Source: a virus. Taken from it: DNA of 64,000 nucleotides. Shown here one piece after another: positions 1-64,000 of the stretch. The translations under genes were made by a program, and so were the position numbers. Positions within the stretch are counted from its first letter, which is position 1. Every line of letters starts with the position of its first letter. The notes under the pieces are model-generated. The model did no database searches, had not been told where the DNA came from, and saw only the letters and a program-made list of their open reading frames with translations. The stretch spans positions 1 to 64,000 of IMG/VR virus record IMGVR_UViG_3300031951_000096. One strand, given 5' to 3'.

Positions 1-1
1 T

Positions 2-337
2 GGAGATGATATAAGGGCCATATTTGATAATAAAGATTACTCCGAAGCAGGAAGGAGAAAGAACATAGAACTTGCTCAACGAATGGCTAAGTTTTTTCAC
101 CACAAAGGTAATGTGGCAATTGTCTCATTAGTTTCTCCTTATAGAGACCAAAGAGAAGCATTTAAAACCGAAATGGGTGAGAATATAAAAGAATTATATG
201 TTCATACTACCGATATAAGGGGTAGAGAATCGTTTCACGTTTCTAACTACGAACCGCCGTTGAAAAACTTTATAGATGTAGATACGACAGATGAGGATGA
301 GTTTACAACATTTCAAAGATTAAAATCACTAATATGA
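2..337 (+). CDS. cysC: Adenylylsulfate kinase (APS kinase), 5' truncated by window edge
   Basis: The frame is open from base 2 and matches the C-terminal two thirds of APS kinase. It reads GDDIRAIF, then SEAGRRKNI, then VSLVSPYRDQR, which correspond to the family blocks DGDNxR, SxxDRxENIRR and ISPYRxxR. The enzyme phosphorylates APS to PAPS, the sulfuryl donor for sulfotransferases, and two sulfotransferase genes lie downstream (5070 and 9007). The Walker A end is outside the window. An internal ATG at 83 would start too late and remove conserved blocks, so it is not the start. The protein ends in KSLI, the tail shared across this cluster. The stop codon overlaps the next ATG (ATGA). Family call is secure; activity cannot be judged without the N-terminus. 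Confidence 0.88.
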   Translation, partial: GDDIRAIFDNKDYSEAGRRKNIELAQRMAKFFHHKGNVAIVSLVSPYRDQREAFKTEMGENIKELYVHTTDIRGRESFHVSNYEPPLKNFIDVDTTDEDEFTTFQRLKSLI

Positions 338-741
338 AAAAATATGCAATGTTTATTGGAAGGTGGCAGACTTGGCACGCCGGACACGAATGGTTAATCC
401 GCCAACAATTGGATAAAGGGAAAGATGTTTGGGTAGCAATTAGAGATGTTCCGAAAGATGAGAACAATCCTAAGTCTGCTCATCAGGTTTTAATGGATTT
501 GTGTAAAGAACCTTTTTTTGTAGAAAACTCAAAGAAAATATACATAAGTGTGATACCAGATATCGAATCGGTAAACTATGGTAGAGCAGTTGGATATGAG
601 GTAATATATCATACTCCTCCGAAAGAAATCGAAGCCATAAGCGGAACTGCGATTAGAAAAAAATACATCGATTCTAACGGTGATGTAATTGTTTATAATA
701 TAGATAACGATGATAGTAGAGAGAAAGAGGCACATAGCTAA
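334..741 (+). CDS. HxGH nucleotidyltransferase (cytidylyltransferase-like fold)
   Basis: This 135-aa protein has the nucleotide-binding HxGH motif (H15-A-G-H18, within GRWQTWHAGH) and a C-terminal ISGTAIR block at residues 102-108. Both are hallmarks of the adenylyl/cytidylyltransferase superfamily, for example NMN adenylyltransferase, which transfers NMP from an NTP to a phosphorylated substrate. Its position between APS kinase and DUF2061 suggests a role in nucleotide or sulfate activation, but it lacks the sequence of classical ATP sulfurylase, so the substrate is open. The start overlaps the cysC stop by 4 bases, implying translational coupling. It does not carry the shared KSLI-type tail. 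Confidence 0.75.
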   Translation: MKKYAMFIGRWQTWHAGHEWLIRQQLDKGKDVWVAIRDVPKDENNPKSAHQVLMDLCKEPFFVENSKKIYISVIPDIESVNYGRAVGYEVIYHTPPKEIEAISGTAIRKKYIDSNGDVIVYNIDNDDSREKEAHS

Positions 742-925
742 AACTATATCATATCGAATAGTTTCAACTCTAATAGGGTTTGGTATTATGTGGTGGGTAA
801 GTGGCTCAATTAAAGTTGGTGCAGCATTTGGTGTAGCAGAATTAATCTATAAACCTATTCAGTATTATCTTCACGAAAGAGTTTGGTATAAGTGGATAAA
901 GTTTGGCCTTAAAAAGGATAATTAA
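710..925 (+). CDS. DUF2061 small membrane protein
   Basis: This 71-aa protein fits the DUF2061 family: a basic start (ERKRHIAKTISYR), a hydrophobic segment at about residues 15-30, a second at about 33-48, and a Tyr/Trp-rich end (HERVWYKWIKFG). It should sit in the inner membrane as a two-helix hairpin. Its molecular function is unknown. From memory, DUF2061 genes in bacteria are often next to sulfate-activation genes, which fits the adjacent cysC, but I cannot verify this here. The start lies 32 bases inside the preceding gene, so expression is probably coupled. Confidence 0.75.
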   Translation: MIVERKRHIAKTISYRIVSTLIGFGIMWWVSGSIKVGAAFGVAELIYKPIQYYLHERVWYKWIKFGLKKDN

Positions 926-926
926 T

Positions 927-1550
927 ATGAAACCTAGCATTTACATTTGCGGTGATAGTTTTGTAGATTGGGATATGCCTGAAACTCATTGGACTAATTA
1001 TTTATCCAATCACTACAATGTTATTAAGTTAGGAAAATTTGGCGCGGATAATCATTCTATTCTTTATCAAACAGGTTTAATTCCAAAATACGAATATGGT
1101 GATAGATTAGTGATTGTATTTAGTGCACCAGGTAGATTTCCAAGAAGATTTTTTGGGGAAAGAGAAACACATCATCATATAAAATATTTTAATTGGGAAT
1201 GGTATAAAGATAAACAATTTGCAAAAAAATTATTAGAAGTTAGATTATCCGAAACATCACATTGGTTAAATGGTGAAAGAAATAATGAAATACTATTTTT
1301 AAAAAAACTTAAAGAGTTGTATAATGATTTTTCTCCGGTATTTGTGACCTGGAATGAAGATTTTCATAAGATGACTTCTGATTTTGTTGAGTTGATTCAG
1401 GTTACTTCGATTGCAGATGAAGGAGGTGATCCTATGGATTGGCATCCTGGTTGGAAAGGTTGCTATGAATTTTATAAAAAAATGCATACCTTTTTAGATA
1501 TAAAAGATGATTTAGTGGCCTTTCAATCTAAAACAAATAAAATAATATGA
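927..1550 (+). CDS. SGNH/GDSL-like protein
   Basis: This 207-aa protein begins with a strand followed by GDSFVDW (block I of the SGNH hydrolase fold, nucleophile Ser in G-D-S). Near the C-terminus it has DWHPGWKG, where the D-x-H pair expected in block V can be seen. Such enzymes remove acyl groups from sugars or lipids. I chose the ATG at 927 because it directly follows the stop of the previous gene; the upstream in-frame start at 903 would overlap it and places extra residues before the GDS strand. The protein ends NKII. Four more SGNH-like genes occur in the window (10354, 25703, 46796, 47634). Substrate unknown. Confidence 0.65.
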   Translation: MKPSIYICGDSFVDWDMPETHWTNYLSNHYNVIKLGKFGADNHSILYQTGLIPKYEYGDRLVIVFSAPGRFPRRFFGERETHHHIKYFNWEWYKDKQFAKKLLEVRLSETSHWLNGERNNEILFLKKLKELYNDFSPVFVTWNEDFHKMTSDFVELIQVTSIADEGGDPMDWHPGWKGCYEFYKKMHTFLDIKDDLVAFQSKTNKII

Positions 1551-2065
1551 AATTATTGTTAGATGATTTTTTGTATTTAAAATCTCAATTGGAAATAACT
1601 CCATTGATGAATGATGATGAAATTAAGTTCGTAAAATCTGCACATTCTCAACTTTATTCCACATATATTGGAGAAAAAGGGGATGATGTGGCTCTTATTA
1701 CCGAAAATTCTATAATATATTCATTAAAAAACAAAAATCTTAACAACTTTTTATGTGAGAAATTAGAAGAACCCATTGAGTATTTGTATATGATACATAA
1801 ACACATCTATGGTGTAGGTGATTTTGCGAAAAAACATAAAGATAGATATGCAACACATAAAACGGTAAGTATAATTTTATCAGATGAATTTGAGGGAGGG
1901 GATATGTATGTAAATGATAAAAAGATACAATTAAATACAAACGGTGAATATGTAAGTTTCTTTGGTGGTAATGATTTTCATGAAGTAAAGCCGATTACAA
2001 AAGGAAATCGAGAGGTATTAATTGTTTGGTTTTCAAAAAAACAATCAAAATTTTCTTTAATATGA
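1547..2065 (+). CDS. 2OG-Fe(II) oxygenase (prolyl-hydroxylase-like)
   Basis: This 172-aa protein has the double-stranded beta-helix pattern of 2-oxoglutarate/Fe(II) dioxygenases: H97-K-D99, then FEGGDMYV, distal H145 (FHEV) and R155 for 2OG binding. Known relatives hydroxylate prolyl or other residues, or small molecules. The N-terminal 70 residues are not recognisable. The start overlaps the SGNH gene stop (ATGA) and the protein ends FSLI, so it belongs to the coupled cluster. It is one of eight 2OG oxygenases in the window. The substrate cannot be predicted. Confidence 0.82.
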   Translation: MKLLLDDFLYLKSQLEITPLMNDDEIKFVKSAHSQLYSTYIGEKGDDVALITENSIIYSLKNKNLNNFLCEKLEEPIEYLYMIHKHIYGVGDFAKKHKDRYATHKTVSIILSDEFEGGDMYVNDKKIQLNTNGEYVSFFGGNDFHEVKPITKGNREVLIVWFSKKQSKFSLI

Positions 2066-2619
2066 TTGGTAAATTTAAAGTTTTCGAAAATGTATTCTCT
2101 AAAGAAGAATGTAATCAGATACTTAATAAGTGTGTAAATGAATCGGTTTTAAAAATAGCGGAAGTGTATGATAGTAAATTAATGAATAATGTTATTGATG
2201 TTAGTAAAAGAAAATCTAAAGTTGCGGGAATCGATTTGGAAGAACTTAATGATAGAATTATTAAAAAGCTAAAAGAATACTTTGGTATAAAAGGATACAA
2301 TTTCAAAATTTCAAACTATCAATTTACTAAATACCAAAATGGAGATTATTTTAATTGGCACACCGATTCTTCAGATGATGTATATAATCAACGAATTTTA
2401 ACAATTGTAATTCAACTTAACGATGAATATGAAGGAGGTGAATTAGAGTTAGAAATTGATGGTAAGGTATATTCGTTAAAAAAAGGAATAGGTAATTTAT
2501 TTGCATTTTCATCTTTAACTAAACATAGAATTAAAGAAATTAAAAATGGAGTTAGGTATTCAATTGTTAATTGGTTGGAATTAGAAACACAAAAAAATTA
2601 TAAGAAAACATTATTATAA
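2062..2619 (+). CDS. 2OG-Fe(II) oxygenase (PKHD/prolyl 4-hydroxylase-like)
   Basis: This 185-aa protein has a complete facial triad and 2OG site: H100-T-D102, H155 and R165, with the family block NDEYEGGELEL between them. The start at 2062 overlaps the previous stop (ATGA); a longer start at 2026 is possible but would run inside the upstream gene. It is a clear paralogue of the oxygenase at 4501, sharing NKYxxGDFxxWHxDS and IQLNDxYxGGE patterns. It ends KKTLL. The gene after it (2619) is the halogenase, sharing one base, so the two are probably translated together and may act on the same product. Confidence 0.85.
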   Translation: MIGKFKVFENVFSKEECNQILNKCVNESVLKIAEVYDSKLMNNVIDVSKRKSKVAGIDLEELNDRIIKKLKEYFGIKGYNFKISNYQFTKYQNGDYFNWHTDSSDDVYNQRILTIVIQLNDEYEGGELELEIDGKVYSLKKGIGNLFAFSSLTKHRIKEIKNGVRYSIVNWLELETQKNYKKTLL

Positions 2620-3860
2620 TGAAAAAAATAATCATAATCGGAGGTGGGACTGCTGGATGGCTTACTGCTCTAATAGTAAATAAATTTTGGGAAAATACAA
2701 ATGTAACATTGGTAGAAAGTTCCAAAATAGGAATACTAGGAGCGGGCGAAGGAAGCACACCAAACTTCGGTAGAATTTTATCATTATTAGGTATAAATCA
2801 AAAAGATTTTTATGAAAAAACAGGTGCTACAAATAAGCGTGGGCTAAACTTAATAAATTGGCTTGGAGATGGTAGCACAGCAAAACATTTATTTACAGGT
2901 GAAGAGCCAACTGTTTTTACAAAATCATTTGGTTATCATTTTGATGCAAGAAAAGTTGCAGATTACTTTAAACAAATAGCAATAGATAGGGGTGTTAATT
3001 GGATTGATGGGGAAATAGAAACAATTAATAATACAGGTGAGTTTATTAAAAGTTTCAAATTAGTAGATGATAGAATAATTAGTTCTGATTTTGTTTTTGA
3101 CTGTAGTGGATTTAATAGATTAGTTGGAAATCTATTTAATGAGGAATGGGTTGATTATTCAAAATATTTAATGATTAATAGTAGCATTGCATTTTTCCTA
3201 CCTCAAAATAAAAAACTTACAATTAAAGATAAGACATATACAAATATGGTTGCTATGAGTTGTGGGTGGATGTGGCAAATTGAACTACAACACAGATGGG
3301 GATGTGGCTATTCTTTTAATAAAGATTATATAACAGTAGAAGATGCGAAAAAAGAAGTTGAAGACTATTTAGGGCATGAAATAGAAATTCAAAAAGTGTT
3401 TAGTTATAATCCAGGTAGATATAAAAGAAGTTGGATTGGTAACTCTATATCAATAGGATTATCATATGGGTTTATAGAACCATTAGAAGCAACATCGTTG
3501 ATGTCGACTATTATGCAACTTAAAAGATTGGTTGATAAAAACTTTGATGAAAATTATAAAGATGGGTTCAATAAATGGTGTGAAGAAATTAATGAGCAAA
3601 ATATGATGTTTGTTAGATACCACTATTTAGCGGAAAGATTGGATAACAAATTTTGGATTGATGCATATAATAAACCAATTCCAAAAAAATTGAAACAAAT
3701 ACTAGATAAAGATAACAACATTATTATCAAAAACGATAGAGATTTATTGAAATCCTTTGATTTAGTAGAAACTCCACAAAATATGTTGACATTCTTTACA
3801 CACAATTATCAAACTATTTTTAGAAAAAATAAAAAAGTATTAAAAAAAGAATTAATTTAA
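2619..3860 (+). CDS. Flavin-dependent tryptophan-halogenase family protein
   Basis: This 413-aa protein has the full set of signatures of the tryptophan-halogenase family: GGGTAGW at residues 8-14 (FAD binding), GAGEGST at 41-47, the conserved lysine K73 that forms the haloamine, the W-x-W-x-I box (W217, W219, I221) and FIEPLEATS around E290. These enzymes use FADH2 and O2 to make hypohalous acid and halogenate electron-rich aromatics. The protein is shorter than the roughly 500-540 residues of PrnA/RebH, as seen for phage halogenases such as VirX1 of a cyanophage, which iodinates varied small aromatics. The box has Glu where most have Pro (WxWxIE). No flavin reductase is visible nearby, so a host one would be needed. 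Ends KKELI. Confidence 0.9.
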   Translation: MKKIIIIGGGTAGWLTALIVNKFWENTNVTLVESSKIGILGAGEGSTPNFGRILSLLGINQKDFYEKTGATNKRGLNLINWLGDGSTAKHLFTGEEPTVFTKSFGYHFDARKVADYFKQIAIDRGVNWIDGEIETINNTGEFIKSFKLVDDRIISSDFVFDCSGFNRLVGNLFNEEWVDYSKYLMINSSIAFFLPQNKKLTIKDKTYTNMVAMSCGWMWQIELQHRWGCGYSFNKDYITVEDAKKEVEDYLGHEIEIQKVFSYNPGRYKRSWIGNSISIGLSYGFIEPLEATSLMSTIMQLKRLVDKNFDENYKDGFNKWCEEINEQNMMFVRYHYLAERLDNKFWIDAYNKPIPKKLKQILDKDNNIIIKNDRDLLKSFDLVETPQNMLTFFTHNYQTIFRKNKKVLKKELI

Positions 3861-4501
3861 TGGAAAAGTTATATTTTAATGATACCACTTTTATTTGGAA
3901 AACAAAACTAAATAAATTAACCGATAAATCATTATTTCTAAAAGAAGCCTATTCAGTTATTGACTCTCAACCTGGTGTCAAAACTGATGGATTTGGATAT
4001 AAAAAGGAATGGAATAATAATTTAAATTTTATAGGTAAAATTGAGATTAAAAGTAAATTAGATGAAGTTATTCAAAATGGCATAGATTTATGTAAAGAAC
4101 TTTACACTACAAATAACTTACCTTTTAATAAAATTAATATTGATGCTTGGGTAAATGTAGTTAGATCTATAGATCCAATTCAACCAAACTTTTACGATGA
4201 TAATCAAAAGTTTCATATTCATACTGAAATCAATAAAAAAACAAAATCATTTCCACCATCCTATACCTATGTTTATTATATTCAAATGCCAGATGTAATG
4301 AATGGAGAAGATGGTGTATTATATTTTAAAGGTAAAGATGGTCAAGAGTATTGGATTAGACCTGAAGAGGATGATTTAATCATAATGGAAGCAGATATGC
4401 CTCATTCTCCAAACAACGCTCCTAATTCAACTATTGATAGAATAGTATTAGCGGGGAATGTTGGGTTTGAATATATTAAAAAAGAAAAATCAATAATATA
4501 A
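3860..4501 (+). CDS. 2OG-Fe(II) oxygenase-like protein (2OG-FeII_Oxy_5 type)
   Basis: This 213-aa protein resembles the phage 2OG oxygenase subfamily common in marine T4-like phages. It has an N-terminal WxxxL region and INIDAWVNV, then H119-I-H121-T-E123 as the likely metal motif, MPHSP with H182, and DRIVLAGN with R194 for 2OG. The metal acid is Glu rather than Asp if H121/E123 is used. It shares one base with the halogenase stop, suggesting coupled translation. It ends EKSII. Cupin-type proteins are the main alternative, but the spacing favours an oxygenase. Confidence 0.72.
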   Translation: MEKLYFNDTTFIWKTKLNKLTDKSLFLKEAYSVIDSQPGVKTDGFGYKKEWNNNLNFIGKIEIKSKLDEVIQNGIDLCKELYTTNNLPFNKINIDAWVNVVRSIDPIQPNFYDDNQKFHIHTEINKKTKSFPPSYTYVYYIQMPDVMNGEDGVLYFKGKDGQEYWIRPEEDDLIIMEADMPHSPNNAPNSTIDRIVLAGNVGFEYIKKEKSII

Positions 4502-5070
4502 TGTTTGTAAGCTATATTGAAAATTTTTTAAACGAAGATGAATGTATTTCTTTAATTAATTTGGGCAATTCAATTGATTTAATCCAAATGAAATCTTCAA
4601 AATTTGTCAATGGAGAATTAGTTGGTGAAAACCTGGAATATGCAGGTAATAAAAGATTAGGGTGTTATTTTCTCAATGAACAACTTGATTTACCTATTGT
4701 AAAAAGCCTGACAAATAAAATTATTAATTTATCAAATAATTTAAATCCATTTAAAGGAATAGAATACAGCTATATTAAAAAATACTCTTTTAACAAATAT
4801 GGTGTAGGAGATTTTTTAGATTGGCATTCTGACAGTCATGAAATACTAAATGGAGCTACGATTACATTTATAATTCAACTAAATGATGATTATGATGGAG
4901 GTGAAATACAATATAATATAGATAATAACATTTATACGATTAATAAGAAAATAGGTAGCGTTTTTATATTTGATTCTAATATAAGTCACTCTGTCAAAAA
5001 GATAGAAAATAGAAATAGGTATTCCTTAAATGTTTGGCCATCTAAAAATGTTACCAAATCACTATTATAA
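4501..5070 (+). CDS. 2OG-Fe(II) oxygenase, paralogue of the 2062 gene
   Basis: This 189-aa protein has H109-S-D111, the block NDDYDGGEIQY, H163 (ISHSV) and R173 (RYSLNVW). It aligns over most of its length with the oxygenase at 2062, including the N-terminal FLNEDEC / FSKEEC region, so the two probably arose by duplication with divergence toward different substrates or positions. It shares one base with the previous stop and with the next start, and ends TKSLL. Confidence 0.85.
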   Translation: MFVSYIENFLNEDECISLINLGNSIDLIQMKSSKFVNGELVGENLEYAGNKRLGCYFLNEQLDLPIVKSLTNKIINLSNNLNPFKGIEYSYIKKYSFNKYGVGDFLDWHSDSHEILNGATITFIIQLNDDYDGGEIQYNIDNNIYTINKKIGSVFIFDSNISHSVKKIENRNRYSLNVWPSKNVTKSLL

Positions 5071-5858
5071 TGCTAGTAGATAATAAGTTTATATATTTAA
5101 GTTTACCGAGATGTGCATCTACTTCGTTTCACTATTCTTGTATTATAAATAATATTGGCGTAAAAACTAATAATGGTGAATGGGAAGTATCAAATGAACA
5201 TATTGATTTTAATTCAATTGAAAAAGAAGATTTAATGAATCATATATTTCATGGACATGAAACCATTTCAGATTTACAATCTAAATTTGGTATTGATGTT
5301 CCTGTGATAGCGGTTAATAGAGAAAGACATGAGCGTTTCTATTCATTCTACAAACATATGTTATCCGATTTTAAACGATTGGGTTATTTAGATTTTTATG
5401 ATACGTTTTCCCATTTTACTTTGAATGAATTATTTTTTTTCACAAAAGATGATTTAATTAGCAAAAAGACGAGATGGGATAAAATTTCAGATTATCTAAT
5501 TGAATTAAAATTAATTAACCAACCGGTCGATATTAACGTAACTTTATCAAGTAGAAAAAACGAAGAAAATTATTGGAAAGAAAAGAATGGTTATCTGGTT
5601 AATCTAATTGATATCCTATTAACTCCGATTTCTTTTTGGACAAATCATAACCCAAATATAATATGGTTTGAATTTGATAAACTGCAAGATTTAGATAAAT
5701 GGGTATCTGATAAAACTAAAAAACCATTTAAAATACAATATGTAAATTCTAGTAAAAATATAAAAACAAATCTACCATTAGATGACAATTTTGTTGTCAA
5801 ATATAATAGTATTTATGATTACTATGATTTACATAAAACAACTAAAACCTTAATATAA
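5070..5858 (+). CDS. Sulfotransferase-family protein (PAPS-dependent)
   Basis: This 262-aa protein opens with FIYLSLPRCASTSFH (residues 7-21), the 5'-phosphosulfate-binding loop with the P-R-x-x-S-T-S arrangement. VIAVNRERHERFYSFY (79-94) matches the 3'-phosphate-binding block, usually R-x-P-x-x-R-x-x-S-x-Y/F. Such enzymes move the sulfuryl group of PAPS to a hydroxyl or amine of a sugar, tyrosine or small molecule. APS kinase in the same gene run supplies PAPS. The R-x-P of the usual motif is R-E-R here, so substrate or efficiency may differ. The protein ends TKTLI. Confidence 0.78.
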   Translation: MLVDNKFIYLSLPRCASTSFHYSCIINNIGVKTNNGEWEVSNEHIDFNSIEKEDLMNHIFHGHETISDLQSKFGIDVPVIAVNRERHERFYSFYKHMLSDFKRLGYLDFYDTFSHFTLNELFFFTKDDLISKKTRWDKISDYLIELKLINQPVDINVTLSSRKNEENYWKEKNGYLVNLIDILLTPISFWTNHNPNIIWFEFDKLQDLDKWVSDKTKKPFKIQYVNSSKNIKTNLPLDDNFVVKYNSIYDYYDLHKTTKTLI

Positions 5859-5859
5859 A

Positions 5860-6489
5860 ATGCTTTATTCCGACAAAATATATGAAGTTTTTGACGATTT
5901 GCTATCAGTAGATGAGCAAAAAATCTTATATAACTATGCGAACAATAGTGAGATTAAATGGAATGAAACAGAGAATATAACAGGAAATTACGGTGGTAAA
6001 AAAAATACACATAAATTTCCTGCAAAAGTTCATCCTCAAATCGACTGTAAGAACGAACAAATAGATGAGCTAATTAAGAATATACAACGTATTATATCCA
6101 AAAAAATAGGATTAGAATTTGTAACCACTTACAGATGGAAAATTAACCATACATCTCCGTTAAATTATGAGTATAACCCAATTGATTTATTACACTATGA
6201 TAGAATAGCAGAACATATTGCTGCAGTATATTATATTAATGATATAGATGGTGATACGTGTATTTATCGTAATAAATTTGGAGATAACGCAGAGACGTAT
6301 ATGGAAAATTTTGATAATGTAAATTTAGATTCTTTTGAACTATTGACTAAAATTTCTCCAAAAATGGGAAGATGTTTAGTTTTTGATGGGAGATATGCAC
6401 ATCACGCAAATTATCCAACTAAAGGTAGTAGATATATACTTAATTTAAATTTTGTTGCAAAACCCCTAAAAACAAATTCTTTATTATAG
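5860..6489 (+). CDS. 2OG-Fe(II) oxygenase
   Basis: This 209-aa protein has H112-Y-D114 after a long N-terminal half, a strand AAVYYINDIDGDTCIY, H181/H182 (YAHHANYP) and R191 (GSRYILNLNF). This is the HxD...H...R layout of the superfamily, closest in style to phage and hypothetical 2OG proteins that act on unknown acceptors. Between the two metal motifs there is an insertion of about 30 residues (ETYMENFDNV region), not present in the shorter paralogues at 2062 and 4501. It starts one base after the sulfotransferase stop and ends TNSLL. Confidence 0.8.
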   Translation: MLYSDKIYEVFDDLLSVDEQKILYNYANNSEIKWNETENITGNYGGKKNTHKFPAKVHPQIDCKNEQIDELIKNIQRIISKKIGLEFVTTYRWKINHTSPLNYEYNPIDLLHYDRIAEHIAAVYYINDIDGDTCIYRNKFGDNAETYMENFDNVNLDSFELLTKISPKMGRCLVFDGRYAHHANYPTKGSRYILNLNFVAKPLKTNSLL

Positions 6490-6498
6490 TTAATTATT

Positions 6499-6804
6499 AT
6501 GAAAATAAATGGTATTAAATACGATTATAAAGAAATTTTTAATGCATGGATAACTGCCAGAAACCCATCTGATGATGAGAAAAAATTAGCAGAAAGAAGG
6601 TATTCTATTTGTTCAAAATGTGAATTAAAAAAATCCGTCATAAAAAATCAAAAGTGGTCTGAATATTGTAAAGGGTGTGGCTGCCCCCTTAATAAAAAAA
6701 TATTTACTAAAATTTATAATAGCTGTCCACTCCTAAAATGGGAAGAGTGTGATAATGGGTTTATTGAAAAGATAGAGGATAAGCGTGAAAAATCAATAAT
6801 TTAA
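6499..6804 (+). CDS. Small Cys-rich zinc-ribbon-like protein
   Basis: This 101-aa protein has C38-x2-C41 and C57-x2-C60-x-C62, followed by C76 (SCPLLKW) and C84. The two CxxC pairs suggest a zinc ribbon or knuckle that could bind zinc or act in protein contact. I recognise the pattern CSKCELKK...CKGCGCPLNKK from phage hypothetical proteins but know no function. It is the last gene before the only real gap in the first 8 kb and still ends EKSII, although 41 bases separate it from the next start. This shows that the tail is not simply a by-product of stop/start overlap. Confidence 0.7.
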   Translation: MKINGIKYDYKEIFNAWITARNPSDDEKKLAERRYSICSKCELKKSVIKNQKWSEYCKGCGCPLNKKIFTKIYNSCPLLKWEECDNGFIEKIEDKREKSII

Positions 6805-6812
6805 GTTTATAT

Positions 6813-6821
6813 ATATTTATA
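6813..6821 (+). promoter_or_regulatory. Candidate phage late promoter element (ATATTTATA)
   Basis: The only sizeable gap in the first 8 kb carries ATATTTATA 24 bases before the ATG of the ATP-grasp/Hint gene. The same core recurs before structural and other phage genes at 20619, 30809, 42671, 44640 and 46081, with variants at 27620, 37889 and 56886. It does not fit the host TAnnTTTG box. The gp55-like sigma factor encoded at 23292 is a plausible reader. Inference only. Confidence 0.5.
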
Positions 6822-6845
6822 GTTGAAAAAAGATAATTGTAACAA

Positions 6846-8339
6846 ATGAAAGCAATAATATTGGGTTCAGATTTATTGGAATACAATAATGATGTAAAAA
6901 TTTTAGAGATAAATACAAATACAACCATTTATAATCCTGGAGCTGAACTATTGGAATATGATGGGTTATTTGATATGTTAGTTCAGAATAACATATCAGA
7001 ATTTCATTTTATATATACTGAAAGAGATTCCCATTCACCATCTAATGAAAGATATCGATTTAAGGAAAAATTAGTTCAAAAATGTAATGAAAATAACATT
7101 TCTTTTAATGAATACATCGTTCCTTTTAATTCTGTTACGGTACCATATATAGAAGATTCTCCTACTAAATTTATATTAAGACAATCGTATGATACGACAG
7201 CATTGATTGATGACTCGTATTGTGCTGATAAATTTGGATTCTGTGAACTGATGAGCGGTAGCCAATATATACCAAAAACTTATTTTAGTTCATCTGAAGT
7301 TAGTATGGATACATTAAATAATGTTAGTTTTCAAACCAATGGAACACCAAATGTTATAGTAAAAGCACAGGCTCCTAGCTATGATACTGCATTATATCCA
7401 TCAATATATTCATTAGAATCACAATCTCAATTAGATTCATTAAAATCATCGAATACTTCGGAATACCTTATACAAGAATTTTTATATTCAACTGATAATT
7501 TAGTGGATAATAAATATTCTATAATAAGAAGCATTGATGTTATATATGGTAGTAATTTGGAAGTAATCAGTATGGGTGGATATAAGCAATCCACTGTAAT
7601 ACCAATTGATTTTATAGCTAATGAATTTACTGCTGATAGAAAATTAATTCAAAAGAGTAGACAGAAATACATCACAAAGGAAGTTGGTGTGAATCAAAAA
7701 ATTGAAAGTTATCACACCGATATGGACTCTAAAATTATTAATTATACGGGTTCAATTATTAATGCAAGTGATTTACAGATCGGAGATTATATTCGTTCAA
7801 TAGATTTTGTAGATTATAACGATAATCACGCTGCTAATTTTGAAGAAGGTAAATTAAATGTATTTGGATGGAGTGGTAGTTTATCAAAATCCAATGAAAC
7901 CTTACTTCAAACATCATCATCTTTACAAGGAATTATTTCTTCATCAATAGATACAATTTATATAAGGGTAACGACAGCTGATGGTAAAAGTTGGGTAGAT
8001 TCTCCATCGTGTACATACTATATTGAAGAATCCGGCTCAACATCAACAAGATTTGAAAAACTAAACCAAATGTATATTGGTGATAAATTAGTTGTAACCG
8101 ATTCTAATACACAACAATTATCGACATTAGAAATAACTAATTTAGAAATGGAACACGCTCAAATGATGGTTTACGGATTGGATTTCGAGCCATCCGACCT
8201 TTTTTTGGTTGATATCGGAGATGATGTTTTTTCAGTAATGCACAATAGTTGTTATTGTCCGTGGTCATATTGTGGAAACTATTGTTATGACAACACCTGT
8301 TCGGGTTGTGGCGGAGGCGGCCAACCCCCTAAACTTTAA
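6846..8339 (+). CDS. ATP-grasp-like protein with Hint-like C-terminal block and Cys-rich tail
   Basis: This 497-aa protein looks composite. Residues about 105-255 resemble an ATP-grasp ligase: KFILRQSYDTTA, NVIVKAQAP, EYLIQEFL (Q210-E211) and SIIRSIDVIYG. Residues about 300-467 resemble a Hint/intein-type fold: NASDLQIGDYIRSID, MYIGDKLVV, then VYGLDFEPSDLFLV...VMHNSC, similar to intein blocks F and G (VYDLxVE...FxV...VHN-C/S), with H466-N467. I see no block A nucleophile. After HN comes a 30-residue tail (468-497) with six Cys (469, 471, 476, 480, 485, 488), one Trp, three Tyr and a GCGGGG run, ending QPPKL. If the HN site cleaves, a Cys-rich peptide would be freed. The gene has its own late-type promoter motif. 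Domain calls are by eye. Confidence 0.6.
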   Translation: MKAIILGSDLLEYNNDVKILEINTNTTIYNPGAELLEYDGLFDMLVQNNISEFHFIYTERDSHSPSNERYRFKEKLVQKCNENNISFNEYIVPFNSVTVPYIEDSPTKFILRQSYDTTALIDDSYCADKFGFCELMSGSQYIPKTYFSSSEVSMDTLNNVSFQTNGTPNVIVKAQAPSYDTALYPSIYSLESQSQLDSLKSSNTSEYLIQEFLYSTDNLVDNKYSIIRSIDVIYGSNLEVISMGGYKQSTVIPIDFIANEFTADRKLIQKSRQKYITKEVGVNQKIESYHTDMDSKIINYTGSIINASDLQIGDYIRSIDFVDYNDNHAANFEEGKLNVFGWSGSLSKSNETLLQTSSSLQGIISSSIDTIYIRVTTADGKSWVDSPSCTYYIEESGSTSTRFEKLNQMYIGDKLVVTDSNTQQLSTLEITNLEMEHAQMMVYGLDFEPSDLFLVDIGDDVFSVMHNSCYCPWSYCGNYCYDNTCSGCGGGGQPPKL

Positions 8340-8351
8340 AATAATTTAATT

Positions 8352-8489
8352 ATGTCAGATATAAGAATTAATAGACCGATTCAAACGATTAAGCCAAGTA
8401 TTGTAGCTTTATCTAATGATACTAAAGTAAAAGTAAATGCTGCTATTCAAACGGTAGTTAATAAAATTAAAGATAGACATCTAAGTTAA
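8352..8489 (+). CDS. 45-aa protein of unknown function
   Basis: An ATG at 8352 opens 45 codons ending at TAA 8487-8489, filling the space between the ATP-grasp/Hint gene and the next oxygenase, which starts two bases later. It reads MSDIRINRPIQTIKPS at the N-terminus and ends in a basic helix-like stretch (VVNKIKDRHLS). Its placement beside a ligase-like gene within a set of tailoring enzymes makes a small acceptor or precursor peptide thinkable, but it lacks Cys, Trp and Tyr, so it is a poor substrate for halogenation or Tyr sulfation. It does not carry the shared KSLI-type tail. No recognised family. Confidence 0.6.
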   Translation: MSDIRINRPIQTIKPSIVALSNDTKVKVNAAIQTVVNKIKDRHLS

Positions 8490-8491
8490 AT

Positions 8492-9010
8492 ATGTTATAT
8501 CAATCAATCTTATTTTCACAAGAGGAATGTGAATATATTATTGACTTAAAATATAAGTATCCTCTGTTGGGTGATAATGGTAGATGGGATATATTCGATA
8601 ATTTCAAATATAAATTTTATGCACTAGAATTTATAGATGATATAAATTGGATTATAAATAGAATGTGTGATTTTTTTGAAAATGAAACTAAATTAAAAAT
8701 CCATACCCGACCTACAAAATTAAATTTACATCATTATACCATAGGTGATGAATTTGGTAAGCACATAGATACTGGATCACCTTTAAAAGAATGGAATGTA
8801 GGTATTGTTCTTAACGAAAATTTTATGGGAGGGGATTATCTCATTTTTGATGAAAACGATAATCCTATTTATATAAATAAAAAAATTGGTAATGTATGCA
8901 TATATCAATCACAGACACCTCATCAAGTTACTCCCATAACAAGTGGTGAAAGATGGGCGATTGCTATGTTTTTGCATAAATTTAGAATGCAAGAAAAATC
9001 AATTTTATGA
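8492..9010 (+). CDS. 2OG-Fe(II) oxygenase
   Basis: This 172-aa protein has H91-I-D93, FMGGDYLIFDE, H144 (TPHQV) and R154 (GERWAIAMF), a complete 2OG oxygenase active site. The N-terminal FSQEECEYIIDL matches the start of the paralogues at 2062 and 4501 (FSKEEC, FLNEDEC), so it has the same helical entry segment. It is the first recognisable enzyme after the ATP-grasp/Hint gene and the 45-aa protein, which makes those products candidate substrates. It ends EKSIL and overlaps the sulfotransferase start by 4 bases. Confidence 0.84.
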   Translation: MLYQSILFSQEECEYIIDLKYKYPLLGDNGRWDIFDNFKYKFYALEFIDDINWIINRMCDFFENETKLKIHTRPTKLNLHHYTIGDEFGKHIDTGSPLKEWNVGIVLNENFMGGDYLIFDENDNPIYINKKIGNVCIYQSQTPHQVTPITSGERWAIAMFLHKFRMQEKSIL

Positions 9011-9666
9011 AAATTTTAGTTTTGGCTACTCCTAGAAGTGGTTCTACCTCTTTAACTAAATTAATAAATGCACATTTAAATCCGGATTATTCCCTTTTTA
9101 TAGAACCATTTAATCCAAACTTTTATCAATTGTATAAAAACAAAGGATTCGATTTTCAAACTATTATACCATTGCAAAATTGTAATAATCTATTAGTAAA
9201 AACATTACTATTAGTTGAAAATAATGAGTATCCTTTAAAATCTTTTAATAGTTCGAATTCATATTTCGATTGGTGTATATCATTTTTCGATAAAATAATT
9301 TTATTGGATAGAATTGATAAATTAGCACAATCTGAAAGTTTTGCTTTTAATGAAACTATGTTTAGAAAATACGGCATAGATTGGCATACTCCAAAAAAAT
9401 ACAATATAGCAGAAATAGATTCTTTATATATTCAAAATATGGTAGATAGATATACGGCATCCGCTAAATTACTATCTAGTATATCAATCAAATGTGAACA
9501 ACCCATTTTTTATTATGAAGATATATTCGAATCCTATAAAAAGGGTGAGATAGAAAAAATATTTAATTATTTGGAAATAAACTTAATAGATTCATATTAT
9601 AATGAATTTATATTATCTGAAACTAAAAAGGTTAGAATACAAAATACTTTAAATAAGATTATATAA
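9007..9666 (+). CDS. Sulfotransferase-family protein (P-loop TPRSGSTSL type)
   Basis: This 219-aa protein starts with ILVLATPRSGSTSL (residues 3-16), the 5'-phosphosulfate-binding P-loop seen in carbohydrate and Stf0-like sulfotransferases. ILLDRIDKLAQSESF follows at about residues 98-112, where the 3'-phosphate-binding Arg/Ser are expected (R-x5-S). It is clearly different from the sulfotransferase at 5070, so two acceptors or two positions are likely. PAPS would come from the APS kinase at the window start. The protein ends LNKII and its stop shares one base with the next ATG. Confidence 0.82.
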   Translation: MKILVLATPRSGSTSLTKLINAHLNPDYSLFIEPFNPNFYQLYKNKGFDFQTIIPLQNCNNLLVKTLLLVENNEYPLKSFNSSNSYFDWCISFFDKIILLDRIDKLAQSESFAFNETMFRKYGIDWHTPKKYNIAEIDSLYIQNMVDRYTASAKLLSSISIKCEQPIFYYEDIFESYKKGEIEKIFNYLEINLIDSYYNEFILSETKKVRIQNTLNKII

Positions 9667-10352
9667 TGTTTTGTTTTTGCTTTCTTGCATACGGCGATGA
9701 ACATATTAATGAATTTAATATAGTTGCAAAATCTATATTGGATTTAGATAAGGATTTTAAAATAATAGTCGGAACTGATTCTCCTTCAAAAATTATCGAA
9801 GGTGTTTATAGGGTTATAAAATTATCGGAATCATTTAATTACAATTTAAAAAGAATTGTTATTGGGGAGGCTTTGACTGAATTTGATACACTATTTTTTT
9901 TAGATACAGATACATTTATCAAAAGTGATGCGGATTTTTTTATACTGAATCATATAGATGAAGGATTTCATGCATCGAAAATAGTTGGATTGGATGAATT
10001 GAGAGATGTATATGGATCGTTGGAATATATGAAAGATTATTTATCTATTCTTACTACCGTAACCGATGATGCTTTAGAATTGATACATGAAGGTAAATTT
10101 GTTTTGCATATAAAAGATAATGATAAAAAACGTAGTTTTATTCAATGGTGGGAAAAGATTGATAGGCAAACTAGACCTTATCAAAAATTGGCTTACGATT
10201 TACCTGGTGCTATGGAGGGTATTATAATATGGATTGCTGTTAAAAAATCTATGATTGATTTAAAAATTGTAGATAGTGAGCTTAAAACATTATTTGAATC
10301 AATTAAACACTTTGGAAAAGCTAATATAAAACTCAAAAAATCATTGATTTAA
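9666..10352 (+). CDS. Glycosyltransferase-like protein (GT8/DxD type)
   Basis: This 228-aa protein shows a GT-A pattern: an N-terminal strand FCFLAYGDEHI, FKIIVGTDSP, then FDTLFFLDTDTFI with a D80-T-D82 metal/nucleotide-sugar motif. Near the end, AYDLPGAMEGIIIW resembles the acceptor-side region of small GT8-like enzymes. It would transfer a sugar from an NDP-sugar in the cytoplasm. The protein is somewhat shorter than typical GT8 enzymes. It ends KKSLI. The neighbouring RmlC-like gene (11210) suggests that deoxysugar chemistry may be involved. Confidence 0.65.
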   Translation: MFCFCFLAYGDEHINEFNIVAKSILDLDKDFKIIVGTDSPSKIIEGVYRVIKLSESFNYNLKRIVIGEALTEFDTLFFLDTDTFIKSDADFFILNHIDEGFHASKIVGLDELRDVYGSLEYMKDYLSILTTVTDDALELIHEGKFVLHIKDNDKKRSFIQWWEKIDRQTRPYQKLAYDLPGAMEGIIIWIAVKKSMIDLKIVDSELKTLFESIKHFGKANIKLKKSLI

Positions 10353-10353
10353 T

Positions 10354-11205
10354 ATGGAATATTTAACAAATAAAATTCTAAAATACAGATGTGAATTAGA
10401 TGATTTAAATTTAAAACCGAATGAAACTTATGAATATATACCAACTGATTCAAAGGAATTTTGGGATAGGCATATTATTTCAGAACTGGATAAACCCAGT
10501 ATTCAATATTACGAATTAAATCCAATAGAATACAAACTAAATAATGCTGGATTTAGAACTCCGGATGATTTTAATTCATATGATGAAGGTGATGTTTATT
10601 TAGGGTGTTCTCATACATTTGGAATAGGTCATCATTTAGAAAATGTATGGTCTTATAAATTAAGTAAAATATTAGGTCGTAAATTTTGGAATTTGGGAAT
10701 AGGGGGTACAGGAACGGATACCCATTTTAGATTATTATTTGCTTTTTATAAAGAACTTAAAATAAAAAATATATTCCATTATGCGCCATTGTATCCTCGA
10801 TATGAATTTATTGAAAATGGAAGACCTCACTGGTATATTATCGCGAACTATAATAAAAATTGGGAATCTAAATTTGGTAATCTAATGAAAGAGTCTCTTT
10901 TAACTAATGAGCAAGTTGAATTAAATTGGCATAAAAACACTTCGGCGATAAGAGGGTTGGCAAGTGAAATTGGAGCAAATTATTATGTAATTGAAGGTAG
11001 TAGAGGATGGCATGGTAGAGACGATGAATCACTTTTAGCAAGAGATTTATTACATCATACCACAAAATACCATCATTCGGTATATCAAGATTTTTTAAAG
11101 TTATACGATGATAATTTGTATTCTACTTTTAAAGATGTGAATGAACCAATAATGAACATTAAAAAATATATGAAAGATAATTATACTAAAAGTAAGTTAA
11201 TTTAA
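10354..11205 (+). CDS. SGNH-like hydrolase-fold protein
   Basis: This 283-aa protein has VYLGCSHTFGIG at residues 81-92, a variant of SGNH block I with Ser86 as possible nucleophile. NLGIGGTGTDT follows, matching block II/III Gly and Asn/Thr positions, and a C-terminal ARDLLHHTTKYHH provides the D-x-x-H type residues of block V. Such GCSxTxG proteins are frequent in phages and of unknown substrate; O-acyl sugar hydrolysis is the usual idea. The first 60 residues (YEYIPTDSKEFW) are a separate N-terminal region. The protein ends SKLI, the last clear member of the shared-tail set. Confidence 0.6.
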   Translation: MEYLTNKILKYRCELDDLNLKPNETYEYIPTDSKEFWDRHIISELDKPSIQYYELNPIEYKLNNAGFRTPDDFNSYDEGDVYLGCSHTFGIGHHLENVWSYKLSKILGRKFWNLGIGGTGTDTHFRLLFAFYKELKIKNIFHYAPLYPRYEFIENGRPHWYIIANYNKNWESKFGNLMKESLLTNEQVELNWHKNTSAIRGLASEIGANYYVIEGSRGWHGRDDESLLARDLLHHTTKYHHSVYQDFLKLYDDNLYSTFKDVNEPIMNIKKYMKDNYTKSKLI

Positions 11206-11209
11206 AGTT

Positions 11210-11755
11210 ATGAGCAATAAATGGGATGAGTTTCAAGTTTCTCCATCAAAAAAATTTGGATTTGATGTTCCGGTATTTCAACCATCGGTATTCAGAGAGT
11301 ATAGAGGTGAAATATGGACAACATATCATTCGGAACAGCATCCGGTAATGAATCACATACATTATGATAAAAGTGAACTTTCAATACATGGAAGATTTTC
11401 ACGTTCTTACAAAGGTGTATTAAGAGGATTACATTGGGATAAAAAGACTTGGAAATTAGTTCAAGCGGTAGTAGGTGATATATATTTGGTTGTTTTAGAT
11501 ATGAGAGAAGGTTCACCAACTTATGGAGATTGGGAATCATACATTATAACCGAAAGATTGAGAAATCAGGTATTAGTTCCGCCGGGATTTGCAAATGGAC
11601 ATTATGCACTAACCGATTGTATGTTTCACTATAACCTATTTTATAAAGATGGTTATGTGGATGCAGATGAACAATATGTAGTTAAGTGGAATGATCCAGA
11701 GTTTCAAATGGAATGGCCTACAAATAATCCAATATTACAAAAAAGAGATAGATGA
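11210..11755 (+). CDS. dTDP-4-dehydrorhamnose 3,5-epimerase-like (RmlC family) protein
   Basis: This 181-aa protein has the RmlC cupin signatures: SFSRSYKGVLRGLHW-like block (G68-W76, with the catalytic His75 of LRGLHW), VVGDIYLVVLDMREGSPTYG and VPPGFANGHY at 123-132. Y156 sits where the conserved acid/base Tyr lies in family members. The family epimerises C3 and/or C5 of nucleotide-linked 4-keto-6-deoxysugars. No RmlA, RmlB or RmlD is in the window, so the enzyme would have to use host-made sugars. It lacks the shared KSLI-type tail and ends QKRDR, and its stop overlaps the next start (ATGA). Confidence 0.85.
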   Translation: MSNKWDEFQVSPSKKFGFDVPVFQPSVFREYRGEIWTTYHSEQHPVMNHIHYDKSELSIHGRFSRSYKGVLRGLHWDKKTWKLVQAVVGDIYLVVLDMREGSPTYGDWESYIITERLRNQVLVPPGFANGHYALTDCMFHYNLFYKDGYVDADEQYVVKWNDPEFQMEWPTNNPILQKRDR

Positions 11756-12777
11756 TAAAACCTTACATTAAAAACGAATGGGGAAAACTTAAACAAATAA
11801 TTGTAGGAAGACCTGAATTTGCACAAATACCAACCGTTAGAGATAAATCCCTACACACAATTGATTATGCTAATTACACCGATGAACAATTTCTTCGTAT
11901 TCCATATGGAAGATATCCTAATTGGATGATTGAAGAAACAATTGAAGATTTGGATGATTTAAGTAAAACATTAGAGGGGTTAGGGGTAGAAGTATTCAGA
12001 CCCGCTTTAATTGATTGGAGTGAAAAATATGTAACTGAAAATTGGGAAGTAGATGGGTATTATGGATATTGCCCACGAGATTCTATGTTAGTTATAGAAG
12101 ATAAAGTAATTGCTACACCTATGGCTCTCCGTCAAAGACAAAATGAAGCGAGGGCATTTAAACACCTTTTCGATGAAAACCATTGGGTAGATTTTCCTAA
12201 ACCTAAATTATTGGATTCTATTTATGATAGGGGATTGTTACCTGGCCCAACATTAGGGAACGAAGAACCTGTATTTGATGCTGCTAACCTGTTAAAGTGT
12301 AATAACGATATAATCTATTTGGTTTCCAATACCGGTAACTTAGCAGGTGCACAATATTTACAAAAATGGTTGGATGAAAACATGAAAGAAAAGTACAAAG
12401 TTCATCCTATTCAAGATGTATATGCATTCATCCATATTGATACCACTTTCGTGTTGATTAGAGAGGGACTGGTCTTACTTAATCCTAAAAGGGTAAATGA
12501 TACCAATATGCCAGAAGTCTTTCGCAAATGGGATAAAATCTACTCTCCTGAGATGGTTGACACTCCTTTCCTAGAACATTGGGCGGAAGCATCGCCGTGG
12601 TTGGGAATGAACACCCTTTCTTACGATGAAAACACTATGATTGTAGAAGAACGACAAATTCCACTTATGAGAGAATTAAAAAAGTGGGGAGTGGATTCTA
12701 TACCTGTCAAAATGAGACACGCTAGAACTTTTAGTGGAGGCCCTCATTGTGTAACATTAGATACAATTAGAGAATAA
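11752..12777 (+). CDS. Amidinotransferase family protein (glycine / inosamine amidinotransferase-like)
   Basis: This 341-aa protein matches the amidinotransferase fold. It has WGKLKQIIVGRPE at the start, RDSMLVIEDKVI, EPVFDAAN with the conserved Asp, HIDTTFVLI with the catalytic His-Asp region, and GGPHCVT with nucleophile Cys333 near the C-terminus. Known members move the amidino group of arginine to glycine or to amino-inositol and amino-sugar acceptors in antibiotic biosynthesis. Following an RmlC-like gene, an amino-sugar acceptor is a reasonable guess. The gene ends the gapless cluster; a host-type promoter for the next gene follows immediately. Confidence 0.88.
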   Translation: MIKPYIKNEWGKLKQIIVGRPEFAQIPTVRDKSLHTIDYANYTDEQFLRIPYGRYPNWMIEETIEDLDDLSKTLEGLGVEVFRPALIDWSEKYVTENWEVDGYYGYCPRDSMLVIEDKVIATPMALRQRQNEARAFKHLFDENHWVDFPKPKLLDSIYDRGLLPGPTLGNEEPVFDAANLLKCNNDIIYLVSNTGNLAGAQYLQKWLDENMKEKYKVHPIQDVYAFIHIDTTFVLIREGLVLLNPKRVNDTNMPEVFRKWDKIYSPEMVDTPFLEHWAEASPWLGMNTLSYDENTMIVEERQIPLMRELKKWGVDSIPVKMRHARTFSGGPHCVTLDTIRE

Positions 12778-12781
12778 TTTA

Positions 12782-12813
12782 TTTGGAAATCACACAATTT
12801 TTTAGTATCTTTG
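12782..12813 (+). promoter_or_regulatory. Bacteroidetes-type promoter (TTTG - 20 nt - TATCTTTG)
   Basis: TTTG at 12782-12785 and TATCTTTG at 12806-12813 are separated by 20 bases, matching the primary sigma factor consensus of Bacteroidetes (-33 TTTG, -7 TAnnTTTG). It lies in the gap after the amidinotransferase and 18 bases before the methyltransferase ATG. Confidence 0.75.
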
Positions 12814-12831
12814 AATACTAATAAAATCATA

Positions 12832-14391
12832 ATGTCAGAAAAGAAGTATTTTTACGAAAAGTGTGATTATTTTAATGAACCTCATATTAACTTAAAGTAT
12901 GAAGATGTTCTTAAAATGACACTTAAAGAATTTGAAGATTGGGTGACAATGTTCAGAAAAACGGTTGTTGAAGTTTGGAATGAAACGGGTGCACCTCCTC
13001 GTATTGGTTCTTCGGAAGCCGAGATTATTGAACAATTTTCAAAATTACAAACCTATAAGGTAGATAAGTTCGAAGAAAAGGATGATGACGGTGATGAGGT
13101 AATCTTTAATTTCAATAAATTTGCTACACCAGTAAATCAGTTCTTTCCTGCGATGTATAAAACGGGTATCGGTGGTTCAACTTACGATAAACCGAAACCA
13201 TCTATTTACGATATTTTTTGTAATGATGAATATCTCGCTGAATTTGCAAAACAAATGAGGAGATTGACTCGACAAGATGCAATGTATCGTTTCTCAAAAA
13301 CTCTTGCAAAAGGAAATAAAGAACACCATAATTCACATTTACCAACTGCAAAAGAATGGATTGAAAAATGGATGAGTGGTGATGTATGGGAAGGGCATGA
13401 TTTTTGTTTGGCTCAAACCGATAGCCGAATTGAATCCTTACCGATTACTGCGGAAGAAGTTAAAGAGTTATACAAAGCGGGTATAATTCAGTATAAACAT
13501 ATTTCATCTCTTAAAACTGCTAATTGGGGCGAAGATATAGATTCATTAGTTGATTTAGAAAAACAACCTATTCAATTAAAGTGGTATCCATTAGGTCAAA
13601 CTATATTTCCGGAGGCAACTGCGGCATTTAGAATTGGAATGGGAACACAGGCAGCCGTAAACTTTCCTCCACTTACTGCGAAGTATTTGTATCAAAGATT
13701 TACAAACCATATTAAAGAGCAAAAGCAAATTAACATTTATGACCCATCATCCGGTTGGGGTGGTAGAATTTTAGGGGCATTGAGTGTAGATGATAGAAAC
13801 CTTCACTATATTGGGAATGATCCGAATACTGAAAATTATATTGAGGAAATAGGTAAGACTCGTTATGAGTATTTGGCTGAGTTTTTTAATTCGCGTATAC
13901 CTGGTGCGGCTAATCCATTTTGGGGGCATAAAAATACCTATGAGATTTATAGAACGGGTAGTGAGATTATTAGTAATGAGGTTGGATTTCAAAAATGGAA
14001 AGGGCAATTAGATTTTATATTTACTTCACCTCCATATTTTGATAGAGAAAGGTATTCCGATGATGAAACCCAATCATTTAAGAAATTTAGTAATTATGAA
14101 AGTTGGAGAGATGGATTTTTACGACCTACCTTAACAACCGCATACGAATACTTACGAAATGATAGATATATTCTTTGGAACATTGCGGACATTAAAATTG
14201 GTAAAAGTTTTTATCCATTAGAGCAAGATAGTATTGATATACTTACTGAATTAGGTATGGAATATAAGGGTAAGATAAAGATGACGATGTCTCCAATGAC
14301 AGGTGTTGATTTATCAAATGTAAAAAATAGTATGAAGATAAATGGTGAGTTTTACAAATACGAACCTATATTTATATTTTATAAGAAGTAA
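12832..14391 (+). CDS. DNA methyltransferase with TSPPY motif (N4-cytosine/N6-adenine class)
   Basis: This 519-aa protein has the SAM-binding block DPSSGWGGR at residues 304-312 and the catalytic TSPPYF at 398-403. WRDGFLRPTL and YILWNIADIKIG follow, as in amino-methyltransferases acting on exocyclic amines. The first 300 residues are unrecognised and could hold a target-recognition or accessory region. The start at 12832 is preferred because a TTG at 12811 lies inside the promoter -7 box. The gene has its own host-type promoter, so it is probably early. A role in protecting phage DNA against host restriction is likely. The tmRNA begins three bases after its stop. Confidence 0.82.
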   Translation: MSEKKYFYEKCDYFNEPHINLKYEDVLKMTLKEFEDWVTMFRKTVVEVWNETGAPPRIGSSEAEIIEQFSKLQTYKVDKFEEKDDDGDEVIFNFNKFATPVNQFFPAMYKTGIGGSTYDKPKPSIYDIFCNDEYLAEFAKQMRRLTRQDAMYRFSKTLAKGNKEHHNSHLPTAKEWIEKWMSGDVWEGHDFCLAQTDSRIESLPITAEEVKELYKAGIIQYKHISSLKTANWGEDIDSLVDLEKQPIQLKWYPLGQTIFPEATAAFRIGMGTQAAVNFPPLTAKYLYQRFTNHIKEQKQINIYDPSSGWGGRILGALSVDDRNLHYIGNDPNTENYIEEIGKTRYEYLAEFFNSRIPGAANPFWGHKNTYEIYRTGSEIISNEVGFQKWKGQLDFIFTSPPYFDRERYSDDETQSFKKFSNYESWRDGFLRPTLTTAYEYLRNDRYILWNIADIKIGKSFYPLEQDSIDILTELGMEYKGKIKMTMSPMTGVDLSNVKNSMKINGEFYKYEPIFIFYKK

Positions 14392-14393
14392 TT

Positions 14394-14775
14394 GGGGGTG
14401 CCTGGTTTTGACAGGTACGATGAGTTGGTGAATTGCAAGCCGGGTTAGATGGAAATCCGTAAATACCTATCGAACAATAAATGACGTAGAATTATCTACA
14501 ATGACCTTCGAAGATGCTATGGCATTCGTTGGTGCTGATTACGCTGTAGCAGCCTAATCAAACAATAGAGCCGGACTACATACGCTTAGTAACAGAAGTA
14601 GTTATAAAGGTGAAAAAGTGATTGAACCCAAAATCGAATCACCCATTGTTTATCGGTTGCCGATGGTGAAGAACCAACCGAATATTTTGTTTGTTAAGAA
14701 AAACAAACTAAGCTTGTGAACGATGTTTATTAAATCCGTATTTGGACGAGGGTTCGACTCCCTCCACCTCCACCA
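14394..14775 (+). ncRNA. ssrA: tmRNA (transfer-messenger RNA)
   Basis: The 5' end GGGGGTG pairs with CACCTCC just before ACCA at 14772-14775, giving a seven-pair acceptor stem with one G-U and an encoded CCA. The T-arm block GGTTCGACTCC lies at 14751-14761. The 5' segment (TGGTTTTGACAGG) is the tmRNA D-loop-like region. A reading frame ends in codons for GADYAVAA followed by TAA at 14555-14557, the usual Y-A-[LVM]-A-A degradation tag end. In E. coli the resume codon is about nt 90; position 90 here is the GAC at 14483, which would give a 24-residue tag, longer than usual. tmRNA with SmpB frees stalled ribosomes. The gene is in the one-piece form. Confidence 0.93.
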
Positions 14776-14777
14776 AT

Positions 14778-15743
14778 TTAATATGGATCAAAGTAGGGAG
14801 TAAACGGTCTCTCTACTCCATCTAAATTCATCCTTATAATTTGAGGATGATTTCTTATATTATCAATAATGTTTAGTTTATCATCATTCGTTAATATAGA
14901 TTGAGATTTAATATCGAATATAGGGCAGTATCCTAATCGAAGGCTTTTATCATCTGGTGTTCTATCGAATTTAGCAAGTTTTTCTCTCATACCAAACGAT
15001 TCAACCATTCCTTCGTGAGTTCTATCATACAAAGAAAATTGTAAATCGAATTCACCACTTAATAATCGGTGTTCGGATATGTTAGTAGGATCTATATGGT
15101 CATCATCATCGATACAAACTTCTTGCCACGTTTTTCCTAATTGTGCATAATGTAAATAACCTCTACCAAATGCACCATCTAATGTAAACCATTCATCAGC
15201 CTCTTTTGGTAATTCTACTTTTTGTATTGGAGCAAGTCCGTTCATAAATGTAGTGCAAATAGTTGCATCTCCTCCCATATTCCACTCTTCAATTTCATGC
15301 GAAAGGTCATTTAATCCTCTAACCGCATCTACTAATTTCCAATCCTTCTTTTCAATTATTCTTTGCCAGTATTCGGATGGTTTCCAAACTTGTCCAATTA
15401 GGGTTTCGAAATGATGATGTATAATGTTATGAACCTCCATAGGGTAATCTTCAGTAATCATATCACTTTCTATAATATGATAATCGAACCAATCGGAGTT
15501 ATTAATTGCTTCAACGCATCTTTTTAATTTTTCAACAAGAATTTTTGGATTACGGCTAGGTAGTTTAAATGCGGCCCATCGTGTTTCTAATTTCCATGTC
15601 GAATCGGATAATAAATCTTTTAATTTATCAAACCACAATTCCGCAATAAGATGCTGTTGAACTTCAAATGATAAGGAGTATTCGGAAACTAATTTTTTAT
15701 CATTATCAAATTGTCCGAAATCTATCTTAAATACTTTTTTCAT
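14778..15743 (-). CDS. Conserved-looking protein of unknown function
   Basis: This 321-aa protein is one of only two minus-strand genes in the window and converges on the tmRNA, its stop lying two bases from the tmRNA 3' CCA. It starts MKKVFKIDFGQFDNDKK and is acidic and Trp-rich, with a His-rich segment (NIIHHHFETLIG) and a cluster CIDDDDHID. I see no transmembrane segment, signal peptide or catalytic signature I can name. The divergent neighbour at 15792 is a 2OG oxygenase, with 48 AT-rich bases between the two starts that probably hold promoters for both. Function unknown; it is real by length and codon use. Confidence 0.7.
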   Translation of the reverse strand: MKKVFKIDFGQFDNDKKLVSEYSLSFEVQQHLIAELWFDKLKDLLSDSTWKLETRWAAFKLPSRNPKILVEKLKRCVEAINNSDWFDYHIIESDMITEDYPMEVHNIIHHHFETLIGQVWKPSEYWQRIIEKKDWKLVDAVRGLNDLSHEIEEWNMGGDATICTTFMNGLAPIQKVELPKEADEWFTLDGAFGRGYLHYAQLGKTWQEVCIDDDDHIDPTNISEHRLLSGEFDLQFSLYDRTHEGMVESFGMREKLAKFDRTPDDKSLRLGYCPIFDIKSQSILTNDDKLNIIDNIRNHPQIIRMNLDGVERPFTPYFDPY

Positions 15744-15791
15744 AACCCTATTAATAAAACCTTTTATATCTATAAGTATATATATAATTCT

Positions 15792-16502
15792 ATGGAAAAA
15801 CCCTTCTATGAATTCGATTTGGCATCAGAATCCGATTTAATAAATGAATTGGAAACATTACATTCCTTTTGCAGTGATACATCAAATTATAATAAAGTGA
15901 TTTTAAGAGGGCCAGAAAGAGAGGGATTTAATAATACAATAAGAGAGTTTGATTCGTTTTCAACCCTTTCCGATGAATATAATGAAATAGAAAAATGGAT
16001 AAGCGAGAATGATTTTAACATAGGACAATTTTCATTATATGGTAAAACTATTGATTGGAGAGATTACCCCCTAATTTACAAATACATAGTATCAAAAGTT
16101 TTCGAAATTTATGGAAACGATATAATTGTTCGTAAATTAGATGATACAAAATTTAGCATCAAAAAATTTACTTTATCGGAGGGATTATTAACTATGTATA
16201 AAAAGAGCGGGAGGCTATCACCTCATAAAGATGGTAAACCTGCTATTCCAAAAGATTTTACTAAATTAGCAAACATCTTACTATACCTTAATAAAGATTA
16301 TAAAAAGAGATGTGGCGGTTGTTTTGTTGTAAATGGAAAAGAATTGCCACCAGATTATGGTAAATTGGTATTTTTAAATTTTAGAGGTGATAGTGATCCG
16401 GAGCATTCAGTTTCTTTACTAAAATGTGATGTAAACCGAATAGCACTTTTATTTAATATAACTTATATGAATGCTGAAAAAATAATTTGGAATAACGAAT
16501 AA
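15792..16502 (+). CDS. 2OG-Fe(II) oxygenase
   Basis: This 236-aa protein has LSPHKDGKP with H145-K-D147, a strand ANILLYLNKDY, CGGCFVVNGK, then H205 (PEHSV) and R216 (VNRIALLFNITY), the complete metal and 2OG set. The start at 15792 is preferred to one at 15711, because the longer form would overlap the divergent gene and adds a segment with no resemblance to the family. It stands apart from the main cluster, has no KSLI-type tail (ends IIWNNE) and may have a different role, for example acting on nucleic acid or a different protein. Confidence 0.8.
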   Translation: MEKPFYEFDLASESDLINELETLHSFCSDTSNYNKVILRGPEREGFNNTIREFDSFSTLSDEYNEIEKWISENDFNIGQFSLYGKTIDWRDYPLIYKYIVSKVFEIYGNDIIVRKLDDTKFSIKKFTLSEGLLTMYKKSGRLSPHKDGKPAIPKDFTKLANILLYLNKDYKKRCGGCFVVNGKELPPDYGKLVFLNFRGDSDPEHSVSLLKCDVNRIALLFNITYMNAEKIIWNNE

Positions 16503-16517
16503 TTTTTCTTATATTTG
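16486..16517 (+). promoter_or_regulatory. Bacteroidetes-type promoter, possibly giving a leaderless mRNA
   Basis: TTTG at 16486-16489 and TATATTTG at 16510-16517 are 20 bases apart. The ATG of the phosphoesterase follows after only three bases (GGA), so transcription should begin at or very near the start codon. The same arrangement occurs at 47599-47636. Confidence 0.7.
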
Positions 16518-16520
16518 GGA

Positions 16521-17279
16521 ATGAAAAGAATAATCACACATATTAGTGATACTCATAACAAACACAAACAGCTAAATGGTAAATTACCAGGTGGTGATTT
16601 ACTTATTCATAGTGGTGATGTTTCATCTATTGGTAGGAAGCACGAAGTTGAAGAGTTTATCAAATGGTTTAATGGAATCGATAATTACACTAACAAAGTG
16701 TTTATAGCAGGTAATCACGACCTAACATTTGATTCCGAAGAATTGTTTAGAGATAAATCCGTTCACTTTGATAGAAGGCAGTATTTTGAGCCACCTGTAA
16801 AAGGAAAGCCTGATTGGTTGGAGGATTTATTAGCAACAGGTCTTAATCCTAATGTTTTTTATTTGGAAAATTCATTTGTAGAAATAGACCAACTGAAAAT
16901 ATGGGGTTCACCTTATTCCGCTACTTTTGGATATGGTTGGGGATTTAATGTTGATAGGGGTTACGATTCAGCACAAATTTGGAATAAAATCCCCGATGAT
17001 ACTGATATAGTAATTACACACGGCCCAATATACGGCTATTGTGATAGAACATCTAATACCTATGAAAATGTAGGATGTGCTGATTTATACCACCGATTGA
17101 ATGAATTAAAAACTCCTTTACATTTTAGTGGGCATATTCACGAAGGGTATGGATATAAGGAAACATTTTGGGGAGGATTTGCCTTTAATGGGTGTACTTG
17201 TAATTTAAGGTATGAAGCCCTTAACCCACCGATTACTTTTGAGTATGATTTTTTTGAAAAATCGATTAATTTTTTATAA
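16521..17279 (+). CDS. Calcineurin-like metallophosphoesterase
   Basis: This 252-aa protein has the full metallophosphoesterase series: ISDTHNK (D-x-H), HSGDVSS (GD), AGNHDLT (GNHD), ITHGPIYG and FSGHIHEGYG (GHxH). Members cleave phosphodiesters or phosphomonoesters, including cyclic nucleotides and nucleic acids; this single-domain form resembles bacterial and eukaryotic MPPED-like enzymes. The ATG at 16521 is taken because upstream starts lie inside the promoter. A role in degrading signalling nucleotides during infection is possible but not shown. A strong terminator follows directly, so the gene is probably transcribed alone. Confidence 0.85.
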   Translation: MKRIITHISDTHNKHKQLNGKLPGGDLLIHSGDVSSIGRKHEVEEFIKWFNGIDNYTNKVFIAGNHDLTFDSEELFRDKSVHFDRRQYFEPPVKGKPDWLEDLLATGLNPNVFYLENSFVEIDQLKIWGSPYSATFGYGWGFNVDRGYDSAQIWNKIPDDTDIVITHGPIYGYCDRTSNTYENVGCADLYHRLNELKTPLHFSGHIHEGYGYKETFWGGFAFNGCTCNLRYEALNPPITFEYDFFEKSINFL

Positions 17280-17308
17280 CCCGTTGATTTTCAATGGGTT
17301 ATTTTTTT
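17278..17308 (+). terminator. Rho-independent terminator
   Basis: AACCCGTTGA (17278-17287) pairs with TCAATGGGTT (17291-17300) through ten pairs with one G-T, across a TTT loop. A T-rich run at 17302-17308 follows. It overlaps the stop codon of the phosphoesterase gene. Confidence 0.85.
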
Positions 17309-17326
17309 AAAATAATCCTCATAATG

Positions 17327-17358
17327 CTTGGAAAATTCAATTATTTGTCATATCTTTA
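17327..17358 (+). promoter_or_regulatory. Bacteroidetes-type promoter (CTTG - 20 nt - TATCTTTA)
   Basis: CTTG at 17327-17330 and TATCTTTA at 17351-17358 have the 20-base spacing of host promoters; the last base of the -7 box deviates (A for G). It lies between the terminator and the gene at 17382. Confidence 0.6.
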
Positions 17359-17381
17359 CTATGTAATAAAAGATAAGAAAT

Positions 17382-17729
17382 ATGAGAACCACAAATCAAA
17401 AAGCGTTAGATTATCTAAATTCTAATCCAATTGTAGGTAATTTTATCAACACCGTAAACATTCAAAGAAAAGATTACTATGTGAAAGCGAATATACCCAA
17501 TCAATGGAAAGAATTGACCGTTGAAATTGGAAATAAATTCATTCGTTTATGGGATGGAACTACCTGTTGGGGATTCATCAGTAGAGTTGATGGAGACTTG
17601 AAAGGTTCACCAATTAAGAAAGGTGATTTGTTGAAAGCAGCAACTTGGAAAGCTCCGGCAAAGCATGCTAGGGGTAACATCATCGATGGAACTGCTAAGT
17701 ATGGAGTTTATGGGCCTGAATACCTTTAA
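17382..17729 (+). CDS. Hypothetical protein, 115 aa
   Basis: I do not recognise this protein. It is basic and soluble, with a Trp-rich centre (FIRLWDGTTCWGFISR) and a C-terminal GNIIDGTAKYGVYGPEYL. No membrane segment or metal motif is visible. It is the first gene of a small early operon (17382-19284) with its own host-type promoter, along with a 72-aa protein, a deoxynucleotidase, a lipoprotein and a 102-aa protein. The setting suggests a host-takeover role, but that is a guess. Confidence 0.65.
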   Translation: MRTTNQKALDYLNSNPIVGNFINTVNIQRKDYYVKANIPNQWKELTVEIGNKFIRLWDGTTCWGFISRVDGDLKGSPIKKGDLLKAATWKAPAKHARGNIIDGTAKYGVYGPEYL

Positions 17730-17750
17730 TAAAATATAAAACTTAAAAAT

Positions 17751-17969
17751 ATGAATAGGATAGACATTTCACAATTGAAGAAGGTAGAAGAAGTTTTTGG
17801 TGATTTTGATATAGACCAATCAATGGGTTCTAATTCAGTTTATTTTCGATTCGGTTATTGGAGTAGAGTTAATTTAAATAAACTGCAAGAAATCATAGGT
17901 AAAAATGTTGTTGAGCAAGATATATATGATGATGATTGTGGTTGGTTATATAGTTATCATTTAAAATAG
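17751..17969 (+). CDS. Hypothetical protein, 72 aa
   Basis: Small acidic protein with an amphipathic N-terminal helix (ISQLKKVEEVFGDFDI) and aromatic centre (SVYFRFGYWSRV), ending DDDCGWLYSYHLK. Its start is 22 bases after the previous stop and its stop three bases before the next gene, so it is part of the same operon. No family recognised. Confidence 0.6.
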   Translation: MNRIDISQLKKVEEVFGDFDIDQSMGSNSVYFRFGYWSRVNLNKLQEIIGKNVVEQDIYDDDCGWLYSYHLK

Positions 17970-17972
17970 ATT

Positions 17973-18428
17973 ATGAAAAAAGTATTGTGGATTGATATGG
18001 ATGGTGTGTTAGTTGATTTCAATGGACATGTTGAGGAAACCATCTCTAAAAACGAATTGTTAAAAACATCATACGAAGGTGATTACGACCATATACCTGG
18101 TATTTTCCGAAACCCTCCGCCGATAAAAGGGGCTATTGAGGCGATTAAGAAATTGGAAGAGAGTGGTAAGTATGAAATGTATATTGCAACCGCAGCGCCG
18201 TGGGGTAATCCAATGGCCGCTATGGATAAGAGGTTTTGGATTGAAGAGTACTTTGGTGAACTATTCTATAAGAAGATGGCCATAACACATTTGAAAGGAA
18301 TGTTAATTGGTGATTACATTATTGATGATAGAAAAGCAAATGGTGTAGAAAATTTCGGAGGAGAGCATATTCATTTTGGAACTAATAAATTTCCGGATTG
18401 GGAATCAGTATTAAAACATTTACTATGA
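17973..18428 (+). CDS. 5'(3')-deoxyribonucleotidase-like HAD phosphatase (NT5C family)
   Basis: This 151-aa protein starts MKKVLWIDMDGVLVDF, the HAD motif I with nucleophile D8 and acid D10. YIATAAPWGNP provides the motif II Thr, and LIGDYIIDDRKANG is motif IV. These are the hallmarks of the cytosolic deoxyribonucleotidase family, which dephosphorylates dNMPs. In phages such enzymes are thought to balance nucleotide pools. The next gene overlaps its stop by four bases (ATGA). Confidence 0.85.
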   Translation: MKKVLWIDMDGVLVDFNGHVEETISKNELLKTSYEGDYDHIPGIFRNPPPIKGAIEAIKKLEESGKYEMYIATAAPWGNPMAAMDKRFWIEEYFGELFYKKMAITHLKGMLIGDYIIDDRKANGVENFGGEHIHFGTNKFPDWESVLKHLL

Positions 18429-18976
18429 AAAAAACCTTAATAGGTATTTCGGCGTTTTTTCTTTTTTCTGCGTGCGAGAAAGATGTGGAAAGTGTTCAAC
18501 CAATTAAAGAATATACCTTTACAATTGATTCAGTTTTAATGAGAGATGGTAGTAGGTCTTTACTAAAAGATGGTAATGGGTTTTATCACCTTAAAATTGA
18601 TACAACTCTTAATCAACAATCTCATAGGGTTACTGGTAGAATTTTAGTGAATGGTAAAGAGCCTTTTCCTCCACAAAAAATTGAGTGGGAAAGTAACTTA
18701 TATTGGATGCTAAAAAGAAATGATACAATTGCAACCATCACAAAATCATACCTTAATTATTATACCGGTCAATTTACAATTGCTAATTTACCACCACTTA
18801 TTGCCTCAAAGGATGAATTAGTTCCTACTGTAAACAAAGCATCATATAGTGGGACAAAAGGAGAAATAAACACCATCATTTCACCGATTAGTAGGATGAG
18901 AGGTGATACTATGATTGTAAAGGCATTTAATTACGAATCTAATAAGATTCTTTACACAAAAATAGTTTTAGATTAA
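18425..18976 (+). CDS. Predicted lipoprotein
   Basis: This 183-aa protein has a classic lipoprotein signal: MKKTLIG, a hydrophobic core, then lipobox F-S-A-C with Cys17 followed by E-K-D. The acidic residues after Cys are typical of Bacteroidetes lipoproteins that may be exported to the surface. The mature part is beta-rich (YTFTIDSVLMRDG, HRVTGRILVNGKEPFPP) and has no recognised domain. I chose the ATG at 18425 because the upstream start adds residues before the signal peptide. A phage-encoded lipoprotein may alter the envelope, for instance in superinfection exclusion; this is unproven. Confidence 0.75.
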   Translation: MKKTLIGISAFFLFSACEKDVESVQPIKEYTFTIDSVLMRDGSRSLLKDGNGFYHLKIDTTLNQQSHRVTGRILVNGKEPFPPQKIEWESNLYWMLKRNDTIATITKSYLNYYTGQFTIANLPPLIASKDELVPTVNKASYSGTKGEINTIISPISRMRGDTMIVKAFNYESNKILYTKIVLD

Positions 18977-19284
18977 TGAAACCGAAAATACAAATTGAAT
19001 TAACCCCTATTACAGAGGAACATCTAATCGATTTAGGATTTGAGAGAATCAATGATGAGCAGGATGAGGGTTCATACGCATTTATGCTCAAATTACCAAA
19101 AAGTAATACTGACCCGAATTGTATGTATCTTATTTCCTCATATAATGTTGAATCTGTGGATATAGGCCTTAACGAGGGTGAGTATATCGTTGAACTATTT
19201 GATAGTGGAGGATTGGGTTTATGTACCTTTGTAGAGGAATTAGATATGCTGTATTTTGTTCTTACAAAAGAAAATTTAAAATAG
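18976..19284 (+). CDS. Hypothetical protein, 102 aa
   Basis: Small acidic protein (KIQIELTPITEEHLIDLGFERI, then EGEYIVELFDSGGLGLCTF in shape) with alternating strands and helices and no recognised motif. Its start shares one base with the lipoprotein stop, so both are translated together; a cytoplasmic partner or immunity factor is possible. It ends the operon before a strong host-type promoter. Confidence 0.6.
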   Translation: MKPKIQIELTPITEEHLIDLGFERINDEQDEGSYAFMLKLPKSNTDPNCMYLISSYNVESVDIGLNEGEYIVELFDSGGLGLCTFVEELDMLYFVLTKENLK

Positions 19285-19308
19285 TTGAAAAAAAATATTT
19301 GGTTTTAG

Positions 19309-19339
19309 TTGGAAAATTGGAAAAATTTTCGTATATTTG
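19309..19339 (+). promoter_or_regulatory. Bacteroidetes-type promoter (TTG - 20 nt - TATATTTG)
   Basis: TTG at 19309-19311 and TATATTTG at 19332-19339 are 20 bases apart. About 55 bases of leader separate it from the HD-domain gene at 19398. Confidence 0.72.
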
Positions 19340-19397
19340 GGGTATCTTATTTTAGTATAGACTAGACAACAGAAAAAGAATAATAAAAATAAAGGTT

Positions 19398-20051
19398 ATG
19401 AATAGACACACAAATGAAGAGTTAGAAAGTAACTATCGAAAGTTCCTAGGAATAATCGATAAATACATCACAGGAGAAAGGAAAGAAAAACTTCTCAAAA
19501 TGTATTCGATGGAAGAATTGGGACCTAACCTAATGTTATCACCAGCGAGTGGTAATAAGAATTTCCATTATGCGTATGAAGGTGGTTACATTGACCACAT
19601 ATTTAATGTTTGTAAGCATTCTTTAAAAATGAAAAATCTTTTTACTGAATGTGGTGGAACAGTTGATTTTACAGATGAAGAATTAATTTTTGCAGCATTG
19701 CATCACGATTTAGGTAAGTTGGGTATTAAGGGTGAATTACATTATATAGCCAACGATTCTGATTGGCATATTAAGAATAAGGGTGAATACTTTAAAAGAA
19801 ACGAAGCAATTCCATTTATGAGTATTACTGATAGAGGATTTTTTACTCTTTCTCAATATGGTATTACCTATTCTGATAAAGAATGGTTTGGTATTAAATT
19901 AACAGACGGAGTTTATGATGAAGATAATGAAAAGTATTACAAAGTTTATGATACTTCAAAATACCTTCGTTATACCATTCAGTATATTCTACATTGGGCA
20001 GACCATATGAGTACTGTTATTGAAAGACAACAAGGGTTGAGAGTATTTTAA
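19398..20051 (+). CDS. HD-domain phosphohydrolase
   Basis: This 217-aa protein has the HD superfamily metal residues: YIDHIFNVCKHS (first His), ALHHDLGKLG (HD pair) and ILHWADHMST (late Asp). Many phage HD proteins hydrolyse nucleotides or cyclic nucleotides, or remove 5'-nucleotide phosphates. Similar T4-like phage proteins are annotated only as HD hydrolases, and the substrate here is unknown. It is transcribed from its own host-type promoter. Confidence 0.78.
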   Translation: MNRHTNEELESNYRKFLGIIDKYITGERKEKLLKMYSMEELGPNLMLSPASGNKNFHYAYEGGYIDHIFNVCKHSLKMKNLFTECGGTVDFTDEELIFAALHHDLGKLGIKGELHYIANDSDWHIKNKGEYFKRNEAIPFMSITDRGFFTLSQYGITYSDKEWFGIKLTDGVYDEDNEKYYKVYDTSKYLRYTIQYILHWADHMSTVIERQQGLRVF

Positions 20052-20164
20052 TGACACTTTTTCTTTTTTGTTATATTGTGAATGTAATTTTGTCAGTATT
20101 TTGTAACAAAAGGGGTGGTGGTATAAGAATTGAATACTATAAGTAAACTTAAAAACTTAAAACT

Positions 20165-20557
20165 ATGTTCTATTCAGATTTCGACAGATTCGTTGACAAA
20201 TTAATGGTTGCAGACAAAACCCCGCTATGGGAAACTTATTCTCATACCTATGTTCCCTCAAAATTTGCGGTTGAGGTAAAAGATGATAAAGCATTTATTG
20301 CATTATCAGTTTTAGGGCATGACCCGAAAAACATTGAGATTAATTGTTATGAAGACAAAATAGAAGTAAAAGCAAAAAAAGGTGAAGATAAAACACCATT
20401 TACTGAATTAGTTGCTAACATCGATGAAAGAATTACTTTGGGTAAAGATTTAGATGGTAGAAGTGCTAAAGCAGAAGTTAAGAATGGTATCTTGACATTC
20501 ATTGTTGAAAGAAAAGAAGAATCTAAACCTAAAAAACTTTCATTAAAAGTTGGATAA
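20165..20557 (+). CDS. Small heat-shock protein (Hsp20/alpha-crystallin family)
   Basis: This 130-aa protein has an alpha-crystallin domain from about residue 35: SKFAVEVKDDKAFIALSVLGHDPKNIEI, EVKAKKGE and the beta-9 strand with AEVKNGILTFIVERKE, followed by a short C-terminal extension. It would hold unfolding proteins in the cytoplasm, perhaps helping assembly of the large tail proteins. Hsp20 genes are also a common part of T4-like cyanophage genomes. A terminator follows the gene. Confidence 0.88.
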   Translation: MFYSDFDRFVDKLMVADKTPLWETYSHTYVPSKFAVEVKDDKAFIALSVLGHDPKNIEINCYEDKIEVKAKKGEDKTPFTELVANIDERITLGKDLDGRSAKAEVKNGILTFIVERKEESKPKKLSLKVG

Positions 20558-20582
20558 TTAGATTTTTATTTCTATATTTAGT

Positions 20583-20610
20583 AAGGGAGGATTTATATCT
20601 TCCCTTTTTT
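20583..20610 (+). terminator. Rho-independent terminator
   Basis: AAGGGAGGA (20583-20591) pairs with TCTTCCCTT (20598-20606) with one G-T, around a six-base loop, followed by T residues. It closes the hsp20 transcript. Confidence 0.8.
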
Positions 20611-20618
20611 ATTAATAT

Positions 20619-20627
20619 ATATTTATA
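20619..20627 (+). promoter_or_regulatory. Candidate phage late promoter element (ATATTTATA)
   Basis: The motif sits directly after the hsp20 terminator and 16 bases before the ATG of the 58-aa gene at 20644, where a new promoter is needed. Confidence 0.5.
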
Positions 20628-20643
20628 TAAACAAATCAATTTT

Positions 20644-20820
20644 ATGGCAAAATTTAAACAAAGAATTCAAGACAACAATGAAGCAATCAATCAAAGATTA
20701 AGAATTGTTTTGGATATGATGAAGGGAGCGAGACCGGCTAACAATACGGAAGCAATTAGATTATTAGAAGAAGTTAAAAATTTAGTTGAAGGTAACAACG
20801 ATTTATTAGACTTAGGATAA
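20644..20820 (+). CDS. Small helical protein, 58 aa
   Basis: ATG at 20644 opens 58 codons ending TAA at 20818-20820, one base before the next start. It begins MAKFKQRIQDNNEAINQRL and reads as two amphipathic helices (QRIQDNNEAINQRLRIVLDMM and EAIRLLEEVKNLVE in shape) joined by an ARPANNT turn. No family recognised. Tight spacing with the membrane protein downstream suggests the two work together. Confidence 0.65.
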   Translation: MAKFKQRIQDNNEAINQRLRIVLDMMKGARPANNTEAIRLLEEVKNLVEGNNDLLDLG

Positions 20821-20821
20821 A

Positions 20822-21874
20822 ATGAATTGGTTAAAAATCTTAGTAGGTTTTTCAGCAATTTTGGTAGCAGGTTGTGCTGCATATTTTTCAGTTACAGGTT
20901 TAGGGGTATTATTTGCTGGAGCATCATTATCAGTAATGGTGATGGCAGGTTCATTAGAATTTGCCAAATTGGTTGCTGCAACCTACTTAAAGCAAATGTG
21001 GGATTCAATACATGGATTTAATAAATGGTATCTTACTTTATCAGTAGGTATTCTTATGTTAATTACATCTGCTGGTATTTTTGGATACCTTTCCAATGCC
21101 TTCCAACAACAAAATTTAGAATTACAAAAAATTGAAAGAGATGTTGCAGTATTTCAAACTCAAATCAATAAAAATGATAAAGAGATTGAAAGATACACAA
21201 CTCAATTAACCAATCAGCAAAACATTCGTAACTCCCAGGAGGCGAACATTTCTAAAGTAGTGGAAAGAAATGGTTCAACATCACGTCTTTCCCAAATGGT
21301 TCGTAATGCGGATTCAGAAATTACTAAAATATCGAAAAGAATAGATGAATTAACCATTCAGAACAACGTTGCATTAGATTCAATCAACAACATTAAGAAC
21401 AAAAACATCGATTTAGAGAGAGAAGTTGGTGGATTTCGATTTGTAGCTGAAGCATTTGATGTTTCCCTTAATAATGTGGTAAAATTTTTCATTTTTATCA
21501 TAGTTTTTGTGTTTGATCCGTTGGCAGTTGCACTTATAATAGCATTTAATGGGTTGATTACCGATAAAAAGCGTAAGCAAAAAGAGATTTTAACCGAAAT
21601 GATGAAAAATGATCAGAAATTAGGTTTATATGAGGTGTATGGTGATAAAAAAGAGGATTTAGTGGAAAATAATTCACAAAATACCAATTTTAATGGAAAA
21701 ATTTTATCAAAAGAAGAAGAAACCCCACCAATAGTAGAAAATATTCTACAATCTGAAAAGGATGCGGAAGTATTCTTTGATTCAATAAACACGCCTACCG
21801 AACCCGTTGATGCTTTAATTGAAGCTAAAGAACGATATGAAGAATCTTTAAAAAAAAAGTCTTTGAAGATATAG
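20822..21874 (+). CDS. Coiled-coil inner-membrane protein, likely extended by -1 frameshift
   Basis: This 350-aa protein has hydrophobic segments at about residues 5-22, 27-45 and 72-92. A long soluble coiled coil follows at about 93-205 (QQQNLELQKIERDVAVF onward). A further strong membrane segment lies at about 216-245 (FFIFIIVFVFDPLAVALIIAF), with an acidic cytoplasmic tail after it. The frame ends just after a run of nine A. A -1 slip there would add 89 residues with EF-hand-like DLDGDGSIDGYDTDGDG (see 21859-22128). Function unknown; the topology suggests a periplasmic coiled coil between membrane anchors. Confidence 0.75.
   Translation: MNWLKILVGFSAILVAGCAAYFSVTGLGVLFAGASLSVMVMAGSLEFAKLVAATYLKQMWDSIHGFNKWYLTLSVGILMLITSAGIFGYLSNAFQQQNLELQKIERDVAVFQTQINKNDKEIERYTTQLTNQQNIRNSQEANISKVVERNGSTSRLSQMVRNADSEITKISKRIDELTIQNNVALDSINNIKNKNIDLEREVGGFRFVAEAFDVSLNNVVKFFIFIIVFVFDPLAVALIIAFNGLITDKKRKQKEILTEMMKNDQKLGLYEVYGDKKEDLVENNSQNTNFNGKILSKEEETPPIVENILQSEKDAEVFFDSINTPTEPVDALIEAKERYEESLKKKSLKI
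21847..21859 (+). other. Candidate -1 ribosomal frameshift site (TTT, nine A, G)
   Basis: Nine A at 21850-21858 follow TTT and precede G, containing the slippery heptamer A AAA AAG in the upstream gene's frame. A -1 slip joins the membrane-protein frame to an open frame of 89 codons. A one-base homopolymer sequencing error is an equally good explanation from one sequence. Confidence 0.55.
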
Positions 21875-22128
21875 TTTTAAATTCCTTACAAAGAGATTAT
21901 AGTAGAAGAGGTATTGATTTAGATGGAGATGGCTCAATAGATGGATATGATACCGATGGAGATGGATTAATCGATAAATTTACTGCACATCCAAATAGAG
22001 CATTAGTAGCCAAAGATATGTTACCATATTATGCTAGACCTAGTTTTGATTGGAGTGATAAAAATAAATGGATTAATGACCAAAATGCTGTAAACTATTG
22101 GATTACACATAAAAAAAATAAGGAATAG
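21859..22128 (+). CDS. -1 frame extension with Ca-binding-like DxDGDG repeats
   Basis: Between the membrane-protein stop and the next promoter lies an open frame with protein-like composition and no early start codon; its first ATG comes after about 53 codons. It contains DLDGDGSIDGYDTDGDGLID, two DxDxDG-type calcium-binding loops as in EF-hand, dockerin or thrombospondin type 3 repeats. ALVAKDMLPYYARPSFDWSD then leads to a basic end. It is in the -1 frame relative to the upstream gene, with a nine-A slippery run at the junction. Expression as a fusion of about 435 aa is the simplest reading. Confidence 0.55.
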   Translation, partial: VFEDIVLNSLQRDYSRRGIDLDGDGSIDGYDTDGDGLIDKFTAHPNRALVAKDMLPYYARPSFDWSDKNKWINDQNAVNYWITHKKNKE

Positions 22129-22159
22129 TTTGAAATTATAAAATTTTTCCCTACATTTG
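22129..22159 (+). promoter_or_regulatory. Bacteroidetes-type promoter (TTTG - 19 nt - TACATTTG)
   Basis: TTTG at 22129-22132 and TACATTTG at 22152-22159 are 19 bases apart; the ATG of the deformylase-like gene is 19 bases downstream. Confidence 0.72.
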
Positions 22160-22178
22160 TTATATTAAGCAAAATAAT

Positions 22179-22727
22179 ATGAAATTAAAAAAAATTGAAT
22201 CAACTCCATTCAATAAAACTGATGAGGAGGTAATTAGAAAGCGGCTAATTTCTTATTGTAAAAAAAATAACTTTTACGCTGCATCGACACAATCAATTGG
22301 GTTACCATTTAGAGCATTTGTAATTAATTCTGAAACTCCTTTATTATTAATCAATCCAACTATCTTAAAGTATTCAAACGAATCTATCTTGTCACAAGAA
22401 GTTTCGGAATTTGATGATTTAAGAAAGTATAGATATGTTAATAGGGCAGTAAGAGTTGAAGTCCAATCAGATAATTTAGGCTTGGTTATTTTCGAAGGAA
22501 CTGAAGAAGATAAAGAAGGATTAAACGAAACGATTTATGCTCAACAAATGATTGATAGCTTAAATGGTATTACGATTGCGGATAGAAATGTAAATAGACC
22601 TGTTGTATCGCAGGTAAAATATGAAAGAAATCAGTTGGTTATGGCAAAATCACCCGATGGGTTGATTGAGCAAATTAAATATAAACACATACAAAAGTAT
22701 ATCGATAATGGATATACTATAATGTAA
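22179..22727 (+). CDS. Polypeptide deformylase homologue lacking catalytic residues
   Basis: This 182-aa protein follows the deformylase layout. FYAASTQSIGLPFRAFVI (residues 32-49) corresponds to motif 1 (GLAAxQIGxxxRxxVI). YVNRAVRVEVQSDNLG follows the motif 2 region, and AQQMIDSLNGI (121-131) corresponds to motif 3 (AxxxQHExDHLxGI). The metal and catalytic residues are gone: HExDH reads Q-M-I-D-S and there is no EGCLS cysteine. It is therefore probably not a deformylase and may have been kept as a ribosome-binding or regulatory protein. It has its own host-type promoter and leads the operon that ends with the gp55-like sigma factor. Confidence 0.7.
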   Translation: MKLKKIESTPFNKTDEEVIRKRLISYCKKNNFYAASTQSIGLPFRAFVINSETPLLLINPTILKYSNESILSQEVSEFDDLRKYRYVNRAVRVEVQSDNLGLVIFEGTEEDKEGLNETIYAQQMIDSLNGITIADRNVNRPVVSQVKYERNQLVMAKSPDGLIEQIKYKHIQKYIDNGYTIM

Positions 22728-22733
22728 TAAAAA

Positions 22734-23030
22734 ATGAAATTAACCGAAAACGATATTAAAAATATAGTTAAGATTTTAGATAATCAAACCGTTGCTATAA
22801 ATAACCTATCTAAACGATTAGTTGAGGCTGAAATTCTTATAGCATCAATGACTGATTTAATAATCGATAAAGGTGTGATTTCTAATGAGGATTTATTAGA
22901 GATAATGAATAAAAAAATTGATATAGTTAAGGTTAAATTAGATTTTCAATCAAAGTTAGATAAATTGAAAAAAGAAGATACTGAAATTATAGAATCGTAT
23001 CCTTATTTCGGTGAGAAGGGTGAAGCATAA
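22734..23030 (+). CDS. Helical/coiled-coil protein, 98 aa
   Basis: Almost wholly helical by composition, with heptad-like leucine/isoleucine spacing (IKNIVKILDNQTVAINNL, then KIDIVKVKLDFQ) and a Lys/Glu-rich end. No family recognised. It lies seven bases after the deformylase homologue and upstream of the late sigma factor, a position where T4-like phages carry small transcription helpers; that role is only a suggestion. Confidence 0.6.
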   Translation: MKLTENDIKNIVKILDNQTVAINNLSKRLVEAEILIASMTDLIIDKGVISNEDLLEIMNKKIDIVKVKLDFQSKLDKLKKEDTEIIESYPYFGEKGEA

Positions 23031-23041
23031 AAAATTAAATT

Positions 23042-23290
23042 ATGGAAATTTTTATAATAGTATTTTTGTGTTTAGTAATTGGTGTATTAGTTTATGGTAT
23101 AGTTAATACTCTTAATAAATTAGAGTATTATGAAAATTTTATATCAAATCGAAGAGAAAAATACATACAACTATTAAATTCAATTAGAGAAATAGATAGT
23201 AAAGAATTATTTGAAAAAGATGATGATGTTGGTAGTGTTTTTACGCAAATAAAAGACGAGATAGAATCATTTGAAAACATTTTAGAATAA
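23042..23290 (+). CDS. Single-pass membrane protein, 82 aa
   Basis: An N-terminal hydrophobic segment (IFIIVFLCLVIGVLVYGIV) is followed by a helical, acidic cytoplasmic part ending DEIESFENILE. It is a type of small phage membrane protein without a recognised family. It sits one base before the gp55-like gene. Confidence 0.6.
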   Translation: MEIFIIVFLCLVIGVLVYGIVNTLNKLEYYENFISNRREKYIQLLNSIREIDSKELFEKDDDVGSVFTQIKDEIESFENILE

Positions 23291-23291
23291 T

Positions 23292-24017
23292 ATGCCTGCG
23301 AAAACAAGAAAACCTAGAACTCCAAAGAATAAAATGTATTTTACTTTGGATACCGAACAAGCTATAATTGAATATAATAAAACAACCGACCAAAGAGTTA
23401 AAAACCAACTTTACAAAGAAAGAATACAATACGCTTTTGAAAAGTTAGCAGAAAATGTATTGAACACTTATAAGTTTTCATATTTTGATGATGGGGCGGG
23501 TGATGTGAAAAGAGAGGTTGTTTCACAAATGATTTATAAAATTCATATGTTTCAGGAAGGTAAGGGAAAAGCATTTTCTTATTTTACCAGAATGGCGCTA
23601 AACCATTTTATTCTATTAAATAATTCCAACTATAAAAGATATAAACAAAACGATTTGATGTCAGCAATGCCTGAGAGTTGGAATCCTGCTGAAGATACCG
23701 TAGCAATTGAAACTGATAGTAATCACGCTGAATTTAGAGTAATAATGTTAGATTATTGGGATAAAAAATTAAATTCAGTATTCGATAAGAAAAGAGATAT
23801 ACAAATCGCAGATGCTATATTAGAATTGTTTAGAAGGGTTGATTACATAGAGAATTTTAATAAAAAAAGCCTCTATCTCTTAATAAGAGAAATGACGGGA
23901 TACAAAACACATTACATAACAAAAGTTATTTCGATAATGAAAGTTCATCAAGATAGAATTTTAGAAGAATTTTTAAATACAGGTGATATCGAAATAGAAG
24001 AAGATACATTTTTTTAA
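23292..24017 (+). CDS. 55: Late-transcription sigma factor (T4 gp55-like)
   Basis: This 241-aa protein has the sigma region 2 pattern of phage late sigma factors: EVVSQMIYKIHMFQEGKGKAFSYFTRMALNHFIL..., the block that binds the RNA polymerase clamp and the -10 DNA (compare the aFSYFT box of gp55). A basic N-terminus (KTRKPRTPKNK) and an acidic C-terminal end (EIEEDTFF) complete it. In T4, gp55 with the sliding clamp and gp33 directs transcription of head and tail genes from TATAAATA promoters. Here the recurrent TATTTATA-core motif upstream of tail genes is a candidate target. Confidence 0.82.
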   Translation: MPAKTRKPRTPKNKMYFTLDTEQAIIEYNKTTDQRVKNQLYKERIQYAFEKLAENVLNTYKFSYFDDGAGDVKREVVSQMIYKIHMFQEGKGKAFSYFTRMALNHFILLNNSNYKRYKQNDLMSAMPESWNPAEDTVAIETDSNHAEFRVIMLDYWDKKLNSVFDKKRDIQIADAILELFRRVDYIENFNKKSLYLLIREMTGYKTHYITKVISIMKVHQDRILEEFLNTGDIEIEEDTFF

Positions 24018-24020
24018 AAT

Positions 24021-25706
24021 ATGATTAGTATAGGAATAAGCTGCTTTTACCACGATAGTTCAGTATGTTTAGTGAAGGATGGGAAGGTAATTTTAGCAGT
24101 AGAGGAAGAAAGATTTAGTGGTATAAAGCATGATAGTTCATTTCCACATAAATCAATAAATTGGATAATGAATGAATCAAAAATAGCCTTTGAAGAAATT
24201 GAAGAGGTTTGTTTTTATGAAAATCCATTAGTAAAAACACATAGAGTTGTTTCAATGTGTTTATCAAATTGGCAAATAAAAGATGCATTTAAATTTGGTG
24301 TAAAGGGGTTAAAACAATATTTGGGTTTAAAGAATCAGTTCAAATTTTTATTTTCAAATGCGGAAATAAAATTTAATTCACATCACGATTCACATATTGG
24401 TTATTCATATTTCACTTCACCATTTGATGAGGCAGCCGTATTAAGTGTAGATGGTGTAGGAGAATGGGAAACTACTGTATTAGCAAAAGCAGAAGGTAAT
24501 GATTGGGAAAAATTAGATTCTACTATTTTCCCACATTCATTAGGTATGTTCTATTCAACCTTTACTGCCTTTTTAGGATTTAAACCAAATGAGGGTGAAT
24601 ATAAGGTAATGGGGTTAGCACCTTATGGAAACCCTCGTACATTTATAGATAAGTTTAGAGAGATTATATACCCATCTAAAAAGGGCATCTATAAATTGAA
24701 TATGAAGATGTTCAATTACCATAAAAGTGATGAGGTAATGTTCACATCAAATCTTTCAACTCATTTAAACCTTCTACCTCGATTACCGAATGAAGAATTA
24801 ACACAACAACATAAAGATTTAGCGGCAACAGTACAATTCATTTATGAAATGTATTTTTTTCGTTTATTAAAAGAATTACATAAGCAAACAAAATGTGATA
24901 ATTTGGTGTTAGGAGGTGGTTGTGCTTATAACGGAACTGCAAACGGAAAAATAAGCAAAAAGACAGGATTTAAAAATGTTTGGATTCCATATTCACCATC
25001 GGATTCGGGTTCTTCAATTGGAGCTTGCCTTAATTCATATTATAGAGGTAAGAACACAGAAAGAAGAAATAATACAAATCCTTATTTAGGGCCAAAATTT
25101 TCAAATGAGTATATTTTCCAATTATTAAAAAATTATAGTAATAAATTAGTATATAAAAAATTATCTGATTATGAAATTATCGATTTGGTATCAACTGAAA
25201 TTTCAAATGGAAAAGTTGTTGGTTGGTTCGAAGGTAGATTGGAGTTGGGAGCTAGAGCATTGGGCCATCGTTCTATTTTTGCTGACCCAAAGAATCCTAC
25301 AATGAAAGGTCGAATCAATCAAATTGTTAAAAAAAGAGAAGGGTTTAGACCATTTGCTCCAATAGTAAAAGATGAGGCTAAAACCTTCTATTTTGAATGG
25401 GATAAAGAAGTCCCTTATATGAATCAAATCGTTTCAGTAAGAAAAGAATATAGAGGTAAATTACCTGCTATTACCCATATTGATGGAACTGCGAGAATAC
25501 AAACATTAAAGAAAACGCAATGTGAAAGGGTGTATGGATTATTGGAAGCATTAGAAAAAAAGAATGGTTATCCAATAGTTTTAAACACATCATTTAATGT
25601 AAAAGACCAAACTATGATTATGAATCCCGAAACTGCAATAAAAACATTTTTGGATATAGGATTAGATATATTGGTAATAGAGAATTATGTTTTGACAAAA
25701 AAATGA
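24021..25706 (+). CDS. Carbamoyltransferase (NodU/CmcH family)
   Basis: This 561-aa protein has both domains of the family. The N-terminal Kae1-like part has ISIGISCFYHDSSVCLV, AVEEERFSGIKHD, FNSHHDSHIGYSYF and LSVDGVGEW. The C-terminal YrdC-like part has GRLELGARALGHRSIFADP, REGFRPFAPIV and VLNTSFNVKDQ. The enzymes transfer a carbamoyl group from carbamoyl phosphate, by way of carbamoyl-AMP, to hydroxyls of sugars or antibiotics. Its overlap with an SGNH-like gene and a possible glycosyltransferase downstream suggests a sugar acceptor. Family call secure; acceptor unknown. Confidence 0.9.
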   Translation: MISIGISCFYHDSSVCLVKDGKVILAVEEERFSGIKHDSSFPHKSINWIMNESKIAFEEIEEVCFYENPLVKTHRVVSMCLSNWQIKDAFKFGVKGLKQYLGLKNQFKFLFSNAEIKFNSHHDSHIGYSYFTSPFDEAAVLSVDGVGEWETTVLAKAEGNDWEKLDSTIFPHSLGMFYSTFTAFLGFKPNEGEYKVMGLAPYGNPRTFIDKFREIIYPSKKGIYKLNMKMFNYHKSDEVMFTSNLSTHLNLLPRLPNEELTQQHKDLAATVQFIYEMYFFRLLKELHKQTKCDNLVLGGGCAYNGTANGKISKKTGFKNVWIPYSPSDSGSSIGACLNSYYRGKNTERRNNTNPYLGPKFSNEYIFQLLKNYSNKLVYKKLSDYEIIDLVSTEISNGKVVGWFEGRLELGARALGHRSIFADPKNPTMKGRINQIVKKREGFRPFAPIVKDEAKTFYFEWDKEVPYMNQIVSVRKEYRGKLPAITHIDGTARIQTLKKTQCERVYGLLEALEKKNGYPIVLNTSFNVKDQTMIMNPETAIKTFLDIGLDILVIENYVLTKK

Positions 25707-26470
25707 AAAGATTAGTTGCATACGGTGATAGCTGGACTATTGGAGAGGGTTGTAATAGAGAAATCGAAGATACCCTCTCTAAACACGAAAAGATGGCTTA
25801 CCAAAAAGAAAATAGTTGGGTAAGTTTTTTGGCTAATAAATTAAATCTACCATATGAAAATAATGGTATTAGTGGAAATCCAAATAATAAAATTTTCAAT
25901 CAAATTATAGATGATGTTAAAAATGGTATAACTACTAAAAATGATTTAGTTGTTGTAATGTGGAGTTCATCATTAAGAGATTATTTACCCTTCATGCCTC
26001 ACGGCCCAAAGGGAGAGTGGTTAAGTTGGAGCACTAAACATCTAATGCAAACACCTGATAGATTTTTTACATCAACTCAAACTGAAAATCGTTATTATGA
26101 TTTTTTTATGGAAGATTATAAAAAATTTTGGCTAACTAATTTATATGATGATTTATACTACTCAATCGTAAATCAAAATTATATTATATTTCTGCAATCA
26201 TTTTTAGAACATTATAAAATAAAATACGTCTTATGTGATGGTATTGAAGATATGTTTTTGGGAATAATACCTGAATATGATAAAACCAATTTAATTAAAT
26301 CACAAAATTATTGGGGATATAAGAAGGATACGTTTAGGGATTGGTTAATAAAAAGAACTGATTCAACTTATTGGGAGTATAATGAAAATTGGGATACCAG
26401 AAGCACTCAGCATCCTAATGTAAAAGGGTATGAGCTTATTGGAAACGAATTATATAATTTTATAAAATGA
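25703..26470 (+). CDS. SGNH/GDSL-like protein
   Basis: This 255-aa protein starts KRLVAYGDSWTIGEG, SGNH block I with Ser10. NNGISGNPNNK follows as a Gly/Asn block, VVVMWSSSLRDY resembles block III, and STQHPNVKGYELIG carries the C-terminal catalytic His. It overlaps the carbamoyltransferase stop (ATGA) and is itself overlapped by the next gene, so the three form one unit. It may remove or transfer acyl groups on the same glycan that is carbamoylated. Confidence 0.7.
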   Translation: MKRLVAYGDSWTIGEGCNREIEDTLSKHEKMAYQKENSWVSFLANKLNLPYENNGISGNPNNKIFNQIIDDVKNGITTKNDLVVVMWSSSLRDYLPFMPHGPKGEWLSWSTKHLMQTPDRFFTSTQTENRYYDFFMEDYKKFWLTNLYDDLYYSIVNQNYIIFLQSFLEHYKIKYVLCDGIEDMFLGIIPEYDKTNLIKSQNYWGYKKDTFRDWLIKRTDSTYWEYNENWDTRSTQHPNVKGYELIGNELYNFIK

Positions 26471-27603
26471 TAAAATTTTATTTTTATAATCTATCAATTG
26501 ATTTTGTTAATAGATGCCATTTATTAAACGAAACCTTTTTCGAAACAATAGATAATCCTCAATCAGCTGATTTCATTTTTGTTTGTAGTTCAAACCATAA
26601 TGATTTCATTAGGGATTTAGAAACAAACGATTACAATACTAAAAAAATAATTTATTATAATCATACCGAACCAATTGCGTTTGGTAATGCTAAACAATTC
26701 GTTGAAAAGTGTGTGGATTTAGGATTAAACAAAAAAAATGTTTTATTTCTTTGTAGTAATCATTATTTGGATAATTTTAATTGTTTAACAAAGGGTTTAT
26801 CGATAAAAGACCACACCGTTAATTCACAATTAGATACAGGATTTATAAACTTTGACCATAGATTTTTAAAATTTAGTTTTCTAAATAATGCAATAAGAAC
26901 TCCGAGAGCATTAGTTTTAAATGAACTAATGTCTAGAAATTTAAATTTCAATCAAAGTTATGTGGGTGCGAATGGTGATGAATGTTATGGTGATAAGAAC
27001 ATTGAAAAGTATGTAAACATTAAAAATAATTTAAACATTCTTAAAAGCCACGATTATGATAAGGTTTATTATCACACAATTTTGGAAGAAGATAGAAAGT
27101 TTCAATTAGTTTATAAAAACTCATTTTTTGCTTTTGTTGTAGAAACCTTTTCCGACTTTGGAATGGATAATGATGGTGTTAATTGCCACCTAACTGAAAA
27201 AACAATTAGAAACTTTGCACATAAAATACCCTTCTTACTAATGATTTCTTCGGAAGCTCAAATTAAAGTGATAGAAGATTTAGGGTTTATTTTATTTAAT
27301 GATTTATTTGATTTTAAAATAGATAATTTCGATGTTGATGGGACTATAAAAAAATATGTTGATGTAATTGAACAAATTAGTAAGATGAGGTCATACGATG
27401 TTAAACAAATGGTTCTACAACCTCAATTTCAGGAAAGGATAGAACACAATTATAATAAATTTTTATTTTATAAAAATTTAAATATAGAAAATATATATAG
27501 ATATATTTTATCTGATTCATACGAAGATAAAAATGATTTATTATTAAACACTGTGGAAAACGATAATTACCCAGTTTATAGTATCATTTCATCAATGATT
27601 TAG
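26467..27603 (+). CDS. Possible glycosyltransferase (fucosyltransferase-like C-terminus)
   Basis: This 378-aa protein has the segment FFAFVVETFSDFG...NCHLTEKTIRNFAHKIPFLLM. It resembles the donor-binding end of GT10-type fucosyltransferases and other phage glycosyltransferases, where an acidic residue precedes a TEK box and a conserved Pro. The N-terminal half (DFIFVCSSNHNDF, IIYYNHTEPIAFG) could be the acceptor domain. The identification rests on one block and is tentative. It is coupled to the SGNH and carbamoyltransferase genes. It ends SSMI, similar to but weaker than the shared KSLI-type tail. Confidence 0.5.
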   Translation: MIKFYFYNLSIDFVNRCHLLNETFFETIDNPQSADFIFVCSSNHNDFIRDLETNDYNTKKIIYYNHTEPIAFGNAKQFVEKCVDLGLNKKNVLFLCSNHYLDNFNCLTKGLSIKDHTVNSQLDTGFINFDHRFLKFSFLNNAIRTPRALVLNELMSRNLNFNQSYVGANGDECYGDKNIEKYVNIKNNLNILKSHDYDKVYYHTILEEDRKFQLVYKNSFFAFVVETFSDFGMDNDGVNCHLTEKTIRNFAHKIPFLLMISSEAQIKVIEDLGFILFNDLFDFKIDNFDVDGTIKKYVDVIEQISKMRSYDVKQMVLQPQFQERIEHNYNKFLFYKNLNIENIYRYILSDSYEDKNDLLLNTVENDNYPVYSIISSMI

Positions 27604-27619
27604 ATATTTTGGTTTTGGG

Positions 27620-27628
27620 TATTTATTA
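27620..27628 (+). promoter_or_regulatory. Variant of the candidate late element (TATTTATTA)
   Basis: It lies in the 38-base gap between the glycosyltransferase-like gene and the first structural-type gene, 13 bases before its ATG. Confidence 0.35.
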
Positions 27629-27641
27629 GTAAGAAAAGATT

Positions 27642-28067
27642 ATGGGAAAACAACAGGCAACAGATTTTGTTTTATTTGGTGAGAAAAAGTTATCAGACTT
27701 GTTTCAGGAAATATATTCAAATCAACGACACAAAAAACAAAAAATAGCTGATTTAATAGAGGAATTTAAAAAATCTATTAGACATGCTGGAGATATAGCT
27801 GAAATTGGACCAGTTATAAAGGATTTAGTTAAATTTTCAGTAGAAAACGATGATTTACTATTGAGATTAGCGACTATTGCACAAAGAATAATTGCGGCTG
27901 AATCCAAAGGGCCATCTGATGATGGATTCTTATCGGAGGCAGAAAGGGCTCAATTATTAGATGAAGTTCGTAGTGTTGCGGATGAAATGGAAAGAAATAC
28001 AAAAGATAAAGTTGATGATATCGAATTAGAGTTACAAGAAATTCAAAATAAATTGGATAAAAAATAA
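27642..28067 (+). CDS. Phage protein, helical, start of the baseplate block
   Basis: This 141-aa protein is mostly alpha-helical, with a charged coiled-coil end (VADEMERNTKDKVDDIELELQE in shape). No catalytic motif is visible. Its stop shares one base with the next gene, which looks like a spike or hub protein, so a structural or assembly role is likely by position. It could correspond to a small wedge or chaperone protein; I cannot assign a T4 equivalent. Confidence 0.6.
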   Translation: MGKQQATDFVLFGEKKLSDLFQEIYSNQRHKKQKIADLIEEFKKSIRHAGDIAEIGPVIKDLVKFSVENDDLLLRLATIAQRIIAAESKGPSDDGFLSEAERAQLLDEVRSVADEMERNTKDKVDDIELELQEIQNKLDKK

Positions 28068-29311
28068 TGGGAATTTTTTCTTTTAGGGATGATTATCAGG
28101 TTTCACCTCAATCCAAAACTGCAACCTATACCGGAACAGGAGTTACTGCCGGTGTAGTAAAAAAAGTTTATTTGGAATTTGGTGAGCAACCTAATGGCAG
28201 AACTATTATTCCTGGAACTATTGAAGTTGAGTGTTATGGTAAAACCAAATCAACTAAAATTATAGCTTATCCGGAAAGTGAATTATTTTTAGATATACCA
28301 TTAGTAACTGAAATTGTAGATGTATATTATAATGGAGTTGTATCAGTTTATAGAAGAGTAAATTTAAACAAGACTATCAATAATGGTGGAACTGAAGCCG
28401 GAACTAAAACTGCTTCTACTCCACAAACGGGTATTTCAAACTTTAAATCATTTGGTGGAGTAATAGGTGCATTGGCGGGAGCAGGCGGTTCTTTTGGTAG
28501 TTATTTTAAAAAGAAACCAATACACCGATTGAAACTTTACGAAGGTGATACAGTAATACAATCAAAATTCGGACAAAGTATTAGATTAAGTGGATACAAT
28601 AATAAGGGAAACGATTTTAATCCTAAATTAATAATCCGAAATAAAGAAGCATCTAAATTTAATCTCCTACCTGTTTCATCATTAGTTGAAGAAGATTTAA
28701 ATAGAGATGGTTCAACTATAATGATGAGTAGTGGGACAGATAAAATCAATTTTATTCCTGGTACTCCAGATTTGTTAGGTTCATCTGATTTTAAAAATAG
28801 ACCCGATAAATCTTCTAAATTTGTTTATGTTGGAAAAGATGATGAATATGGATTTGAAGCATACCCAAAAGTTTATGATGGAGAACAATGTATTATATCA
28901 TCAGATAGATTAGTTTTTTCTTCAAGAAAGAATGAAACGATATTTTGGAGTAAATCTCATTATGGGGTTATAACCGATGGCATATTTTCAGTTGACGCTG
29001 AAAGAGGTATTAATATAAACTCAAAGATGCCAATTGATATACAGGCTTTTAATAACCAAATAAATTTTTACATAGGGGATAGTGGTGAGATTAATTTAGG
29101 AAACAAAAATTTAAAACCTGCGGTTGATGGTATATTATTAAGAGGATTTTTAGAAGACCTAATTCGCTTAATTGTAAATTTAAGAAATGGTGGATTATTA
29201 ACACCAGCAGGGCCTGTTTCCGGTATGAAGCAAGAAGTGGTAACCGAATTCGAAGAATTAGCAGGTAAGTTAAGTAATATGTTATCCAATCGTGTTAAAA
29301 TTCAATTTTAA
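28067..29311 (+). CDS. Baseplate hub/spike-like structural protein (tentative gp5-like)
   Basis: This 414-aa protein has an N-terminal beta domain (DDYQVSPQSKTATYTGTG, GTIEVECYGKTKSTKI) and a Gly-rich linker (GGVIGALAGAGGSFG). An OB-like segment (VIQSKFGQSIRLSG) is followed by repetitive short strands (GIFSVDAERGININSK, QINFYIGDSGEINLG). This resembles the OB-fold plus beta-helix build of gp5/VgrG-type membrane-piercing spikes. It directly precedes a tail protein with a GH19 lysin domain, as gp5's lysozyme would. The call is by shape and position only. Confidence 0.5.
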   Translation: MGIFSFRDDYQVSPQSKTATYTGTGVTAGVVKKVYLEFGEQPNGRTIIPGTIEVECYGKTKSTKIIAYPESELFLDIPLVTEIVDVYYNGVVSVYRRVNLNKTINNGGTEAGTKTASTPQTGISNFKSFGGVIGALAGAGGSFGSYFKKKPIHRLKLYEGDTVIQSKFGQSIRLSGYNNKGNDFNPKLIIRNKEASKFNLLPVSSLVEEDLNRDGSTIMMSSGTDKINFIPGTPDLLGSSDFKNRPDKSSKFVYVGKDDEYGFEAYPKVYDGEQCIISSDRLVFSSRKNETIFWSKSHYGVITDGIFSVDAERGININSKMPIDIQAFNNQINFYIGDSGEINLGNKNLKPAVDGILLRGFLEDLIRLIVNLRNGGLLTPAGPVSGMKQEVVTEFEELAGKLSNMLSNRVKIQF

Positions 29312-30786
29312 TGTGGGACATTTTTAAACTACAAGTTAAAGCAGTGATGTTGCAATCACCGGAATCATCCGATGATTTGGCAAAGGTAATTGCTAGTTCG
29401 TATGATAATGTTCTTAAATTCCCACCAGCAGGAGATTTAACTAATAAAATAACGATTGAAAGGGGTAATGTTGAGGTATTAGAAAATCTTATAAAGATAG
29501 TTTTAATACAACAATCTCGTTCCGAAATACAATTTCCAATTATAAATGGAATTGCAAATGGATTCGTTGCATATTGGGCGGGGGCAACCCTCAAACAATT
29601 ACCTATTCCACTTCTTCCTGCACCCGGAGCAATTTCAAACATCGCTGTTACTCAAAACATAGTTGTTAATCCAGGCATTCAAGTATCCATTCCATTTACA
29701 TATGAAGGATTGGATAATGTTGATAGATTTATAGATAAAATAATCCAAGCAGCTAACATTCATTTATTTACCGTTGGAGGTTGGACATTCACCACATCAG
29801 CATATCCGAGTGGTGTAGTTGCACCTGGTTATCTACCTTGGCAAGGGTACTCGGTTTCAGCTAATCCAGTTGATTTTAGTTCATTTAGTCCAAGTGCGTT
29901 TGAAACTGATCCGAGGGTTTTGGCGGAATTAAAAGCGAGATTCGGTGGAACTATTGTAGACCCAACGGTACTTCAAAGTGATGCAGAATTAGCAGCACAA
30001 GAATTAATAAAGCAAGCGGATGCACAAAAAGCAGTTGCTCTATCAGCCGGTGGTGGTGGGGGTGCATTACAAATTACATATGCGGGTAATCAGGATTCTA
30101 ACTTAAATGAAATCGCAGCTGCGGCTAAGAAGTTTAAGATTGATAATCCTCAATTGATTATAGCGATGCAAGCCAACGCTCTTAAAGAGACAGGTGGCAG
30201 GGTAATAGTTGAGAATGTTAATTATACCAAAAATAGTAGAGAAAGGCTTACTGAAATCTTTGGAAAAAGAATTAGTAGATTATCAGATGCGGAATTGGCA
30301 CAAATACAAACCTCTCCGGAAGCATTTGCAAATTATATCTATGGAGCACCTGGTAACTCATTAGGAAATACACAACCCGGTGATGGCTACAAATTCAGAG
30401 GTAGAGGATTTATTCAAATTACAGGTAGAGCAAACTATGCAGCGGCATCAAAAGCATTATATGGTGATGATAGATTAGTTAAAAATCCAGATTTATTAAA
30501 TGACCCGAAAGCAGCAGCAGAAGCAACCGCTTGGTTCGTAAATAGAAGTTTAGATAATTTTGCTAATAAGATGAACATCAATAAAAATGATTTAACACAA
30601 GAACAGGCTACCCATTTAATAACAAGTATAGTTGCGGGTAAAGTGATTGACCCTAAAGGAACTGGATTCTTAACCACAACTGCGTTAGGTAAAGCAAATA
30701 GTTATGCAGCTCAATTGGCAGCCAAAAATACAAACACATTAGCGGCAGTTACTAATCCATTAAAATCAACTATAACCGGAGGATAA
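29311..30786 (+). CDS. Tail-associated cell-wall hydrolase with C-terminal GH19 (chitinase/lysozyme-like) domain
   Basis: This 491-aa protein has an unrecognised structural N-terminal half followed by a GH19-type domain from about residue 255. NALKETGG carries the likely catalytic Glu293, and GYKFRGRGFIQITGRANYAAASK at about 358-380 is the family's strongest block. GH19 domains cut peptidoglycan or chitin. Being fused to a structural part inside the baseplate operon points to local wall digestion during DNA injection rather than to a free endolysin. The N-terminal part starts WDIFKLQVKAVM and includes YLPWQGYSV; no family recognised there. Confidence 0.82.
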   Translation: MWDIFKLQVKAVMLQSPESSDDLAKVIASSYDNVLKFPPAGDLTNKITIERGNVEVLENLIKIVLIQQSRSEIQFPIINGIANGFVAYWAGATLKQLPIPLLPAPGAISNIAVTQNIVVNPGIQVSIPFTYEGLDNVDRFIDKIIQAANIHLFTVGGWTFTTSAYPSGVVAPGYLPWQGYSVSANPVDFSSFSPSAFETDPRVLAELKARFGGTIVDPTVLQSDAELAAQELIKQADAQKAVALSAGGGGGALQITYAGNQDSNLNEIAAAAKKFKIDNPQLIIAMQANALKETGGRVIVENVNYTKNSRERLTEIFGKRISRLSDAELAQIQTSPEAFANYIYGAPGNSLGNTQPGDGYKFRGRGFIQITGRANYAAASKALYGDDRLVKNPDLLNDPKAAAEATAWFVNRSLDNFANKMNINKNDLTQEQATHLITSIVAGKVIDPKGTGFLTTTALGKANSYAAQLAAKNTNTLAAVTNPLKSTITGG

Positions 30787-30808
30787 AATTCGATAATATA
30801 GGAACAAT

Positions 30809-30817
30809 ATATTTATA
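30809..30817 (+). promoter_or_regulatory. Candidate phage late promoter element (ATATTTATA)
   Basis: Located in the 49-base gap before the gene at 30836, 18 bases from its ATG. It precedes the block containing gp25 and gp6 homologues. Confidence 0.5.
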
Positions 30818-30835
30818 AACAGAATCAATTAAATT

Positions 30836-31291
30836 ATGGACACTAACAAACTTTTTAAAGCAATCCAAATTGTAGTTAAGGAAGAGGTAAAAAAACAAAC
30901 TTCCTTAATTAAGGAACAGGTTAGGAAGGAAATTCTAGCCGAACTGAAAAAATCAAATGTAAAACCAACTATTTCTGAAAGGAAAATAGAAAATCCATTC
31001 GATAAAGCATTGGCAGTATTAGAAGAAGATAGGGAGATCGAACAAAAACAGTATTCGAAAAATCCTGCTCTAAATCAAATACTAAATGAAACGGCTATGA
31101 GACCGAACTTTAGTAGAACCGATGGTGAATGGGGAACATTATCTCCTGAAATGATAGGATATGGTGAAGTAGGAATGAGTTCTCAGCCGAATAGAGGTCA
31201 ATCTATGCCAGTAACAGGTAATGATTTAATAGATAAAGCGATTGCAAGAAGTGCAAAGGTTTTAGCAGCAAGTAAAGATAAAAATAGATAA
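30836..31291 (+). CDS. Conserved T4-like phage protein of unknown function
   Basis: This 151-aa protein has a charged helical N-terminus (AIQIVVKEEVKKQ, VRKEILAEL) and a middle segment ENPFDKALAVLEEDRE. NPALNQILNETA follows, then a low-complexity loop and a short terminal helix (LIDKAIARSAKVL). I recall similar proteins beside gp25 in cyanophages and related T4-like phages, without a known role. Its position three bases before gp25 supports a virion or assembly role. Confidence 0.65.
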   Translation: MDTNKLFKAIQIVVKEEVKKQTSLIKEQVRKEILAELKKSNVKPTISERKIENPFDKALAVLEEDREIEQKQYSKNPALNQILNETAMRPNFSRTDGEWGTLSPEMIGYGEVGMSSQPNRGQSMPVTGNDLIDKAIARSAKVLAASKDKNR

Positions 31292-31294
31292 TAA

Positions 31295-31726
31295 ATGGCG
31301 ATAATTATTGGGCCAAAATTAACCAAAGATTTACCCGAAAAAGATAGAGTAGCGATTGGAGTAACTCTCCCTCTTCAAAGGGGTAATAATGGTTATTTTG
31401 CTCAATCGTTTCAAACTATTGACCAGATAAAATCAAATATTAGAAACCTTTTATTAACTAGAAGGGGTGAGAGGATAATGCATCCAACATTTGGAACTTC
31501 ATTATATGAAGCATTATTTGAACAAAACACCGATGATTTAGAAATAAAAGTTCAAACATCAATAGAAGAATCAATTGCAGAGTGGATGCCATTTGTTTCT
31601 ATTGAAGAAATTTTGGTAGACCAATCAAATTCTGATAGAGATAGATATAATTTTGATATTTCATTATCATTTAGGGTTTCGGGACAACAAAATTTGGAGA
31701 CGGTAACATTTAATGTAGTTGAATAA
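31295..31726 (+). CDS. 25: Baseplate wedge protein gp25-like
   Basis: This 143-aa protein has the gp25/W family pattern: QTIDQIKSNIRNLLLTRRGERIMHPTFGTSLYEALFE, where the RGER-P-x-F-G-x-x-L block is diagnostic, and a C-terminal strand pair FDISLSFRVSGQ. gp25 joins wedge proteins to the tail sheath in contractile tails. Length is normal for the family. The stop shares one base with the gp6-like gene, the same order as in many T4-like phages. Confidence 0.92.
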   Translation: MAIIIGPKLTKDLPEKDRVAIGVTLPLQRGNNGYFAQSFQTIDQIKSNIRNLLLTRRGERIMHPTFGTSLYEALFEQNTDDLEIKVQTSIEESIAEWMPFVSIEEILVDQSNSDRDRYNFDISLSFRVSGQQNLETVTFNVVE

Positions 31727-33768
31727 TGGCATTTAAAGTAACAAATAAAAAAATAGGAAGGAATAGTAGAGATATAAACTACTTGGGTAAAGATTTTCAA
31801 TCATTTAGAGATAATTTGGTTGAATATGCTAAAACCTATTTCCCTTCCTCATATAATGATTTTAATGAAGCATCACCTGGTATGATGTTTATTGAAATGG
31901 CATCTTATATTGGTGATGTTTTAGGATACTATACTGATTCTACATTAAAAGAAAGTCTTATACAATATGCGGGTGAAGAAAAAAATGTATTTGCATTGGC
32001 AAACTTATTGGGATATAAACCAAAAGCAACCTCACCTGCAATTACAACTCTATCGGTTTACCAATTATGTAAAGCAACTTCTAATGGTGAATTGGATACA
32101 AAATACCTATTAAGAATAAATGAAGGATTAGAGGTAAGGTCTAGTGTAAATAATGAAATAACATTTAGAACTACTGAAATTTTAGATTTTAACGATGCTA
32201 CTGATAGAGAGGTTAGTGTTTACAGCACAACTGAAATAACCAACATACCTGATTATTTTTTAGTAAAGAAAAAGATTCAGGCTATATCAGCAAGTGAAAA
32301 AACAATAGAAAAAACATTTACAACATCAGAAGCGTTTCAGAAATTAGATATTGAAGAAACAAATGTAATCTCAATCGAAAGTGTGATAGATGATAATGGT
32401 AATAAGTGGTATGAAGTTCCATATTTGGCACAAGAAACAATTTACATTGATTATCCAAATGTAGAACAAAACGATCCTGATTTAAATCAATTTTCAACGA
32501 CTGTTCCATACCTTCTAAAACTATTAAAAACTTCAAGAAGATTTGTAGTTAAAACGAATGATAATTTTACAACATCAATTCATTTTGGAGGAGGAGATAG
32601 TTCCCTATCGGATGAATTAATTATACCAAATGTTAAGAATGTTGGATTAGGTTTAAACAATTCAGTTAATAGAATGGCTGAATCTTATGACCCTACTAAT
32701 TTCCTTAAAACAAAATCATATGGACAGGCTCCATCGGCTAATAGCACTTTAAGTGTAACTTATTTAGTTGGAGGAGGTGTTGGTTCAAACGTTCCACAAG
32801 GAGATTTAACTACTATTACGAACATAACTTATAATGATGATTTAATTAATACATTTGTCGATATTGATAATACTGTTTACCAATTTGTAAAAAATTCAGT
32901 TGCGGTTGAAAATGAAATACCCGCAAAAGGTGGTAGAGGGTTTGATACAATAGAAGAAATTAGAGAAACGGCATTAGCAAATTACGCATCTCAAAATAGA
33001 GCCGTAACTGCAAAGGATTATCAAGTAAGAGCACTTTCAATGCCGACAAAGTTTGGTTCAGTTTCTAAAGTATTTGCAATTGGTGATAATTCATTAAACG
33101 CTAATTCACCGCAATCAGTATTAAATTCAACTGATAATGTAACTGAATTTGCGGAAATTGTTAGAAGTATTGTAAATTCATCATTAGCAAAAGGTGGAAA
33201 ATTACCAACCACAAATGAGATAAAACAAAATGTAAGAAATTTTGTTCAAAAAACAACTCAAAACGCTGAATTAGTTAATCCTTTTGCTATTAATCTATAC
33301 ACATTAGGATATGATTCAAATGGTAAATTAACGACTCTTAATAGGGCGGTAAAAGAAAACTTAAAAACCTACTTAAACGAATTTAGAATTCTTACTGATG
33401 GTGTAAACATAATAGATGGGTTCGTCATTAACATAGGTATTAATTTCGATATTACGGTATACAAAAACTATAATTCCAAAGAGGTAGTATTAAGATGTAT
33501 CGAAGAAATAAAATCAATTTTCTCAATTGATAATTGGCAATTTAATCAAACCATAAACCTATCGGATATAGAATTAGGATTGGCAATGGTTGATGGGGTT
33601 GCCTCTATTCAAAAAGTTGAGATTGTAAATAAATGTGGTGGAGCGTATGCGAGAAATAGTTATGATATAAAAGGTGCTACAAAGAATAAGATAATATATC
33701 CTTCATTGGATCCTTCTATCTTTGAAGTAAAGTTTCCTGATAAAGATATAAAAGGAAGAGCAGTATAA
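31726..33768 (+). CDS. 6: Baseplate wedge protein gp6-like (baseplate J family)
   Basis: This 680-aa protein begins with RNSRDINYLGKDFQSFRDNLVEYAKTYFP, then SPGMMFIEMASYIGDVLGYYTDS and LANLLGYKP, the well-conserved N-terminal region of gp6. The Baseplate_J-type core follows with ETALANYASQNRAVTAKDYQVRAL, typical of the family. gp6 dimers form the ring that holds the wedges together. The length is close to T4 gp6. The overlap with gp25 and the next gene points to one polycistronic late message. Confidence 0.92.
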   Translation: MAFKVTNKKIGRNSRDINYLGKDFQSFRDNLVEYAKTYFPSSYNDFNEASPGMMFIEMASYIGDVLGYYTDSTLKESLIQYAGEEKNVFALANLLGYKPKATSPAITTLSVYQLCKATSNGELDTKYLLRINEGLEVRSSVNNEITFRTTEILDFNDATDREVSVYSTTEITNIPDYFLVKKKIQAISASEKTIEKTFTTSEAFQKLDIEETNVISIESVIDDNGNKWYEVPYLAQETIYIDYPNVEQNDPDLNQFSTTVPYLLKLLKTSRRFVVKTNDNFTTSIHFGGGDSSLSDELIIPNVKNVGLGLNNSVNRMAESYDPTNFLKTKSYGQAPSANSTLSVTYLVGGGVGSNVPQGDLTTITNITYNDDLINTFVDIDNTVYQFVKNSVAVENEIPAKGGRGFDTIEEIRETALANYASQNRAVTAKDYQVRALSMPTKFGSVSKVFAIGDNSLNANSPQSVLNSTDNVTEFAEIVRSIVNSSLAKGGKLPTTNEIKQNVRNFVQKTTQNAELVNPFAINLYTLGYDSNGKLTTLNRAVKENLKTYLNEFRILTDGVNIIDGFVINIGINFDITVYKNYNSKEVVLRCIEEIKSIFSIDNWQFNQTINLSDIELGLAMVDGVASIQKVEIVNKCGGAYARNSYDIKGATKNKIIYPSLDPSIFEVKFPDKDIKGRAV

Positions 33769-34757
33769 TGATACACTTTGTAACGGCATCAAAAGATGCA
33801 ACAGTTTATTCTTTGTATAAAACTAAAAATACGGGTTTAGATGAAATCTTAACCGTATCTAAACACTATTCACGTTTTGAAGAAGAGGATAATGCTAGAG
33901 CCTATTTATATTTTGATATAACTAATGTTCCTACCTATGTTACGGCATCAGCAGCTACCTTAAATTTAAAATTAACCGAAGCGGAAGAGTTACCGGTAAG
34001 TTTTTCTCTTTTTGCATATCCTGTAACTTCAAGTTGGAATATGGGTGTGGGAACTTTTTATTACACACCGGAAAATGCGGATGGTATTACGTGGAACACT
34101 CAACCATTTATATTATCATCTTCTGCAGCAGCATCTCAATCATTTACTTATCAAAGTTTAGATATCGATATGGATGTAAAATCTTTATACAACTATTGGA
34201 CAGGGAGTGAAAATTTTGGTTTAGTATTAAAACATACTAATTCAGTTGAATCATCCTCATTGGATTATGGTATTATGAATTTTTATTCAAAGGAGACTAA
34301 TACTATTCATCAACCACTTTTAAAATTAAGTTGGGATGACGTAAGTGGTTCATTTGTTACTGGAACATTAGGGCCTTTGACCTCAGCATCAATCATAGTA
34401 AGAACAAAGGAATTAAAACCATATTATACCGAAGGAGGAAAGGTAAAGATAAAAGTAATTGGCAGAGAGCAATACCCACTTAAAACCTTTTCTAACTCAT
34501 TCTCTTATTTAGATGTAAAGTATCTTCCAACGAGTTCGTATTATGCTATCAGAGATGAAATTACAAAGAAGAAAATTGTAGATTTTTCTACTTATACTAA
34601 AATAAATTGTAATTCATCTGGAAATTATTTTGTATTTGATACAACGAATTTCCCAACAAATAGAGTATATAAATTTTTATTTTTGATAGAAAGAGATGGA
34701 TACGAAGAATATTTTGAAGATGATTTAACATTTGAAATAAGAAGTAATGGAGTTTGA
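33768..34757 (+). CDS. Virion protein with DNRLRE-like beta-sandwich domain
   Basis: This 329-aa protein starts HFVTASKDATVYSLYKTKNTGLDEILTVS, followed by RAYLYFDITNVP and ASAATLNLKL. This matches the DNRLRE/CBM-like pattern (D-A-x-V..., N-x-G, L-x-F-D-l, A-x-L-x-L) of about 160 residues. The rest is beta-rich with Ser-rich stretches. DNRLRE-type domains occur in surface and adhesin proteins, and here it is probably part of the baseplate periphery. Its stop overlaps the next gene by 11 bases. Confidence 0.65.
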   Translation: MIHFVTASKDATVYSLYKTKNTGLDEILTVSKHYSRFEEEDNARAYLYFDITNVPTYVTASAATLNLKLTEAEELPVSFSLFAYPVTSSWNMGVGTFYYTPENADGITWNTQPFILSSSAAASQSFTYQSLDIDMDVKSLYNYWTGSENFGLVLKHTNSVESSSLDYGIMNFYSKETNTIHQPLLKLSWDDVSGSFVTGTLGPLTSASIIVRTKELKPYYTEGGKVKIKVIGREQYPLKTFSNSFSYLDVKYLPTSSYYAIRDEITKKKIVDFSTYTKINCNSSGNYFVFDTTNFPTNRVYKFLFLIERDGYEEYFEDDLTFEIRSNGV

Positions 34758-35757
34758 ATTAATTAAAGATATACAAAATAGTGGATCCCTAGTCGCAAGA
34801 GATAGGGATAATGTTTATTTTGAAGCCACTTTGGATTCGGATAAAACCGGATATGTATATGCTCCATCTAAAAAAAGGGTTTACAATACCGATGAATTAA
34901 AAAAAGCAATCGATGTAAACGTTTTTGAGTTAATCCCATCTTCACCCGAATTAGAATTAGATTTAGTTCCTAGACCAGTTTATAATGATGCAACTCGTTC
35001 ATTAGAATTAGCAAATGGAACAATCACTTCACAATCTTTACAGATATCGTTATTACAATCGGAGGTGGCAAATCTAACTGCTATATCAGCAGCATTAGAT
35101 ATTGAATTGGATAGTGAAAGATTATTAAGAGTTACTGCTGAGGCAAATGCTGAAAGTTTAAGAACTCAATTTGCTATTATTAGTGATACATTGCAAGGTA
35201 ATATACAAAGAATGACTTTGGAGGGTATTGAAAATGCATCTCTTAAAGCCAGAAATGAAGGTCAAAATGCAACTATTGAATCGCTTAAAAAACAAGTAGA
35301 TAGTTTAACCGAACAATTGAATGGTAAGAATGCAAGAATAGCAGAAGGTGCGAAGGCGGGAGCTGACATTACGGTAAGGGTAATTAATAAGGGTGACCAA
35401 AAATATAATGATTTAACTTATAGAGCGAGAGCAAAAGATGATGGAAATGGAAAATGGATAAATGGTCCAGAAGTTGAAATATTTAATTTTTCATTAGAGG
35501 TTCAGAATGTAACAATTACTGAAAAAAACGTAAGTTTCATAGGTGGGCCTTTTTCAGTAAGCGTTCCGCCACAAGAAAAGAAAACTATATCATTTACTCA
35601 TAATGCAGGGAAAGTTGATGGGTTTAAGCCATCATCAGGGTTTGGGTTTACAGGTGATAAGGAATATACCGGAACATTAGAATTTAAATCAACTAATGGA
35701 ACCGTTTCATTATCTACTTCAGTTCAAAAACAAAGAGGTAATGATTTTAGCTTATAA
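34747..35757 (+). CDS. Virion protein with central coiled coil and C-terminal beta domain
   Basis: This 336-aa protein has an N-terminal globular part (about 1-75), then a long coiled coil (about 95-195; LQISLLQSEVANLTAISAAL and SLKKQVDSLTEQLNGKNARI in shape). A C-terminal Ig-like beta domain follows (ADITVRVINKGDQKYNDLTYRA, SVSVPPQEKKTISFTHNAG), resembling a CARDB-like fold. This rod-plus-beta plan suits a baseplate or short fibre trimer. No named homologue recognised. Confidence 0.65.
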   Translation: MEFELIKDIQNSGSLVARDRDNVYFEATLDSDKTGYVYAPSKKRVYNTDELKKAIDVNVFELIPSSPELELDLVPRPVYNDATRSLELANGTITSQSLQISLLQSEVANLTAISAALDIELDSERLLRVTAEANAESLRTQFAIISDTLQGNIQRMTLEGIENASLKARNEGQNATIESLKKQVDSLTEQLNGKNARIAEGAKAGADITVRVINKGDQKYNDLTYRARAKDDGNGKWINGPEVEIFNFSLEVQNVTITEKNVSFIGGPFSVSVPPQEKKTISFTHNAGKVDGFKPSSGFGFTGDKEYTGTLEFKSTNGTVSLSTSVQKQRGNDFSL

Positions 35758-35770
35758 AAATATAAATTAA

Positions 35771-37198
35771 ATGGCATTAGAACAATTTAAAAATATTGAT
35801 GAGGTAATAAATAAGGGAACATCTCTTACAACTGAATTAAATCCTATTGATTTAGCTTTAATTAATCAAGGATTTAAGGCAACTCCTTTTAATTTAGGTG
35901 TGAATGATGTATTAGAATTTATACTATACGATTCTGCTAACAATATATTAGAACAAAAAGATTATGGTAAAATTAGATATGTTAAGGGGCAAGAATTAAA
36001 TGATTACTTAATTCAAAGTGAAAATGTTCTAGATAAAGTATTAGATGGTGGCGGATTTTTAGTTGATATAAAAAAACTAATAAAAGAAGCGGGATATAAT
36101 GTGGGTGTATTTAGAGTTCAATTAAACTTCGTAAACGATAGAGTTGGTAGTTCGGTTGAAAAAGATAAAATGTGGATACAAGAAATTTCTGCAACAAGAT
36201 TAGAATTACGATTACTCCCTTATGATAATTTTGATGAAACTTCAAATGAGGATATAGATACAAAAATAGACCTTAATCAATCTTATAATAGTTTTGTTTT
36301 AAATAAATTTAGTGGTGATGAAGTGTATTCGGAGATTGATGCGGTTTTAAATGCATTAACTCCTGCTCAACTATACAATACTTTTCAATCGATAAAAGCA
36401 AAGGCATATATTGAACAATTAGGCTCTGAATTCGGTATTAATAGTTGGGAAATATTTTTTAGTAAAGTGTTGGATTCGATGAGAGTAGCAGTAAGACATG
36501 CACTTTTACACAAAAATTCTACAATTGGAAGTAATACATTTGGCGCGTATTTAGGTGATGATATAGATTTTATATACTATAACAAAGCTGATATAGTTAA
36601 ACTATTAAACAATAAGTTTGAAGAGGCAGTAGATTATCATTTACCAAAGAGAACTTTATCCGATGAGGTTAAATTAGATAACATTACACAACAAAGTATT
36701 GATAAATTACAAGAATTAGTTCAATCATTAAAATCAGATATGACAAGAACTAATCCACAAACTCAAAAATTTGTAGTAGAGCCTCCAACAATAGCAGAAG
36801 TTAAAGATTTATTTACAACAACTAAAACTATAATACCTGCGGTAATACCGGGTGATAAGCCGATTGTTATAGAAACACCGGTTTTAAAAGAACCATTTAA
36901 TGAACCAATCGCGGTAACCGTTGAACCATCGAATCCATATGTATCACCTTCACCTAATGATGGGGATATAGAAAGAGAAAGATTAAGAAGGTTACAAGAA
37001 GAAATGATGTATCAGGCCGGAGGTAGAGGAACTCAATTTGATGTTCCATATCAATCCCCTTATCAAACTCCATCACAACCAATTCAAGTTGGTGGAGAAC
37101 CAGTAGTAGGTGGTGCGGGAGGCCTAACAATTGAAAGAGCATCTAATGATGATTACATAAGAGATTACGAAAGAAATAACGTTGAAAATATACTTTAA
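35771..37198 (+). CDS. Virion structural protein, 475 aa
   Basis: The protein begins MALEQFKNIDEVINKGTSL and has a helical core (SALTPAQLYNTFQSIKAKAYIEQLGSEFGINSWEIF in shape). A Pro/Gly/Gln-rich disordered tail follows from about residue 350 (PYQSPYQTPSQP, VGGAGG). It lies between the coiled-coil protein and the gp7-like giant gene, so a wedge component is likely by position. No direct T4 match is recognised; gp8 is the positional analogue. Confidence 0.6.
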   Translation: MALEQFKNIDEVINKGTSLTTELNPIDLALINQGFKATPFNLGVNDVLEFILYDSANNILEQKDYGKIRYVKGQELNDYLIQSENVLDKVLDGGGFLVDIKKLIKEAGYNVGVFRVQLNFVNDRVGSSVEKDKMWIQEISATRLELRLLPYDNFDETSNEDIDTKIDLNQSYNSFVLNKFSGDEVYSEIDAVLNALTPAQLYNTFQSIKAKAYIEQLGSEFGINSWEIFFSKVLDSMRVAVRHALLHKNSTIGSNTFGAYLGDDIDFIYYNKADIVKLLNNKFEEAVDYHLPKRTLSDEVKLDNITQQSIDKLQELVQSLKSDMTRTNPQTQKFVVEPPTIAEVKDLFTTTKTIIPAVIPGDKPIVIETPVLKEPFNEPIAVTVEPSNPYVSPSPNDGDIERERLRRLQEEMMYQAGGRGTQFDVPYQSPYQTPSQPIQVGGEPVVGGAGGLTIERASNDDYIRDYERNNVENIL

Positions 37199-37200
37199 AA

Positions 37201-37884
37201 ATGCCAATACCTAATAGAAACGGTTATTATACTGGACAAATGTTCACTAATGAATTAGGTGAAAGATATGTTTGGATAGGAAATGAATGGAGAACCGCAG
37301 GAAATGATAATTACACACCCGTATCTGCTGCGAGGGAAATAAACATTACCTTTAATACCTTTTTGGAAGAAGGTGGGAATAGTATTCAAGCAAAAGTTTT
37401 AGTTAATGGCTCAGAGTGGACAGATAGTTCATCTCAAAATGGTAAGATTACATTAAAATTTTTCGATTACCAAATTTTAAACCCAACTAGAATTTCATTT
37501 ATAGGAACAAATGTTAAGGCAAAAAAATCTTTTCTTTTACAAGCAAAAGTAAATCAAGAAAATGAAGTGGTGATAAAAGAGACAGATGAATATGGTAATG
37601 TATTTAACGATGTTATAATAAGTGAACCAATAGGATTGATAAGAAGAAGAGAAATAATTGAACCAGATACCGAAGCAAATGATACTAGAAGAAGATTGTT
37701 CGCTGAAAATCCTGATGGAGGAAGTGGATTTGTAAACACAACCGGCGGACAATTCGATGGAAGTGGTGGAGGAGTAAGTGGCTTCGGTGGAGGAGGAGGT
37801 GGAATGAGAGAAGTTAATCCGCTTGATTTTAGAGGAGCTGGATATGGATTGGCGGATGTAACACAAAGAGAAAACATACAATAA
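37201..37884 (+). CDS. Virion protein with glycine-rich C-terminus
   Basis: This 227-aa protein starts with NGYYTGQMFTNELGERYVWIGNEW, a short carbohydrate-binding-like or tail-tip motif. A beta domain follows (INITFNTFLEEGGNSIQAKVLVNG), with a Gly-rich segment near residues 180-205 (GSGGGVSGFGGGGGG) before a short end. The Gly-rich part is probably flexible. Three bases separate it from the previous gene. No homologue recognised. Confidence 0.6.
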   Translation: MPIPNRNGYYTGQMFTNELGERYVWIGNEWRTAGNDNYTPVSAAREINITFNTFLEEGGNSIQAKVLVNGSEWTDSSSQNGKITLKFFDYQILNPTRISFIGTNVKAKKSFLLQAKVNQENEVVIKETDEYGNVFNDVIISEPIGLIRRREIIEPDTEANDTRRRLFAENPDGGSGFVNTTGGQFDGSGGGVSGFGGGGGGMREVNPLDFRGAGYGLADVTQRENIQ

Positions 37885-37888
37885 AAGT

Positions 37889-37896
37889 ATTTATAT
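37889..37896 (+). promoter_or_regulatory. Variant of the candidate late element (TATTTATA)
   Basis: The core lies in the 15-base gap before the gp7-like gene, only three bases from the ATG, closer than the other copies. It may be chance or could yield a nearly leaderless mRNA. Confidence 0.25.
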
Positions 37897-37899
37897 TAG

Positions 37900-40800
37900 A
37901 TGGAAAGAAGAGAGTATTTTATACCACCGTTAAATCAGGTTAATTTTCAATTGGATGTTCCATTTGAGAAACTTGGGGTGTCTGAAATTATAACACCATC
38001 TGATCCTTCATCTAGCGATGTTGTTTTAGTAAGAGTAACAAATAATTTAGGAAAGAATTCAATAAGGGTAATTACCGATGCTGGTAATTTAGAAATACCC
38101 AATTCGAATCTATTTAGATTACAAAAAAATTCGAAACTTTCAATTGTAAGAGCGAATAGTTCGTTATACAATATAAGAAGCATAAAAATTTATGATGAAA
38201 ACGATGTATTGGTTGAGGAGAGCACCTCAAATACATTCGATTTTACCGATATAGATAAAAATTATAGAATTGATGTAGATAGTTATGACGTAGTTCAAAC
38301 CGGAGAATTCCCTTCATTCATATCACCTATCAATCAAGGATATGTGTGGAATACTGAATACTCACAGGAATTTATCCTTAAAGTAAATGTATCAAATTCA
38401 ACACAATTCGTAAGATACTATTTTCCAAACCAAATAGGAGTTGATGAAAATGGTTCTAAAAGAATAACACCAAATAATAATGAAGTTTTAATAAATCTAT
38501 CTAATCCAAACGCATTGGGTAGATTTGAATTAGTAATTATTGCAGGTAATGGGCAGGTAGGTGAAAGAGATGAATTAAGAACTTTTATCGATGTAATTAG
38601 AGAAAAAACTTATGGTGAGCCAGATGTTACTCAAATTATATATGATAAGAATATAATAGAGGCAGATTTAAGGCCATTAGATTTTAATTTTGAATTTGAT
38701 TTAAAGGCAGTAAATTCAGAAGGTATTGAGGTATTTTTAGGAGAAAATAAAGTAGGAGAAGTAAATTTTGAAATAACAAAAGGTATTTCAAAAATTTCAT
38801 TTAATGCAAAAGAATTATATAATCTTTATAAAGAGTATTTTAGCGAAACACAAAAAACCTATTTAATTACATTTGGGTTTAGACCTTATTTTAATGGTAT
38901 AGGTGGTAAAATATTTGGTAAAACCGAACAGGTATCAATCACCGTTCAAAGAACTCCTTTCTTAATAGATAAAGGAACAGCGGTTAGAGATATATCTAGC
39001 ACATTTGCACAATTATTTTCCGGTGAATTAACTAAACGAAATTACGAAGACCAAATAGTTTTCGAAGATGATAAACATCTTTATTATCAAGTAAGAACAT
39101 CAGCTGACCAATCTTTTGTAATAACTAATACTGCAATGGATAGATTAACCTATTCAGTATTTGGTGGAAAAGTTGTTGAAACACAATTTGAAATAGATAC
39201 TGAAAGTGGTAGTACTAGAAAGAAATTAGGATATAAAGATTATGGAACATTAGTTGTTAAATTATTAGAACCACTACCCGGTACTATTGATTTAAATACG
39301 CAAGTTTGGATTTCAAAGCAGATAATCCCAACAATAGTTGAATCAATTATTATTTCAGACGAAGATGATGATAAATGTCTTCCATTAAAACCTAATTTCG
39401 GAACTGATATAATTCAAGAAACCGGATTACAATTCTTCGATGAAATAATTTCAAGCGGTAGTTTATCATCTACTCAATTAGTAAATAAATTCATTTCACA
39501 AAGTGAATTCAATTTAGAAGATTTACAAATTGATTATGTAAGTGGTAGTAGTAAAACGAGTGAGTATTTCTTAAAATTTGAAAACTTTGTAAATTTTGGA
39601 AGTGCGTTAAGTAGGATTGAAAATTTCCAATATAAAATAGGAACGATAGAAGAGTGGGAAAATAAAATAGATACAACTTTATATTCAGCTAGTTTATTAT
39701 CAACCTCTTCAAATTCTTTACTAACAAGTGCATCTTATAACGATAAAATTAAAAGTGTAAAGAATGGATTTGATGGGTTTGAAAGAAAGATGTATGAAGA
39801 TTTCTCTATCACATCTTCTAACGATATATTCTTTACATCACAATCTATATACGCAGAAGTATTTGATAAAACTAATAAAAACTATTTAGTTAGACATATA
39901 CCACAATACCTTCAAGAAAGTTCGGATAATTTAGATTACCTAACTTTTATTGAAATGATTGGACAACATTTTGACATTCTATGGGGGTATATAAATGGAA
40001 TTAATAGAGTTAAAAAAGTTGAGAATAAATCAATCGATGGTATATCTGATAATTTAGTTTATGAATTATTGGAATCTTTTGGTTGGGATCCCAAAAATCC
40101 ATTTGCGGGTAAAGAACTTTGGAATTATGCATTTGGTTTAAATCCAAACGGTCAATCTAATTCAAATAAAAACGCATTAGGTAATAATGTTGCAACCTCC
40201 TATACACCAGAAGCTGCTAAGAATCAAGTTTGGAGAAGAATACTAAACAACTTACCTTACTTATTAAAACATAAGGGTACAAGAAAATCGATAAATGCTA
40301 TTTTAGCTTGTTATGGTGTTCCATCTTCTTTATTAACAATAATTGAATTTGGTGGGCCATCTAATAATCCATCGGACACTACTAAATTTACTTACGAAGA
40401 TAGAAGTGTATTTTTAAATTTAAAGAGTAATGAGTATTTGGATATACCTTGGATTAATGGTGTCCCAAACGCAGTTCAGTTAAGATTTAAAACGGCAAAC
40501 AAAACTAATTCACAATTATTATATGGTGTTTCCGGAAGTAATTATTGGAGAGTAAGTTTAGAACCAACTGGTAGTGCATTATTCGGAAATCTTAATTTTG
40601 AATTAGTAAATACAAAAGTTGATATTGATATATTAGATGTAGATTTAACACCTAATTATACGAGTAGTATGAGTATAGATAATATACCTCTATACGATGG
40701 AGAATTTAAATTTTTGACAGTTCAAAAATCTACTTCATCGGATAGTTCTGGTAAATTATACGATACATACCAAATGTATTTAAGAGAGGCGAATGGTGAT

Positions 40801-42645
40801 AGAATAAAACTAGCCAAAAGTGCATCTTTAACTTTACAAGTATCATCATCTGCTTCTTATGTAAATGGAAACACTTACTACACTGGATCTCCATTTGATT
40901 ATAGTGGAAAACTTATTGTAAATGGAAGTGGTTCAAGTGGAATAGTAGGTTCAATTGATGAAGTTAGATTATGGAATAACGCTTTATCATCATCGGTAAT
41001 AACTTCGCATACATTAAATCCTGATGTAATATTTGGAAACCATATATCATCATCAACCGAAGATTTATTACTTCGTTTAGATTTTGAATACCCTAAAAAT
41101 CTTTATACAACCGGCTCTATTAAGAATGTGGCACCGGTAACATCATCATATACATCATCGGTAATTGCAGTTGTTTCTCAATCAATTTCAACATATCCTT
41201 ACCACTATGAGAGTTATGAAAGATTTGTAACCGCAGAAGTTCCACAAATTGGATTCGTTGGAAAAGATAAAGTTAGATTAGAAGATATAGAATTAACCGG
41301 TCAATTATCATATAAAGCAAGAGCTACTAAAAAAGCATTTGATAGAGCACCGATAGATTCAAATAGATTAGGATTATTTTTCTCACCGGTGAAAGAATTG
41401 AATTTAGACATTCTTCGTTCATTAGGTGCATTAAATATAGGTGATTATATAGGTGATTGGGGAGATGAATATGGAACTGATACCTATTCAAGTCTTACTG
41501 AATTAAGAAATTATTATTTCCAAAGAACATCATTAAACTTTGATGAATATATTCGATTGATAAAATCAGTTGATAAATCCCTATTTGATATGTTAGAACA
41601 GGTAATACCTGCGAGAGCTAATGTATCAAAAGGTATATTAATTGAACCTTCTTTATTAGATAGAAGTAAGATAAAAATTAATAGACCGAAAGCGGATAAA
41701 ATTTATTATGATTCATCTATCGATGTAACTGAAACGCAACAAATAACTTTAGATGTTCCTTATCATACTGGAAGTCTTAATGTAGAATTGGATAGAGAAT
41801 TAGATGTTACAACTCCATTCTATTCATCTTCATATAGTGTTGATGGGTTGATGAGCATTAATTCGGATTACATTTTCTATACCGCAAGTAACACATTGGT
41901 AACCGATGAATTAATGGATGGGGAAATCATCTACAATTCTGGTTCAACGATGGGTGGCATTGAAATAAAAATTGATGCAGGATTACGAAATGCAACAATT
42001 GTAGGAGAATATGATTTAGAGGATTCATACCAACAAATAGGAAATGATGCAGACTCACCTTTTAATTTAGGATTCGGTCTTTATGGTGAAAATGGTGCAT
42101 TGGATAGAACATATTTTAGAGAAGATGGAACATTAGTATTAACCGAAAGATATAACGCTTATATCCTAACAATAAGATATGGTAGATATGTTCCGAAAAG
42201 AGTAACTGAAAATGGTTTATCATCATCACTATACAATACCACTAAATTAGGAGTTACTGATAAAATTGAATTAGAACTAAAATATAGATTTGAGAAAAAA
42301 ATGGTTTTAATAAGCCCATTTGATGAAAATGCAAGTGGAGCGTTTAGAACTCCTACTGCACACTCATTCTATACTGATATAAGTTCGGCATTGGGGGTAT
42401 TCCCATATAAAAATGGAATAATAACCGCTATTGAACCATTTGATGGATATACTAGCGGACATTATAGATATACAAAGGATACTGCGAGGGGATTAGAAAA
42501 TAGTTTTTATGAGGGTTCTAAGCAAACTTCTGATACTACTTTAGACGGAACATCGCCTGTTGAAGTATTTGTTACTAATCCAAATAGATTGAGAGTATCA
42601 CCTTCTGGAAGAGGAAGTGGAGAACCAATTTTGGAAGTTGATTAA
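37900..42645 (+). CDS. Giant baseplate/tail protein (gp7-like position, with LamG-like domain)
   Basis: This 1581-aa protein has several beta domains in its first 500 residues. A helical block at about 665-810 (IPQYLQESSDNLDYLTFIEMIGQHFDILW and NNLPYLLKHKGTRKSINAILACYG in shape) is typical of phage tail protein I / gp7-type wedge proteins. A concanavalin/LamG-like region at about 830-1060 follows (LRFKTANKTNSQLLYG, GSIDEVRLWNNALSS), then a long C-terminal part. It probably forms the wedge backbone and carries a sugar-binding module. Size and position match gp7 of T4-like phages, but identity is inferred. Confidence 0.75.
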   Translation: MERREYFIPPLNQVNFQLDVPFEKLGVSEIITPSDPSSSDVVLVRVTNNLGKNSIRVITDAGNLEIPNSNLFRLQKNSKLSIVRANSSLYNIRSIKIYDENDVLVEESTSNTFDFTDIDKNYRIDVDSYDVVQTGEFPSFISPINQGYVWNTEYSQEFILKVNVSNSTQFVRYYFPNQIGVDENGSKRITPNNNEVLINLSNPNALGRFELVIIAGNGQVGERDELRTFIDVIREKTYGEPDVTQIIYDKNIIEADLRPLDFNFEFDLKAVNSEGIEVFLGENKVGEVNFEITKGISKISFNAKELYNLYKEYFSETQKTYLITFGFRPYFNGIGGKIFGKTEQVSITVQRTPFLIDKGTAVRDISSTFAQLFSGELTKRNYEDQIVFEDDKHLYYQVRTSADQSFVITNTAMDRLTYSVFGGKVVETQFEIDTESGSTRKKLGYKDYGTLVVKLLEPLPGTIDLNTQVWISKQIIPTIVESIIISDEDDDKCLPLKPNFGTDIIQETGLQFFDEIISSGSLSSTQLVNKFISQSEFNLEDLQIDYVSGSSKTSEYFLKFENFVNFGSALSRIENFQYKIGTIEEWENKIDTTLYSASLLSTSSNSLLTSASYNDKIKSVKNGFDGFERKMYEDFSITSSNDIFFTSQSIYAEVFDKTNKNYLVRHIPQYLQESSDNLDYLTFIEMIGQHFDILWGYINGINRVKKVENKSIDGISDNLVYELLESFGWDPKNPFAGKELWNYAFGLNPNGQSNSNKNALGNNVATSYTPEAAKNQVWRRILNNLPYLLKHKGTRKSINAILACYGVPSSLLTIIEFGGPSNNPSDTTKFTYEDRSVFLNLKSNEYLDIPWINGVPNAVQLRFKTANKTNSQLLYGVSGSNYWRVSLEPTGSALFGNLNFELVNTKVDIDILDVDLTPNYTSSMSIDNIPLYDGEFKFLTVQKSTSSDSSGKLYDTYQMYLREANGDRIKLAKSASLTLQVSSSASYVNGNTYYTGSPFDYSGKLIVNGSGSSGIVGSIDEVRLWNNALSSSVITSHTLNPDVIFGNHISSSTEDLLLRLDFEYPKNLYTTGSIKNVAPVTSSYTSSVIAVVSQSISTYPYHYESYERFVTAEVPQIGFVGKDKVRLEDIELTGQLSYKARATKKAFDRAPIDSNRLGLFFSPVKELNLDILRSLGALNIGDYIGDWGDEYGTDTYSSLTELRNYYFQRTSLNFDEYIRLIKSVDKSLFDMLEQVIPARANVSKGILIEPSLLDRSKIKINRPKADKIYYDSSIDVTETQQITLDVPYHTGSLNVELDRELDVTTPFYSSSYSVDGLMSINSDYIFYTASNTLVTDELMDGEIIYNSGSTMGGIEIKIDAGLRNATIVGEYDLEDSYQQIGNDADSPFNLGFGLYGENGALDRTYFREDGTLVLTERYNAYILTIRYGRYVPKRVTENGLSSSLYNTTKLGVTDKIELELKYRFEKKMVLISPFDENASGAFRTPTAHSFYTDISSALGVFPYKNGIITAIEPFDGYTSGHYRYTKDTARGLENSFYEGSKQTSDTTLDGTSPVEVFVTNPNRLRVSPSGRGSGEPILEVD

Positions 42646-42670
42646 AAAAAGTTGTAAAACTAAAAGGTTA

Positions 42671-42680
42671 TATATTTATA
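42671..42680 (+). promoter_or_regulatory. Candidate phage late promoter element (TATATTTATA)
   Basis: This copy lies in the 63-base gap before the gene at 42709, 28 bases from its ATG, where the operon restarts. A TTG at 42652 is only 16 bases upstream, too close for a host promoter. Confidence 0.55.
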
Positions 42681-42708
42681 ATTGAAAAAAAGACCAAAAT
42701 AATTAAAA

Positions 42709-43323
42709 ATGGCTTACTTAGATAATTCGAGCATAATTGTAGATGCTATTCTTACAAAAAAAGGTAGAGAAAAATTAGCAGCGGGACAATCGTTAAACAT
42801 TACTCAATTTGCATTGGGTGATGATGAAATTGATTACCAATTGTATGATGCAGCGCACCCAAAAGGTTCTGCATATTATGATGCGGCTATTAAAGCAATT
42901 CCTATTTTAGAAGCATCACCAGATGAAACACAAGTTTTAAAATATAAACTTGTAACACTTCCAAAAGGAACAACTAAAATACCTCAGGTATCTATTGGAA
43001 CTACTTCCATTAGCACAAATCAAACGAGAGGTAAAGTTACTATTTCACCAACAACTTCACCGGCAGGTAATACAACTTCTGGATATACCGCAGTTTTAGC
43101 TGATAAGACGGCAGGAACTTTAATCGGTTTAGGAGTTGCAGCAACGGGACAAATTTCAGTTAGTGATTCAGTAGCAGCAACAGCTGATGTTAGGAGAGGA
43201 ACTTCATTTGAATTTATTCCAAACCCTGCACTTACTGCAACAGTTGTAACAACTTTGACAGTTTATGGAAACGAGACCGGGGGTTCAGTTTCTATTCCTG
43301 TGACAGTAAACTATGTAGCATAA
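42709..43323 (+). CDS. Virion structural protein, 204 aa
   Basis: The N-terminus MAYLDNSSIIVDAILTKKGREKLAAG, then ITQFALGDDEIDYQLYDAAHPKG, is a recurrent phage structural motif; I have seen similar starts in many marine and Bacteroidetes phages. The C-terminal two thirds is beta-rich and Thr/Ser-rich, ending in an Ig-like fold (VTTLTVYGNETGGSVSIPVTVNY). Its own promoter motif suggests high late expression. A tail or baseplate surface role is likely. Confidence 0.7.
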   Translation: MAYLDNSSIIVDAILTKKGREKLAAGQSLNITQFALGDDEIDYQLYDAAHPKGSAYYDAAIKAIPILEASPDETQVLKYKLVTLPKGTTKIPQVSIGTTSISTNQTRGKVTISPTTSPAGNTTSGYTAVLADKTAGTLIGLGVAATGQISVSDSVAATADVRRGTSFEFIPNPALTATVVTTLTVYGNETGGSVSIPVTVNYVA

Positions 43324-43339
43324 AAATTAAAAATAGAAA

Positions 43340-44581
43340 ATGGCACAAATTACAGGAGCACAAGGAGCAGCAGTAACACAACAATTATCCCAATATCTTA
43401 TCGATAATGCGGGTGTAATTGATGCAACTGCGATTGCTAATATAATTAATGCATCATTGCCACCTAATGAAAGATTGGGTGTGGCGAGTGGTGGTGTATT
43501 ATCACAAGGTATTTTTAAAAAATTTGGTGAGTTTGATAAGATTTCAAATAAAATTGAAGTAGTAACTGAAGGATTGTGGAGTAATGGTAGTGGTAGTTTA
43601 AATGGTTCAATGGTGACCGGTTCTACAACAACAATAGCAGGACACAGTGGTTCAGATGCATCGAAGTATTATCTAAATGTTTACTTAACTGGTTCAAACA
43701 CTGGATCATCTGCACCTGTTGAATTTGCGATTGCTTACGGGCATAAGTTCGCAAGTGGTTCGGTTCAATTAACAACATCTGATTCTGCTCTTTTACCAAC
43801 AAAAGCAATCTATTCACAATATAGAATGTTATTGAATGATAACTATGAAGGTGAAGCTGATGAATACTTTACAGTATATTCAGCATCAATTGAAGATGGT
43901 TACCAAATAGATCATGCATATGTTATTAACTTAGCAAGAGCTAGATATAGACAACAGGCTGATGCGGGTAATTTTACATTAACATTAAGCGGTTCTAATG
44001 GAATAAGGTATTTTATAGATGATAGTGGTAAGAAGTTTTCTGATAAAGCTGGTAAAGCAGGAACTGTTTTTAATATAGTTTCTGGTTCAACAAATGTTGG
44101 AACTGAGGCAGCAGCAACTATCAATACATATACCGCATCTAATCAACAAGGATTTGGTAAGTTCTATCCTAAATTGGGTATTATGTTATTAAATCCAACC
44201 GCATTAGCATCAGTAGTGGGAAGTGAGTTATTACCAACAACCGGATCTACTTCGGTTGAAACTTATAACCAAAAATTATTATTTAACGCAATTAAAGGCG
44301 GAGCAGATTTTGAAATGAGAAGAACTGAAAATGTATCAACTCAACACTTCTTTGTAAGAGCGACTAATAGAGAATTTAACTTCTCAAACAATCCTACATT
44401 TGTAAGTGGTTCTGATGGAACATTTAGAGAACCTTCATTTGAATCTGATCCTAAAACATATATCACATCAGTTGGTTTATACAACGATGCTAACGAATTG
44501 ATTGCAGTTGCGAAAACATCGCAACCAATCGCGAAATCCTTCGATAAGGAGGTGTTGATTAAGGTAAAACTTGATTTTTAA
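43340..44581 (+). CDS. Virion protein sharing a C-terminal domain with the next gene
   Basis: This 413-aa protein is rich in Ser, Thr and Gly, with an Ala/Gln-rich helical start (ITGAQGAAVTQQLSQYL). Its last 75 residues (NREFNFSNNPTF, then TYITSVGLYNDANELIAVAKTSQP and a final VKLDF) match the end of the protein encoded at 44654 (NEFNYSTNP, ITTIGLYDENYDMVAVAKIP, RFDT). The shared end is probably a docking or trimerisation domain, as seen in phage baseplate and sheath-like proteins. A UUCG-loop terminator follows. Confidence 0.65.
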   Translation: MAQITGAQGAAVTQQLSQYLIDNAGVIDATAIANIINASLPPNERLGVASGGVLSQGIFKKFGEFDKISNKIEVVTEGLWSNGSGSLNGSMVTGSTTTIAGHSGSDASKYYLNVYLTGSNTGSSAPVEFAIAYGHKFASGSVQLTTSDSALLPTKAIYSQYRMLLNDNYEGEADEYFTVYSASIEDGYQIDHAYVINLARARYRQQADAGNFTLTLSGSNGIRYFIDDSGKKFSDKAGKAGTVFNIVSGSTNVGTEAAATINTYTASNQQGFGKFYPKLGIMLLNPTALASVVGSELLPTTGSTSVETYNQKLLFNAIKGGADFEMRRTENVSTQHFFVRATNREFNFSNNPTFVSGSDGTFREPSFESDPKTYITSVGLYNDANELIAVAKTSQPIAKSFDKEVLIKVKLDF

Positions 44582-44610
44582 ATTTAATTTTAAACCTTAA
44601 TTTTAATAGA

Positions 44611-44632
44611 ACCCACTTCGGTGGGTTTTTTT
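44611..44632 (+). terminator. Rho-independent terminator with TTCG loop
   Basis: ACCCAC (44611-44616) and GTGGGT (44621-44626) pair fully around a TTCG tetraloop, followed by a run of T to 44632. It ends the transcript of the gene at 43340 and is followed eight bases later by a candidate late promoter. Confidence 0.9.
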
Positions 44633-44639
44633 AATTATT

Positions 44640-44648
44640 ATATTTATA
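44640..44648 (+). promoter_or_regulatory. Candidate phage late promoter element (ATATTTATA)
   Basis: It begins eight bases after the terminator T-run and ends five bases before the ATG at 44654. A terminator directly followed by the motif is good positional support for promoter function. Confidence 0.55.
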
Positions 44649-44653
44649 GGTGT

Positions 44654-46081
44654 ATGTTTAAATCAATTCAAAAATCTGATATAACGGTAAGACCATTTAA
44701 AGTCTATAAAAATTGGACGATAGATAGTTCTATTGCACCTGTTTATGCCGTTGAAAATATATCGGGTTCATTTGAGGATAGCGAGAATAGAGAGGTAGCA
44801 GGATATAAAGAGTATTCTTTATATAAAGGTATAAAGCAATTATTTTATTCTAATTCAGCAAAACAAATTGGAGTTGTAACGAATTGGAATTTGAGAAAAC
44901 ATAATGCTAAGCAATTAAAAGTATATAATGTAAACATTACTAATAACCTATCCACCCCAACTACTAATGCATTTCAGTATTATTATAGCCAATCAGATAA
45001 AAAATACATCGATGAATTTCAACAATATTTGGATAGTAATTCATATAGAGTTGATGATGCGGGGATAATTTTTGAAGGTAAATATACTGATGTTACAAAG
45101 GTGTATGGAGAAATGAATAATTACGCTTCTAATACTGAAAGAGTGTTAGGTAATAGATTCTTATTTTGGAATATACCACAAAGATATATCGGAGAAGGAA
45201 TTAAAAAAAATTCATTACTTTTAACCAACTATACTGATGATTCAACTATTGTAGATGATGGAAAAGGTAATTTACTTTATTTAGGAAAAGCATTTGTTGA
45301 TTTAACACAACTTGATTTAGAAAATAATACGGCTACATTTTTAATGAATGATGGTTTATATTATACATTAACCATCACTTCTTTTGATATGGGTGATGCT
45401 GATGGAGATGATGAAGGAAGTATTAATTTAAGTTATAGCGGTGGACCGGCATCGGAAACCTTAATTTTTAAGTTTGATGTATCATCGGGAGAATTGACAG
45501 CATTAGGTAATTTTAACTTTCCTTTGGAACTAAGCAAATATAATGTTGCTACTACAATAGGTAATATATTTTATTCAAATGGAATCATAGTATTAACTTA
45601 TGGTGTTGAGAGAGCGAGTGATACATTAGAACAAGAAAGTAATTATAACTTTGGAAATGATGGTAATTGGGATATGAAATTCCAATCAACTAAAACAATC
45701 TATGAAAACGAATTATTTTTGGAAGTAAACCCTAATGAATTCAATTATTCCACAAATCCTTCTGCTACTAAATTTTATAATGGAGATGTATATGTAAAAA
45801 AATATATACCTTTCACACCGGGTAATGTAAGTGGGGCAACAAACGCATATAATTTGGATTTTAGATTGGTTTCAGATTATAATGGAACAACAAAAATTGG
45901 ATTTGATGAATATGAATATAGTTCCTCAATAGACCCAACGGGTTCTTATTTAGCACCTTATATTACAACTATTGGATTATATGATGAAAATTATGATATG
46001 GTAGCGGTGGCAAAAATACCATCTAAACCTAAATCTACACCAGATTATCCTATTAATTTCGTTATTCGTTTCGATACTTAA
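44654..46081 (+). CDS. Virion protein, paralogous C-terminus to the preceding gene
   Basis: The 475-aa protein starts MFKSIQKSDITVRPFKVYKNW. A longer frame from 44621 would begin inside the terminator, so ATG 44654 is preferred. It has an aromatic-rich N-terminal half (SLYKGIKQLFYSNSAKQIG, FQYYYSQSD) and ends with the domain shared with the 43340 protein (ITTIGLYDENYDMVAVAKIP). The shared end suggests that both proteins attach to the same virion site. Exact role unknown. Confidence 0.7.
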   Translation: MFKSIQKSDITVRPFKVYKNWTIDSSIAPVYAVENISGSFEDSENREVAGYKEYSLYKGIKQLFYSNSAKQIGVVTNWNLRKHNAKQLKVYNVNITNNLSTPTTNAFQYYYSQSDKKYIDEFQQYLDSNSYRVDDAGIIFEGKYTDVTKVYGEMNNYASNTERVLGNRFLFWNIPQRYIGEGIKKNSLLLTNYTDDSTIVDDGKGNLLYLGKAFVDLTQLDLENNTATFLMNDGLYYTLTITSFDMGDADGDDEGSINLSYSGGPASETLIFKFDVSSGELTALGNFNFPLELSKYNVATTIGNIFYSNGIIVLTYGVERASDTLEQESNYNFGNDGNWDMKFQSTKTIYENELFLEVNPNEFNYSTNPSATKFYNGDVYVKKYIPFTPGNVSGATNAYNLDFRLVSDYNGTTKIGFDEYEYSSSIDPTGSYLAPYITTIGLYDENYDMVAVAKIPSKPKSTPDYPINFVIRFDT

Positions 46082-46089
46082 TATTTATA
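46081..46089 (+). promoter_or_regulatory. Candidate phage late promoter element (ATATTTATA)
   Basis: It begins at the final base of the previous stop codon and is 16 bases before the ATG at 46106. Confidence 0.5.
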
Positions 46090-46105
46090 TAAAAATAAAC
46101 AAACT

Positions 46106-46336
46106 ATGGCACAGATAATAGATCTTTACAAAAATTCAAAAATGGCTGAGAAAAATGCTCCTAGCCAAATAACCGACTACATAAAAACTAAAGTAGGTGG
46201 ATTATTAGCAGTAAAAGGATTTACTTCAAAAGCATTGACAGGTAATACTGATTATAATTTAAATGATAAGGTATTAAGTGGAGCTAGAAAGGGGCAAGTA
46301 GATTTATCAAAGTATTCAGATAAAACCAAAAGATAA
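46106..46336 (+). CDS. Small basic phage protein, 76 aa
   Basis: Lys-rich (about one residue in six), with MAQIIDLYKNSKMAEKNAPS at the start and a Tyr/Lys end (VDLSKYSDKTKR). Its own late-type motif and its place at the end of the structural block suggest a minor virion or DNA-binding role. No family recognised. Confidence 0.6.
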   Translation: MAQIIDLYKNSKMAEKNAPSQITDYIKTKVGGLLAVKGFTSKALTGNTDYNLNDKVLSGARKGQVDLSKYSDKTKR

Positions 46337-46355
46337 ATTAAAATAAAGGTTACAG

Positions 46356-46799
46356 ATGTGGGAGTATAAAAACGAATTAATTTCCGATATTAATCAGATA
46401 CCGGAAGATGCTTTTGGGTTTGTTTATGAAGTATATCATATTCCAACTGGCAAAAAATATATAGGAAGAAAACAACTTATTTCGGTGACCACTAAGGCTT
46501 TGGGTAAAAAGGAATTAGCGGAATTAACCGATAAAAGAGCTAGTAAGAAAAAGAAAGTTCAAAAAGAAAGTGATTGGAAATCCTACTATGGTTCACATTC
46601 CGAAATCAAACAACTTATTAAGGAAGGTAAGAGTAGTGAATTTAAGAGAACTATTATTCAATTTGCCTTTTCCCCAAAACACCTAACATACTTGGAAACA
46701 AAGTATCTATTTTCATTAGAAGTATTAGAAAACCCAAATGTTTTTTATAATGATAACATATTGGGAAAATTTTTTAGAAAAGACATTCCTCATATATGA
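46356..46799 (+). CDS. GIY-YIG-like endonuclease-fold protein
   Basis: This 147-aa protein has GFVYEVYHIPTGKKYIGRKQ at residues 21-40, the GIY-YIG pattern (here V-Y-E and Y-I-G with K/R following). DWKSYYGSHSEIK and the late FAFSPKHLTYLETKYLF (E in the helix, as in the family) follow. T4-like phages carry several such proteins as homing endonucleases or as small nucleases without an associated intron. No intron is visible near it. Activity is likely but not certain. Confidence 0.72.
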   Translation: MWEYKNELISDINQIPEDAFGFVYEVYHIPTGKKYIGRKQLISVTTKALGKKELAELTDKRASKKKKVQKESDWKSYYGSHSEIKQLIKEGKSSEFKRTIIQFAFSPKHLTYLETKYLFSLEVLENPNVFYNDNILGKFFRKDIPHI

Positions 46800-47617
46800 C
46801 AAATTTATTATTAACGTTTGGTTGTTCATTTACTTATGGGGAGGGGTTAGAATTTCATCATTGGCAAGAAAAATACCCAACATCTTTTGAATTATATAAA
46901 AATAAAGTTACATATTATCCCTCATCCTTAATAATGATTTCATTGGATGAGTTAGTAGCGTATAGAGAAAAATATAGATGGTCTGGTATCCTTAAAAATT
47001 TTTTGAATTTTAGCTTAATGACTAAAAACGAAAATGGGGGAAACAATTATAGAAACATTGAGAGGTTAGGAATTTTGATGGAATACCTTAAGGTTGAAAA
47101 AAATTATGTTCCAAAATATTGTGTTTTTCAATTTACAAATGTAATAAGAGATATAGTTGAATTTACTAATAGTAATTCATTTGGTGGGCATGATGAAGGA
47201 GTAAGATGGTTAGGTGTAGATTTAAAGAAAAAAATAATAGAAAATATAAACTTATTAGATGACCCTTTAAGAAGAAGTTCACTAAACGAAACAATAGCCG
47301 AAGTATTTTTTATTATTTACAATAAACTAATAGAAAAATTTAAGGAGTTGGAAGAAATGGGATGTAAGTGTGTATTTTTTATGGGGCTGGAAGATTTTTA
47401 TTCTCACCACTTAATTTATGATACTATTAAAGAAAGTCCATATTATTTACCTATAAATTTCAATGGAAATGAATACCGAAGTTGGGATTCGATGAATAAG
47501 GATTGTTATCTTACTTTAAGGCAAAATATAGGGGTAAATGATGACCACCCTTGCTCCGCTTCCCATAAGTGGTTAGCCAATACATTGTATAAAAAATATT
47601 TGGAATTGATAAAATAA
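46796..47617 (+). CDS. SGNH-like hydrolase-fold protein
   Basis: This 273-aa protein has LLTFGCSFTYGEG (SGNH block I variant, Ser11), CVFQFTNVIRD as a block III-like strand with Asn, and DDHPCSASHKW near the C-terminus with the D-x-H pair. It is similar in style to the GCSHTFG protein at 10354. It overlaps the GIY-YIG-like gene stop. Probably an acyl-sugar hydrolase; the substrate is unknown. Confidence 0.65.
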   Translation: MTNLLLTFGCSFTYGEGLEFHHWQEKYPTSFELYKNKVTYYPSSLIMISLDELVAYREKYRWSGILKNFLNFSLMTKNENGGNNYRNIERLGILMEYLKVEKNYVPKYCVFQFTNVIRDIVEFTNSNSFGGHDEGVRWLGVDLKKKIIENINLLDDPLRRSSLNETIAEVFFIIYNKLIEKFKELEEMGCKCVFFMGLEDFYSHHLIYDTIKESPYYLPINFNGNEYRSWDSMNKDCYLTLRQNIGVNDDHPCSASHKWLANTLYKKYLELIK

Positions 47618-47630
47618 TTTCATACATTTG
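47599..47630 (+). promoter_or_regulatory. Bacteroidetes-type promoter, possibly leaderless
   Basis: TTTG at 47599-47602 and TACATTTG at 47623-47630 are 20 bases apart. The ATG at 47634 follows after three bases, the same layout as at 16486-16521. Confidence 0.7.
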
Positions 47631-47633
47631 GGT

Positions 47634-48347
47634 ATGAAAAAATTATACCTATTTGGTGATTCATTTTCTCTGCTAAATGATAAACTTATACTTGAAAATT
47701 CCCTGCATTTGCAGTTAGAGAATAATTCACATTCATCTTTATCGAATGAGCATATACTTAAATTGGTAAAGTTAAAGGTAAATAAATTAATTGAAGAAAA
47801 CAAATTTGGGTGTAATATTTTGGTTCAACTAACTGTTCCCGAAAGGCTAATGGTTCTCTACAATGATACATTTCAAAGTTCAATCTCATCACCTGAAAAT
47901 TTAGAGTATTTAGAAAAAAATAATTTGATTAGGGATAATTCTATTTTTGAGGATAAGATGTATAATACTTTGTATCCATATTTAGGGTGGAGTAAAGATC
48001 CTCTTATTAAAAATTTATTTTCACCGTATTGCTCATTTGTATATCATTTAAATTATTATAGAATACTAAAAGATTTACTTTTAGAATTAAAAATTCTATC
48101 CAATTTATGTAGAAGTGTAGGGATTAATTTTGAGTATTTGTTTTTTACCAACGATTATGATACTCACTTTAAAAACGATTCGGAATTAAATTCAGAACAT
48201 ATTAAGTTTGGGGAATACAATTCGATTGAAACTTATTTAAGGAAAACCGATAAGACCAATTACTTTGTTTCTAGAGTAGATAAGCATTTAAATGATGAAG
48301 GAAATAATTGGTATCTAAAATTTTTATTAGAGCGTTATGATTTCTGA
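47634..48347 (+). CDS. SGNH/GDSL-like protein
   Basis: This 237-aa protein starts KKLYLFGDSFS (Ser9 as possible nucleophile) and has a C-terminal VDKHLNDEGNNWY with the D-x-H pair; the middle is helical and Leu-rich. I chose ATG 47634 because the alternative TTG start lies inside the promoter -7 box. It overlaps the primase start by 11 bases. It is the fifth SGNH-like protein in the window. Confidence 0.65.
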   Translation: MKKLYLFGDSFSLLNDKLILENSLHLQLENNSHSSLSNEHILKLVKLKVNKLIEENKFGCNILVQLTVPERLMVLYNDTFQSSISSPENLEYLEKNNLIRDNSIFEDKMYNTLYPYLGWSKDPLIKNLFSPYCSFVYHLNYYRILKDLLLELKILSNLCRSVGINFEYLFFTNDYDTHFKNDSELNSEHIKFGEYNSIETYLRKTDKTNYFVSRVDKHLNDEGNNWYLKFLLERYDF

Positions 48348-49263
48348 AATAGATAAGCAATATGTTAAAACTAAAATCGATGAGGTTTTAGGCGGCGGTA
48401 GAAATTTGGGTAAAGATGAAATCCAATACTATTGCCCTTTTTGTTCACATCATAAACCTAAATTGCAAGTTAATTTAGAATCACAAAAGTGGAGATGTTG
48501 GGTATGCGATTCAAAGGGTAAGAAGGTATATACACTTCTTCGTAAATTACAAGTTGATAGAGAGGTAATAGTAAAAGTTAATACTATTTACAACGAAGCC
48601 AACATTGGAGGAGATATAAAAGATGAAGAACAAATTGAACTTAAATTACCTTCCGAATACAAAACTATTTTAGATAATCAGCATATTATAGAATATAAAG
48701 TAGCTTATAATTATTTAAAGAAGAGGGGAATAAGTGATAATGACATTCTTAAACATCGAATAGGTTATTGTGATAGTGGGTTATACAAAGGTAGGGTTAT
48801 TATACCATCTTATGATTCAGATAGCAGATTAAATTTCTTTATCGCAAGAAGTATTTACCCAAATGAAAATATGAAATATAAAAATCCTCCTGTATCAAAA
48901 AATATAATTGGATTTGATTCAACTATAAATTGGGATATGCCTATAACACTTTGTGAAGGGGCATTTGATGCAATTGCAATTAAAAGAAATGCAGTGCCTA
49001 TTTTTGGTAAAACACTCCCAAAACTATTAAGTGATAAAATACTTACAAAGAAACCATCAGTTAATATCGTATTAGATACCGATGCAATGGGAGATGCTGT
49101 GAGGCATTATCAATACCTTACTAATAATGGAATTGATTGTAAGATAATAACCTTAAATGGTAAAGACCCTTCGGAAATGGGGTTTATCGAAGTAACAAAA
49201 CAAATTGAAACCAATACAACTTCATCTTTTGAAGATTTAATAAAACTAAAATTATCATTATAA
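48337..49263 (+). CDS. DNA primase (zinc-finger plus Toprim)
   Basis: This 308-aa protein has a zinc-binding domain with C33-x2-C36 (CPFCSHH) and C54-x2-C57 (CWVC), then the primase core with GISDNDILKHRIGY. The Toprim motifs follow: LCEGAFDAIAI (acidic Glu) and IVLDTDAMGD (DxD). This is the layout of DnaG/gp61-type primases, slightly shorter than DnaG because the helicase-binding end is reduced. It would lay RNA primers on the phage replication fork with a helicase encoded elsewhere. Confidence 0.88.
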   Translation: MISEIDKQYVKTKIDEVLGGGRNLGKDEIQYYCPFCSHHKPKLQVNLESQKWRCWVCDSKGKKVYTLLRKLQVDREVIVKVNTIYNEANIGGDIKDEEQIELKLPSEYKTILDNQHIIEYKVAYNYLKKRGISDNDILKHRIGYCDSGLYKGRVIIPSYDSDSRLNFFIARSIYPNENMKYKNPPVSKNIIGFDSTINWDMPITLCEGAFDAIAIKRNAVPIFGKTLPKLLSDKILTKKPSVNIVLDTDAMGDAVRHYQYLTNNGIDCKIITLNGKDPSEMGFIEVTKQIETNTTSSFEDLIKLKLSL

Positions 49264-49264
49264 T

Positions 49265-49645
49265 ATGGATTCGAACACAACATACAAAATTGGATTATTT
49301 ACAATATTGATTATAGGAATCATTGCGATTGGGATGAGTATGAATCATACTAAAGTAAACATAACAAAAGCAGAGGAAAGTTATCTAACATCATTACAAA
49401 AAAGAGATTCGTTACAAAATGTAATTGATTCTTTACAAATGGAAATATTTTCAATAGAAGATGGATTTGATAATAAAGAACACCGATATGAAAGTGTTTT
49501 ATTTGAATATGAATTTGGTATTTCTTATTTAAAAGATTACCACCCAAAAGCATACAAAGATTTTCATAGAATTATTGGGCATAAAGAAAATTATTCGCAT
49601 GAAATTGAAAGAGAAAATCATAAAAGACTAAAATCATATGAATAA
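49265..49645 (+). CDS. Single-pass membrane protein with coiled coil, 126 aa
   Basis: One hydrophobic segment lies at about residues 9-27 (IGLFTILIIGIIAIGMS). A coiled-coil-like stretch follows (ESYLTSLQKRDSLQNVIDSL), then a His/Tyr-rich acidic end. Such architecture is seen in Rz-like spanins and other phage envelope proteins, but there is no outer-membrane partner beside it, so the role is undetermined. It overlaps thyA by eight bases. Confidence 0.6.
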   Translation: MDSNTTYKIGLFTILIIGIIAIGMSMNHTKVNITKAEESYLTSLQKRDSLQNVIDSLQMEIFSIEDGFDNKEHRYESVLFEYEFGISYLKDYHPKAYKDFHRIIGHKENYSHEIERENHKRLKSYE

Positions 49646-50615
49646 TTTAGATAAACAATACCAACAACTCCTTACTGATATAGGGGCTCTTAATGGAACA
49701 ATTAAAACTGATAGAACCGGAACTGGAACACTTTCAGTTTTTGGTAGGCAGATTCGCCACAAAATGAGTGAAGGGTTTCCATTATTAACTACAAAGAAAA
49801 TGGCATGGAAGGTTATGGTGACAGAACTCCTATGGTTTTTAAGAGGAGATACTAACATCAAATTCCTTTTGGATTACGATTGCCACATTTGGGATGGTGA
49901 TGCATATAAGAACTACGCTTGGAAAACTTCACTTGACCTCAAGTATCAATTAACTAAAGAAGAGTTTATTAAACAAATCAAAACCGATGAAGAGTTTGCT
50001 AAGAAGTGGGGTGAGTTAGGCCCAATCTATGGTAAACAATGGAGACAATGGAAAGGTGACACGTGGGTAGAAGGTAATACTGACGGTACTGAAGGTTTCT
50101 ATTTACAATCCGAACACATAGACCAAATCCAAAATCTAATCAACGAACTCAAAACAAATCCTGATAGTAGACGGTTGATGGTATCTGCTTGGAATGTGGG
50201 TGCATTAGATGCAATGGTTTTGCCACCTTGTCATTATGGATTTCAATGTTGGACAAGAGAGAAAGATGGTAAGCGATATCTTTCATTAATGTGGAATCAA
50301 AGAAGTGTAGATACATTTTTAGGATTACCATTCAACATTGCATCTTATGGGTTATTATTGGAGATTATTGCAAAAGAAGTGAATATGATACCCGATGAAT
50401 TGATTGGTAACTTAGGGGATACCCATTTATACTTAAATCACATTGAGCAAGCAAAAGAGCAACTACATAGAACTCCATTTGGATTACCAACATTAAAAAT
50501 AGCAGAGCATGTTAAACGAGCGGAAGGTGATTGTTTACCTATGTACAAAGTAGAAGATTTCGTAATAGAAAATTACGAATCCCACCCTATAATTAAAGCA
50601 CCATTAAGTAATTAG
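49638..50615 (+). CDS. thyA: Thymidylate synthase
   Basis: This 325-aa protein has DRTGTGTLSVFGRQIRH, FPLLTTKKMAWK, ELLWFLRGDTN, the catalytic block LPPCHYGFQC with Cys198, RSVDTFLGLPFNIASYGLL and GDTHLYLNH. It methylates dUMP to dTMP using methylene-tetrahydrofolate. It is about 60 residues longer than E. coli ThyA through the insert near residues 105-165 (WKGDTWVEGNTDG), as in some ThyA enzymes. Phage-encoded ThyA supports dTTP supply for this AT-rich genome. Confidence 0.97.
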   Translation: MNNLDKQYQQLLTDIGALNGTIKTDRTGTGTLSVFGRQIRHKMSEGFPLLTTKKMAWKVMVTELLWFLRGDTNIKFLLDYDCHIWDGDAYKNYAWKTSLDLKYQLTKEEFIKQIKTDEEFAKKWGELGPIYGKQWRQWKGDTWVEGNTDGTEGFYLQSEHIDQIQNLINELKTNPDSRRLMVSAWNVGALDAMVLPPCHYGFQCWTREKDGKRYLSLMWNQRSVDTFLGLPFNIASYGLLLEIIAKEVNMIPDELIGNLGDTHLYLNHIEQAKEQLHRTPFGLPTLKIAEHVKRAEGDCLPMYKVEDFVIENYESHPIIKAPLSN

Positions 50616-50616
50616 A

Positions 50617-50862
50617 ATGTTAATTCATATAACACCTGACGAATTAGAAGAAGAGTTTAGAAATAGTTGGAAAATGGGTTTTATTTCTCAGCCATCTATC
50701 GATTATGCGGATAATGCAATTTGGGCCGTATTCGAAGGAAAATTGGTAATTATATTTAGATTTAAAGATTATGGATTTATTACCGATAATAGAAGAAATA
50801 CTTATGATGTTTCAGCGGGTAAAGCCGGTATAACAATTAAAATAAAAAGAAGTGGCCTTTAA
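50617..50862 (+). CDS. Hypothetical protein, 81 aa
   Basis: Mixed alpha/beta protein with ITPDELEEEFRNSWKMGF, then IWAVFEGKLVIIFRFKDYGF and a basic end (KIKRSGL). It starts one base after thyA and overlaps the cupin gene by 11 bases, so it is probably co-expressed with both. No family recognised. Confidence 0.6.
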   Translation: MLIHITPDELEEEFRNSWKMGFISQPSIDYADNAIWAVFEGKLVIIFRFKDYGFITDNRRNTYDVSAGKAGITIKIKRSGL

Positions 50863-51223
50863 ACCAATTAAAATAGATAAAAATTGGGGATATGAATTAT
50901 GGATACATAACGATTCCCAATACTGCGGAAAATTATTAGTTTTCCCAAATGAAGGTAATAGATTTTCAATGCACTATCATATGATTAAAAATGAAACTTG
51001 GTATGTTCAAAAGGGAGCATTTGAGTTTCATTGGATAGATACTGATGAGGCTAAATTACACAAAGAAATTCTAAATGTTGGAGAATGTGTTTATATAGAT
51101 AGGGGTAAACCACATCAATTAATTGCTTTAGAACCAGAATCAATAGTATTTGAAGTATCAACTCAACACTTTGATGATGATAGTTACCGAATTTACCGAA
51201 ATGCGCCAAACGATTTAATATGA
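50852..51223 (+). CDS. Cupin-domain protein
   Basis: The 123-aa protein starts with GTG. It has the cupin motif FSMHYHMIKNETWYVQKGAFEF (H-x-H...E) and GECVYIDRGKPHQLIAL with the second-motif His. The opening KNWGYELWIHND resembles the small mannose-6-phosphate isomerase or sugar-binding cupins. It may isomerise or bind a sugar phosphate, fitting the sugar chemistry elsewhere in the window. The next gene overlaps its stop (ATGA). Confidence 0.78.
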   Translation: MAFKPIKIDKNWGYELWIHNDSQYCGKLLVFPNEGNRFSMHYHMIKNETWYVQKGAFEFHWIDTDEAKLHKEILNVGECVYIDRGKPHQLIALEPESIVFEVSTQHFDDDSYRIYRNAPNDLI

Positions 51224-51399
51224 CATATATAACAGCACATCTTTCAAAATTAGAAGATTTGAAAAAAGAATTAGAGAGAGATCCCGATAAGATTAGAATA
51301 TACGCAAAATATATGGGATACGAAGGCCCATCTGAATCAATTGATTATTTAGAAGTAAAATTAAAAGAGTATTCTGAATCAAAGAATTCCAATAAATAA
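51220..51399 (+). CDS. Small protein, 59 aa
   Basis: An ATG overlapping the cupin stop opens 59 codons. It is a charged helical protein (LSKLEDLKKELERDPDKIRI; LEVKLKEYSESKN) with a MGYEGPSES turn. No family recognised. It ends just before a host-type promoter whose -33 box touches its stop codon. Confidence 0.55.
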   Translation: MTYITAHLSKLEDLKKELERDPDKIRIYAKYMGYEGPSESIDYLEVKLKEYSESKNSNK

Positions 51400-51431
51400 T
51401 TTGGATATATCCCATTTTTTTCGTAATTTAG
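51400..51431 (+). promoter_or_regulatory. Bacteroidetes-type promoter (TTTG - 20 nt - TAATTTAG)
   Basis: TTTG at 51400-51403 and TAATTTAG at 51424-51431 have 20-base spacing; the -7 box deviates by one base. About 50 bases of leader precede the gene at 51485. It would drive the candidate restriction-modification pair independently. Confidence 0.6.
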
Positions 51432-51484
51432 TGGTATGAGTTGTAGTATAATCTCAAAGGATAAAAAACTCTAAAATTACTGAA

Positions 51485-52345
51485 ATGACAAAAGAAAATT
51501 TTTTACTTGAATTGGGTAAATCAAATTTTGATTATTCGGTTTCAACCTTTATGATGTTTAAGGAATTAAATGGAAATGGAGTAGGAGCGGGTAAAATGTT
51601 TGAAAACATCCTCGAATGGCATATTAATGATAATGTAAATGGATGGTTTTCGTTAAAACTTAATTTAACAAATAGTGATTGGTGCGTGCATGATGTAATA
51701 GTATCACCAAATTCTGATATAGTTAATAATTTTAGTGAGTTCATTAAAATAAAATTAGAAGTTGAAAAGCAAGAATCTGATCACTCTAAAAGATTAGATT
51801 TATTACATAAATTACTTAATTCCAAATGGGGTTTTGTAATTGGCCTTAGCGCTAAAACTTATAAAGAACTATATATTCAATTGACAACTTCACATGAACC
51901 TAGACAAATTCTAGATGATAATAAAGAGGATGTAATAAATGGTAAGTTTGATTTAGAAAATTTTTTGAACAAATTATCAGATAAAACAAATGAATTCCAA
52001 CTTATATTAGGATTGAATACATTTGAAAATGGTAAATATAGATTGACTAATTTAGATTTAGGTAAATTAAAAAATGTTGTAAAATCAATAACATTTGAAC
52101 AATTAAAAAAACACACCCGATTCTTCCTAAATGATTCTAATGGAAATAAGATTATTGACTTTAAATATGGAGGAAAAACTGCAAATCCTTTTCAAAGAGG
52201 TGTTTGGGTTTATAACAAACAGGGAAAAAACTCATTTTCAGGCTTAATGGTTTTTGATTCGGTTTTAGAAGGAAGTTATGTTTATAATGGAGATTCTAAT
52301 GCATGGTGGTCTCAATTTAAAAACTTATTCACACAGCCTAATTAA
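51485..52345 (+). CDS. Unknown protein paired with a DNA methyltransferase (candidate restriction endonuclease)
   Basis: This 286-aa protein has no motif I can name with confidence. It starts ENFLLELGKSNFDYSV, has GVGAGKMFENILEWHINDN and FVIGLSAKTYKELYIQL, and near the end shows IIDFKYGGKTANPFQRGVWVYN, a D-x-K-Y-G sequence that could be part of a nuclease site but is not diagnostic. The case for a restriction enzyme is its position: first gene of a two-gene unit with its own promoter, three bases before a D12-class methyltransferase. A methyltransferase accessory or target-specificity protein is the alternative. Confidence 0.5.
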   Translation: MTKENFLLELGKSNFDYSVSTFMMFKELNGNGVGAGKMFENILEWHINDNVNGWFSLKLNLTNSDWCVHDVIVSPNSDIVNNFSEFIKIKLEVEKQESDHSKRLDLLHKLLNSKWGFVIGLSAKTYKELYIQLTTSHEPRQILDDNKEDVINGKFDLENFLNKLSDKTNEFQLILGLNTFENGKYRLTNLDLGKLKNVVKSITFEQLKKHTRFFLNDSNGNKIIDFKYGGKTANPFQRGVWVYNKQGKNSFSGLMVFDSVLEGSYVYNGDSNAWWSQFKNLFTQPN

Positions 52346-52348
52346 AAC

Positions 52349-53431
52349 ATGAATTCATTTAAAACAATAAGATATAGTGGTGGTAAATCTAAAATACTAC
52401 CAAAAATTACACAAATAATAAATCATCTAAATGTAAAAACAGCATTAGATGGGTTTTCTGGCTCCGGTACCGTATCCAATTATTTTAAATCTATTGGATT
52501 CCAAACAACTTCGAATGATTTAGCACCATATTCGAAAGTATTATCTGAAACATTTTTATTAGCAGGTAATAATAAAAGGGAATTAAATGAAATAATTCAG
52601 CATTTAAATTCTCTTAATCCAACTGATGGCTGGTTTACTGATAACTATGGTGGTGAATTTAACAATGGAAGTACTATTCAACCCGATGGAACTAAAAGAC
52701 CTTTTTATATTGATGTTACTCGTAAATTAGATTCTATAAGAGAGGAAATTGATAAATTATATCCAACCGATTGTATAGATAAATCAGTATTACTAACTTC
52801 ACTTCTAATTGCATTAGATTCGAAGTGTAATGATATGGGCCATCAGGTTTCTTATTTAAAAGATTGGACGAGTTCATCTCTTAGGCCTCTACACTTGGAA
52901 CTTCCATATTGGAAAGTTGATGATTTAAATCATAAAGTATATAATAAAAATGTTTTTGATATAAACGATTCTTTTGATTTAGTTTATTTTGATCCTCCAT
53001 ATGGGACTGCTAATCAACAAACTAAAACTACGAGAGTAAGATATTTTTCATATTATCACCTATGGACTACCGTAGTAAAGAATGATAAGCCTAATCTATT
53101 TGGCGTATCTAATAGAAGAGAAGATGTTTCATCTGATAAAAAAGAGGGAGCAATTTCAGATTTTGAGCATTTAAAAGATGATGTGGTTATTGAATCATTT
53201 AATAGATTATTAGACTTTGATTCCAAATATACGCTTATATCATACTCAAATCGTAGTAAAATTTCAATACCTGATTTAGTAGATTTGATAAAAAATAAAC
53301 ATAACATAATTGATATATTTGAATTTGACCATAAAGAAAATTCTCAGGCTAATTCTACCATAAATTCAAAATACAAAATAAACTATTCCGAAAATAATAA
53401 AGAGTATTTAATTCTATCAGAACCTAAATAA
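52349..53431 (+). CDS. DNA adenine methyltransferase, D12 class
   Basis: This 360-aa protein has RYSGGKSKIL at residues 8-17 (motif X), DGFSGSGTVSNYFK at 34-47 (motif I, SAM binding) and VYFDPPYGT with D215-P-P-Y-G (motif IV, catalysis). YFSYYHLWTTVVKNDKP follows, a pattern seen in type II methyltransferases such as the NlaIII group. It methylates N6 of adenine in a specific site. With the neighbour at 51485 it may form a restriction-modification unit; alone it would protect phage DNA. The window's second methyltransferase is at 12832. Confidence 0.88.
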   Translation: MNSFKTIRYSGGKSKILPKITQIINHLNVKTALDGFSGSGTVSNYFKSIGFQTTSNDLAPYSKVLSETFLLAGNNKRELNEIIQHLNSLNPTDGWFTDNYGGEFNNGSTIQPDGTKRPFYIDVTRKLDSIREEIDKLYPTDCIDKSVLLTSLLIALDSKCNDMGHQVSYLKDWTSSSLRPLHLELPYWKVDDLNHKVYNKNVFDINDSFDLVYFDPPYGTANQQTKTTRVRYFSYYHLWTTVVKNDKPNLFGVSNRREDVSSDKKEGAISDFEHLKDDVVIESFNRLLDFDSKYTLISYSNRSKISIPDLVDLIKNKHNIIDIFEFDHKENSQANSTINSKYKINYSENNKEYLILSEPK

Positions 53432-53446
53432 TTCATTTATTTTTCG

Positions 53447-53454
53447 TATCTTTG
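53447..53454 (+). promoter_or_regulatory. Bacteroidetes -7 box (TATCTTTG) before the gp47-gp46 gene
   Basis: TATCTTTGCA is a perfect -7 box followed by the usual CA, 16 bases before the ATG at 53471. No clear TTG is present at the -33 position, so activity may be weaker or activator-dependent. Confidence 0.55.
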
Positions 53455-53470
53455 CAACAAGAAATATACT

Positions 53471-56400
53471 ATGATTAAATTAGATAACATTAAATACATC
53501 TATCATTTGGCCGATTTACATATTCGTAATCTAAAAAGGCATAAAGAGTATAGAGAGGTATTAAATAAGTTTTTAGCTGATGTGGATTCCCAAAATTTAG
53601 AGGATTCTATAATCTATTTAGCAGGTGATATAGCCCACGCTAAAACTGAAATGTCTCCTGAATTAGTAAGGGAAATCACTTGGTTCTTTACTGAATGTGC
53701 TAAGAGAAGACCTACATTTGTTATTACGGGAAATCATGATTGTAATCTAAACAATAAAGACCGTTTAGATGTTCTAACTCCTATATGTGATAATCTTTCA
53801 CTCCCAAATTTAGTTTATTTAAGAGATACTGGTGTATATCAAATCACCGATGATATAACTTTTACTGTTTATTCGATTTTGGATAAGAAAGAAAATTGGC
53901 CGAAAGGAGTTGATGTAAATGGTAATAAGAAAATTTGTTTCTTCCACGGGCCCGTTGATGCGGCAAAAACCGATATTGGTTATGTTGTATCTTCTCACAA
54001 TTTCACACCTGATATGTTTGATGGGTTTGATATGGTATTGATGGGGGATATACACAAAAGACAAGTTGTTCAACAAAGAGATAGAGCAAATGGTAAACCA
54101 ATAGTAGTTTACGCCGGATCCGTAGTTCAACAAAATCATGGAGAGTATTTAGAGAATCATGGATACCTTCTTTGGAATGTCGATACTGAAACATTTGAAG
54201 AATTTAACATTCACAATGATTATGGTTACCTAACGATTGATGTTATAAACGGTGTGATTCCTCAATGGGTAAGAAACGAGATTGGAACTAAATTACCTAA
54301 ACAACCGCGTTTAAGAGTTCGTTTTTCTGATACCGAAGTTAGTGATATAAAATTAGTATCAGCTGAATTACAACAAATGTTTAAGGTAAATGAAATTACA
54401 ATTACCAAACAAGATACTCTTAATTCATTAAAATCAAAAAACCGAAACGCTAGAAACTTAGCGGGTAATGTTAAAGACCCGAATGTTCAGAATGGATTGA
54501 TTAGAGAGTATTTGGAAAGGCAGTTTTTATTAGATGATAAAACATTAGATAAAATTGTTGAGATAAATAATAATGTAAATCTAAAAATTACTCACGAAGA
54601 AACTGATAATATACTATGGATTCCTAAAACATTTGAATTCAGTAATATGTTTTCATATGGTGAAGGGAACAAAATAAACTTTGAAAATGCAAGGGGTATA
54701 ATAGGATTATTTGCACCAAACACACAAGGTAAATCATCTCTTTTCGATTCACTCTCATTTTGTATTTTTGATAAGTGTAGTAGAGCATTTAAGGCTACCC
54801 ATATTATGAATAATCAAAAAGATACATTCAATTGTAAGTTTAATTTTGAAATTGATGGCGTAGATTATTACATTGAAAGAGAAGCTCATACTACAAAAGG
54901 TGGGAATGTAAAAGTGAATGTAAACTTTTATAGAATTGTAGATGGAATTGAGGAATCTTTGAATGGTGAAGAAAGAAGAGATACAAACGATATAATCCGA
55001 AAGTATTTAGGAACTTATGAAGATTTTGTAATGACATCACTTTCGTTACAAGGTAATAACGCATTGTTCATAGATAAATCACAATCGGAAAGAAAAGATA
55101 TTTTAGCACAATACATCGGTGTAAATGTATTTGATAAATTATTCGATGTAGTAAATGAAGATAATAAAGAAGCGGCTATCCTATTAAAGAATTTTAAGAA
55201 AGATGACTTCTCACAAAGATTGGCGGAATTAGAAACGATTATTAATGATGGTCAATCTCAATTTGATTTACTTCAATCTGAAAAAGAAGATTTGGAATTA
55301 GATAAAACTGAAGTAGAAAAAACTTTATCAAATTTAGAATCACAGATTATCCAAACTACAATCACATTAGATTTAGATGTTGAAACAAATAAATTAAATT
55401 CACTAACATCTTCATTAGAATCTCATATTGATAAGTTAGAAAAAATGGATACCCAACTTATTCAGGCAGAAGAGATAGTATTACAATTAGTTGAGCAAGA
55501 AAAAGTATTATCTAATTTTACAATAGGAGATAGTAGTGTTGATATAGAATATGCATACTCTGATTATGCAACAAAAAAAGATGATTTAGTTAAAGCTGAA
55601 AAAGTTCATTCGAGTGCTAAGATTTATTTAGATGGTGCAATAGAAAAAATCAAACATTTAGATAATCATAAATACGACCCGAATTGTGAGTTTTGTTGTG
55701 ATAATGCATTTGTAAAAGATGCAATGAATGCAAAAACTTCTTTACCTCAATTAGAAAGTATTGTTGACGAGGCATTATCTGATGTGTTGAGTATTAGACA
55801 AACTTTGGAAATACTAAATGGAATAGAAGAAGCATATAAAACATATCAGACAAAACATAAAGAGATAAATGATTCCAAAACATTAGTTAGTCGAATCAAA
55901 GAACAGATCTCAAAAACAAAATTAGATATAAGGGATTGTGAAGATAGTATAAAGGTTGCTACTTCAAACATCGATGAGTATCATAAGAACAAAGAACAAA
56001 TCGAAACTAATAAACAACTTCGAAAGAATATTAATGATACTAAAGAAATTGTTGATGGTATTAAGAGGGAGTTAAAAAGAAAAAGTGATACGATTCTTCA
56101 TATAAATACCAACATATCCAAAGCGAGGCAAGAAAAGACTACAATAGAAGAAAACATCGCGAAGATAAAAGAATTAGAAGAAACCAACAAATTATACGAA
56201 TACTATTTAGATGCGGTGAAAAGAGATGGTATTTCTTATGAGTTGATTTCTAAAACACTCCCATCTATTGAAGGTGAGATTAATAACATCTTAGGTCAAA
56301 TAGTAGAGTTCAGTATGAATCTACAAATGGATGGTAAGAATGTAAATGCTTATATCAATTATGGAGATAGTAGAAAGTGGCCGTTGGAAATGTGTAGTGG

Positions 56401-56665
56401 TATGGAGAAGTTTATTAGTGGATTAGCAATTAGAGTTGCTTTAATTAACATTTGTAATCTTCCTCGACCAAACTTTTTAGTTATTGATGAAGGATTTGGA
56501 ACATTAGATAGTGAGAATTTACAATCACTATTTATGGCATTTGCTTATCTAAAAACTCAATTTGAATTTGTGATTGTAATTTCACATATTGATTCTATGA
56601 GAGATGTGGTGGATACTCTTTTAGAAATTAAGAAAGATAGCGGGTTTAGTTCCGTTAAGTTTTGA
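53471..56665 (+). CDS. Fused recombination endonuclease gp47-gp46 (SbcD-SbcC / Mre11-Rad50-like)
   Basis: The N-terminal third (1-about 340) is an Mre11/gp47-type phosphoesterase: ADLHIRN (D15, H17), LAGDIAH, ITGNHDCN, FFHGPVDA and MGDIHKRQ. The rest is a Rad50/gp46 ATPase: LFAPNTQGKSS with Walker A at about 412-423, a coiled coil with a zinc-hook CEFC at 739-742, a second coiled coil, then the signature region CSGMEKFISG and Walker B FLVIDEGFGTLDSENL at about 1000. T4 encodes the two subunits as separate genes (47 and 46). Here they form one 1064-aa chain with no stop between. It would resect DNA ends for recombination-dependent replication. Confidence 0.92.
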   Translation: MIKLDNIKYIYHLADLHIRNLKRHKEYREVLNKFLADVDSQNLEDSIIYLAGDIAHAKTEMSPELVREITWFFTECAKRRPTFVITGNHDCNLNNKDRLDVLTPICDNLSLPNLVYLRDTGVYQITDDITFTVYSILDKKENWPKGVDVNGNKKICFFHGPVDAAKTDIGYVVSSHNFTPDMFDGFDMVLMGDIHKRQVVQQRDRANGKPIVVYAGSVVQQNHGEYLENHGYLLWNVDTETFEEFNIHNDYGYLTIDVINGVIPQWVRNEIGTKLPKQPRLRVRFSDTEVSDIKLVSAELQQMFKVNEITITKQDTLNSLKSKNRNARNLAGNVKDPNVQNGLIREYLERQFLLDDKTLDKIVEINNNVNLKITHEETDNILWIPKTFEFSNMFSYGEGNKINFENARGIIGLFAPNTQGKSSLFDSLSFCIFDKCSRAFKATHIMNNQKDTFNCKFNFEIDGVDYYIEREAHTTKGGNVKVNVNFYRIVDGIEESLNGEERRDTNDIIRKYLGTYEDFVMTSLSLQGNNALFIDKSQSERKDILAQYIGVNVFDKLFDVVNEDNKEAAILLKNFKKDDFSQRLAELETIINDGQSQFDLLQSEKEDLELDKTEVEKTLSNLESQIIQTTITLDLDVETNKLNSLTSSLESHIDKLEKMDTQLIQAEEIVLQLVEQEKVLSNFTIGDSSVDIEYAYSDYATKKDDLVKAEKVHSSAKIYLDGAIEKIKHLDNHKYDPNCEFCCDNAFVKDAMNAKTSLPQLESIVDEALSDVLSIRQTLEILNGIEEAYKTYQTKHKEINDSKTLVSRIKEQISKTKLDIRDCEDSIKVATSNIDEYHKNKEQIETNKQLRKNINDTKEIVDGIKRELKRKSDTILHINTNISKARQEKTTIEENIAKIKELEETNKLYEYYLDAVKRDGISYELISKTLPSIEGEINNILGQIVEFSMNLQMDGKNVNAYINYGDSRKWPLEMCSGMEKFISGLAIRVALINICNLPRPNFLVIDEGFGTLDSENLQSLFMAFAYLKTQFEFVIVISHIDSMRDVVDTLLEIKKDSGFSSVKF

Positions 56666-56840
56666 TTCTTTCCGCCGGTAGTATATTTCTAACTTTTGAG
56701 GTGGTTCGTATTTTTTCTTTAATTAGATTAGATACGAACCTACTCATTTTTAGACCTCTCTCATCGCAATAATCTTTTAATACGGTATGAACCTCTTTTG
56801 GGAGTTGTAACATCGCATATCTATCGGATTTCTTTATCAT
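56655..56840 (-). CDS. Ribbon-helix-helix protein (Arc/CopG-like)
   Basis: This 61-aa minus-strand protein reads KSDRYAMLQLPKEVHTVLKD, then CDERGLKMSRFVSNLIKEKI, the strand-helix-helix pattern of RHH DNA-binding proteins. It overlaps the end of the gp47-gp46 gene by 11 bases in convergent direction. It could repress phage promoters or belong to a toxin-antitoxin remnant; no toxin gene is adjacent. The domain pattern makes it likely to be real despite its size. Confidence 0.7.
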   Translation of the reverse strand: MIKKSDRYAMLQLPKEVHTVLKDYCDERGLKMSRFVSNLIKEKIRTTSKVRNILPAERIKT

Positions 56841-56885
56841 TCTTTAGATTTCTTTAGTATTTACTTATATAAATACATATAAAGA

Positions 56886-56893
56886 ATATTTAT
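56886..56893 (+). promoter_or_regulatory. Variant of the candidate late element (ATATTTAT)
   Basis: It lies in the 72-base gap between the divergent RHH gene and the tail fibre gene, 19 bases before the fibre ATG. Confidence 0.4.
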
Positions 56894-56912
56894 TTCTGAA
56901 TACTGAATTAAA

Positions 56913-59900
56913 ATGTCTAGAATAAAGAAAACTTCTCCACTACAAAATTTATCCAACTTTCAAACTTTTATAGTTGATAATAACCCCCTTTCACAATATT
57001 TTAAAATTTCTGAATTAGGAGATTTATTTACTGCGGGAAAAAATGGATTTCTAATAGAGGGTTCTACATTTCTAAAACCATCAACTGAAATCAAAATTGA
57101 AGTTTTAGATACCGAAGGTAATCCATTATTTGTTCAACCTGGTGAAGGTATACCCGAATACTATGAAGGTTTATCAAAATTAATAGGAGTTTATGTTTAT
57201 GAAGATACACCAATTGGAATAGGTAAAATAACTATTTTGGGTGAATTGGATAAGTATTTGGATGAAAATGGATTTATTCAACCTATACCGGAAGATTGGG
57301 AAGGAATCTATAATATAAAATGGGAAAGGGATATAAAAATTAATAAAAATATTCCTAACGAAACGAGAGTAAGATTTGTAAGAAGACCGGAAGTAATAAT
57401 TGAAGAATTAAATGAAAGTTTTTATTCTAGAAATTTAGTAAATGCAACTCAAAATGATGGATTGGTAAGAGGTGTGGCTTTAACACCATCGGAAGGAACT
57501 ACATTAAGAGGATATAGAGGGGGAATAAGATACTTAATTCAAAAGCAAAGCGGAGTATTTGCAGATGGTGGAACTTATATATCAGTAACAGGAACTAATA
57601 TACAAAATGCTGAAATAGTAGAATACCTTAATAACACATCAGTAATAGTGGCGACACCGTTTACTTCATCTGATGGATTGGTATCAAATTTTAGTGGTAA
57701 AAATTATTCTCTTTCATATCAATATAATCAAAATCCCGTCGCATCATCTATATTAGGTTCATTCGGTAGATTTGAAATAAACCATCTTCAAACTTTTGTT
57801 GGGGATGTTGAAAGAATTAAAGTATTTAAAAAATCAAGAGCCTCGAATGTTGATTACGAAGTTATACAAGATACGAGAGTAGAACCATCGGAACTATTAA
57901 CAACTATTATATCCGGTTCTGCAATAGATGTAGGCCATTTTAGCCAATCATATGAGAATGGACAAAGTTGGAATGCATTTTGGGCTACACAAAGTAATGC
58001 GGGTAATATTTTAGATTCATCAAAAATTTATAGAGCTGTAAAGTTAAGAAACAATCGTTTATCAACAAATTTGGGTGATGATATAAGATTAGAAAGTGGT
58101 AGTGAATATGCATTAGAATTTTACAATTATTACGATACATCATCTAATGATACAAACGATACATTAAAGGTTTATTTAACTAGCACTCTTCGAAGTGGAA
58201 GTGGTATTTCAAATTATTATGTAACTCAAAGTTTGGCAACATTTACCGGTTCAAATGAATTTAGAGGAGCAAATAAAAGGATATTTAATTTTGTCCCACC
58301 TATAACCGATAATTGGACAATAAATTTTGAAGCAAGTAATACAACCGCAAATTCTTATTGGCATGTTGGTAGTGTGAGTTTAAAAGCATCACATGAATTA
58401 GGATTTTCACCAGATGAATTTAGTTTTATAATTCCGGTGGATAGAGATTTAGAGAGAGAAACATTTGATTTTAAATTTGAGTTTTTCGATATAAATAACA
58501 ACTATGTTCCCATTGTAGTAACAAGCGCTAAAACATTTCAAAGTGGTAACATTGGATTAATTGATAAAAATATTACAATAGATGTAGATAAACAATTTTT
58601 TAATTTCTCATCTAGTTTATACCCATTACCTCTTTCTCAATCTATTAATATAGTAGGAACTAAAAATCGAATTTTAGGAAATCTTACTTTGACTAGACAA
58701 GTGTTTGACACCGGAGGATTTGTTATTTCAGAATCAGTTTATGGGGGTGCAGCAAATTATCCAGGTGAATTTACATATTATCACGAAGATTTATATAGTT
58801 TTTCCGCCTCATTAGATGTTACAAAATTCACAGGTTCTCTTCATAATTTACCTACACAAAGTGGTGATACAATAGTTGATAGAATTACCTATACATTAGA
58901 AGAAACCGAATCAACTCAGCCATTTATAAAAAGATTTACAATAGGTAGATTAGTGGCAGGGGCAAGTGGACAAGATGGAACTGATTCAAAGGGTTTATTT
59001 GTAAGTTCTAATACAAATCAATTTTTTTATAAAGCTACAAATTTAAGTTTAAACCCAGTTGGCCAAACAATTTTAATTCAAGCTAAAAGACAAAATTTAG
59101 AATCATTAATAGTTCCAATTGAAGTAAATTCTTCACCTGGTGCACCTGCGTTATCAATAGTAGGAACTGTGGATGGTGTTACAACGTACAGCTTAGTTGG
59201 TAGTTCATATCCTTATTCAATAGGAGATGTAACATATGCATTTACTGGTTCTGATAATTTAGGAATAGAGTATTCTGATTTTGTAAAAATTTCACCTGTA
59301 AAAGTTTTAGATGGGTTTTCGGTAATTGCAACAAATGAAAATACATCATTTCCCGCTCTTTCAACTGGCGCAATATCAGGAAGTTTAAATGCTAGTAGTG
59401 GTTCATTGTTAGTAAAAGTTGGAAATGAAGTAATAAGTTATTCATCACTATTTGTTACTAATTCATATAGCGCTAGTATATCTTCATCTACATCCGCAGG
59501 GGTTGCCGCTAATTTTAATGGTATTAATTATTCATTATCTTCTTTATCAGTAGATAGTGGTTCTTTGGTATTAGATGTAAAATATAAAGATGGTGGGGGA
59601 ACAATAATAAGTTCATCCAAAGAAATTACATATTCTAAAGTAAAAAAGGCAGCGCCTGTCATATCATTTGATATTGTTAATTCAAATCAAAGCACCGATG
59701 CTACATCAACTGGTATTCAAGTTGGAACTTTTGTACCGGTGACAATGAGTATATCTGATACATATGATGGGGTTACCACAAGAAGATTAGCAACTTCATT
59801 AAATCCCACATCGATTCCGAATGGAGCCGTTATATTTGGAAAAACCGTATCAAATGAATTCATAACGGCATCGTTAGCAAATGGGTTTGATTCAGCTGAT

Positions 59901-62543
59901 TTAGTTTTGAATGGAACTGTTTTAGATTCAGAAGGATCTAGTAGAAATATTTCAGGTAGCATTTCGCTATCAAAAGTAAAAAAAGCAGCACCTGTTTTGG
60001 AAATCATTACCACAAACGCTGCACAATCAGTATCAGCAAAATCCACCGGAGAACAAATTGATGCATTTACAAATTCAAGTGTAATTGTTAGGCAAACATA
60101 TAATGGTGTAACATCATCATTAACTATAAATTCTATAACCGCATCATCATCTGATATTTCTAATATAGTAGCAAGTTCTGGTTCTACTAGTAGTACAATA
60201 ACTTTGGCTGGAAGAACATTGGGTAATGGAGTAAATTCAACCGTAATTACCCTAACTGCAAGAGTTACTGATAGTGAGAGTACAAATAGAATTCTTAATG
60301 ATACTATAACATTATCAAAAATTAAAAAGGCAGTTCCATTGGTGGTTGTAAGTGCATCACCACAGGCTCAATCGGTATTGGCTAATACTGCGGGTGTACA
60401 AACTGGAACTTTATCCAATGTTACTGTAAATGCTTTAGAGGGAACAACGAGTAGATTCACATCTATGACTGCAACATATAGTGGGTTTTCAACGAATCCA
60501 ACTATAAGTGGAAATACTCTTACGATGACATCGGCGGTGATGAATGCAGCAGAAGCATCTGCTACTATTGTAGTTACTCATACCGATAGTGAGGGAACTG
60601 CGGGGCAAACCCAAACAATTGTTGTTAGATTTACTAAAGTTCCAACTGGTGCTACCGGTGCCACCGGGCCTTCAGGTTCAAATGGTACAAATGGTACAAA
60701 TGGTACAAATGGATTAAGAACTGCAACCGGAATAATTTATTATCAATTATCAGCGGGATCTGCACCATCTACCCCCGGAGCAACTTCATTTACATTTAGT
60801 ACCGGAAACTTTAGTGGTTTAACATCGAATTGGGCAAAGGGTGCACCAACATTCGCTGCCGGAAATAGTAACAAATATTGGTATTCAACATATACTGCGG
60901 TGGAATCATCTGCAGGAAGTGATGTATCTTCTACACCATCATTTAGTACACCTGTTCAGGCAATCGGATTTAGTGGATTGGTAACGTTTACTGCTGCAAA
61001 TACTTTAGAAGATGGTACAAATGTAATTAACCATATACCATCGGGTTCTATTACAAATCATATTGGTGGTGCAAATGTAACAACTATTCATGGTGGTAAG
61101 ATTTCAACGGGAGTTATAACATCGACTGGATATACATTAGGAAGTGGTGAAACTTTGGCCATCGGAGGTTATACTGTAAATGGAACTATTTTTAATTTAG
61201 ATAATGGTTCTTTAAGAAGTAGAAACTTTTTTATTAGTTCTTCGGGAGATGCATTTTTTAAAGGAAAATTAGCAGCTGCCGGTGGTACATTTAGTGGAGA
61301 GTTAGTTGCAGCAAGTGGATACTTTAGTGGTTCTATTGCAGCTACCGATGGATATATTGGAAGTTGGGTATTGACCGGTCCAACTTTATACGGAACTGCG
61401 AATAATAAAAAGGTTCAATTATCAGCAACTGTACCATCAGTAGAACTTTATAGTGGAAATAGTTTAGTGGTTGATATAAATGCTAATAATGGTTTATCAC
61501 CGAAATCTGTTAGTTTTAGTGGATTTAATTTATCTTCAATCGGACAATCAGCTGGATTTACCGCTTACACATATAACAATCAAATAGGAACTGAATATTA
61601 TAGAGAAAATACTGGTGATTTAACAGGTGGAAGTACTTCATTTACTATATCTGCGGGTGATGCTAATATTGGAAGAACATGTACGATAACTGCAAATGTA
61701 GGTGGAGCTACTCCGAATCGATTTGAAGTTAGCGGAGATGATGGACAAATTCCAGCCACATATCTAGAATATCAAAAATTTTACTATGAATATGGGTTTA
61801 GATTAACAACACCAGATGGAGATGTATATAGTACTGTTTCTTATAATGGTAGTCAAGTAACGAATACAATAGGTACTAGTATCATTACTCATACTATGTC
61901 AGGAGGAACGTTATCAACAACCGTTGTATTAAAACAAGGGTTTTATTCACTTACACCTGTTATAAAAGGAGTTTATGGCGCAGGAGTAATGAGTCAATTT
62001 AATCCTCCGGCTTATTTTTATATGGATATTAATACTCCATCTCTTTCATCTATTGAGGCAGCTATTCCCGTTTCAAAAACTGAATTGGCAGCCGGAGGAT
62101 TTCAAGTTGTATTTAGTAATACCCGATATTTTGAAGTACAAAGAGCCAATAATGCAGATTTTGTTGCTGTTGGAGGAGGATTAACCGCAACTGGAAACAT
62201 AACTGCATTCTCATCTGATAGAAGATTGAAAAATAATATAGAATTGTTATCCAATCCATTAGAAAAATTAAATAAATTATCCGGGTTTACTTATAATTGG
62301 AATGAAACTGCAAATAAATTAGCTGGATATAGTACTGATGAAAAAGTAGTTGGGATGTTTGCACAAGATGTACAAGAAGTTTTACCTGAAGCAGTAAAGA
62401 TTGCACCATTTGATAATGATGGAAATGGTAATTCGAAATCTGGTGAAAATTATTTGACAATACAATACGAAAAAGTAGTTCCATTATTAGTTGAAGCAAT
62501 AAAGGAATTAAAAAAAGAAATAGAAGAATTAAAAAATAAGTAA
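56913..62543 (+). CDS. Long tail fibre with Ig-like repeats, collagen-like segment and S74 autochaperone
   Basis: This 1876-aa protein has an N-terminal attachment region with beta domains, then repeats with boxes KVKKAAPV at about residues 909 and 1021 and KIKKAVPL at 1136, spaced 112-115 residues apart. A collagen-like stretch follows (GATGATGPSGSNG then NGT triplets, about 1245-1270), then further beta repeats. The end is a peptidase S74 intramolecular chaperone (SSDRRLKNNIELL...GMFAQDVQEVLPEAV) from about residue 1768, closing with a coiled coil (IKELKKEIEELKNK). S74 domains drive trimer folding and then cut themselves off at the conserved Ser before DRR. It is the likely receptor-binding fibre. 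Confidence 0.92.
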   Translation: MSRIKKTSPLQNLSNFQTFIVDNNPLSQYFKISELGDLFTAGKNGFLIEGSTFLKPSTEIKIEVLDTEGNPLFVQPGEGIPEYYEGLSKLIGVYVYEDTPIGIGKITILGELDKYLDENGFIQPIPEDWEGIYNIKWERDIKINKNIPNETRVRFVRRPEVIIEELNESFYSRNLVNATQNDGLVRGVALTPSEGTTLRGYRGGIRYLIQKQSGVFADGGTYISVTGTNIQNAEIVEYLNNTSVIVATPFTSSDGLVSNFSGKNYSLSYQYNQNPVASSILGSFGRFEINHLQTFVGDVERIKVFKKSRASNVDYEVIQDTRVEPSELLTTIISGSAIDVGHFSQSYENGQSWNAFWATQSNAGNILDSSKIYRAVKLRNNRLSTNLGDDIRLESGSEYALEFYNYYDTSSNDTNDTLKVYLTSTLRSGSGISNYYVTQSLATFTGSNEFRGANKRIFNFVPPITDNWTINFEASNTTANSYWHVGSVSLKASHELGFSPDEFSFIIPVDRDLERETFDFKFEFFDINNNYVPIVVTSAKTFQSGNIGLIDKNITIDVDKQFFNFSSSLYPLPLSQSINIVGTKNRILGNLTLTRQVFDTGGFVISESVYGGAANYPGEFTYYHEDLYSFSASLDVTKFTGSLHNLPTQSGDTIVDRITYTLEETESTQPFIKRFTIGRLVAGASGQDGTDSKGLFVSSNTNQFFYKATNLSLNPVGQTILIQAKRQNLESLIVPIEVNSSPGAPALSIVGTVDGVTTYSLVGSSYPYSIGDVTYAFTGSDNLGIEYSDFVKISPVKVLDGFSVIATNENTSFPALSTGAISGSLNASSGSLLVKVGNEVISYSSLFVTNSYSASISSSTSAGVAANFNGINYSLSSLSVDSGSLVLDVKYKDGGGTIISSSKEITYSKVKKAAPVISFDIVNSNQSTDATSTGIQVGTFVPVTMSISDTYDGVTTRRLATSLNPTSIPNGAVIFGKTVSNEFITASLANGFDSADLVLNGTVLDSEGSSRNISGSISLSKVKKAAPVLEIITTNAAQSVSAKSTGEQIDAFTNSSVIVRQTYNGVTSSLTINSITASSSDISNIVASSGSTSSTITLAGRTLGNGVNSTVITLTARVTDSESTNRILNDTITLSKIKKAVPLVVVSASPQAQSVLANTAGVQTGTLSNVTVNALEGTTSRFTSMTATYSGFSTNPTISGNTLTMTSAVMNAAEASATIVVTHTDSEGTAGQTQTIVVRFTKVPTGATGATGPSGSNGTNGTNGTNGLRTATGIIYYQLSAGSAPSTPGATSFTFSTGNFSGLTSNWAKGAPTFAAGNSNKYWYSTYTAVESSAGSDVSSTPSFSTPVQAIGFSGLVTFTAANTLEDGTNVINHIPSGSITNHIGGANVTTIHGGKISTGVITSTGYTLGSGETLAIGGYTVNGTIFNLDNGSLRSRNFFISSSGDAFFKGKLAAAGGTFSGELVAASGYFSGSIAATDGYIGSWVLTGPTLYGTANNKKVQLSATVPSVELYSGNSLVVDINANNGLSPKSVSFSGFNLSSIGQSAGFTAYTYNNQIGTEYYRENTGDLTGGSTSFTISAGDANIGRTCTITANVGGATPNRFEVSGDDGQIPATYLEYQKFYYEYGFRLTTPDGDVYSTVSYNGSQVTNTIGTSIITHTMSGGTLSTTVVLKQGFYSLTPVIKGVYGAGVMSQFNPPAYFYMDINTPSLSSIEAAIPVSKTELAAGGFQVVFSNTRYFEVQRANNADFVAVGGGLTATGNITAFSSDRRLKNNIELLSNPLEKLNKLSGFTYNWNETANKLAGYSTDEKVVGMFAQDVQEVLPEAVKIAPFDNDGNGNSKSGENYLTIQYEKVVPLLVEAIKELKKEIEELKNK

Positions 62544-63649
62544 TGGCGTTACCACAATCAGGACCTATTTCAATGGATCAGATGAATACCGATAGAGGTA
62601 TAGCATCTGGAACTAGAATTGATCTAGATGCTGCCGCTATTGCGTATGGTATTCCTTCTACTCCACATGGAATGGATGAGTTTTATGGTAAGAGTGCAGG
62701 AGGTGCAACTCCTCCACCGCCACCACCGCCACCGCCACCTCCACCTCCACCGCCGCCACCGCCACCTCCACCTCCACCGCCGCCACCACCTCCACCGGCT
62801 CTATCAATTACTCAGACAAATGTAATTTGTAGTGGAGGATCGGGTCAAGTAACTTCAACTATGGCTGGGGGCACCGGAACATATGTTAGAATTGCAAGAG
62901 ATACCACTCAGGCAAATGTTGCTAATTTGGTAGCAGGTGGAATGGGTTCTGAATTTGGAGAAGCTATACCATCACCAGGTAATCCATATACTTGGATTAT
63001 GATACCTGATGGTAATTGGTATTTTGCGGTTTATGATGGGACTAATACAACGGTGAATACTACCGCTGTAACGATTTCGTGCGCTGCGGCACCACCTCCA
63101 CCGCCTCCACCTCCACCACCGCCACCGCCACCTCCACCGCCACCATTATATTCTTTTGAGTTGGGATATGATGCTGGAAATAGTGTGGGTGCATGTAGTA
63201 ACCCTACTAATACATTTTATAGTACTTGTACGAATTTAACAACTGGATGTGTGTTAAAGTTAGCGGGTGGAGTATTAAATGCTCCTAATGGGTATTATTC
63301 AAATGGAACTACTGTTTATTATGTTGAAGGTAATGGAACTATTAATACGGTATCGGCATGTGCGGCACCACCGCCACCGCCGCCACCGCCGCCTCCGCCA
63401 CCACCGGCTTATACTTCAATATATTTGGGTTATGATAATACCACTCATCAGAACTCTTGTAATGCACCACAATCGCAGTATTATATAAATGCTGCTAATT
63501 GGATGGATGCTACGCAATTATATTCGGATAATTCCGGAACAATTGCTAGTACAGGATACTATTCAGATGGTGTAAATGCCAGACAATGGACGGCCTCTAG
63601 ATTTGGAGGAGGTTCGTTTGGTTCAACTGAATTATGTAATCCATTTTAA
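62543..63649 (+). CDS. Tail-tip/adhesin-like protein with three poly-proline tracts
   Basis: This 368-aa protein starts ALPQSGPISMDQMNTDRGI, a phage tail motif that precedes a short beta-hairpin-like domain (MDEFYGKSAGG). Three uninterrupted proline tracts follow: 29 Pro (62711-62797), 18 Pro (63092-63145) and 13 Pro (63368-63406). They separate three small Cys-containing beta domains, the last two of which are related (ELGYDAGNSVGAC / YLGYDNTTHQNSC; PNGYYSNG / STGYYSDG). Poly-Pro helices act as stiff rods between binding heads. Such tracts would require EF-P during translation. The gene shares one base with the fibre stop, so it is probably a second adhesin or a fibre cap. Confidence 0.8.
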   Translation: MALPQSGPISMDQMNTDRGIASGTRIDLDAAAIAYGIPSTPHGMDEFYGKSAGGATPPPPPPPPPPPPPPPPPPPPPPPPPPPPPALSITQTNVICSGGSGQVTSTMAGGTGTYVRIARDTTQANVANLVAGGMGSEFGEAIPSPGNPYTWIMIPDGNWYFAVYDGTNTTVNTTAVTISCAAAPPPPPPPPPPPPPPPPPPLYSFELGYDAGNSVGACSNPTNTFYSTCTNLTTGCVLKLAGGVLNAPNGYYSNGTTVYYVEGNGTINTVSACAAPPPPPPPPPPPPPAYTSIYLGYDNTTHQNSCNAPQSQYYINAANWMDATQLYSDNSGTIASTGYYSDGVNARQWTASRFGGGSFGSTELCNPF

Positions 63650-63655
63650 AAATAA

Positions 63656-64000
63656 ATGATGTTTATATCAATAAATGAAAATTGGTTATCTGAAATAAAT
63701 TTTGAAAAATATAAAAATTTTTCAAATACCACCAAACTTTGGGGTGAAAGAACGCATTCCAATGTTTGGTCTGGTAGAGTAATTTACAATAACCAATTTG
63801 AAAATTTAGAAAACGAAAACAAACAATTATTAGATTCTATTCGGAATAAAATTATCTTAGATTATAATTTATCTGAACAAATTTTTCCAGATTATTTAGG
63901 ATTGGTTAAATGGGAAATTGGAGATTTTCAGCATCCACATGCAGATGGAGAAGAAGTTGGTAGACCTCATATATATAATTGGAGGCATTTTGGATGTGTG
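63656..64000 (+). CDS. 2OG-Fe(II) oxygenase, 3' truncated by window edge
   Basis: The first 115 codons are open to the window end. They include WEIGDFQHPHADGE, with H95-A-D97 as the first metal pair of a 2OG oxygenase, following an N-terminal region like other phage members. The distal His and Arg lie beyond the window. A second ATG directly follows the first. Its place after the poly-proline protein is notable, since several relatives of this family hydroxylate proline. Confidence 0.72.
   Translation, partial: MMFISINENWLSEINFEKYKNFSNTTKLWGERTHSNVWSGRVIYNNQFENLENENKQLLDSIRNKIILDYNLSEQIFPDYLGLVKWEIGDFQHPHADGEEVGRPHIYNWRHFGCV

Follow-up and report, generated by a model that had tools for sequence, protein, structure and literature searches.

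Almost every enzyme in one gene cluster of a viral genome ends in the same short C-terminal tail, which is almost certainly a real tag at the level of the protein and which probably serves as a docking or recruitment signal. The window comprised 64,000 nucleotides of IMG/VR virus record IMGVR_UViG_3300031951_000096. Of its 15 genes at 927-11205, 13 have an [LI][LI]-COOH end, mostly preceded by K-[ST], as against only 4 of the 68 genes elsewhere in the record (Fisher p = 4e-10); the confinement of the tail to the enzyme cluster is strongly supported. Start positions were re-set for two genes, to 927 (not 903) and to 2062 (not 2026).

All 14 C-termini listed in the original prediction were found as stated. 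The proposed form K-[ST]-[LI]-[LI] is matched exactly by 8 of them, and the core common to the tails is [LI]-[LI]-COOH. One listed member, an APS kinase, stands outside the system, as its homologues in other phages lack the tail: they end in KLDL, RIDL or TLFL, and the strict tail occurs in 1 of 22. Judged from these sequences, its KSLI is probably a coincidence. The two untailed exceptions within the cluster are a 497-aa gene, overlooked in the original prediction, and a 45-aa ORF absent from its list (Table 1). The 497-aa gene turned out to be central to the cluster and is referred to below as the hub.

Table 1. Genes of the tailed cluster, and the APS kinase, in the window
Feature	Position	Strand	C-terminal tail	Basis or remarks
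APS kinase	83-337		KSLI	
SGNH-hydrolase-like	927..1550	+	TNKII (tail codons 1536-1547)	sequence similarity, no Pfam match
2OG-Fe(II) oxygenase	1547..2065	+	KFSLI	PF13640
2OG-Fe(II) oxygenase	2062..2619	+	KKTLL	PF13640
Flavin-dependent (tryptophan-type) halogenase	2619..3860	+	KKELI	PF04820, E 3e-84
2OG-Fe(II) oxygenase (index -4 family)	3860..4501	+	EKSII	PF13640, weak
2OG-Fe(II) oxygenase	4501..5070	+	TKSLL	PF13640
Sulfotransferase-like (index -2 family)	5070..5858	+	TKTLI	inferred, no Pfam match
2OG-Fe(II) oxygenase	5860..6489	+	TNSLL	PF13640, weak
Cys-rich zinc-ribbon-like protein (95-101 aa family)	6499..6804	+	EKSII	phrog_13558, 5e-8
Hub, 497 aa	6846..8339	+	none	ATP-grasp-like N-terminus, Hint domain, Cys/Trp-rich C-terminus
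Conserved 45-50-aa ORF	8352..8489	+	none	directly 3' of hub
2OG-Fe(II) oxygenase	8492..9010	+	EKSIL	PF13640, 6e-10
Sulfotransferase	9007..9666	+	LNKII	PF00685, 1e-4
Glycosyltransferase-like	9666..10352	+	KKSLI	inferred, no Pfam match
SGNH-like	10354..11205	+	KSKLI	inferred, no Pfam match

Distribution of the tail in related loci

The comparison covered 80 related viral loci, equal to 56 distinct copies of the hub gene. Counting genes from the hub, 402 of 443 cluster genes (91%) at indices -5 to -1 and +2 to +5 are tailed; [LI][LI]-COOH ends 87-100% of genes at -5 to -1 and 76-94% at +2 to +5, falling to about 11% at nine or more genes from the hub in either direction. Internal [LI][LI] dipeptides have a frequency of 2.7%. 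In the same genomes, structural and replication genes are rarely tailed; in phages without the cluster tails occur in 3/128 and 4/278 genes, with a control-phage rate of 1.7%. The tailed enzymes span more than ten unrelated protein families, including 2OG oxygenases, flavin halogenase, sulfotransferases, SGNH proteins, radical SAM enzymes and methyltransferases; only two of the related loci lack a halogenase. Lipoproteins found in one relative (L021) suggest a Bacteroidota host.

Within individual families the tail is kept in close relatives, which do not end at random. An [LI][LI] end is found in all 43 distinct cluster members of the halogenase family (mostly preceded by K-E/K/N/Q), in 64/64 of the index -2 sulfotransferase-like family, in 50/50 of the family of the sulfotransferase at 9007 and in 7/7 of that of the oxygenase at 5860, and the index -4 oxygenases share KKEKS[LI]I, with the strict tail in 46 of 49. 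Relatives of the first SGNH-like gene end in NTNKLI (in locus L109, for example), a 56%-identical relative of the oxygenase at 1547 (L014) ends in KFTLI, and a 40%-identical relative of the oxygenase at 2062 (L018) ends in KKSLI with the serine codon AGT.

Distant relatives of the cluster enzymes that are encoded elsewhere are usually tailless. For the oxygenase at 4501 the tail is present in 25/25 close homologues and 0/16 remote ones (about 30% identity), and one family (family 36) is tailed in 2/2 members within the cluster and 0/3 outside it. Halogenases of hub-less viral contigs and of bacteria mostly lack the tail, even those of the same size and 44% identity. The tail follows the enzyme core as an extension: remote 2OG homologues stop at ...YSVVAWAL. 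These genomes also encode tailed copies outside the cluster, namely an epimerase-2OG fusion (IKKSLI) and an SGNH-like protein (IKKSLL), and in L149 a glycosyltransferase-like protein encoded away from the cluster ends in TNKTIL; these are similar kinds of enzyme, and the tag is thus independent of operon position.

Hub and tails go together in nearly every record of sufficient length to judge. A 74.6-kb record (G010) carries tailed enzymes of the same kinds and a small Hint-like ORF adjoining a tailed 2OG gene, with no detectable hub, and a 31-kb fragment (L013) carries two tailed 2OG-type genes and no hub. In L254, which has a divergent hub, the client ends are KGLF, NQLF, STLF, NTLM, KSFI and KILI, so that most have shifted together to -LF/-LM; this was noticed post hoc in a single genome, and the probability of three terminal F among six (4e-5, given F at 1.3% elsewhere) is to be read as that of a post-hoc observation.

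Selection acts on the protein

Among homologues that are about 55% identical the tail is retained while linkers and codons have diverged. Amino acid identity in the tail exceeds that in the preceding linker in the index -2 sulfotransferases (0.72 vs 0.54), the zinc-ribbon-like proteins (0.54 vs 0.34), the halogenases (0.56 vs 0.41) and the index +4 sulfotransferases (0.52 vs 0.15), and untailed control families show 0.26-0.39 at the same positions. Synonymous divergence stays high in the tail (pS 0.40-0.59, against about 0.65 in the core), and its S/T position uses all ten Ser/Thr codons, TCN and AGY alike. The protein-level nature of the tail, as originally proposed, is strongly supported.

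A DNA or RNA signal in overlapping gene ends, such as a site of translation start or of recombination, is a very improbable source of the tail. Most cluster genes do run a few bases into the next start, their ends are AT-rich, and synonymous diversity in the tail lies slightly under that of the core; against this stand the free variation of codons and the comparison of gaps between cluster and outer genes, in which no dependence of the tail on the nearness of the next start codon was found. Tails occur in 51 of 76 cluster genes with a gap above 20 nt and in 167 of 282 with a gap of at most 4 nt, but in only 2 of 164 outer genes with a gap of at most 4 nt. The zinc-ribbon-like gene had been singled out because it keeps its tail despite 41 bases to the next start, and this holds in its relatives too: 48 of 51 end in [LI][LI], the next start is more than 20 nt off in 51 of 52, and the strict tail is present in 42 of those 51. 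Composition, the main caveat of the original prediction, would make K, I and L ends a chance outcome in AT-rich genes, and has next to no probability. GC content is 31% and these residues are frequent, but the expected rate of [LI][LI] ends is 3.5% when each gene's own residues are shuffled, and similarly AT-rich genes from the same genomes and from 22 other phage loci are tailed at 1.7-11%, far from the equal frequency that would follow.

The hub and the 45-aa ORF

None of the 56 hub copies is tailed. The hub consists of an ATP-grasp-like region (approximately residues 1-275), a Hint domain (approximately 285-467) ending in HN, and a Cys/Trp-rich C-terminal peptide with the conserved pattern C-[WY]-C-P-W-x-Y-C-G-x-[YWFH]-C-...-C-x-x-C. 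An AF2 model was poor from 15 sequences and, from 53, usable for the Hint part only (pLDDT 66, modest); its Foldseek matches to the hedgehog/intein Hint structure 1at0 (E 1e-7) and to many inteins support a predicted Hint fold. A RimK profile matched the N-terminus weakly (5 of 32 homologues, best E 0.018), and PDB profile searches with the hub and with its N-terminus gave no match. The splicing nucleophile (Cys/Ser) is absent from the first position of the Hint domain, which appears to start at ..YHTDDDS.., and block B, read by eye from alignments, is DAPSCTYYI and not TxxH. As only the C-terminal His-Asn is invariant, at most C-terminal cleavage would be expected. No hub was found in the bacterial genomes searched, and no GenBank phage relatives were found of the hub, the index -4 oxygenase, the index -2 sulfotransferase or the radical SAM protein.

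In the remote hubs of L252 and L255 the place of the Cys-rich peptide is taken by another Hint domain or by an S74 chaperone domain, yet their clients are tailed, so the Cys-rich peptide is not a universal substrate. The 45-50-aa ORF has 46 relatives at index +1, none of them tailed and most ending in KHL[SGN]. Both this ORF and the hub C-terminal peptide are candidates for RiPP-type precursor peptides.

A docking tag as the preferred explanation

The explanation that we favour overall, with some reserve, is a docking tag that gathers the enzymes of a pathway on a common partner. The tail would be a short linear motif, approximately [KN]-[ST/K/E/N]-[LI]-[LI]-COOH, at the extreme C-terminus on a flexible linker, and a hydrophobic pocket of the partner would read the two terminal residues together with the free carboxylate. 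The partner would thereby gather 2OG oxygenases, halogenase, sulfotransferases, glycosyltransferase-like, SGNH, methyltransferase and radical-SAM proteins about a single substrate. In their chemistry these enzymes suit protein or peptide modification. Against this reading stand the variation of the -3 residue between families, the tailed enzymes of G010 and L013, where no hub was found, the tailed clients of L252 and L255, whose hubs lack the Cys-rich peptide, and the missing Cys at the first position of the Hint domain. The best candidate for partner, substrate or both is the hub, which could be the reader of the tail, although we hold this assignment only tentatively. Its C-terminal peptide may be the substrate, and could be freed after the Hint His-Asn by Asn cyclisation if the domain cleaves itself. 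A fuller scheme, which we consider rather unlikely as a whole, is that these phages carry a protein-modification factory in which the ATP-grasp/Hint hub reads the address, more than ten swappable kinds of enzyme decorate the Cys/Trp/Tyr-rich peptide, and Hint releases it; new enzymes would then join the pathway by acquiring 4-10 C-terminal residues, much as SKL serves for peroxisomes.

Three other readings accept the tail as a protein signal. As a sorting tag it would direct the enzymes to a place such as the virion interior, a replication compartment or a membrane, in the manner of peroxisomal or encapsulin cargo peptides; a short C-terminal tag common to unrelated enzymes and used outside the cluster too would fit, as would the S74 domain, typical of virion proteins, of one remote hub. 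This seems unlikely, as structural and replication genes are seldom tailed, no compartment protein was identified, and clients that resemble one chemical pathway are better explained by co-docking. We give still less weight to a degron, a signal in the hydrophobic C-terminus through which a tail-specific protease of the host or an adaptor of the ClpXP type would limit enzyme lifetime. Non-polar C-termini are known protease signals, but the conserved residues here are bulky Leu/Ile and not Ala-Ala, the phage's own tmRNA tag has a different signal (AVAA), and a degron would not explain why only this set of enzymes needs the tag. Equally improbable is pairwise or homotypic assembly, with tails binding pockets on one another's enzymes around no central hub: G010 and L013 have tails where no hub was found, but with more than ten unrelated client folds a common pocket would need many separate origins, and elsewhere the hub accompanies the tails almost throughout.

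Comparison with known systems

Known systems do not account for the tail, which has the look of a shared address or docking tag, and a search of the literature for such a C-terminal tag in phages found nothing relevant. Peroxisomal targeting signal 1 (SKL-COOH) likewise marks dozens of unrelated enzymes with a single short C-terminal tag; the phage tail differs in its consensus, and the phage is not a eukaryote and has no recognised Pex5-like reader or known organelle. Encapsulin cargo-loading peptides are hydrophobic C-terminal peptides that follow a flexible linker on unrelated cargo, but the motif is another one, the phage cargo spans at least ten families, and Pfam scans of the cluster proteins revealed no HK97-fold encapsulin. 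The resemblance to a class I PDZ ligand ([ST]-x-hydrophobic-COOH) noted in the original prediction is a formal one: most tails fit the pattern, with S/T at -3 in most 2OG, index -2 sulfotransferase and zinc members and I/L at -1, but the halogenases (mostly E, 22/43) and the index +4 sulfotransferases (mostly K, 30/50) break the S/T rule, position -2 is also limited to L/I, and no PDZ domain was matched in the cluster proteins scanned with Pfam.

Closer in principle is the docking of NRPS/PKS systems, in which a C-terminal motif, disordered and under 15 residues long, binds by its last five residues alone and recruits pathway partners through a beta-hairpin domain, with oxidases and halogenases among the proteins bearing docking elements (PMC9113145). 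There, however, the motif occurs on few subunits, whereas one tail marks almost every phage enzyme; the phage cluster is without NRPS or PKS, and Pfam scans found no beta-hairpin docking domain in its proteins. RiPP pathways use similar kinds of enzyme (radical SAM, halogenase, methyltransferase and 2OG tailoring) and the hub is likewise a longer protein with a C-terminal peptide rich in Cys and Trp, but no classical short precursor or RRE was recognised, and the leader would consist of an ATP-grasp-like part and a Hint domain. The marine cyanophages and pelagiphages P-SSM2, Syn10 and HTVC008M carry related halogenases and 2OG oxygenases but have no hub and no such tails (3/128 genes).

Should the tail prove to be a docking address, it would be a very small portable module through which nearly any enzyme could be recruited to a single viral pathway, and pathway members could be marked from raw sequence. 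It would offer a handle on the role of 2OG oxygenases and halogenases, which are abundant but unexplained in environmental phages, would indicate a pathway not yet described, for which there is a candidate substrate, and could serve in building enzyme assemblies. The phages that carry the tailed cluster form an uncultivated, widespread group.

The C-terminal tail in the window and its record

The original prediction had described a tail of two Leu/Ile residues, usually after K-[ST], on unrelated enzymes of one cluster, and all fourteen of the C-termini that it named were found in the window (14/14), the first 64 kb of a virus record of 79,696 bases (IMG/VR); the GC content is 31%. With the starts of two genes re-set to 927 and 2062, [LI][LI]-COOH closes 13 of the 15 genes of the cluster, compared with 4 of 68 in the rest of the record (Fisher p = 4e-10) and 3.5% expected from each gene's own composition. 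The two tail-less genes encode a 497-aa protein (the hub) and a 45-aa ORF that the earlier gene listing had omitted. The window's own genome also carries a 2OG oxygenase and an SGNH gene that lack the tail, the latter a homologue of the cluster's tailed SGNH family.

Positions of features in the window and in related loci
Feature	Sequence	Position	Strand	Remark
Tailed cluster	Window	927-11205
2OG oxygenase	Window	4501-5070		Tailed
Hub	Window	6846-8339		497 aa, untailed
Conserved small ORF	Window	8352-8489	+	Directly 3' of hub, untailed
tmRNA	Window	14394-14775	+	ARAGORN and Rfam RF00023
2OG oxygenase	Window	15711-16502		Untailed
Carbamoyltransferase, then SGNH gene	Window	24021-26470
SGNH gene	Window	25703-26470		Untailed
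Remote hub	L252	5242-7095		Second complete Hint/intein domain
Remote hub	L255	7632-9269		S74 domain
Lipoprotein-like N-termini	L021	5299-6597, 7158-7718		LFTACSKD
25 tRNA genes	L124	20001-40000 of G006

The tail in related loci

A search with the hub gave 124 relatives, from which 80 loci were retained, and our central result rests on aligning their genes by index, that is, by gene order counted from the hub. At index -5 to -1, 87-100% of genes end in [LI][LI]-COOH, and at +2 to +5, 76-94%; the hub itself is tailed in 0/56 and the small ORF (index +1) in 0/46. Beyond index +/-9 the frequency drops to about 11%, internal [LI][LI] dipeptides amount to 2.7%, and loci of cluster-less phages have the tail in 3/128 and 4/278 genes. 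In a 288-kb relative, one 8-kb cluster holds nearly all of the strict tails, and 1 of about 370 genes outside it has one. Homologues of the 2OG oxygenase at 4501-5070 occur in 25 further viral contigs (53-100% identity); every one is tailed (KSLI, KSII, KSLL, KTLI, ISLL, KSVI, NLL), with differing codons (TCA, TCT, TCC, AGT, ACA), downstream genes and overlaps; its remote homologues (n=16, about 30% identity) end with the enzyme core. The proposed specificity of the tail to the cluster thus held, close homologues being tailed and other genes of the same genomes only rarely so.

Tailed families comprise 2OG oxygenases of several subfamilies, a flavin halogenase, two sulfotransferase groups, SGNH and glycosyltransferase-like proteins, a zinc-ribbon protein, a P-loop kinase, radical SAM proteins, and FkbM, CmcI and SET methyltransferases; some assignments, those of the index -2 sulfotransferase and of the glycosyltransferases among them, come from our interpretation of the sequence, Pfam giving no match. 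Tails outside the cluster in the same genomes occur on similar kinds of enzyme (an epimerase-2OG fusion, an SGNH-like and a GT-like protein). Most halogenases of hub-less viral contigs and bacterial genomes have no tail, among them 411-aa ones about 44% identical (L256, L258).

The residues of the tail vary less between homologues than those of the preceding linker, although divergence at synonymous sites almost equals that of the core; in neighbouring families that lack the tail, no such conservation of the C-terminus is seen. All Ser/Thr codons occur in tails, both TCN and AGY. The zinc-ribbon gene keeps its tail, yet the next start lies more than 20 bases away in 51/52 loci. These three observations agree with the suggestion of a protein-level pattern. 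Tails are found on 51/76 cluster genes followed by a gap of more than 20 nt, whereas only 2/164 outer genes with a gap of 4 nt or less have one, which bears out the earlier argument against a simple stop/start overlap effect. Codon variety, tail conservation and gap counts together exclude overlap, start signals and composition as main causes.

The hub and the small ORF

In an AF2 model of the hub (53 sequences, pLDDT 66), residues ~285-467 match hedgehog and intein Hint domains. An invariant His-Asn closes this domain, and in the peptide that follows the cysteines are invariant and the tryptophans nearly so. In our reading of the alignments, neither the splicing nucleophile nor the TxxH block seems to be present, and Asn-dependent C-terminal cleavage is therefore the most that can plausibly be expected. 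By motif and weak RimK matches, the N-terminal 275 residues may be ATP-grasp-like. Modules after HNK are exchangeable in remote hubs, this part being replaced by an S74 intramolecular chaperone domain in L255 and by a second Hint/intein domain in L252; clients (the tailed enzymes of the hub's cluster) stay tailed in both. The small ORF (45-50 aa; consensus ERPxxxIKxxxxPxSxxLKxKxxxAFQxVVxxIKxKHL[SGN]) occupies index +1 of 46 loci and had no match in PHROGs.

Interpretation and comparison with known systems

On the most likely reading, the tail is a docking or sorting motif through which protein- or peptide-modifying enzymes are brought together, and the hub and 45-aa peptide, always present and never tailed, are natural candidates for reader and substrate. 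Most clients of L254, where the hub is divergent, have -LF, -LM or -FI at their ends; F is the last residue in 1.3% of cases elsewhere and in three of six here (P ~4e-5). Such a shift would be expected from a common, co-evolving reader, but it was noticed post hoc in a single genome. Two records speak against the hub as the only reader: no hub was detected in G010, whose many tailed enzymes carry a somewhat broader tail and which has a small Hint-like ORF, or in a 31-kb fragment carrying two tailed genes, although both records may be incomplete. At least four tailed radical-SAM genes were seen in G010 (L306-L309; 74.6 kb), where tailed enzymes are dispersed and the Hint-like ORF (162 aa) adjoins a tailed 2OG gene.

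NRPS/PKS SLiM docking motifs, PTS1, encapsulin cargo peptides and PDZ ligands are comparable in principle, but none of the partners that define these systems turned up in the set of proteins that was scanned. The nearest precedent is a C-terminal docking motif that binds through its last five residues only (PMC9113145); the open-access literature yielded no described system with one C-terminal tag on almost every enzyme of a phage cluster. The hub and tested clients had no GenBank phage relatives, except for remote, untailed ones of the halogenase, and the hub had none in the bacterial genome collection.

Other features of the phage genomes

The phage-encoded tmRNA, also present in L050, L053 and the 288-kb relative (L123), has the tag DVELSTMTFEDAMAFVGADYAVAA, which is unlike the KSLI tail. 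L124 covers bases 20001-40000 of the 288-kb G006, and one of its 25 tRNA genes was called with a 4-base anticodon (gtga). The lipoprotein-like N-termini in L021 suggest that these phages infect Bacteroidota. By eye, ATTTGG(AAAT) recurs in intergenic regions of many related loci (L003, L009 and L014 among them), immediately 3' of gene ends and 5' of the next start; it may be a promoter of the phage or a start-site motif.

Follow-up and report, generated by a model that had tools for sequence, protein, structure and literature searches.

The window analysed here, the first 64,000 nucleotides of a 79.7-kb record of an uncultivated virus (IMG/VR record IMGVR_UViG_3300031951_000096), encodes a protein in which an ATP-grasp ligase fold, a Hint domain and a Cys-rich tail are joined in one chain, and this architecture is carried by many uncultured tailed phages. 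The protein, here called the hub, lies among genes for halogenase-like, 2OG oxygenase and sulfotransferase proteins that end in a common short C-terminal tag. We propose a phage-encoded RiPP-like system in which the precursor peptide is carried on, and released by, the ligase-Hint hub and the enzymes are gathered by the tag, and we regard the chances of this proposal being right as evenly balanced. Architecture, folds, conservation, neighbourhood and tag were computed; cleavage, modification, docking and ligation are inferred, and there are no biochemical data.

The hub gene and its relatives

The hub ORF (6846-8339; Table 1) is a real gene whose translation ends in HN-SCYCPWSYCGNYCYDNTCSGCGGGGQPPKL, and the conservation of His466, Asn467 and the tail Cys residues in 61 relatives shows that this pattern is not due to chance. 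Scans of IMG/VR returned 207 matching stretches for the N-terminal half of the hub and 122 for the Hint half; the best 80 of each were analysed and contain at least 100 distinct hub ORFs. At all loci among the matches listed the N-terminal domain and the Hint-plus-tail portion lie in one ORF, the few exceptions being cuts at contig ends. Conservation was assessed in 61 distinct full-length relatives with 51-99% identity to the window hub. An earlier note on this DNA had described a three-part protein with an ATP-grasp-like region, an intein-like end and a Cys-rich tail, a description borne out by the modelled folds and by the joint presence of the parts in at least 100 distinct relatives.

No hub was detected in 84,980 bacterial and archaeal species genomes, which were scanned twice, nor in 50,697 phage records searched by tblastn with the window protein and also with a divergent member as query; the same phage records contain no close match to the window. 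The full-length hub has no meaningful match in Pfam, PHROGs or PDB sequences. The AF2 model of the whole hub is of moderate quality (pLDDT 63.7), and the tail, at a pLDDT of about 30, is not modelled.

Table 1. Features of the hub locus, with position in the window, strand and remarks (C-terminal tags are given with the gene products).
Feature	Position	Strand	Remarks
Tagged 84-aa gene, ..RLKSLI	83..337	+	record starts here
Tagged gene, ..TNKII	927-1550	+	
2OG oxygenase, tag ..KFSLI	1547-2065	+	
Tagged gene, ..KKTLL	2062-2619	+	
Flavin-dependent tryptophan-halogenase-like, tag ..KKELI	2619..3860	+	Pfam PF04820, E 2.7e-84
2OG-Fe(II) oxygenase-like, tag ..KEKSII	3860..4501	+	PF13640, 9.9e-5 (weak); in 37/37 loci
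2OG-Fe(II) oxygenase, tag ..TKSLL	4501..5070	+	
Sulfotransferase-like, tag ..TKTLI	5070..5858	+	PRCASTSF motif only, no Pfam call
2OG-Fe(II) oxygenase-like, tag ..TNSLL	5860..6489	+	
101-aa CxxC protein, tag ..REKSII	6499..6804	+	
TATTTATA promoter-like motif	6814..6821	+	25-32 nt upstream of hub ATG
Hub protein, ATP-grasp - Hint - Cys-rich tail	6846..8339	+	CDS, 497 aa, ATG start
Hub residues 1-288, predicted circularly permuted ATP-grasp of GspS/eukaryotic GSS type	6846..7709	+	AF2 model, VIA-align, conservation
Hub residues 289-467, Hint domain	7710..8246	+	VIA-align, profile alignment to L332 Hint, conservation
Hub junction His466-Asn467-Ser468, predicted scissile bond after Asn467 (8246/8247)	8241..8249	+	invariant HN, free +1
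Hub residues 468-497, Cys-rich tail C-x-C-x4-C-x3-C-x4-C-x2-C, lone Lys496 adjoining C-terminus	8247..8336	+	
45-aa gene, no known family	8352..8489	+	directly downstream of hub
2OG-Fe(II) oxygenase, tag ..QEKSIL	8492..9010	+	
Sulfotransferase, tag ..LNKII	9007..9666	+	Pfam PF00685
Enzyme (family unassigned), tag ..KKSLI	9666..10352	+	
SGNH-like protein, tag ..KSKLI	10354..11205	+	sequence look only

Ligase domain

The AF2 model of residues 1-288, built from 65 sequences, reached a pLDDT of 86.7 and a pTM of 0.82. In VIA-align its best matches were 1m0w (Z 10.0), 7uk8 (YgiC, 9.7) and 2io9 (9.2), and residues 1-281 are collinear with yeast and human glutathione synthetase, E. coli YgiC and YjfC, and glutathionylspermidine synthetase (Z 9.0-10.0, rmsd 4.4-5.2 A, 206-233 aligned residues), whereas the match to the ordinary ATP-grasps TTL, RimK and LysX begins only at about residue 50. 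In circularly permuted ATP-grasps the metal-binding E-x-N strand comes first, and a whole-domain match to GSS/GspS combined with a match to TTL, RimK and LysX from about residue 50 onwards is the signature to be expected of such a permutation. A Z near 10 would be only moderate support if taken alone; here the whole of the modelled domain is covered and the top rows come from one enzyme family.

E21, N23, K173, E211 and R228 are invariant in the 65 sequences, and in the segment D9...E21-I-N23 the D, E and N are invariant in the relatives, with a D-to-E spacing that matches that of GspS. The Mg/ATP residues of the GspS/GSS type (E-x-N, Lys) are present, as assigned by position without a superposed ligand. 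Family-level sequence matches of the domain are weak and of RimK type only (4/61 members, best E 0.057), and a comparison of the N-terminal domain with BFVD gave no significant match. ATP-grasp ligases take part in peptide pathways, and the RimK type is the one used in known RiPP pathways. The ATP-grasp assignment suggested earlier is supported at the level of the fold (Z 9-10), but the type is that of GspS/GSS and not the RimK type of known RiPP pathways. For YgiC and YjfC, PMC12568646 and its reference list give the name peptidylpolyamine synthetases and a peptide-spermidine ligase activity.

Hint domain and predicted C-terminal cleavage

Compared by VIA-align, residues 285-470 of the full-length model resemble inteins, BIL domains and hedgehog, the highest Z being 15.7; for the model range 285-493 the top matches are 6fre (15.7) and the BIL structure 2lwy (15.4). 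A predicted structure without a Hint fold could have refuted the earlier intein/Hint reading, which withstood this comparison. Motif positions and their roles follow PMC4031507. His290, Asp451 in block F, His466 and Asn467 are each 100% conserved in the 61 relatives. At the Cys1 position stands His290 (100%) by profile alignment, or Tyr289 (98%) by the range of the structural alignment. The block B motif T-x-x-H is absent from the 61 relatives, in which the region reads D-x-P-x-[CATS] without a His; the Asp at position 4 of block F (F:4) is lost as well, and position 13 of block F is Asp instead of the usual His. Asp at this last position occurs likewise in a canonical Hint (L332 2351-4012) that we found in the middle of a lectin-like protein of another phage, whose 237-kb record also carries the hub system. 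This canonical Hint has Cys1, a T-E-T-H block B and HN; it aligns with the hub Hint profile at an hhalign E of 2e-6, with its Cys1 opposite the invariant His290. The lectin-like protein that houses it is probably a virion protein.

The residue after HN varies widely among 77 distinct tails (S39 G12 T8 A7 P7 N2 Q2). Of the HN-S/C junction claimed in the earlier note, the invariant HN thus stands, but the +1 residue is not specifically Ser or Cys. Measured against class 1 inteins, the hub has the Hint fold and lacks Cys/Ser at position 1, Cys/Ser/Thr at +1 and the block B T-x-x-H; measured against A-type BIL domains, it has the C-terminal His-Asn with a variable +1 and lacks the N-terminal Cys nucleophile. 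A-type BIL domains end in His-Asn, need no +1 nucleophile and undergo C-terminal cleavage by Asn (PMC7765530). Protein splicing by the hub Hint was considered and rejected, as there is neither Cys1 nor a fixed +1 nucleophile; with a +1 residue that is not specifically Ser or Cys, splicing is unlikely and Asn-cyclisation cleavage alone remains. Given the loss of the residues for the N-terminal acyl shift and the retention of those for Asn cyclisation, we predict C-terminal cleavage only: the hub Hint is in the state expected of a Hint able to cut at its C-end only, although the cleavage itself is inferred and not shown. A Pro at +1 may slow or block Asn cyclisation, and the seven tails with +1 Pro argue against universal efficient cleavage.

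The Cys-rich tail

The window tail contains six Cys and one Trp, as stated before, together with four and not three Tyr. Five of the six Cys are conserved at 100% and the sixth at 98% in the 61 distinct full-length relatives. A search of IMG/VR with a DNA pattern for the tail yielded 88 stretches, and in 88/88 HN directly precedes the tail. Homologues that keep the tail without HN, which would have spoken against a junction, were therefore not found, and the check on the tail Cys pattern and HN had the outcome that both are kept (61 relatives, 77 tails).

The 77 distinct tails measure 25-33 residues (mean 29), contain on average 2.8 Trp and 2.8 Tyr, and follow the consensus x-C-W-C-P-W-x-Y-C-G-x-[WY]-C-x-S-x-Y-C-P-x-C-...-K-[LIV]; position 470 is Trp in 97% of the relatives and Tyr in the window copy. 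The Cys pattern is kept in all 77, with six Cys in 70 tails and eight in seven. One tail (L195) was scored as having five Cys, its sixth lying just beyond the 26 residues counted. Cys 7 and 8 occur both in 7 tails, neither in 71 and singly in none, with at least two changes on the tree, and this joint gain points to pairing by disulfide or metal. A single Lys is present in each of the 77 tails and is the last or penultimate residue in 71 of them; the Lys content of the remainder of the protein would predict 1.4.

In one lineage (L092/L171/L307) the tail Lys leads straight into an S74-like chaperone domain (L171:1114-1410; Pfam E 0.0021, below the family cut-off); S74-like autocleavage would there free the C-end of the tail too. 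An apparent link between Pro472 and the halogenase (29/30 vs 0/6) is not claimed, as most Ser472 tails form one clade on the tree and as L295 and L133 combine Ser472 with a divergent halogenase.

Gene neighbourhood and promoter-like motif

That the hub sits within a halogenase/sulfotransferase cluster, as proposed earlier, is supported by the PF04820 and PF00685 matches and by the conservation of the neighbours in 37 loci with at least 4.5 kb upstream of the hub. Every one of the 37 has the sulfotransferase-like gene (5070) together with one or more 2OG oxygenases; the 101-aa CxxC gene (6499) is present in 35/37 and the halogenase in 30/37. The halogenase is missing from some hub records, one of them 251 kb long, so halogenation is not universal. 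The 45-aa gene has a counterpart of 42-52 residues, 1-63 nt after the hub, in 76/76 distinct readable cases, with the motif ERP..xIK...P[LI]S...K.K...A.Q..V..IK.KHL and without a match in Pfam, PHROG or NCBIfam. Hub and 45-aa gene form a constant core, and the surrounding enzymes vary between loci. As RiPP pathways require, a gene-encoded candidate core peptide adjoins tailoring enzymes. As the record starts at the 84-aa gene, the cluster may extend further.

At its other end the cluster is adjoined by a dTDP-sugar epimerase gene (at 11210) and an arginine-deiminase-like gene (together 11210-12777), and both also follow the cluster in L028, L030 and L088 with 46-88% identity. The window further encodes a Nol-like carbamoyltransferase (24021-25706; PHROG E 1.7e-112), whose enzyme class also appears in a predicted cyanophage cluster for a halogenated metabolite.

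The motif TATTTATA, which is the reverse complement of TATAAATA, lies in the 120 nt preceding the hub in 41/52 distinct relatives. It also precedes the window genes 30836, 37900, 42709 and 44654, the first of which heads the baseplate region and is soon followed by a baseplate wedge gene. Its position before the hub and before a baseplate-region gene hints at late expression. The late-type promoter of the earlier note is partly sustained: the motif recurs upstream of the hub, but the total of TATAAATA in the window does not exceed chance (17 vs 22 expected). On sequence evidence alone we consider TATTTATA a candidate late promoter of the hub-carrying phage group.

A shared C-terminal tag on the cluster enzymes

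The tag has the motif [KN]-x?-[STNKE]-[LI]-[LI] and is summarised as K-x-[ST]-[LI]-[LI]. It ends 14/16 genes between 83 and 11205 in the window, compared with 0/63 elsewhere in the record (p 1e-13). In two other phages the counts for cluster vs elsewhere are 6/12 vs 6/309 and 5/8 vs 4/167, and pooled over the three phages 25/36 vs 10/539 (p 2e-27). Counted by family as distinct C-termini over all loci, the tag is found on the sulfotransferase-like 5070 in 60/60, on the sulfotransferase 9007 in 32/41, on the 2OG genes in 14/14, 25/26, 48/53, 26/32 and 16/19, on the halogenase in 32/37 and on the CxxC protein in 55/62; a neighbouring kinase-like gene carries it in 0/26. Within the cluster of the window, the tag is lacking from the hub, the 45-aa gene and the kinase-like gene. 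In relatives, the tag near the hub extends to GDSL-like proteins, a twitch-domain radical SAM protein, methyltransferases (FkbM and others) and a SET domain. Radical SAM enzymes, FkbM and SET methyltransferases and GDSL-like proteins are typical modifiers of peptides or proteins.

The codons of the tag vary synonymously and its Ser is written with six different codons, which indicates that selection acts on the peptide. A DNA-level artefact of gene junctions was rejected, because the Ser codons come from two blocks and because the 101-aa gene is tagged without abutting its neighbour. No enzyme in the halogenase regions of Pelagibacter phage HTVC008M, P-SSM2 and Syn1 was seen to carry the tag.

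A second scan with the sulfotransferase-like family found the hub in 52/62 new loci, the rest being mostly short fragments. One 31-kb fragment contains a tagged sulfotransferase-like gene (L356:10001-10735) without a hub, which suggests that the tag may serve more than the hub. This gene lies between an SbcC-like gene and a gene for a 1940-aa, probably virion, protein. A similar tag is carried by SGNH/GDSL-like genes far from the cluster in L320 (G020 168514-169251), L325 (G020 265415-266065) and L331 (G018 145607-146251). No PDZ_2 receptor for the tag was found in seven hub-system records, and absence in fragments proves little.

Proposed mechanism and alternative explanations

In the proposed system, the hub would fold, and Asn467 would cyclise and cut the chain after itself. 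The freed product would be a Cys-rich peptide of roughly 29 residues, whose amines are the Lys near the C-end and the new N-terminus, and it would take its fold, either before or after release, from paired Cys that form disulfides or bind a metal cluster. The halogenase, 2OG oxygenases and sulfotransferases may decorate Trp, Tyr, Pro or Asn of the peptide while it is attached or once it is released; such modification of the tail is suggested by the conserved neighbourhood and the enzyme tag, and no chemistry has been shown. The tagged enzymes might assemble on either the hub or the 45-aa partner, both of which are untagged, and the ATP-grasp domain is envisaged to make an amide on the peptide at the Lys, the N-terminus or the C-terminal carboxylate.

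The conserved junction can have another explanation, namely that the Hint has been retired, HN being kept for folding and the tail staying on the ligase as a knob that binds metal or holds disulfides (a substrate arm or carrier, much like the arm of a carrier protein). Cys1, the block B T/H and the F:4 Asp are all lost, 7/77 tails have a Pro at +1 and the tail is always encoded in cis, all of which would suit such a knob. Nevertheless, every loss falls in the N-terminal half of the active site, and both Asn-cyclisation residues stay 100% invariant down to about 43% identity whereas +1 drifts freely, so that we judge a retired Hint to be rather unlikely. Alternatively, the cluster might act on virion proteins, glycans or small metabolites, with the Cys-rich peptide as a separate product or cofactor peptide. 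A 10-gene cyanophage halogenase/2OG cluster has been predicted to serve a halogenated metabolite or polysaccharide decoration (PMC7824862), a sugar enzyme (the epimerase at 11210) adjoins the present cluster, TATTTATA recurs at the head of the baseplate region, and an S74-like domain follows the tail in one lineage. Against such targets stand a hub and 45-aa gene that stay constant while the enzymes around them vary, a repertoire (halogenase, oxygenases, sulfotransferases, radical SAM, SET) that suits peptide or protein modification, and tails rich in Trp and Tyr (mean 2.8 each); we consider them improbable, though not to be dismissed.

The tag, in turn, might be a degron or a localisation signal, recognised at the C-end by a protease or a phage compartment, and not a means of docking to the hub. 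A basic-hydrophobic C-terminus resembles C-end signals generally, and a few tagged genes, SGNH-like ones included, lie outside the cluster, as does the tagged sulfotransferase of the hub-less fragment. The strong restriction of the tag to the cluster and the lack of a PDZ_2 match in seven hub-system records weigh against this, and we hold a degron or localisation signal to be unlikely, if still a serious possibility.

Returning to the self-releasing, tag-served hub, the system may represent a new class of viral ribosomal peptide biosynthesis, with a self-cleaving precursor of ligase, C-end-only Hint and core and with swappable tailoring enzymes recruited by the tag, a claim that we advance only tentatively. 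If it is true, enzyme repertoires could be swapped between phages by adding the tag, and a tag shared by unrelated enzyme families would represent a novel means of putting together a modification line. A Hint stripped to C-terminal cleavage, if confirmed, would be the natural version of a biotechnology tool built by mutation. The hub locus offers a concrete candidate substrate for viral halogenases, and the tag a means of tracing more of the components in uncultured phages.

Comparison with known systems

The single elements are known: Asn-cleaving BIL domains, ATP-grasps of peptide pathways and a cyanophage halogenase/2OG cluster. No description of the fusion, of a C-end-only Hint or of the shared tag was found in the literature searched, which did not cover most subscription journals. 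Viral halogenases such as VirX1 are characterised enzymes. With VirX1 and the cyanophage halogenase/2OG clusters our system shares a phage flavin-dependent halogenase accompanied by 2OG oxygenases; it differs in that no hub was found in the phage collection and no tag was seen on enzymes in the halogenase regions of three such phages. VirX1 itself has been listed without a gene cluster (PMC8407142).

With GspS, YgiC and eukaryotic GSS the hub has in common the fold, the order of elements and an E-x-N near the start of the domain, but it gave only weak RimK-type hits and no match at sequence level to their Pfam/NCBIfam families, and its ligase is fused to a Hint and a peptide. Like A-type BIL domains, the hub possesses a Hint fold, a C-terminal His-Asn and a free +1; in contrast to them, Cys1 is replaced by an invariant His, the block-B His is lost, and the domain sits in one chain between an ATP-grasp ligase and a Cys-rich tail that is never missing. 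RiPP pathways (ATP-grasp graspetides, proteusins with RiPP halogenases, radical-SAM peptides) likewise combine an encoded Cys/Trp/Tyr-rich C-terminal core with clustered tailoring enzymes. However, an entire ligase-Hint protein serves as the 'leader' in the hub system and is predicted to set the core free by its own action, and the tailoring enzymes of this system, so far seen in phages only, carry a common C-terminal tag.
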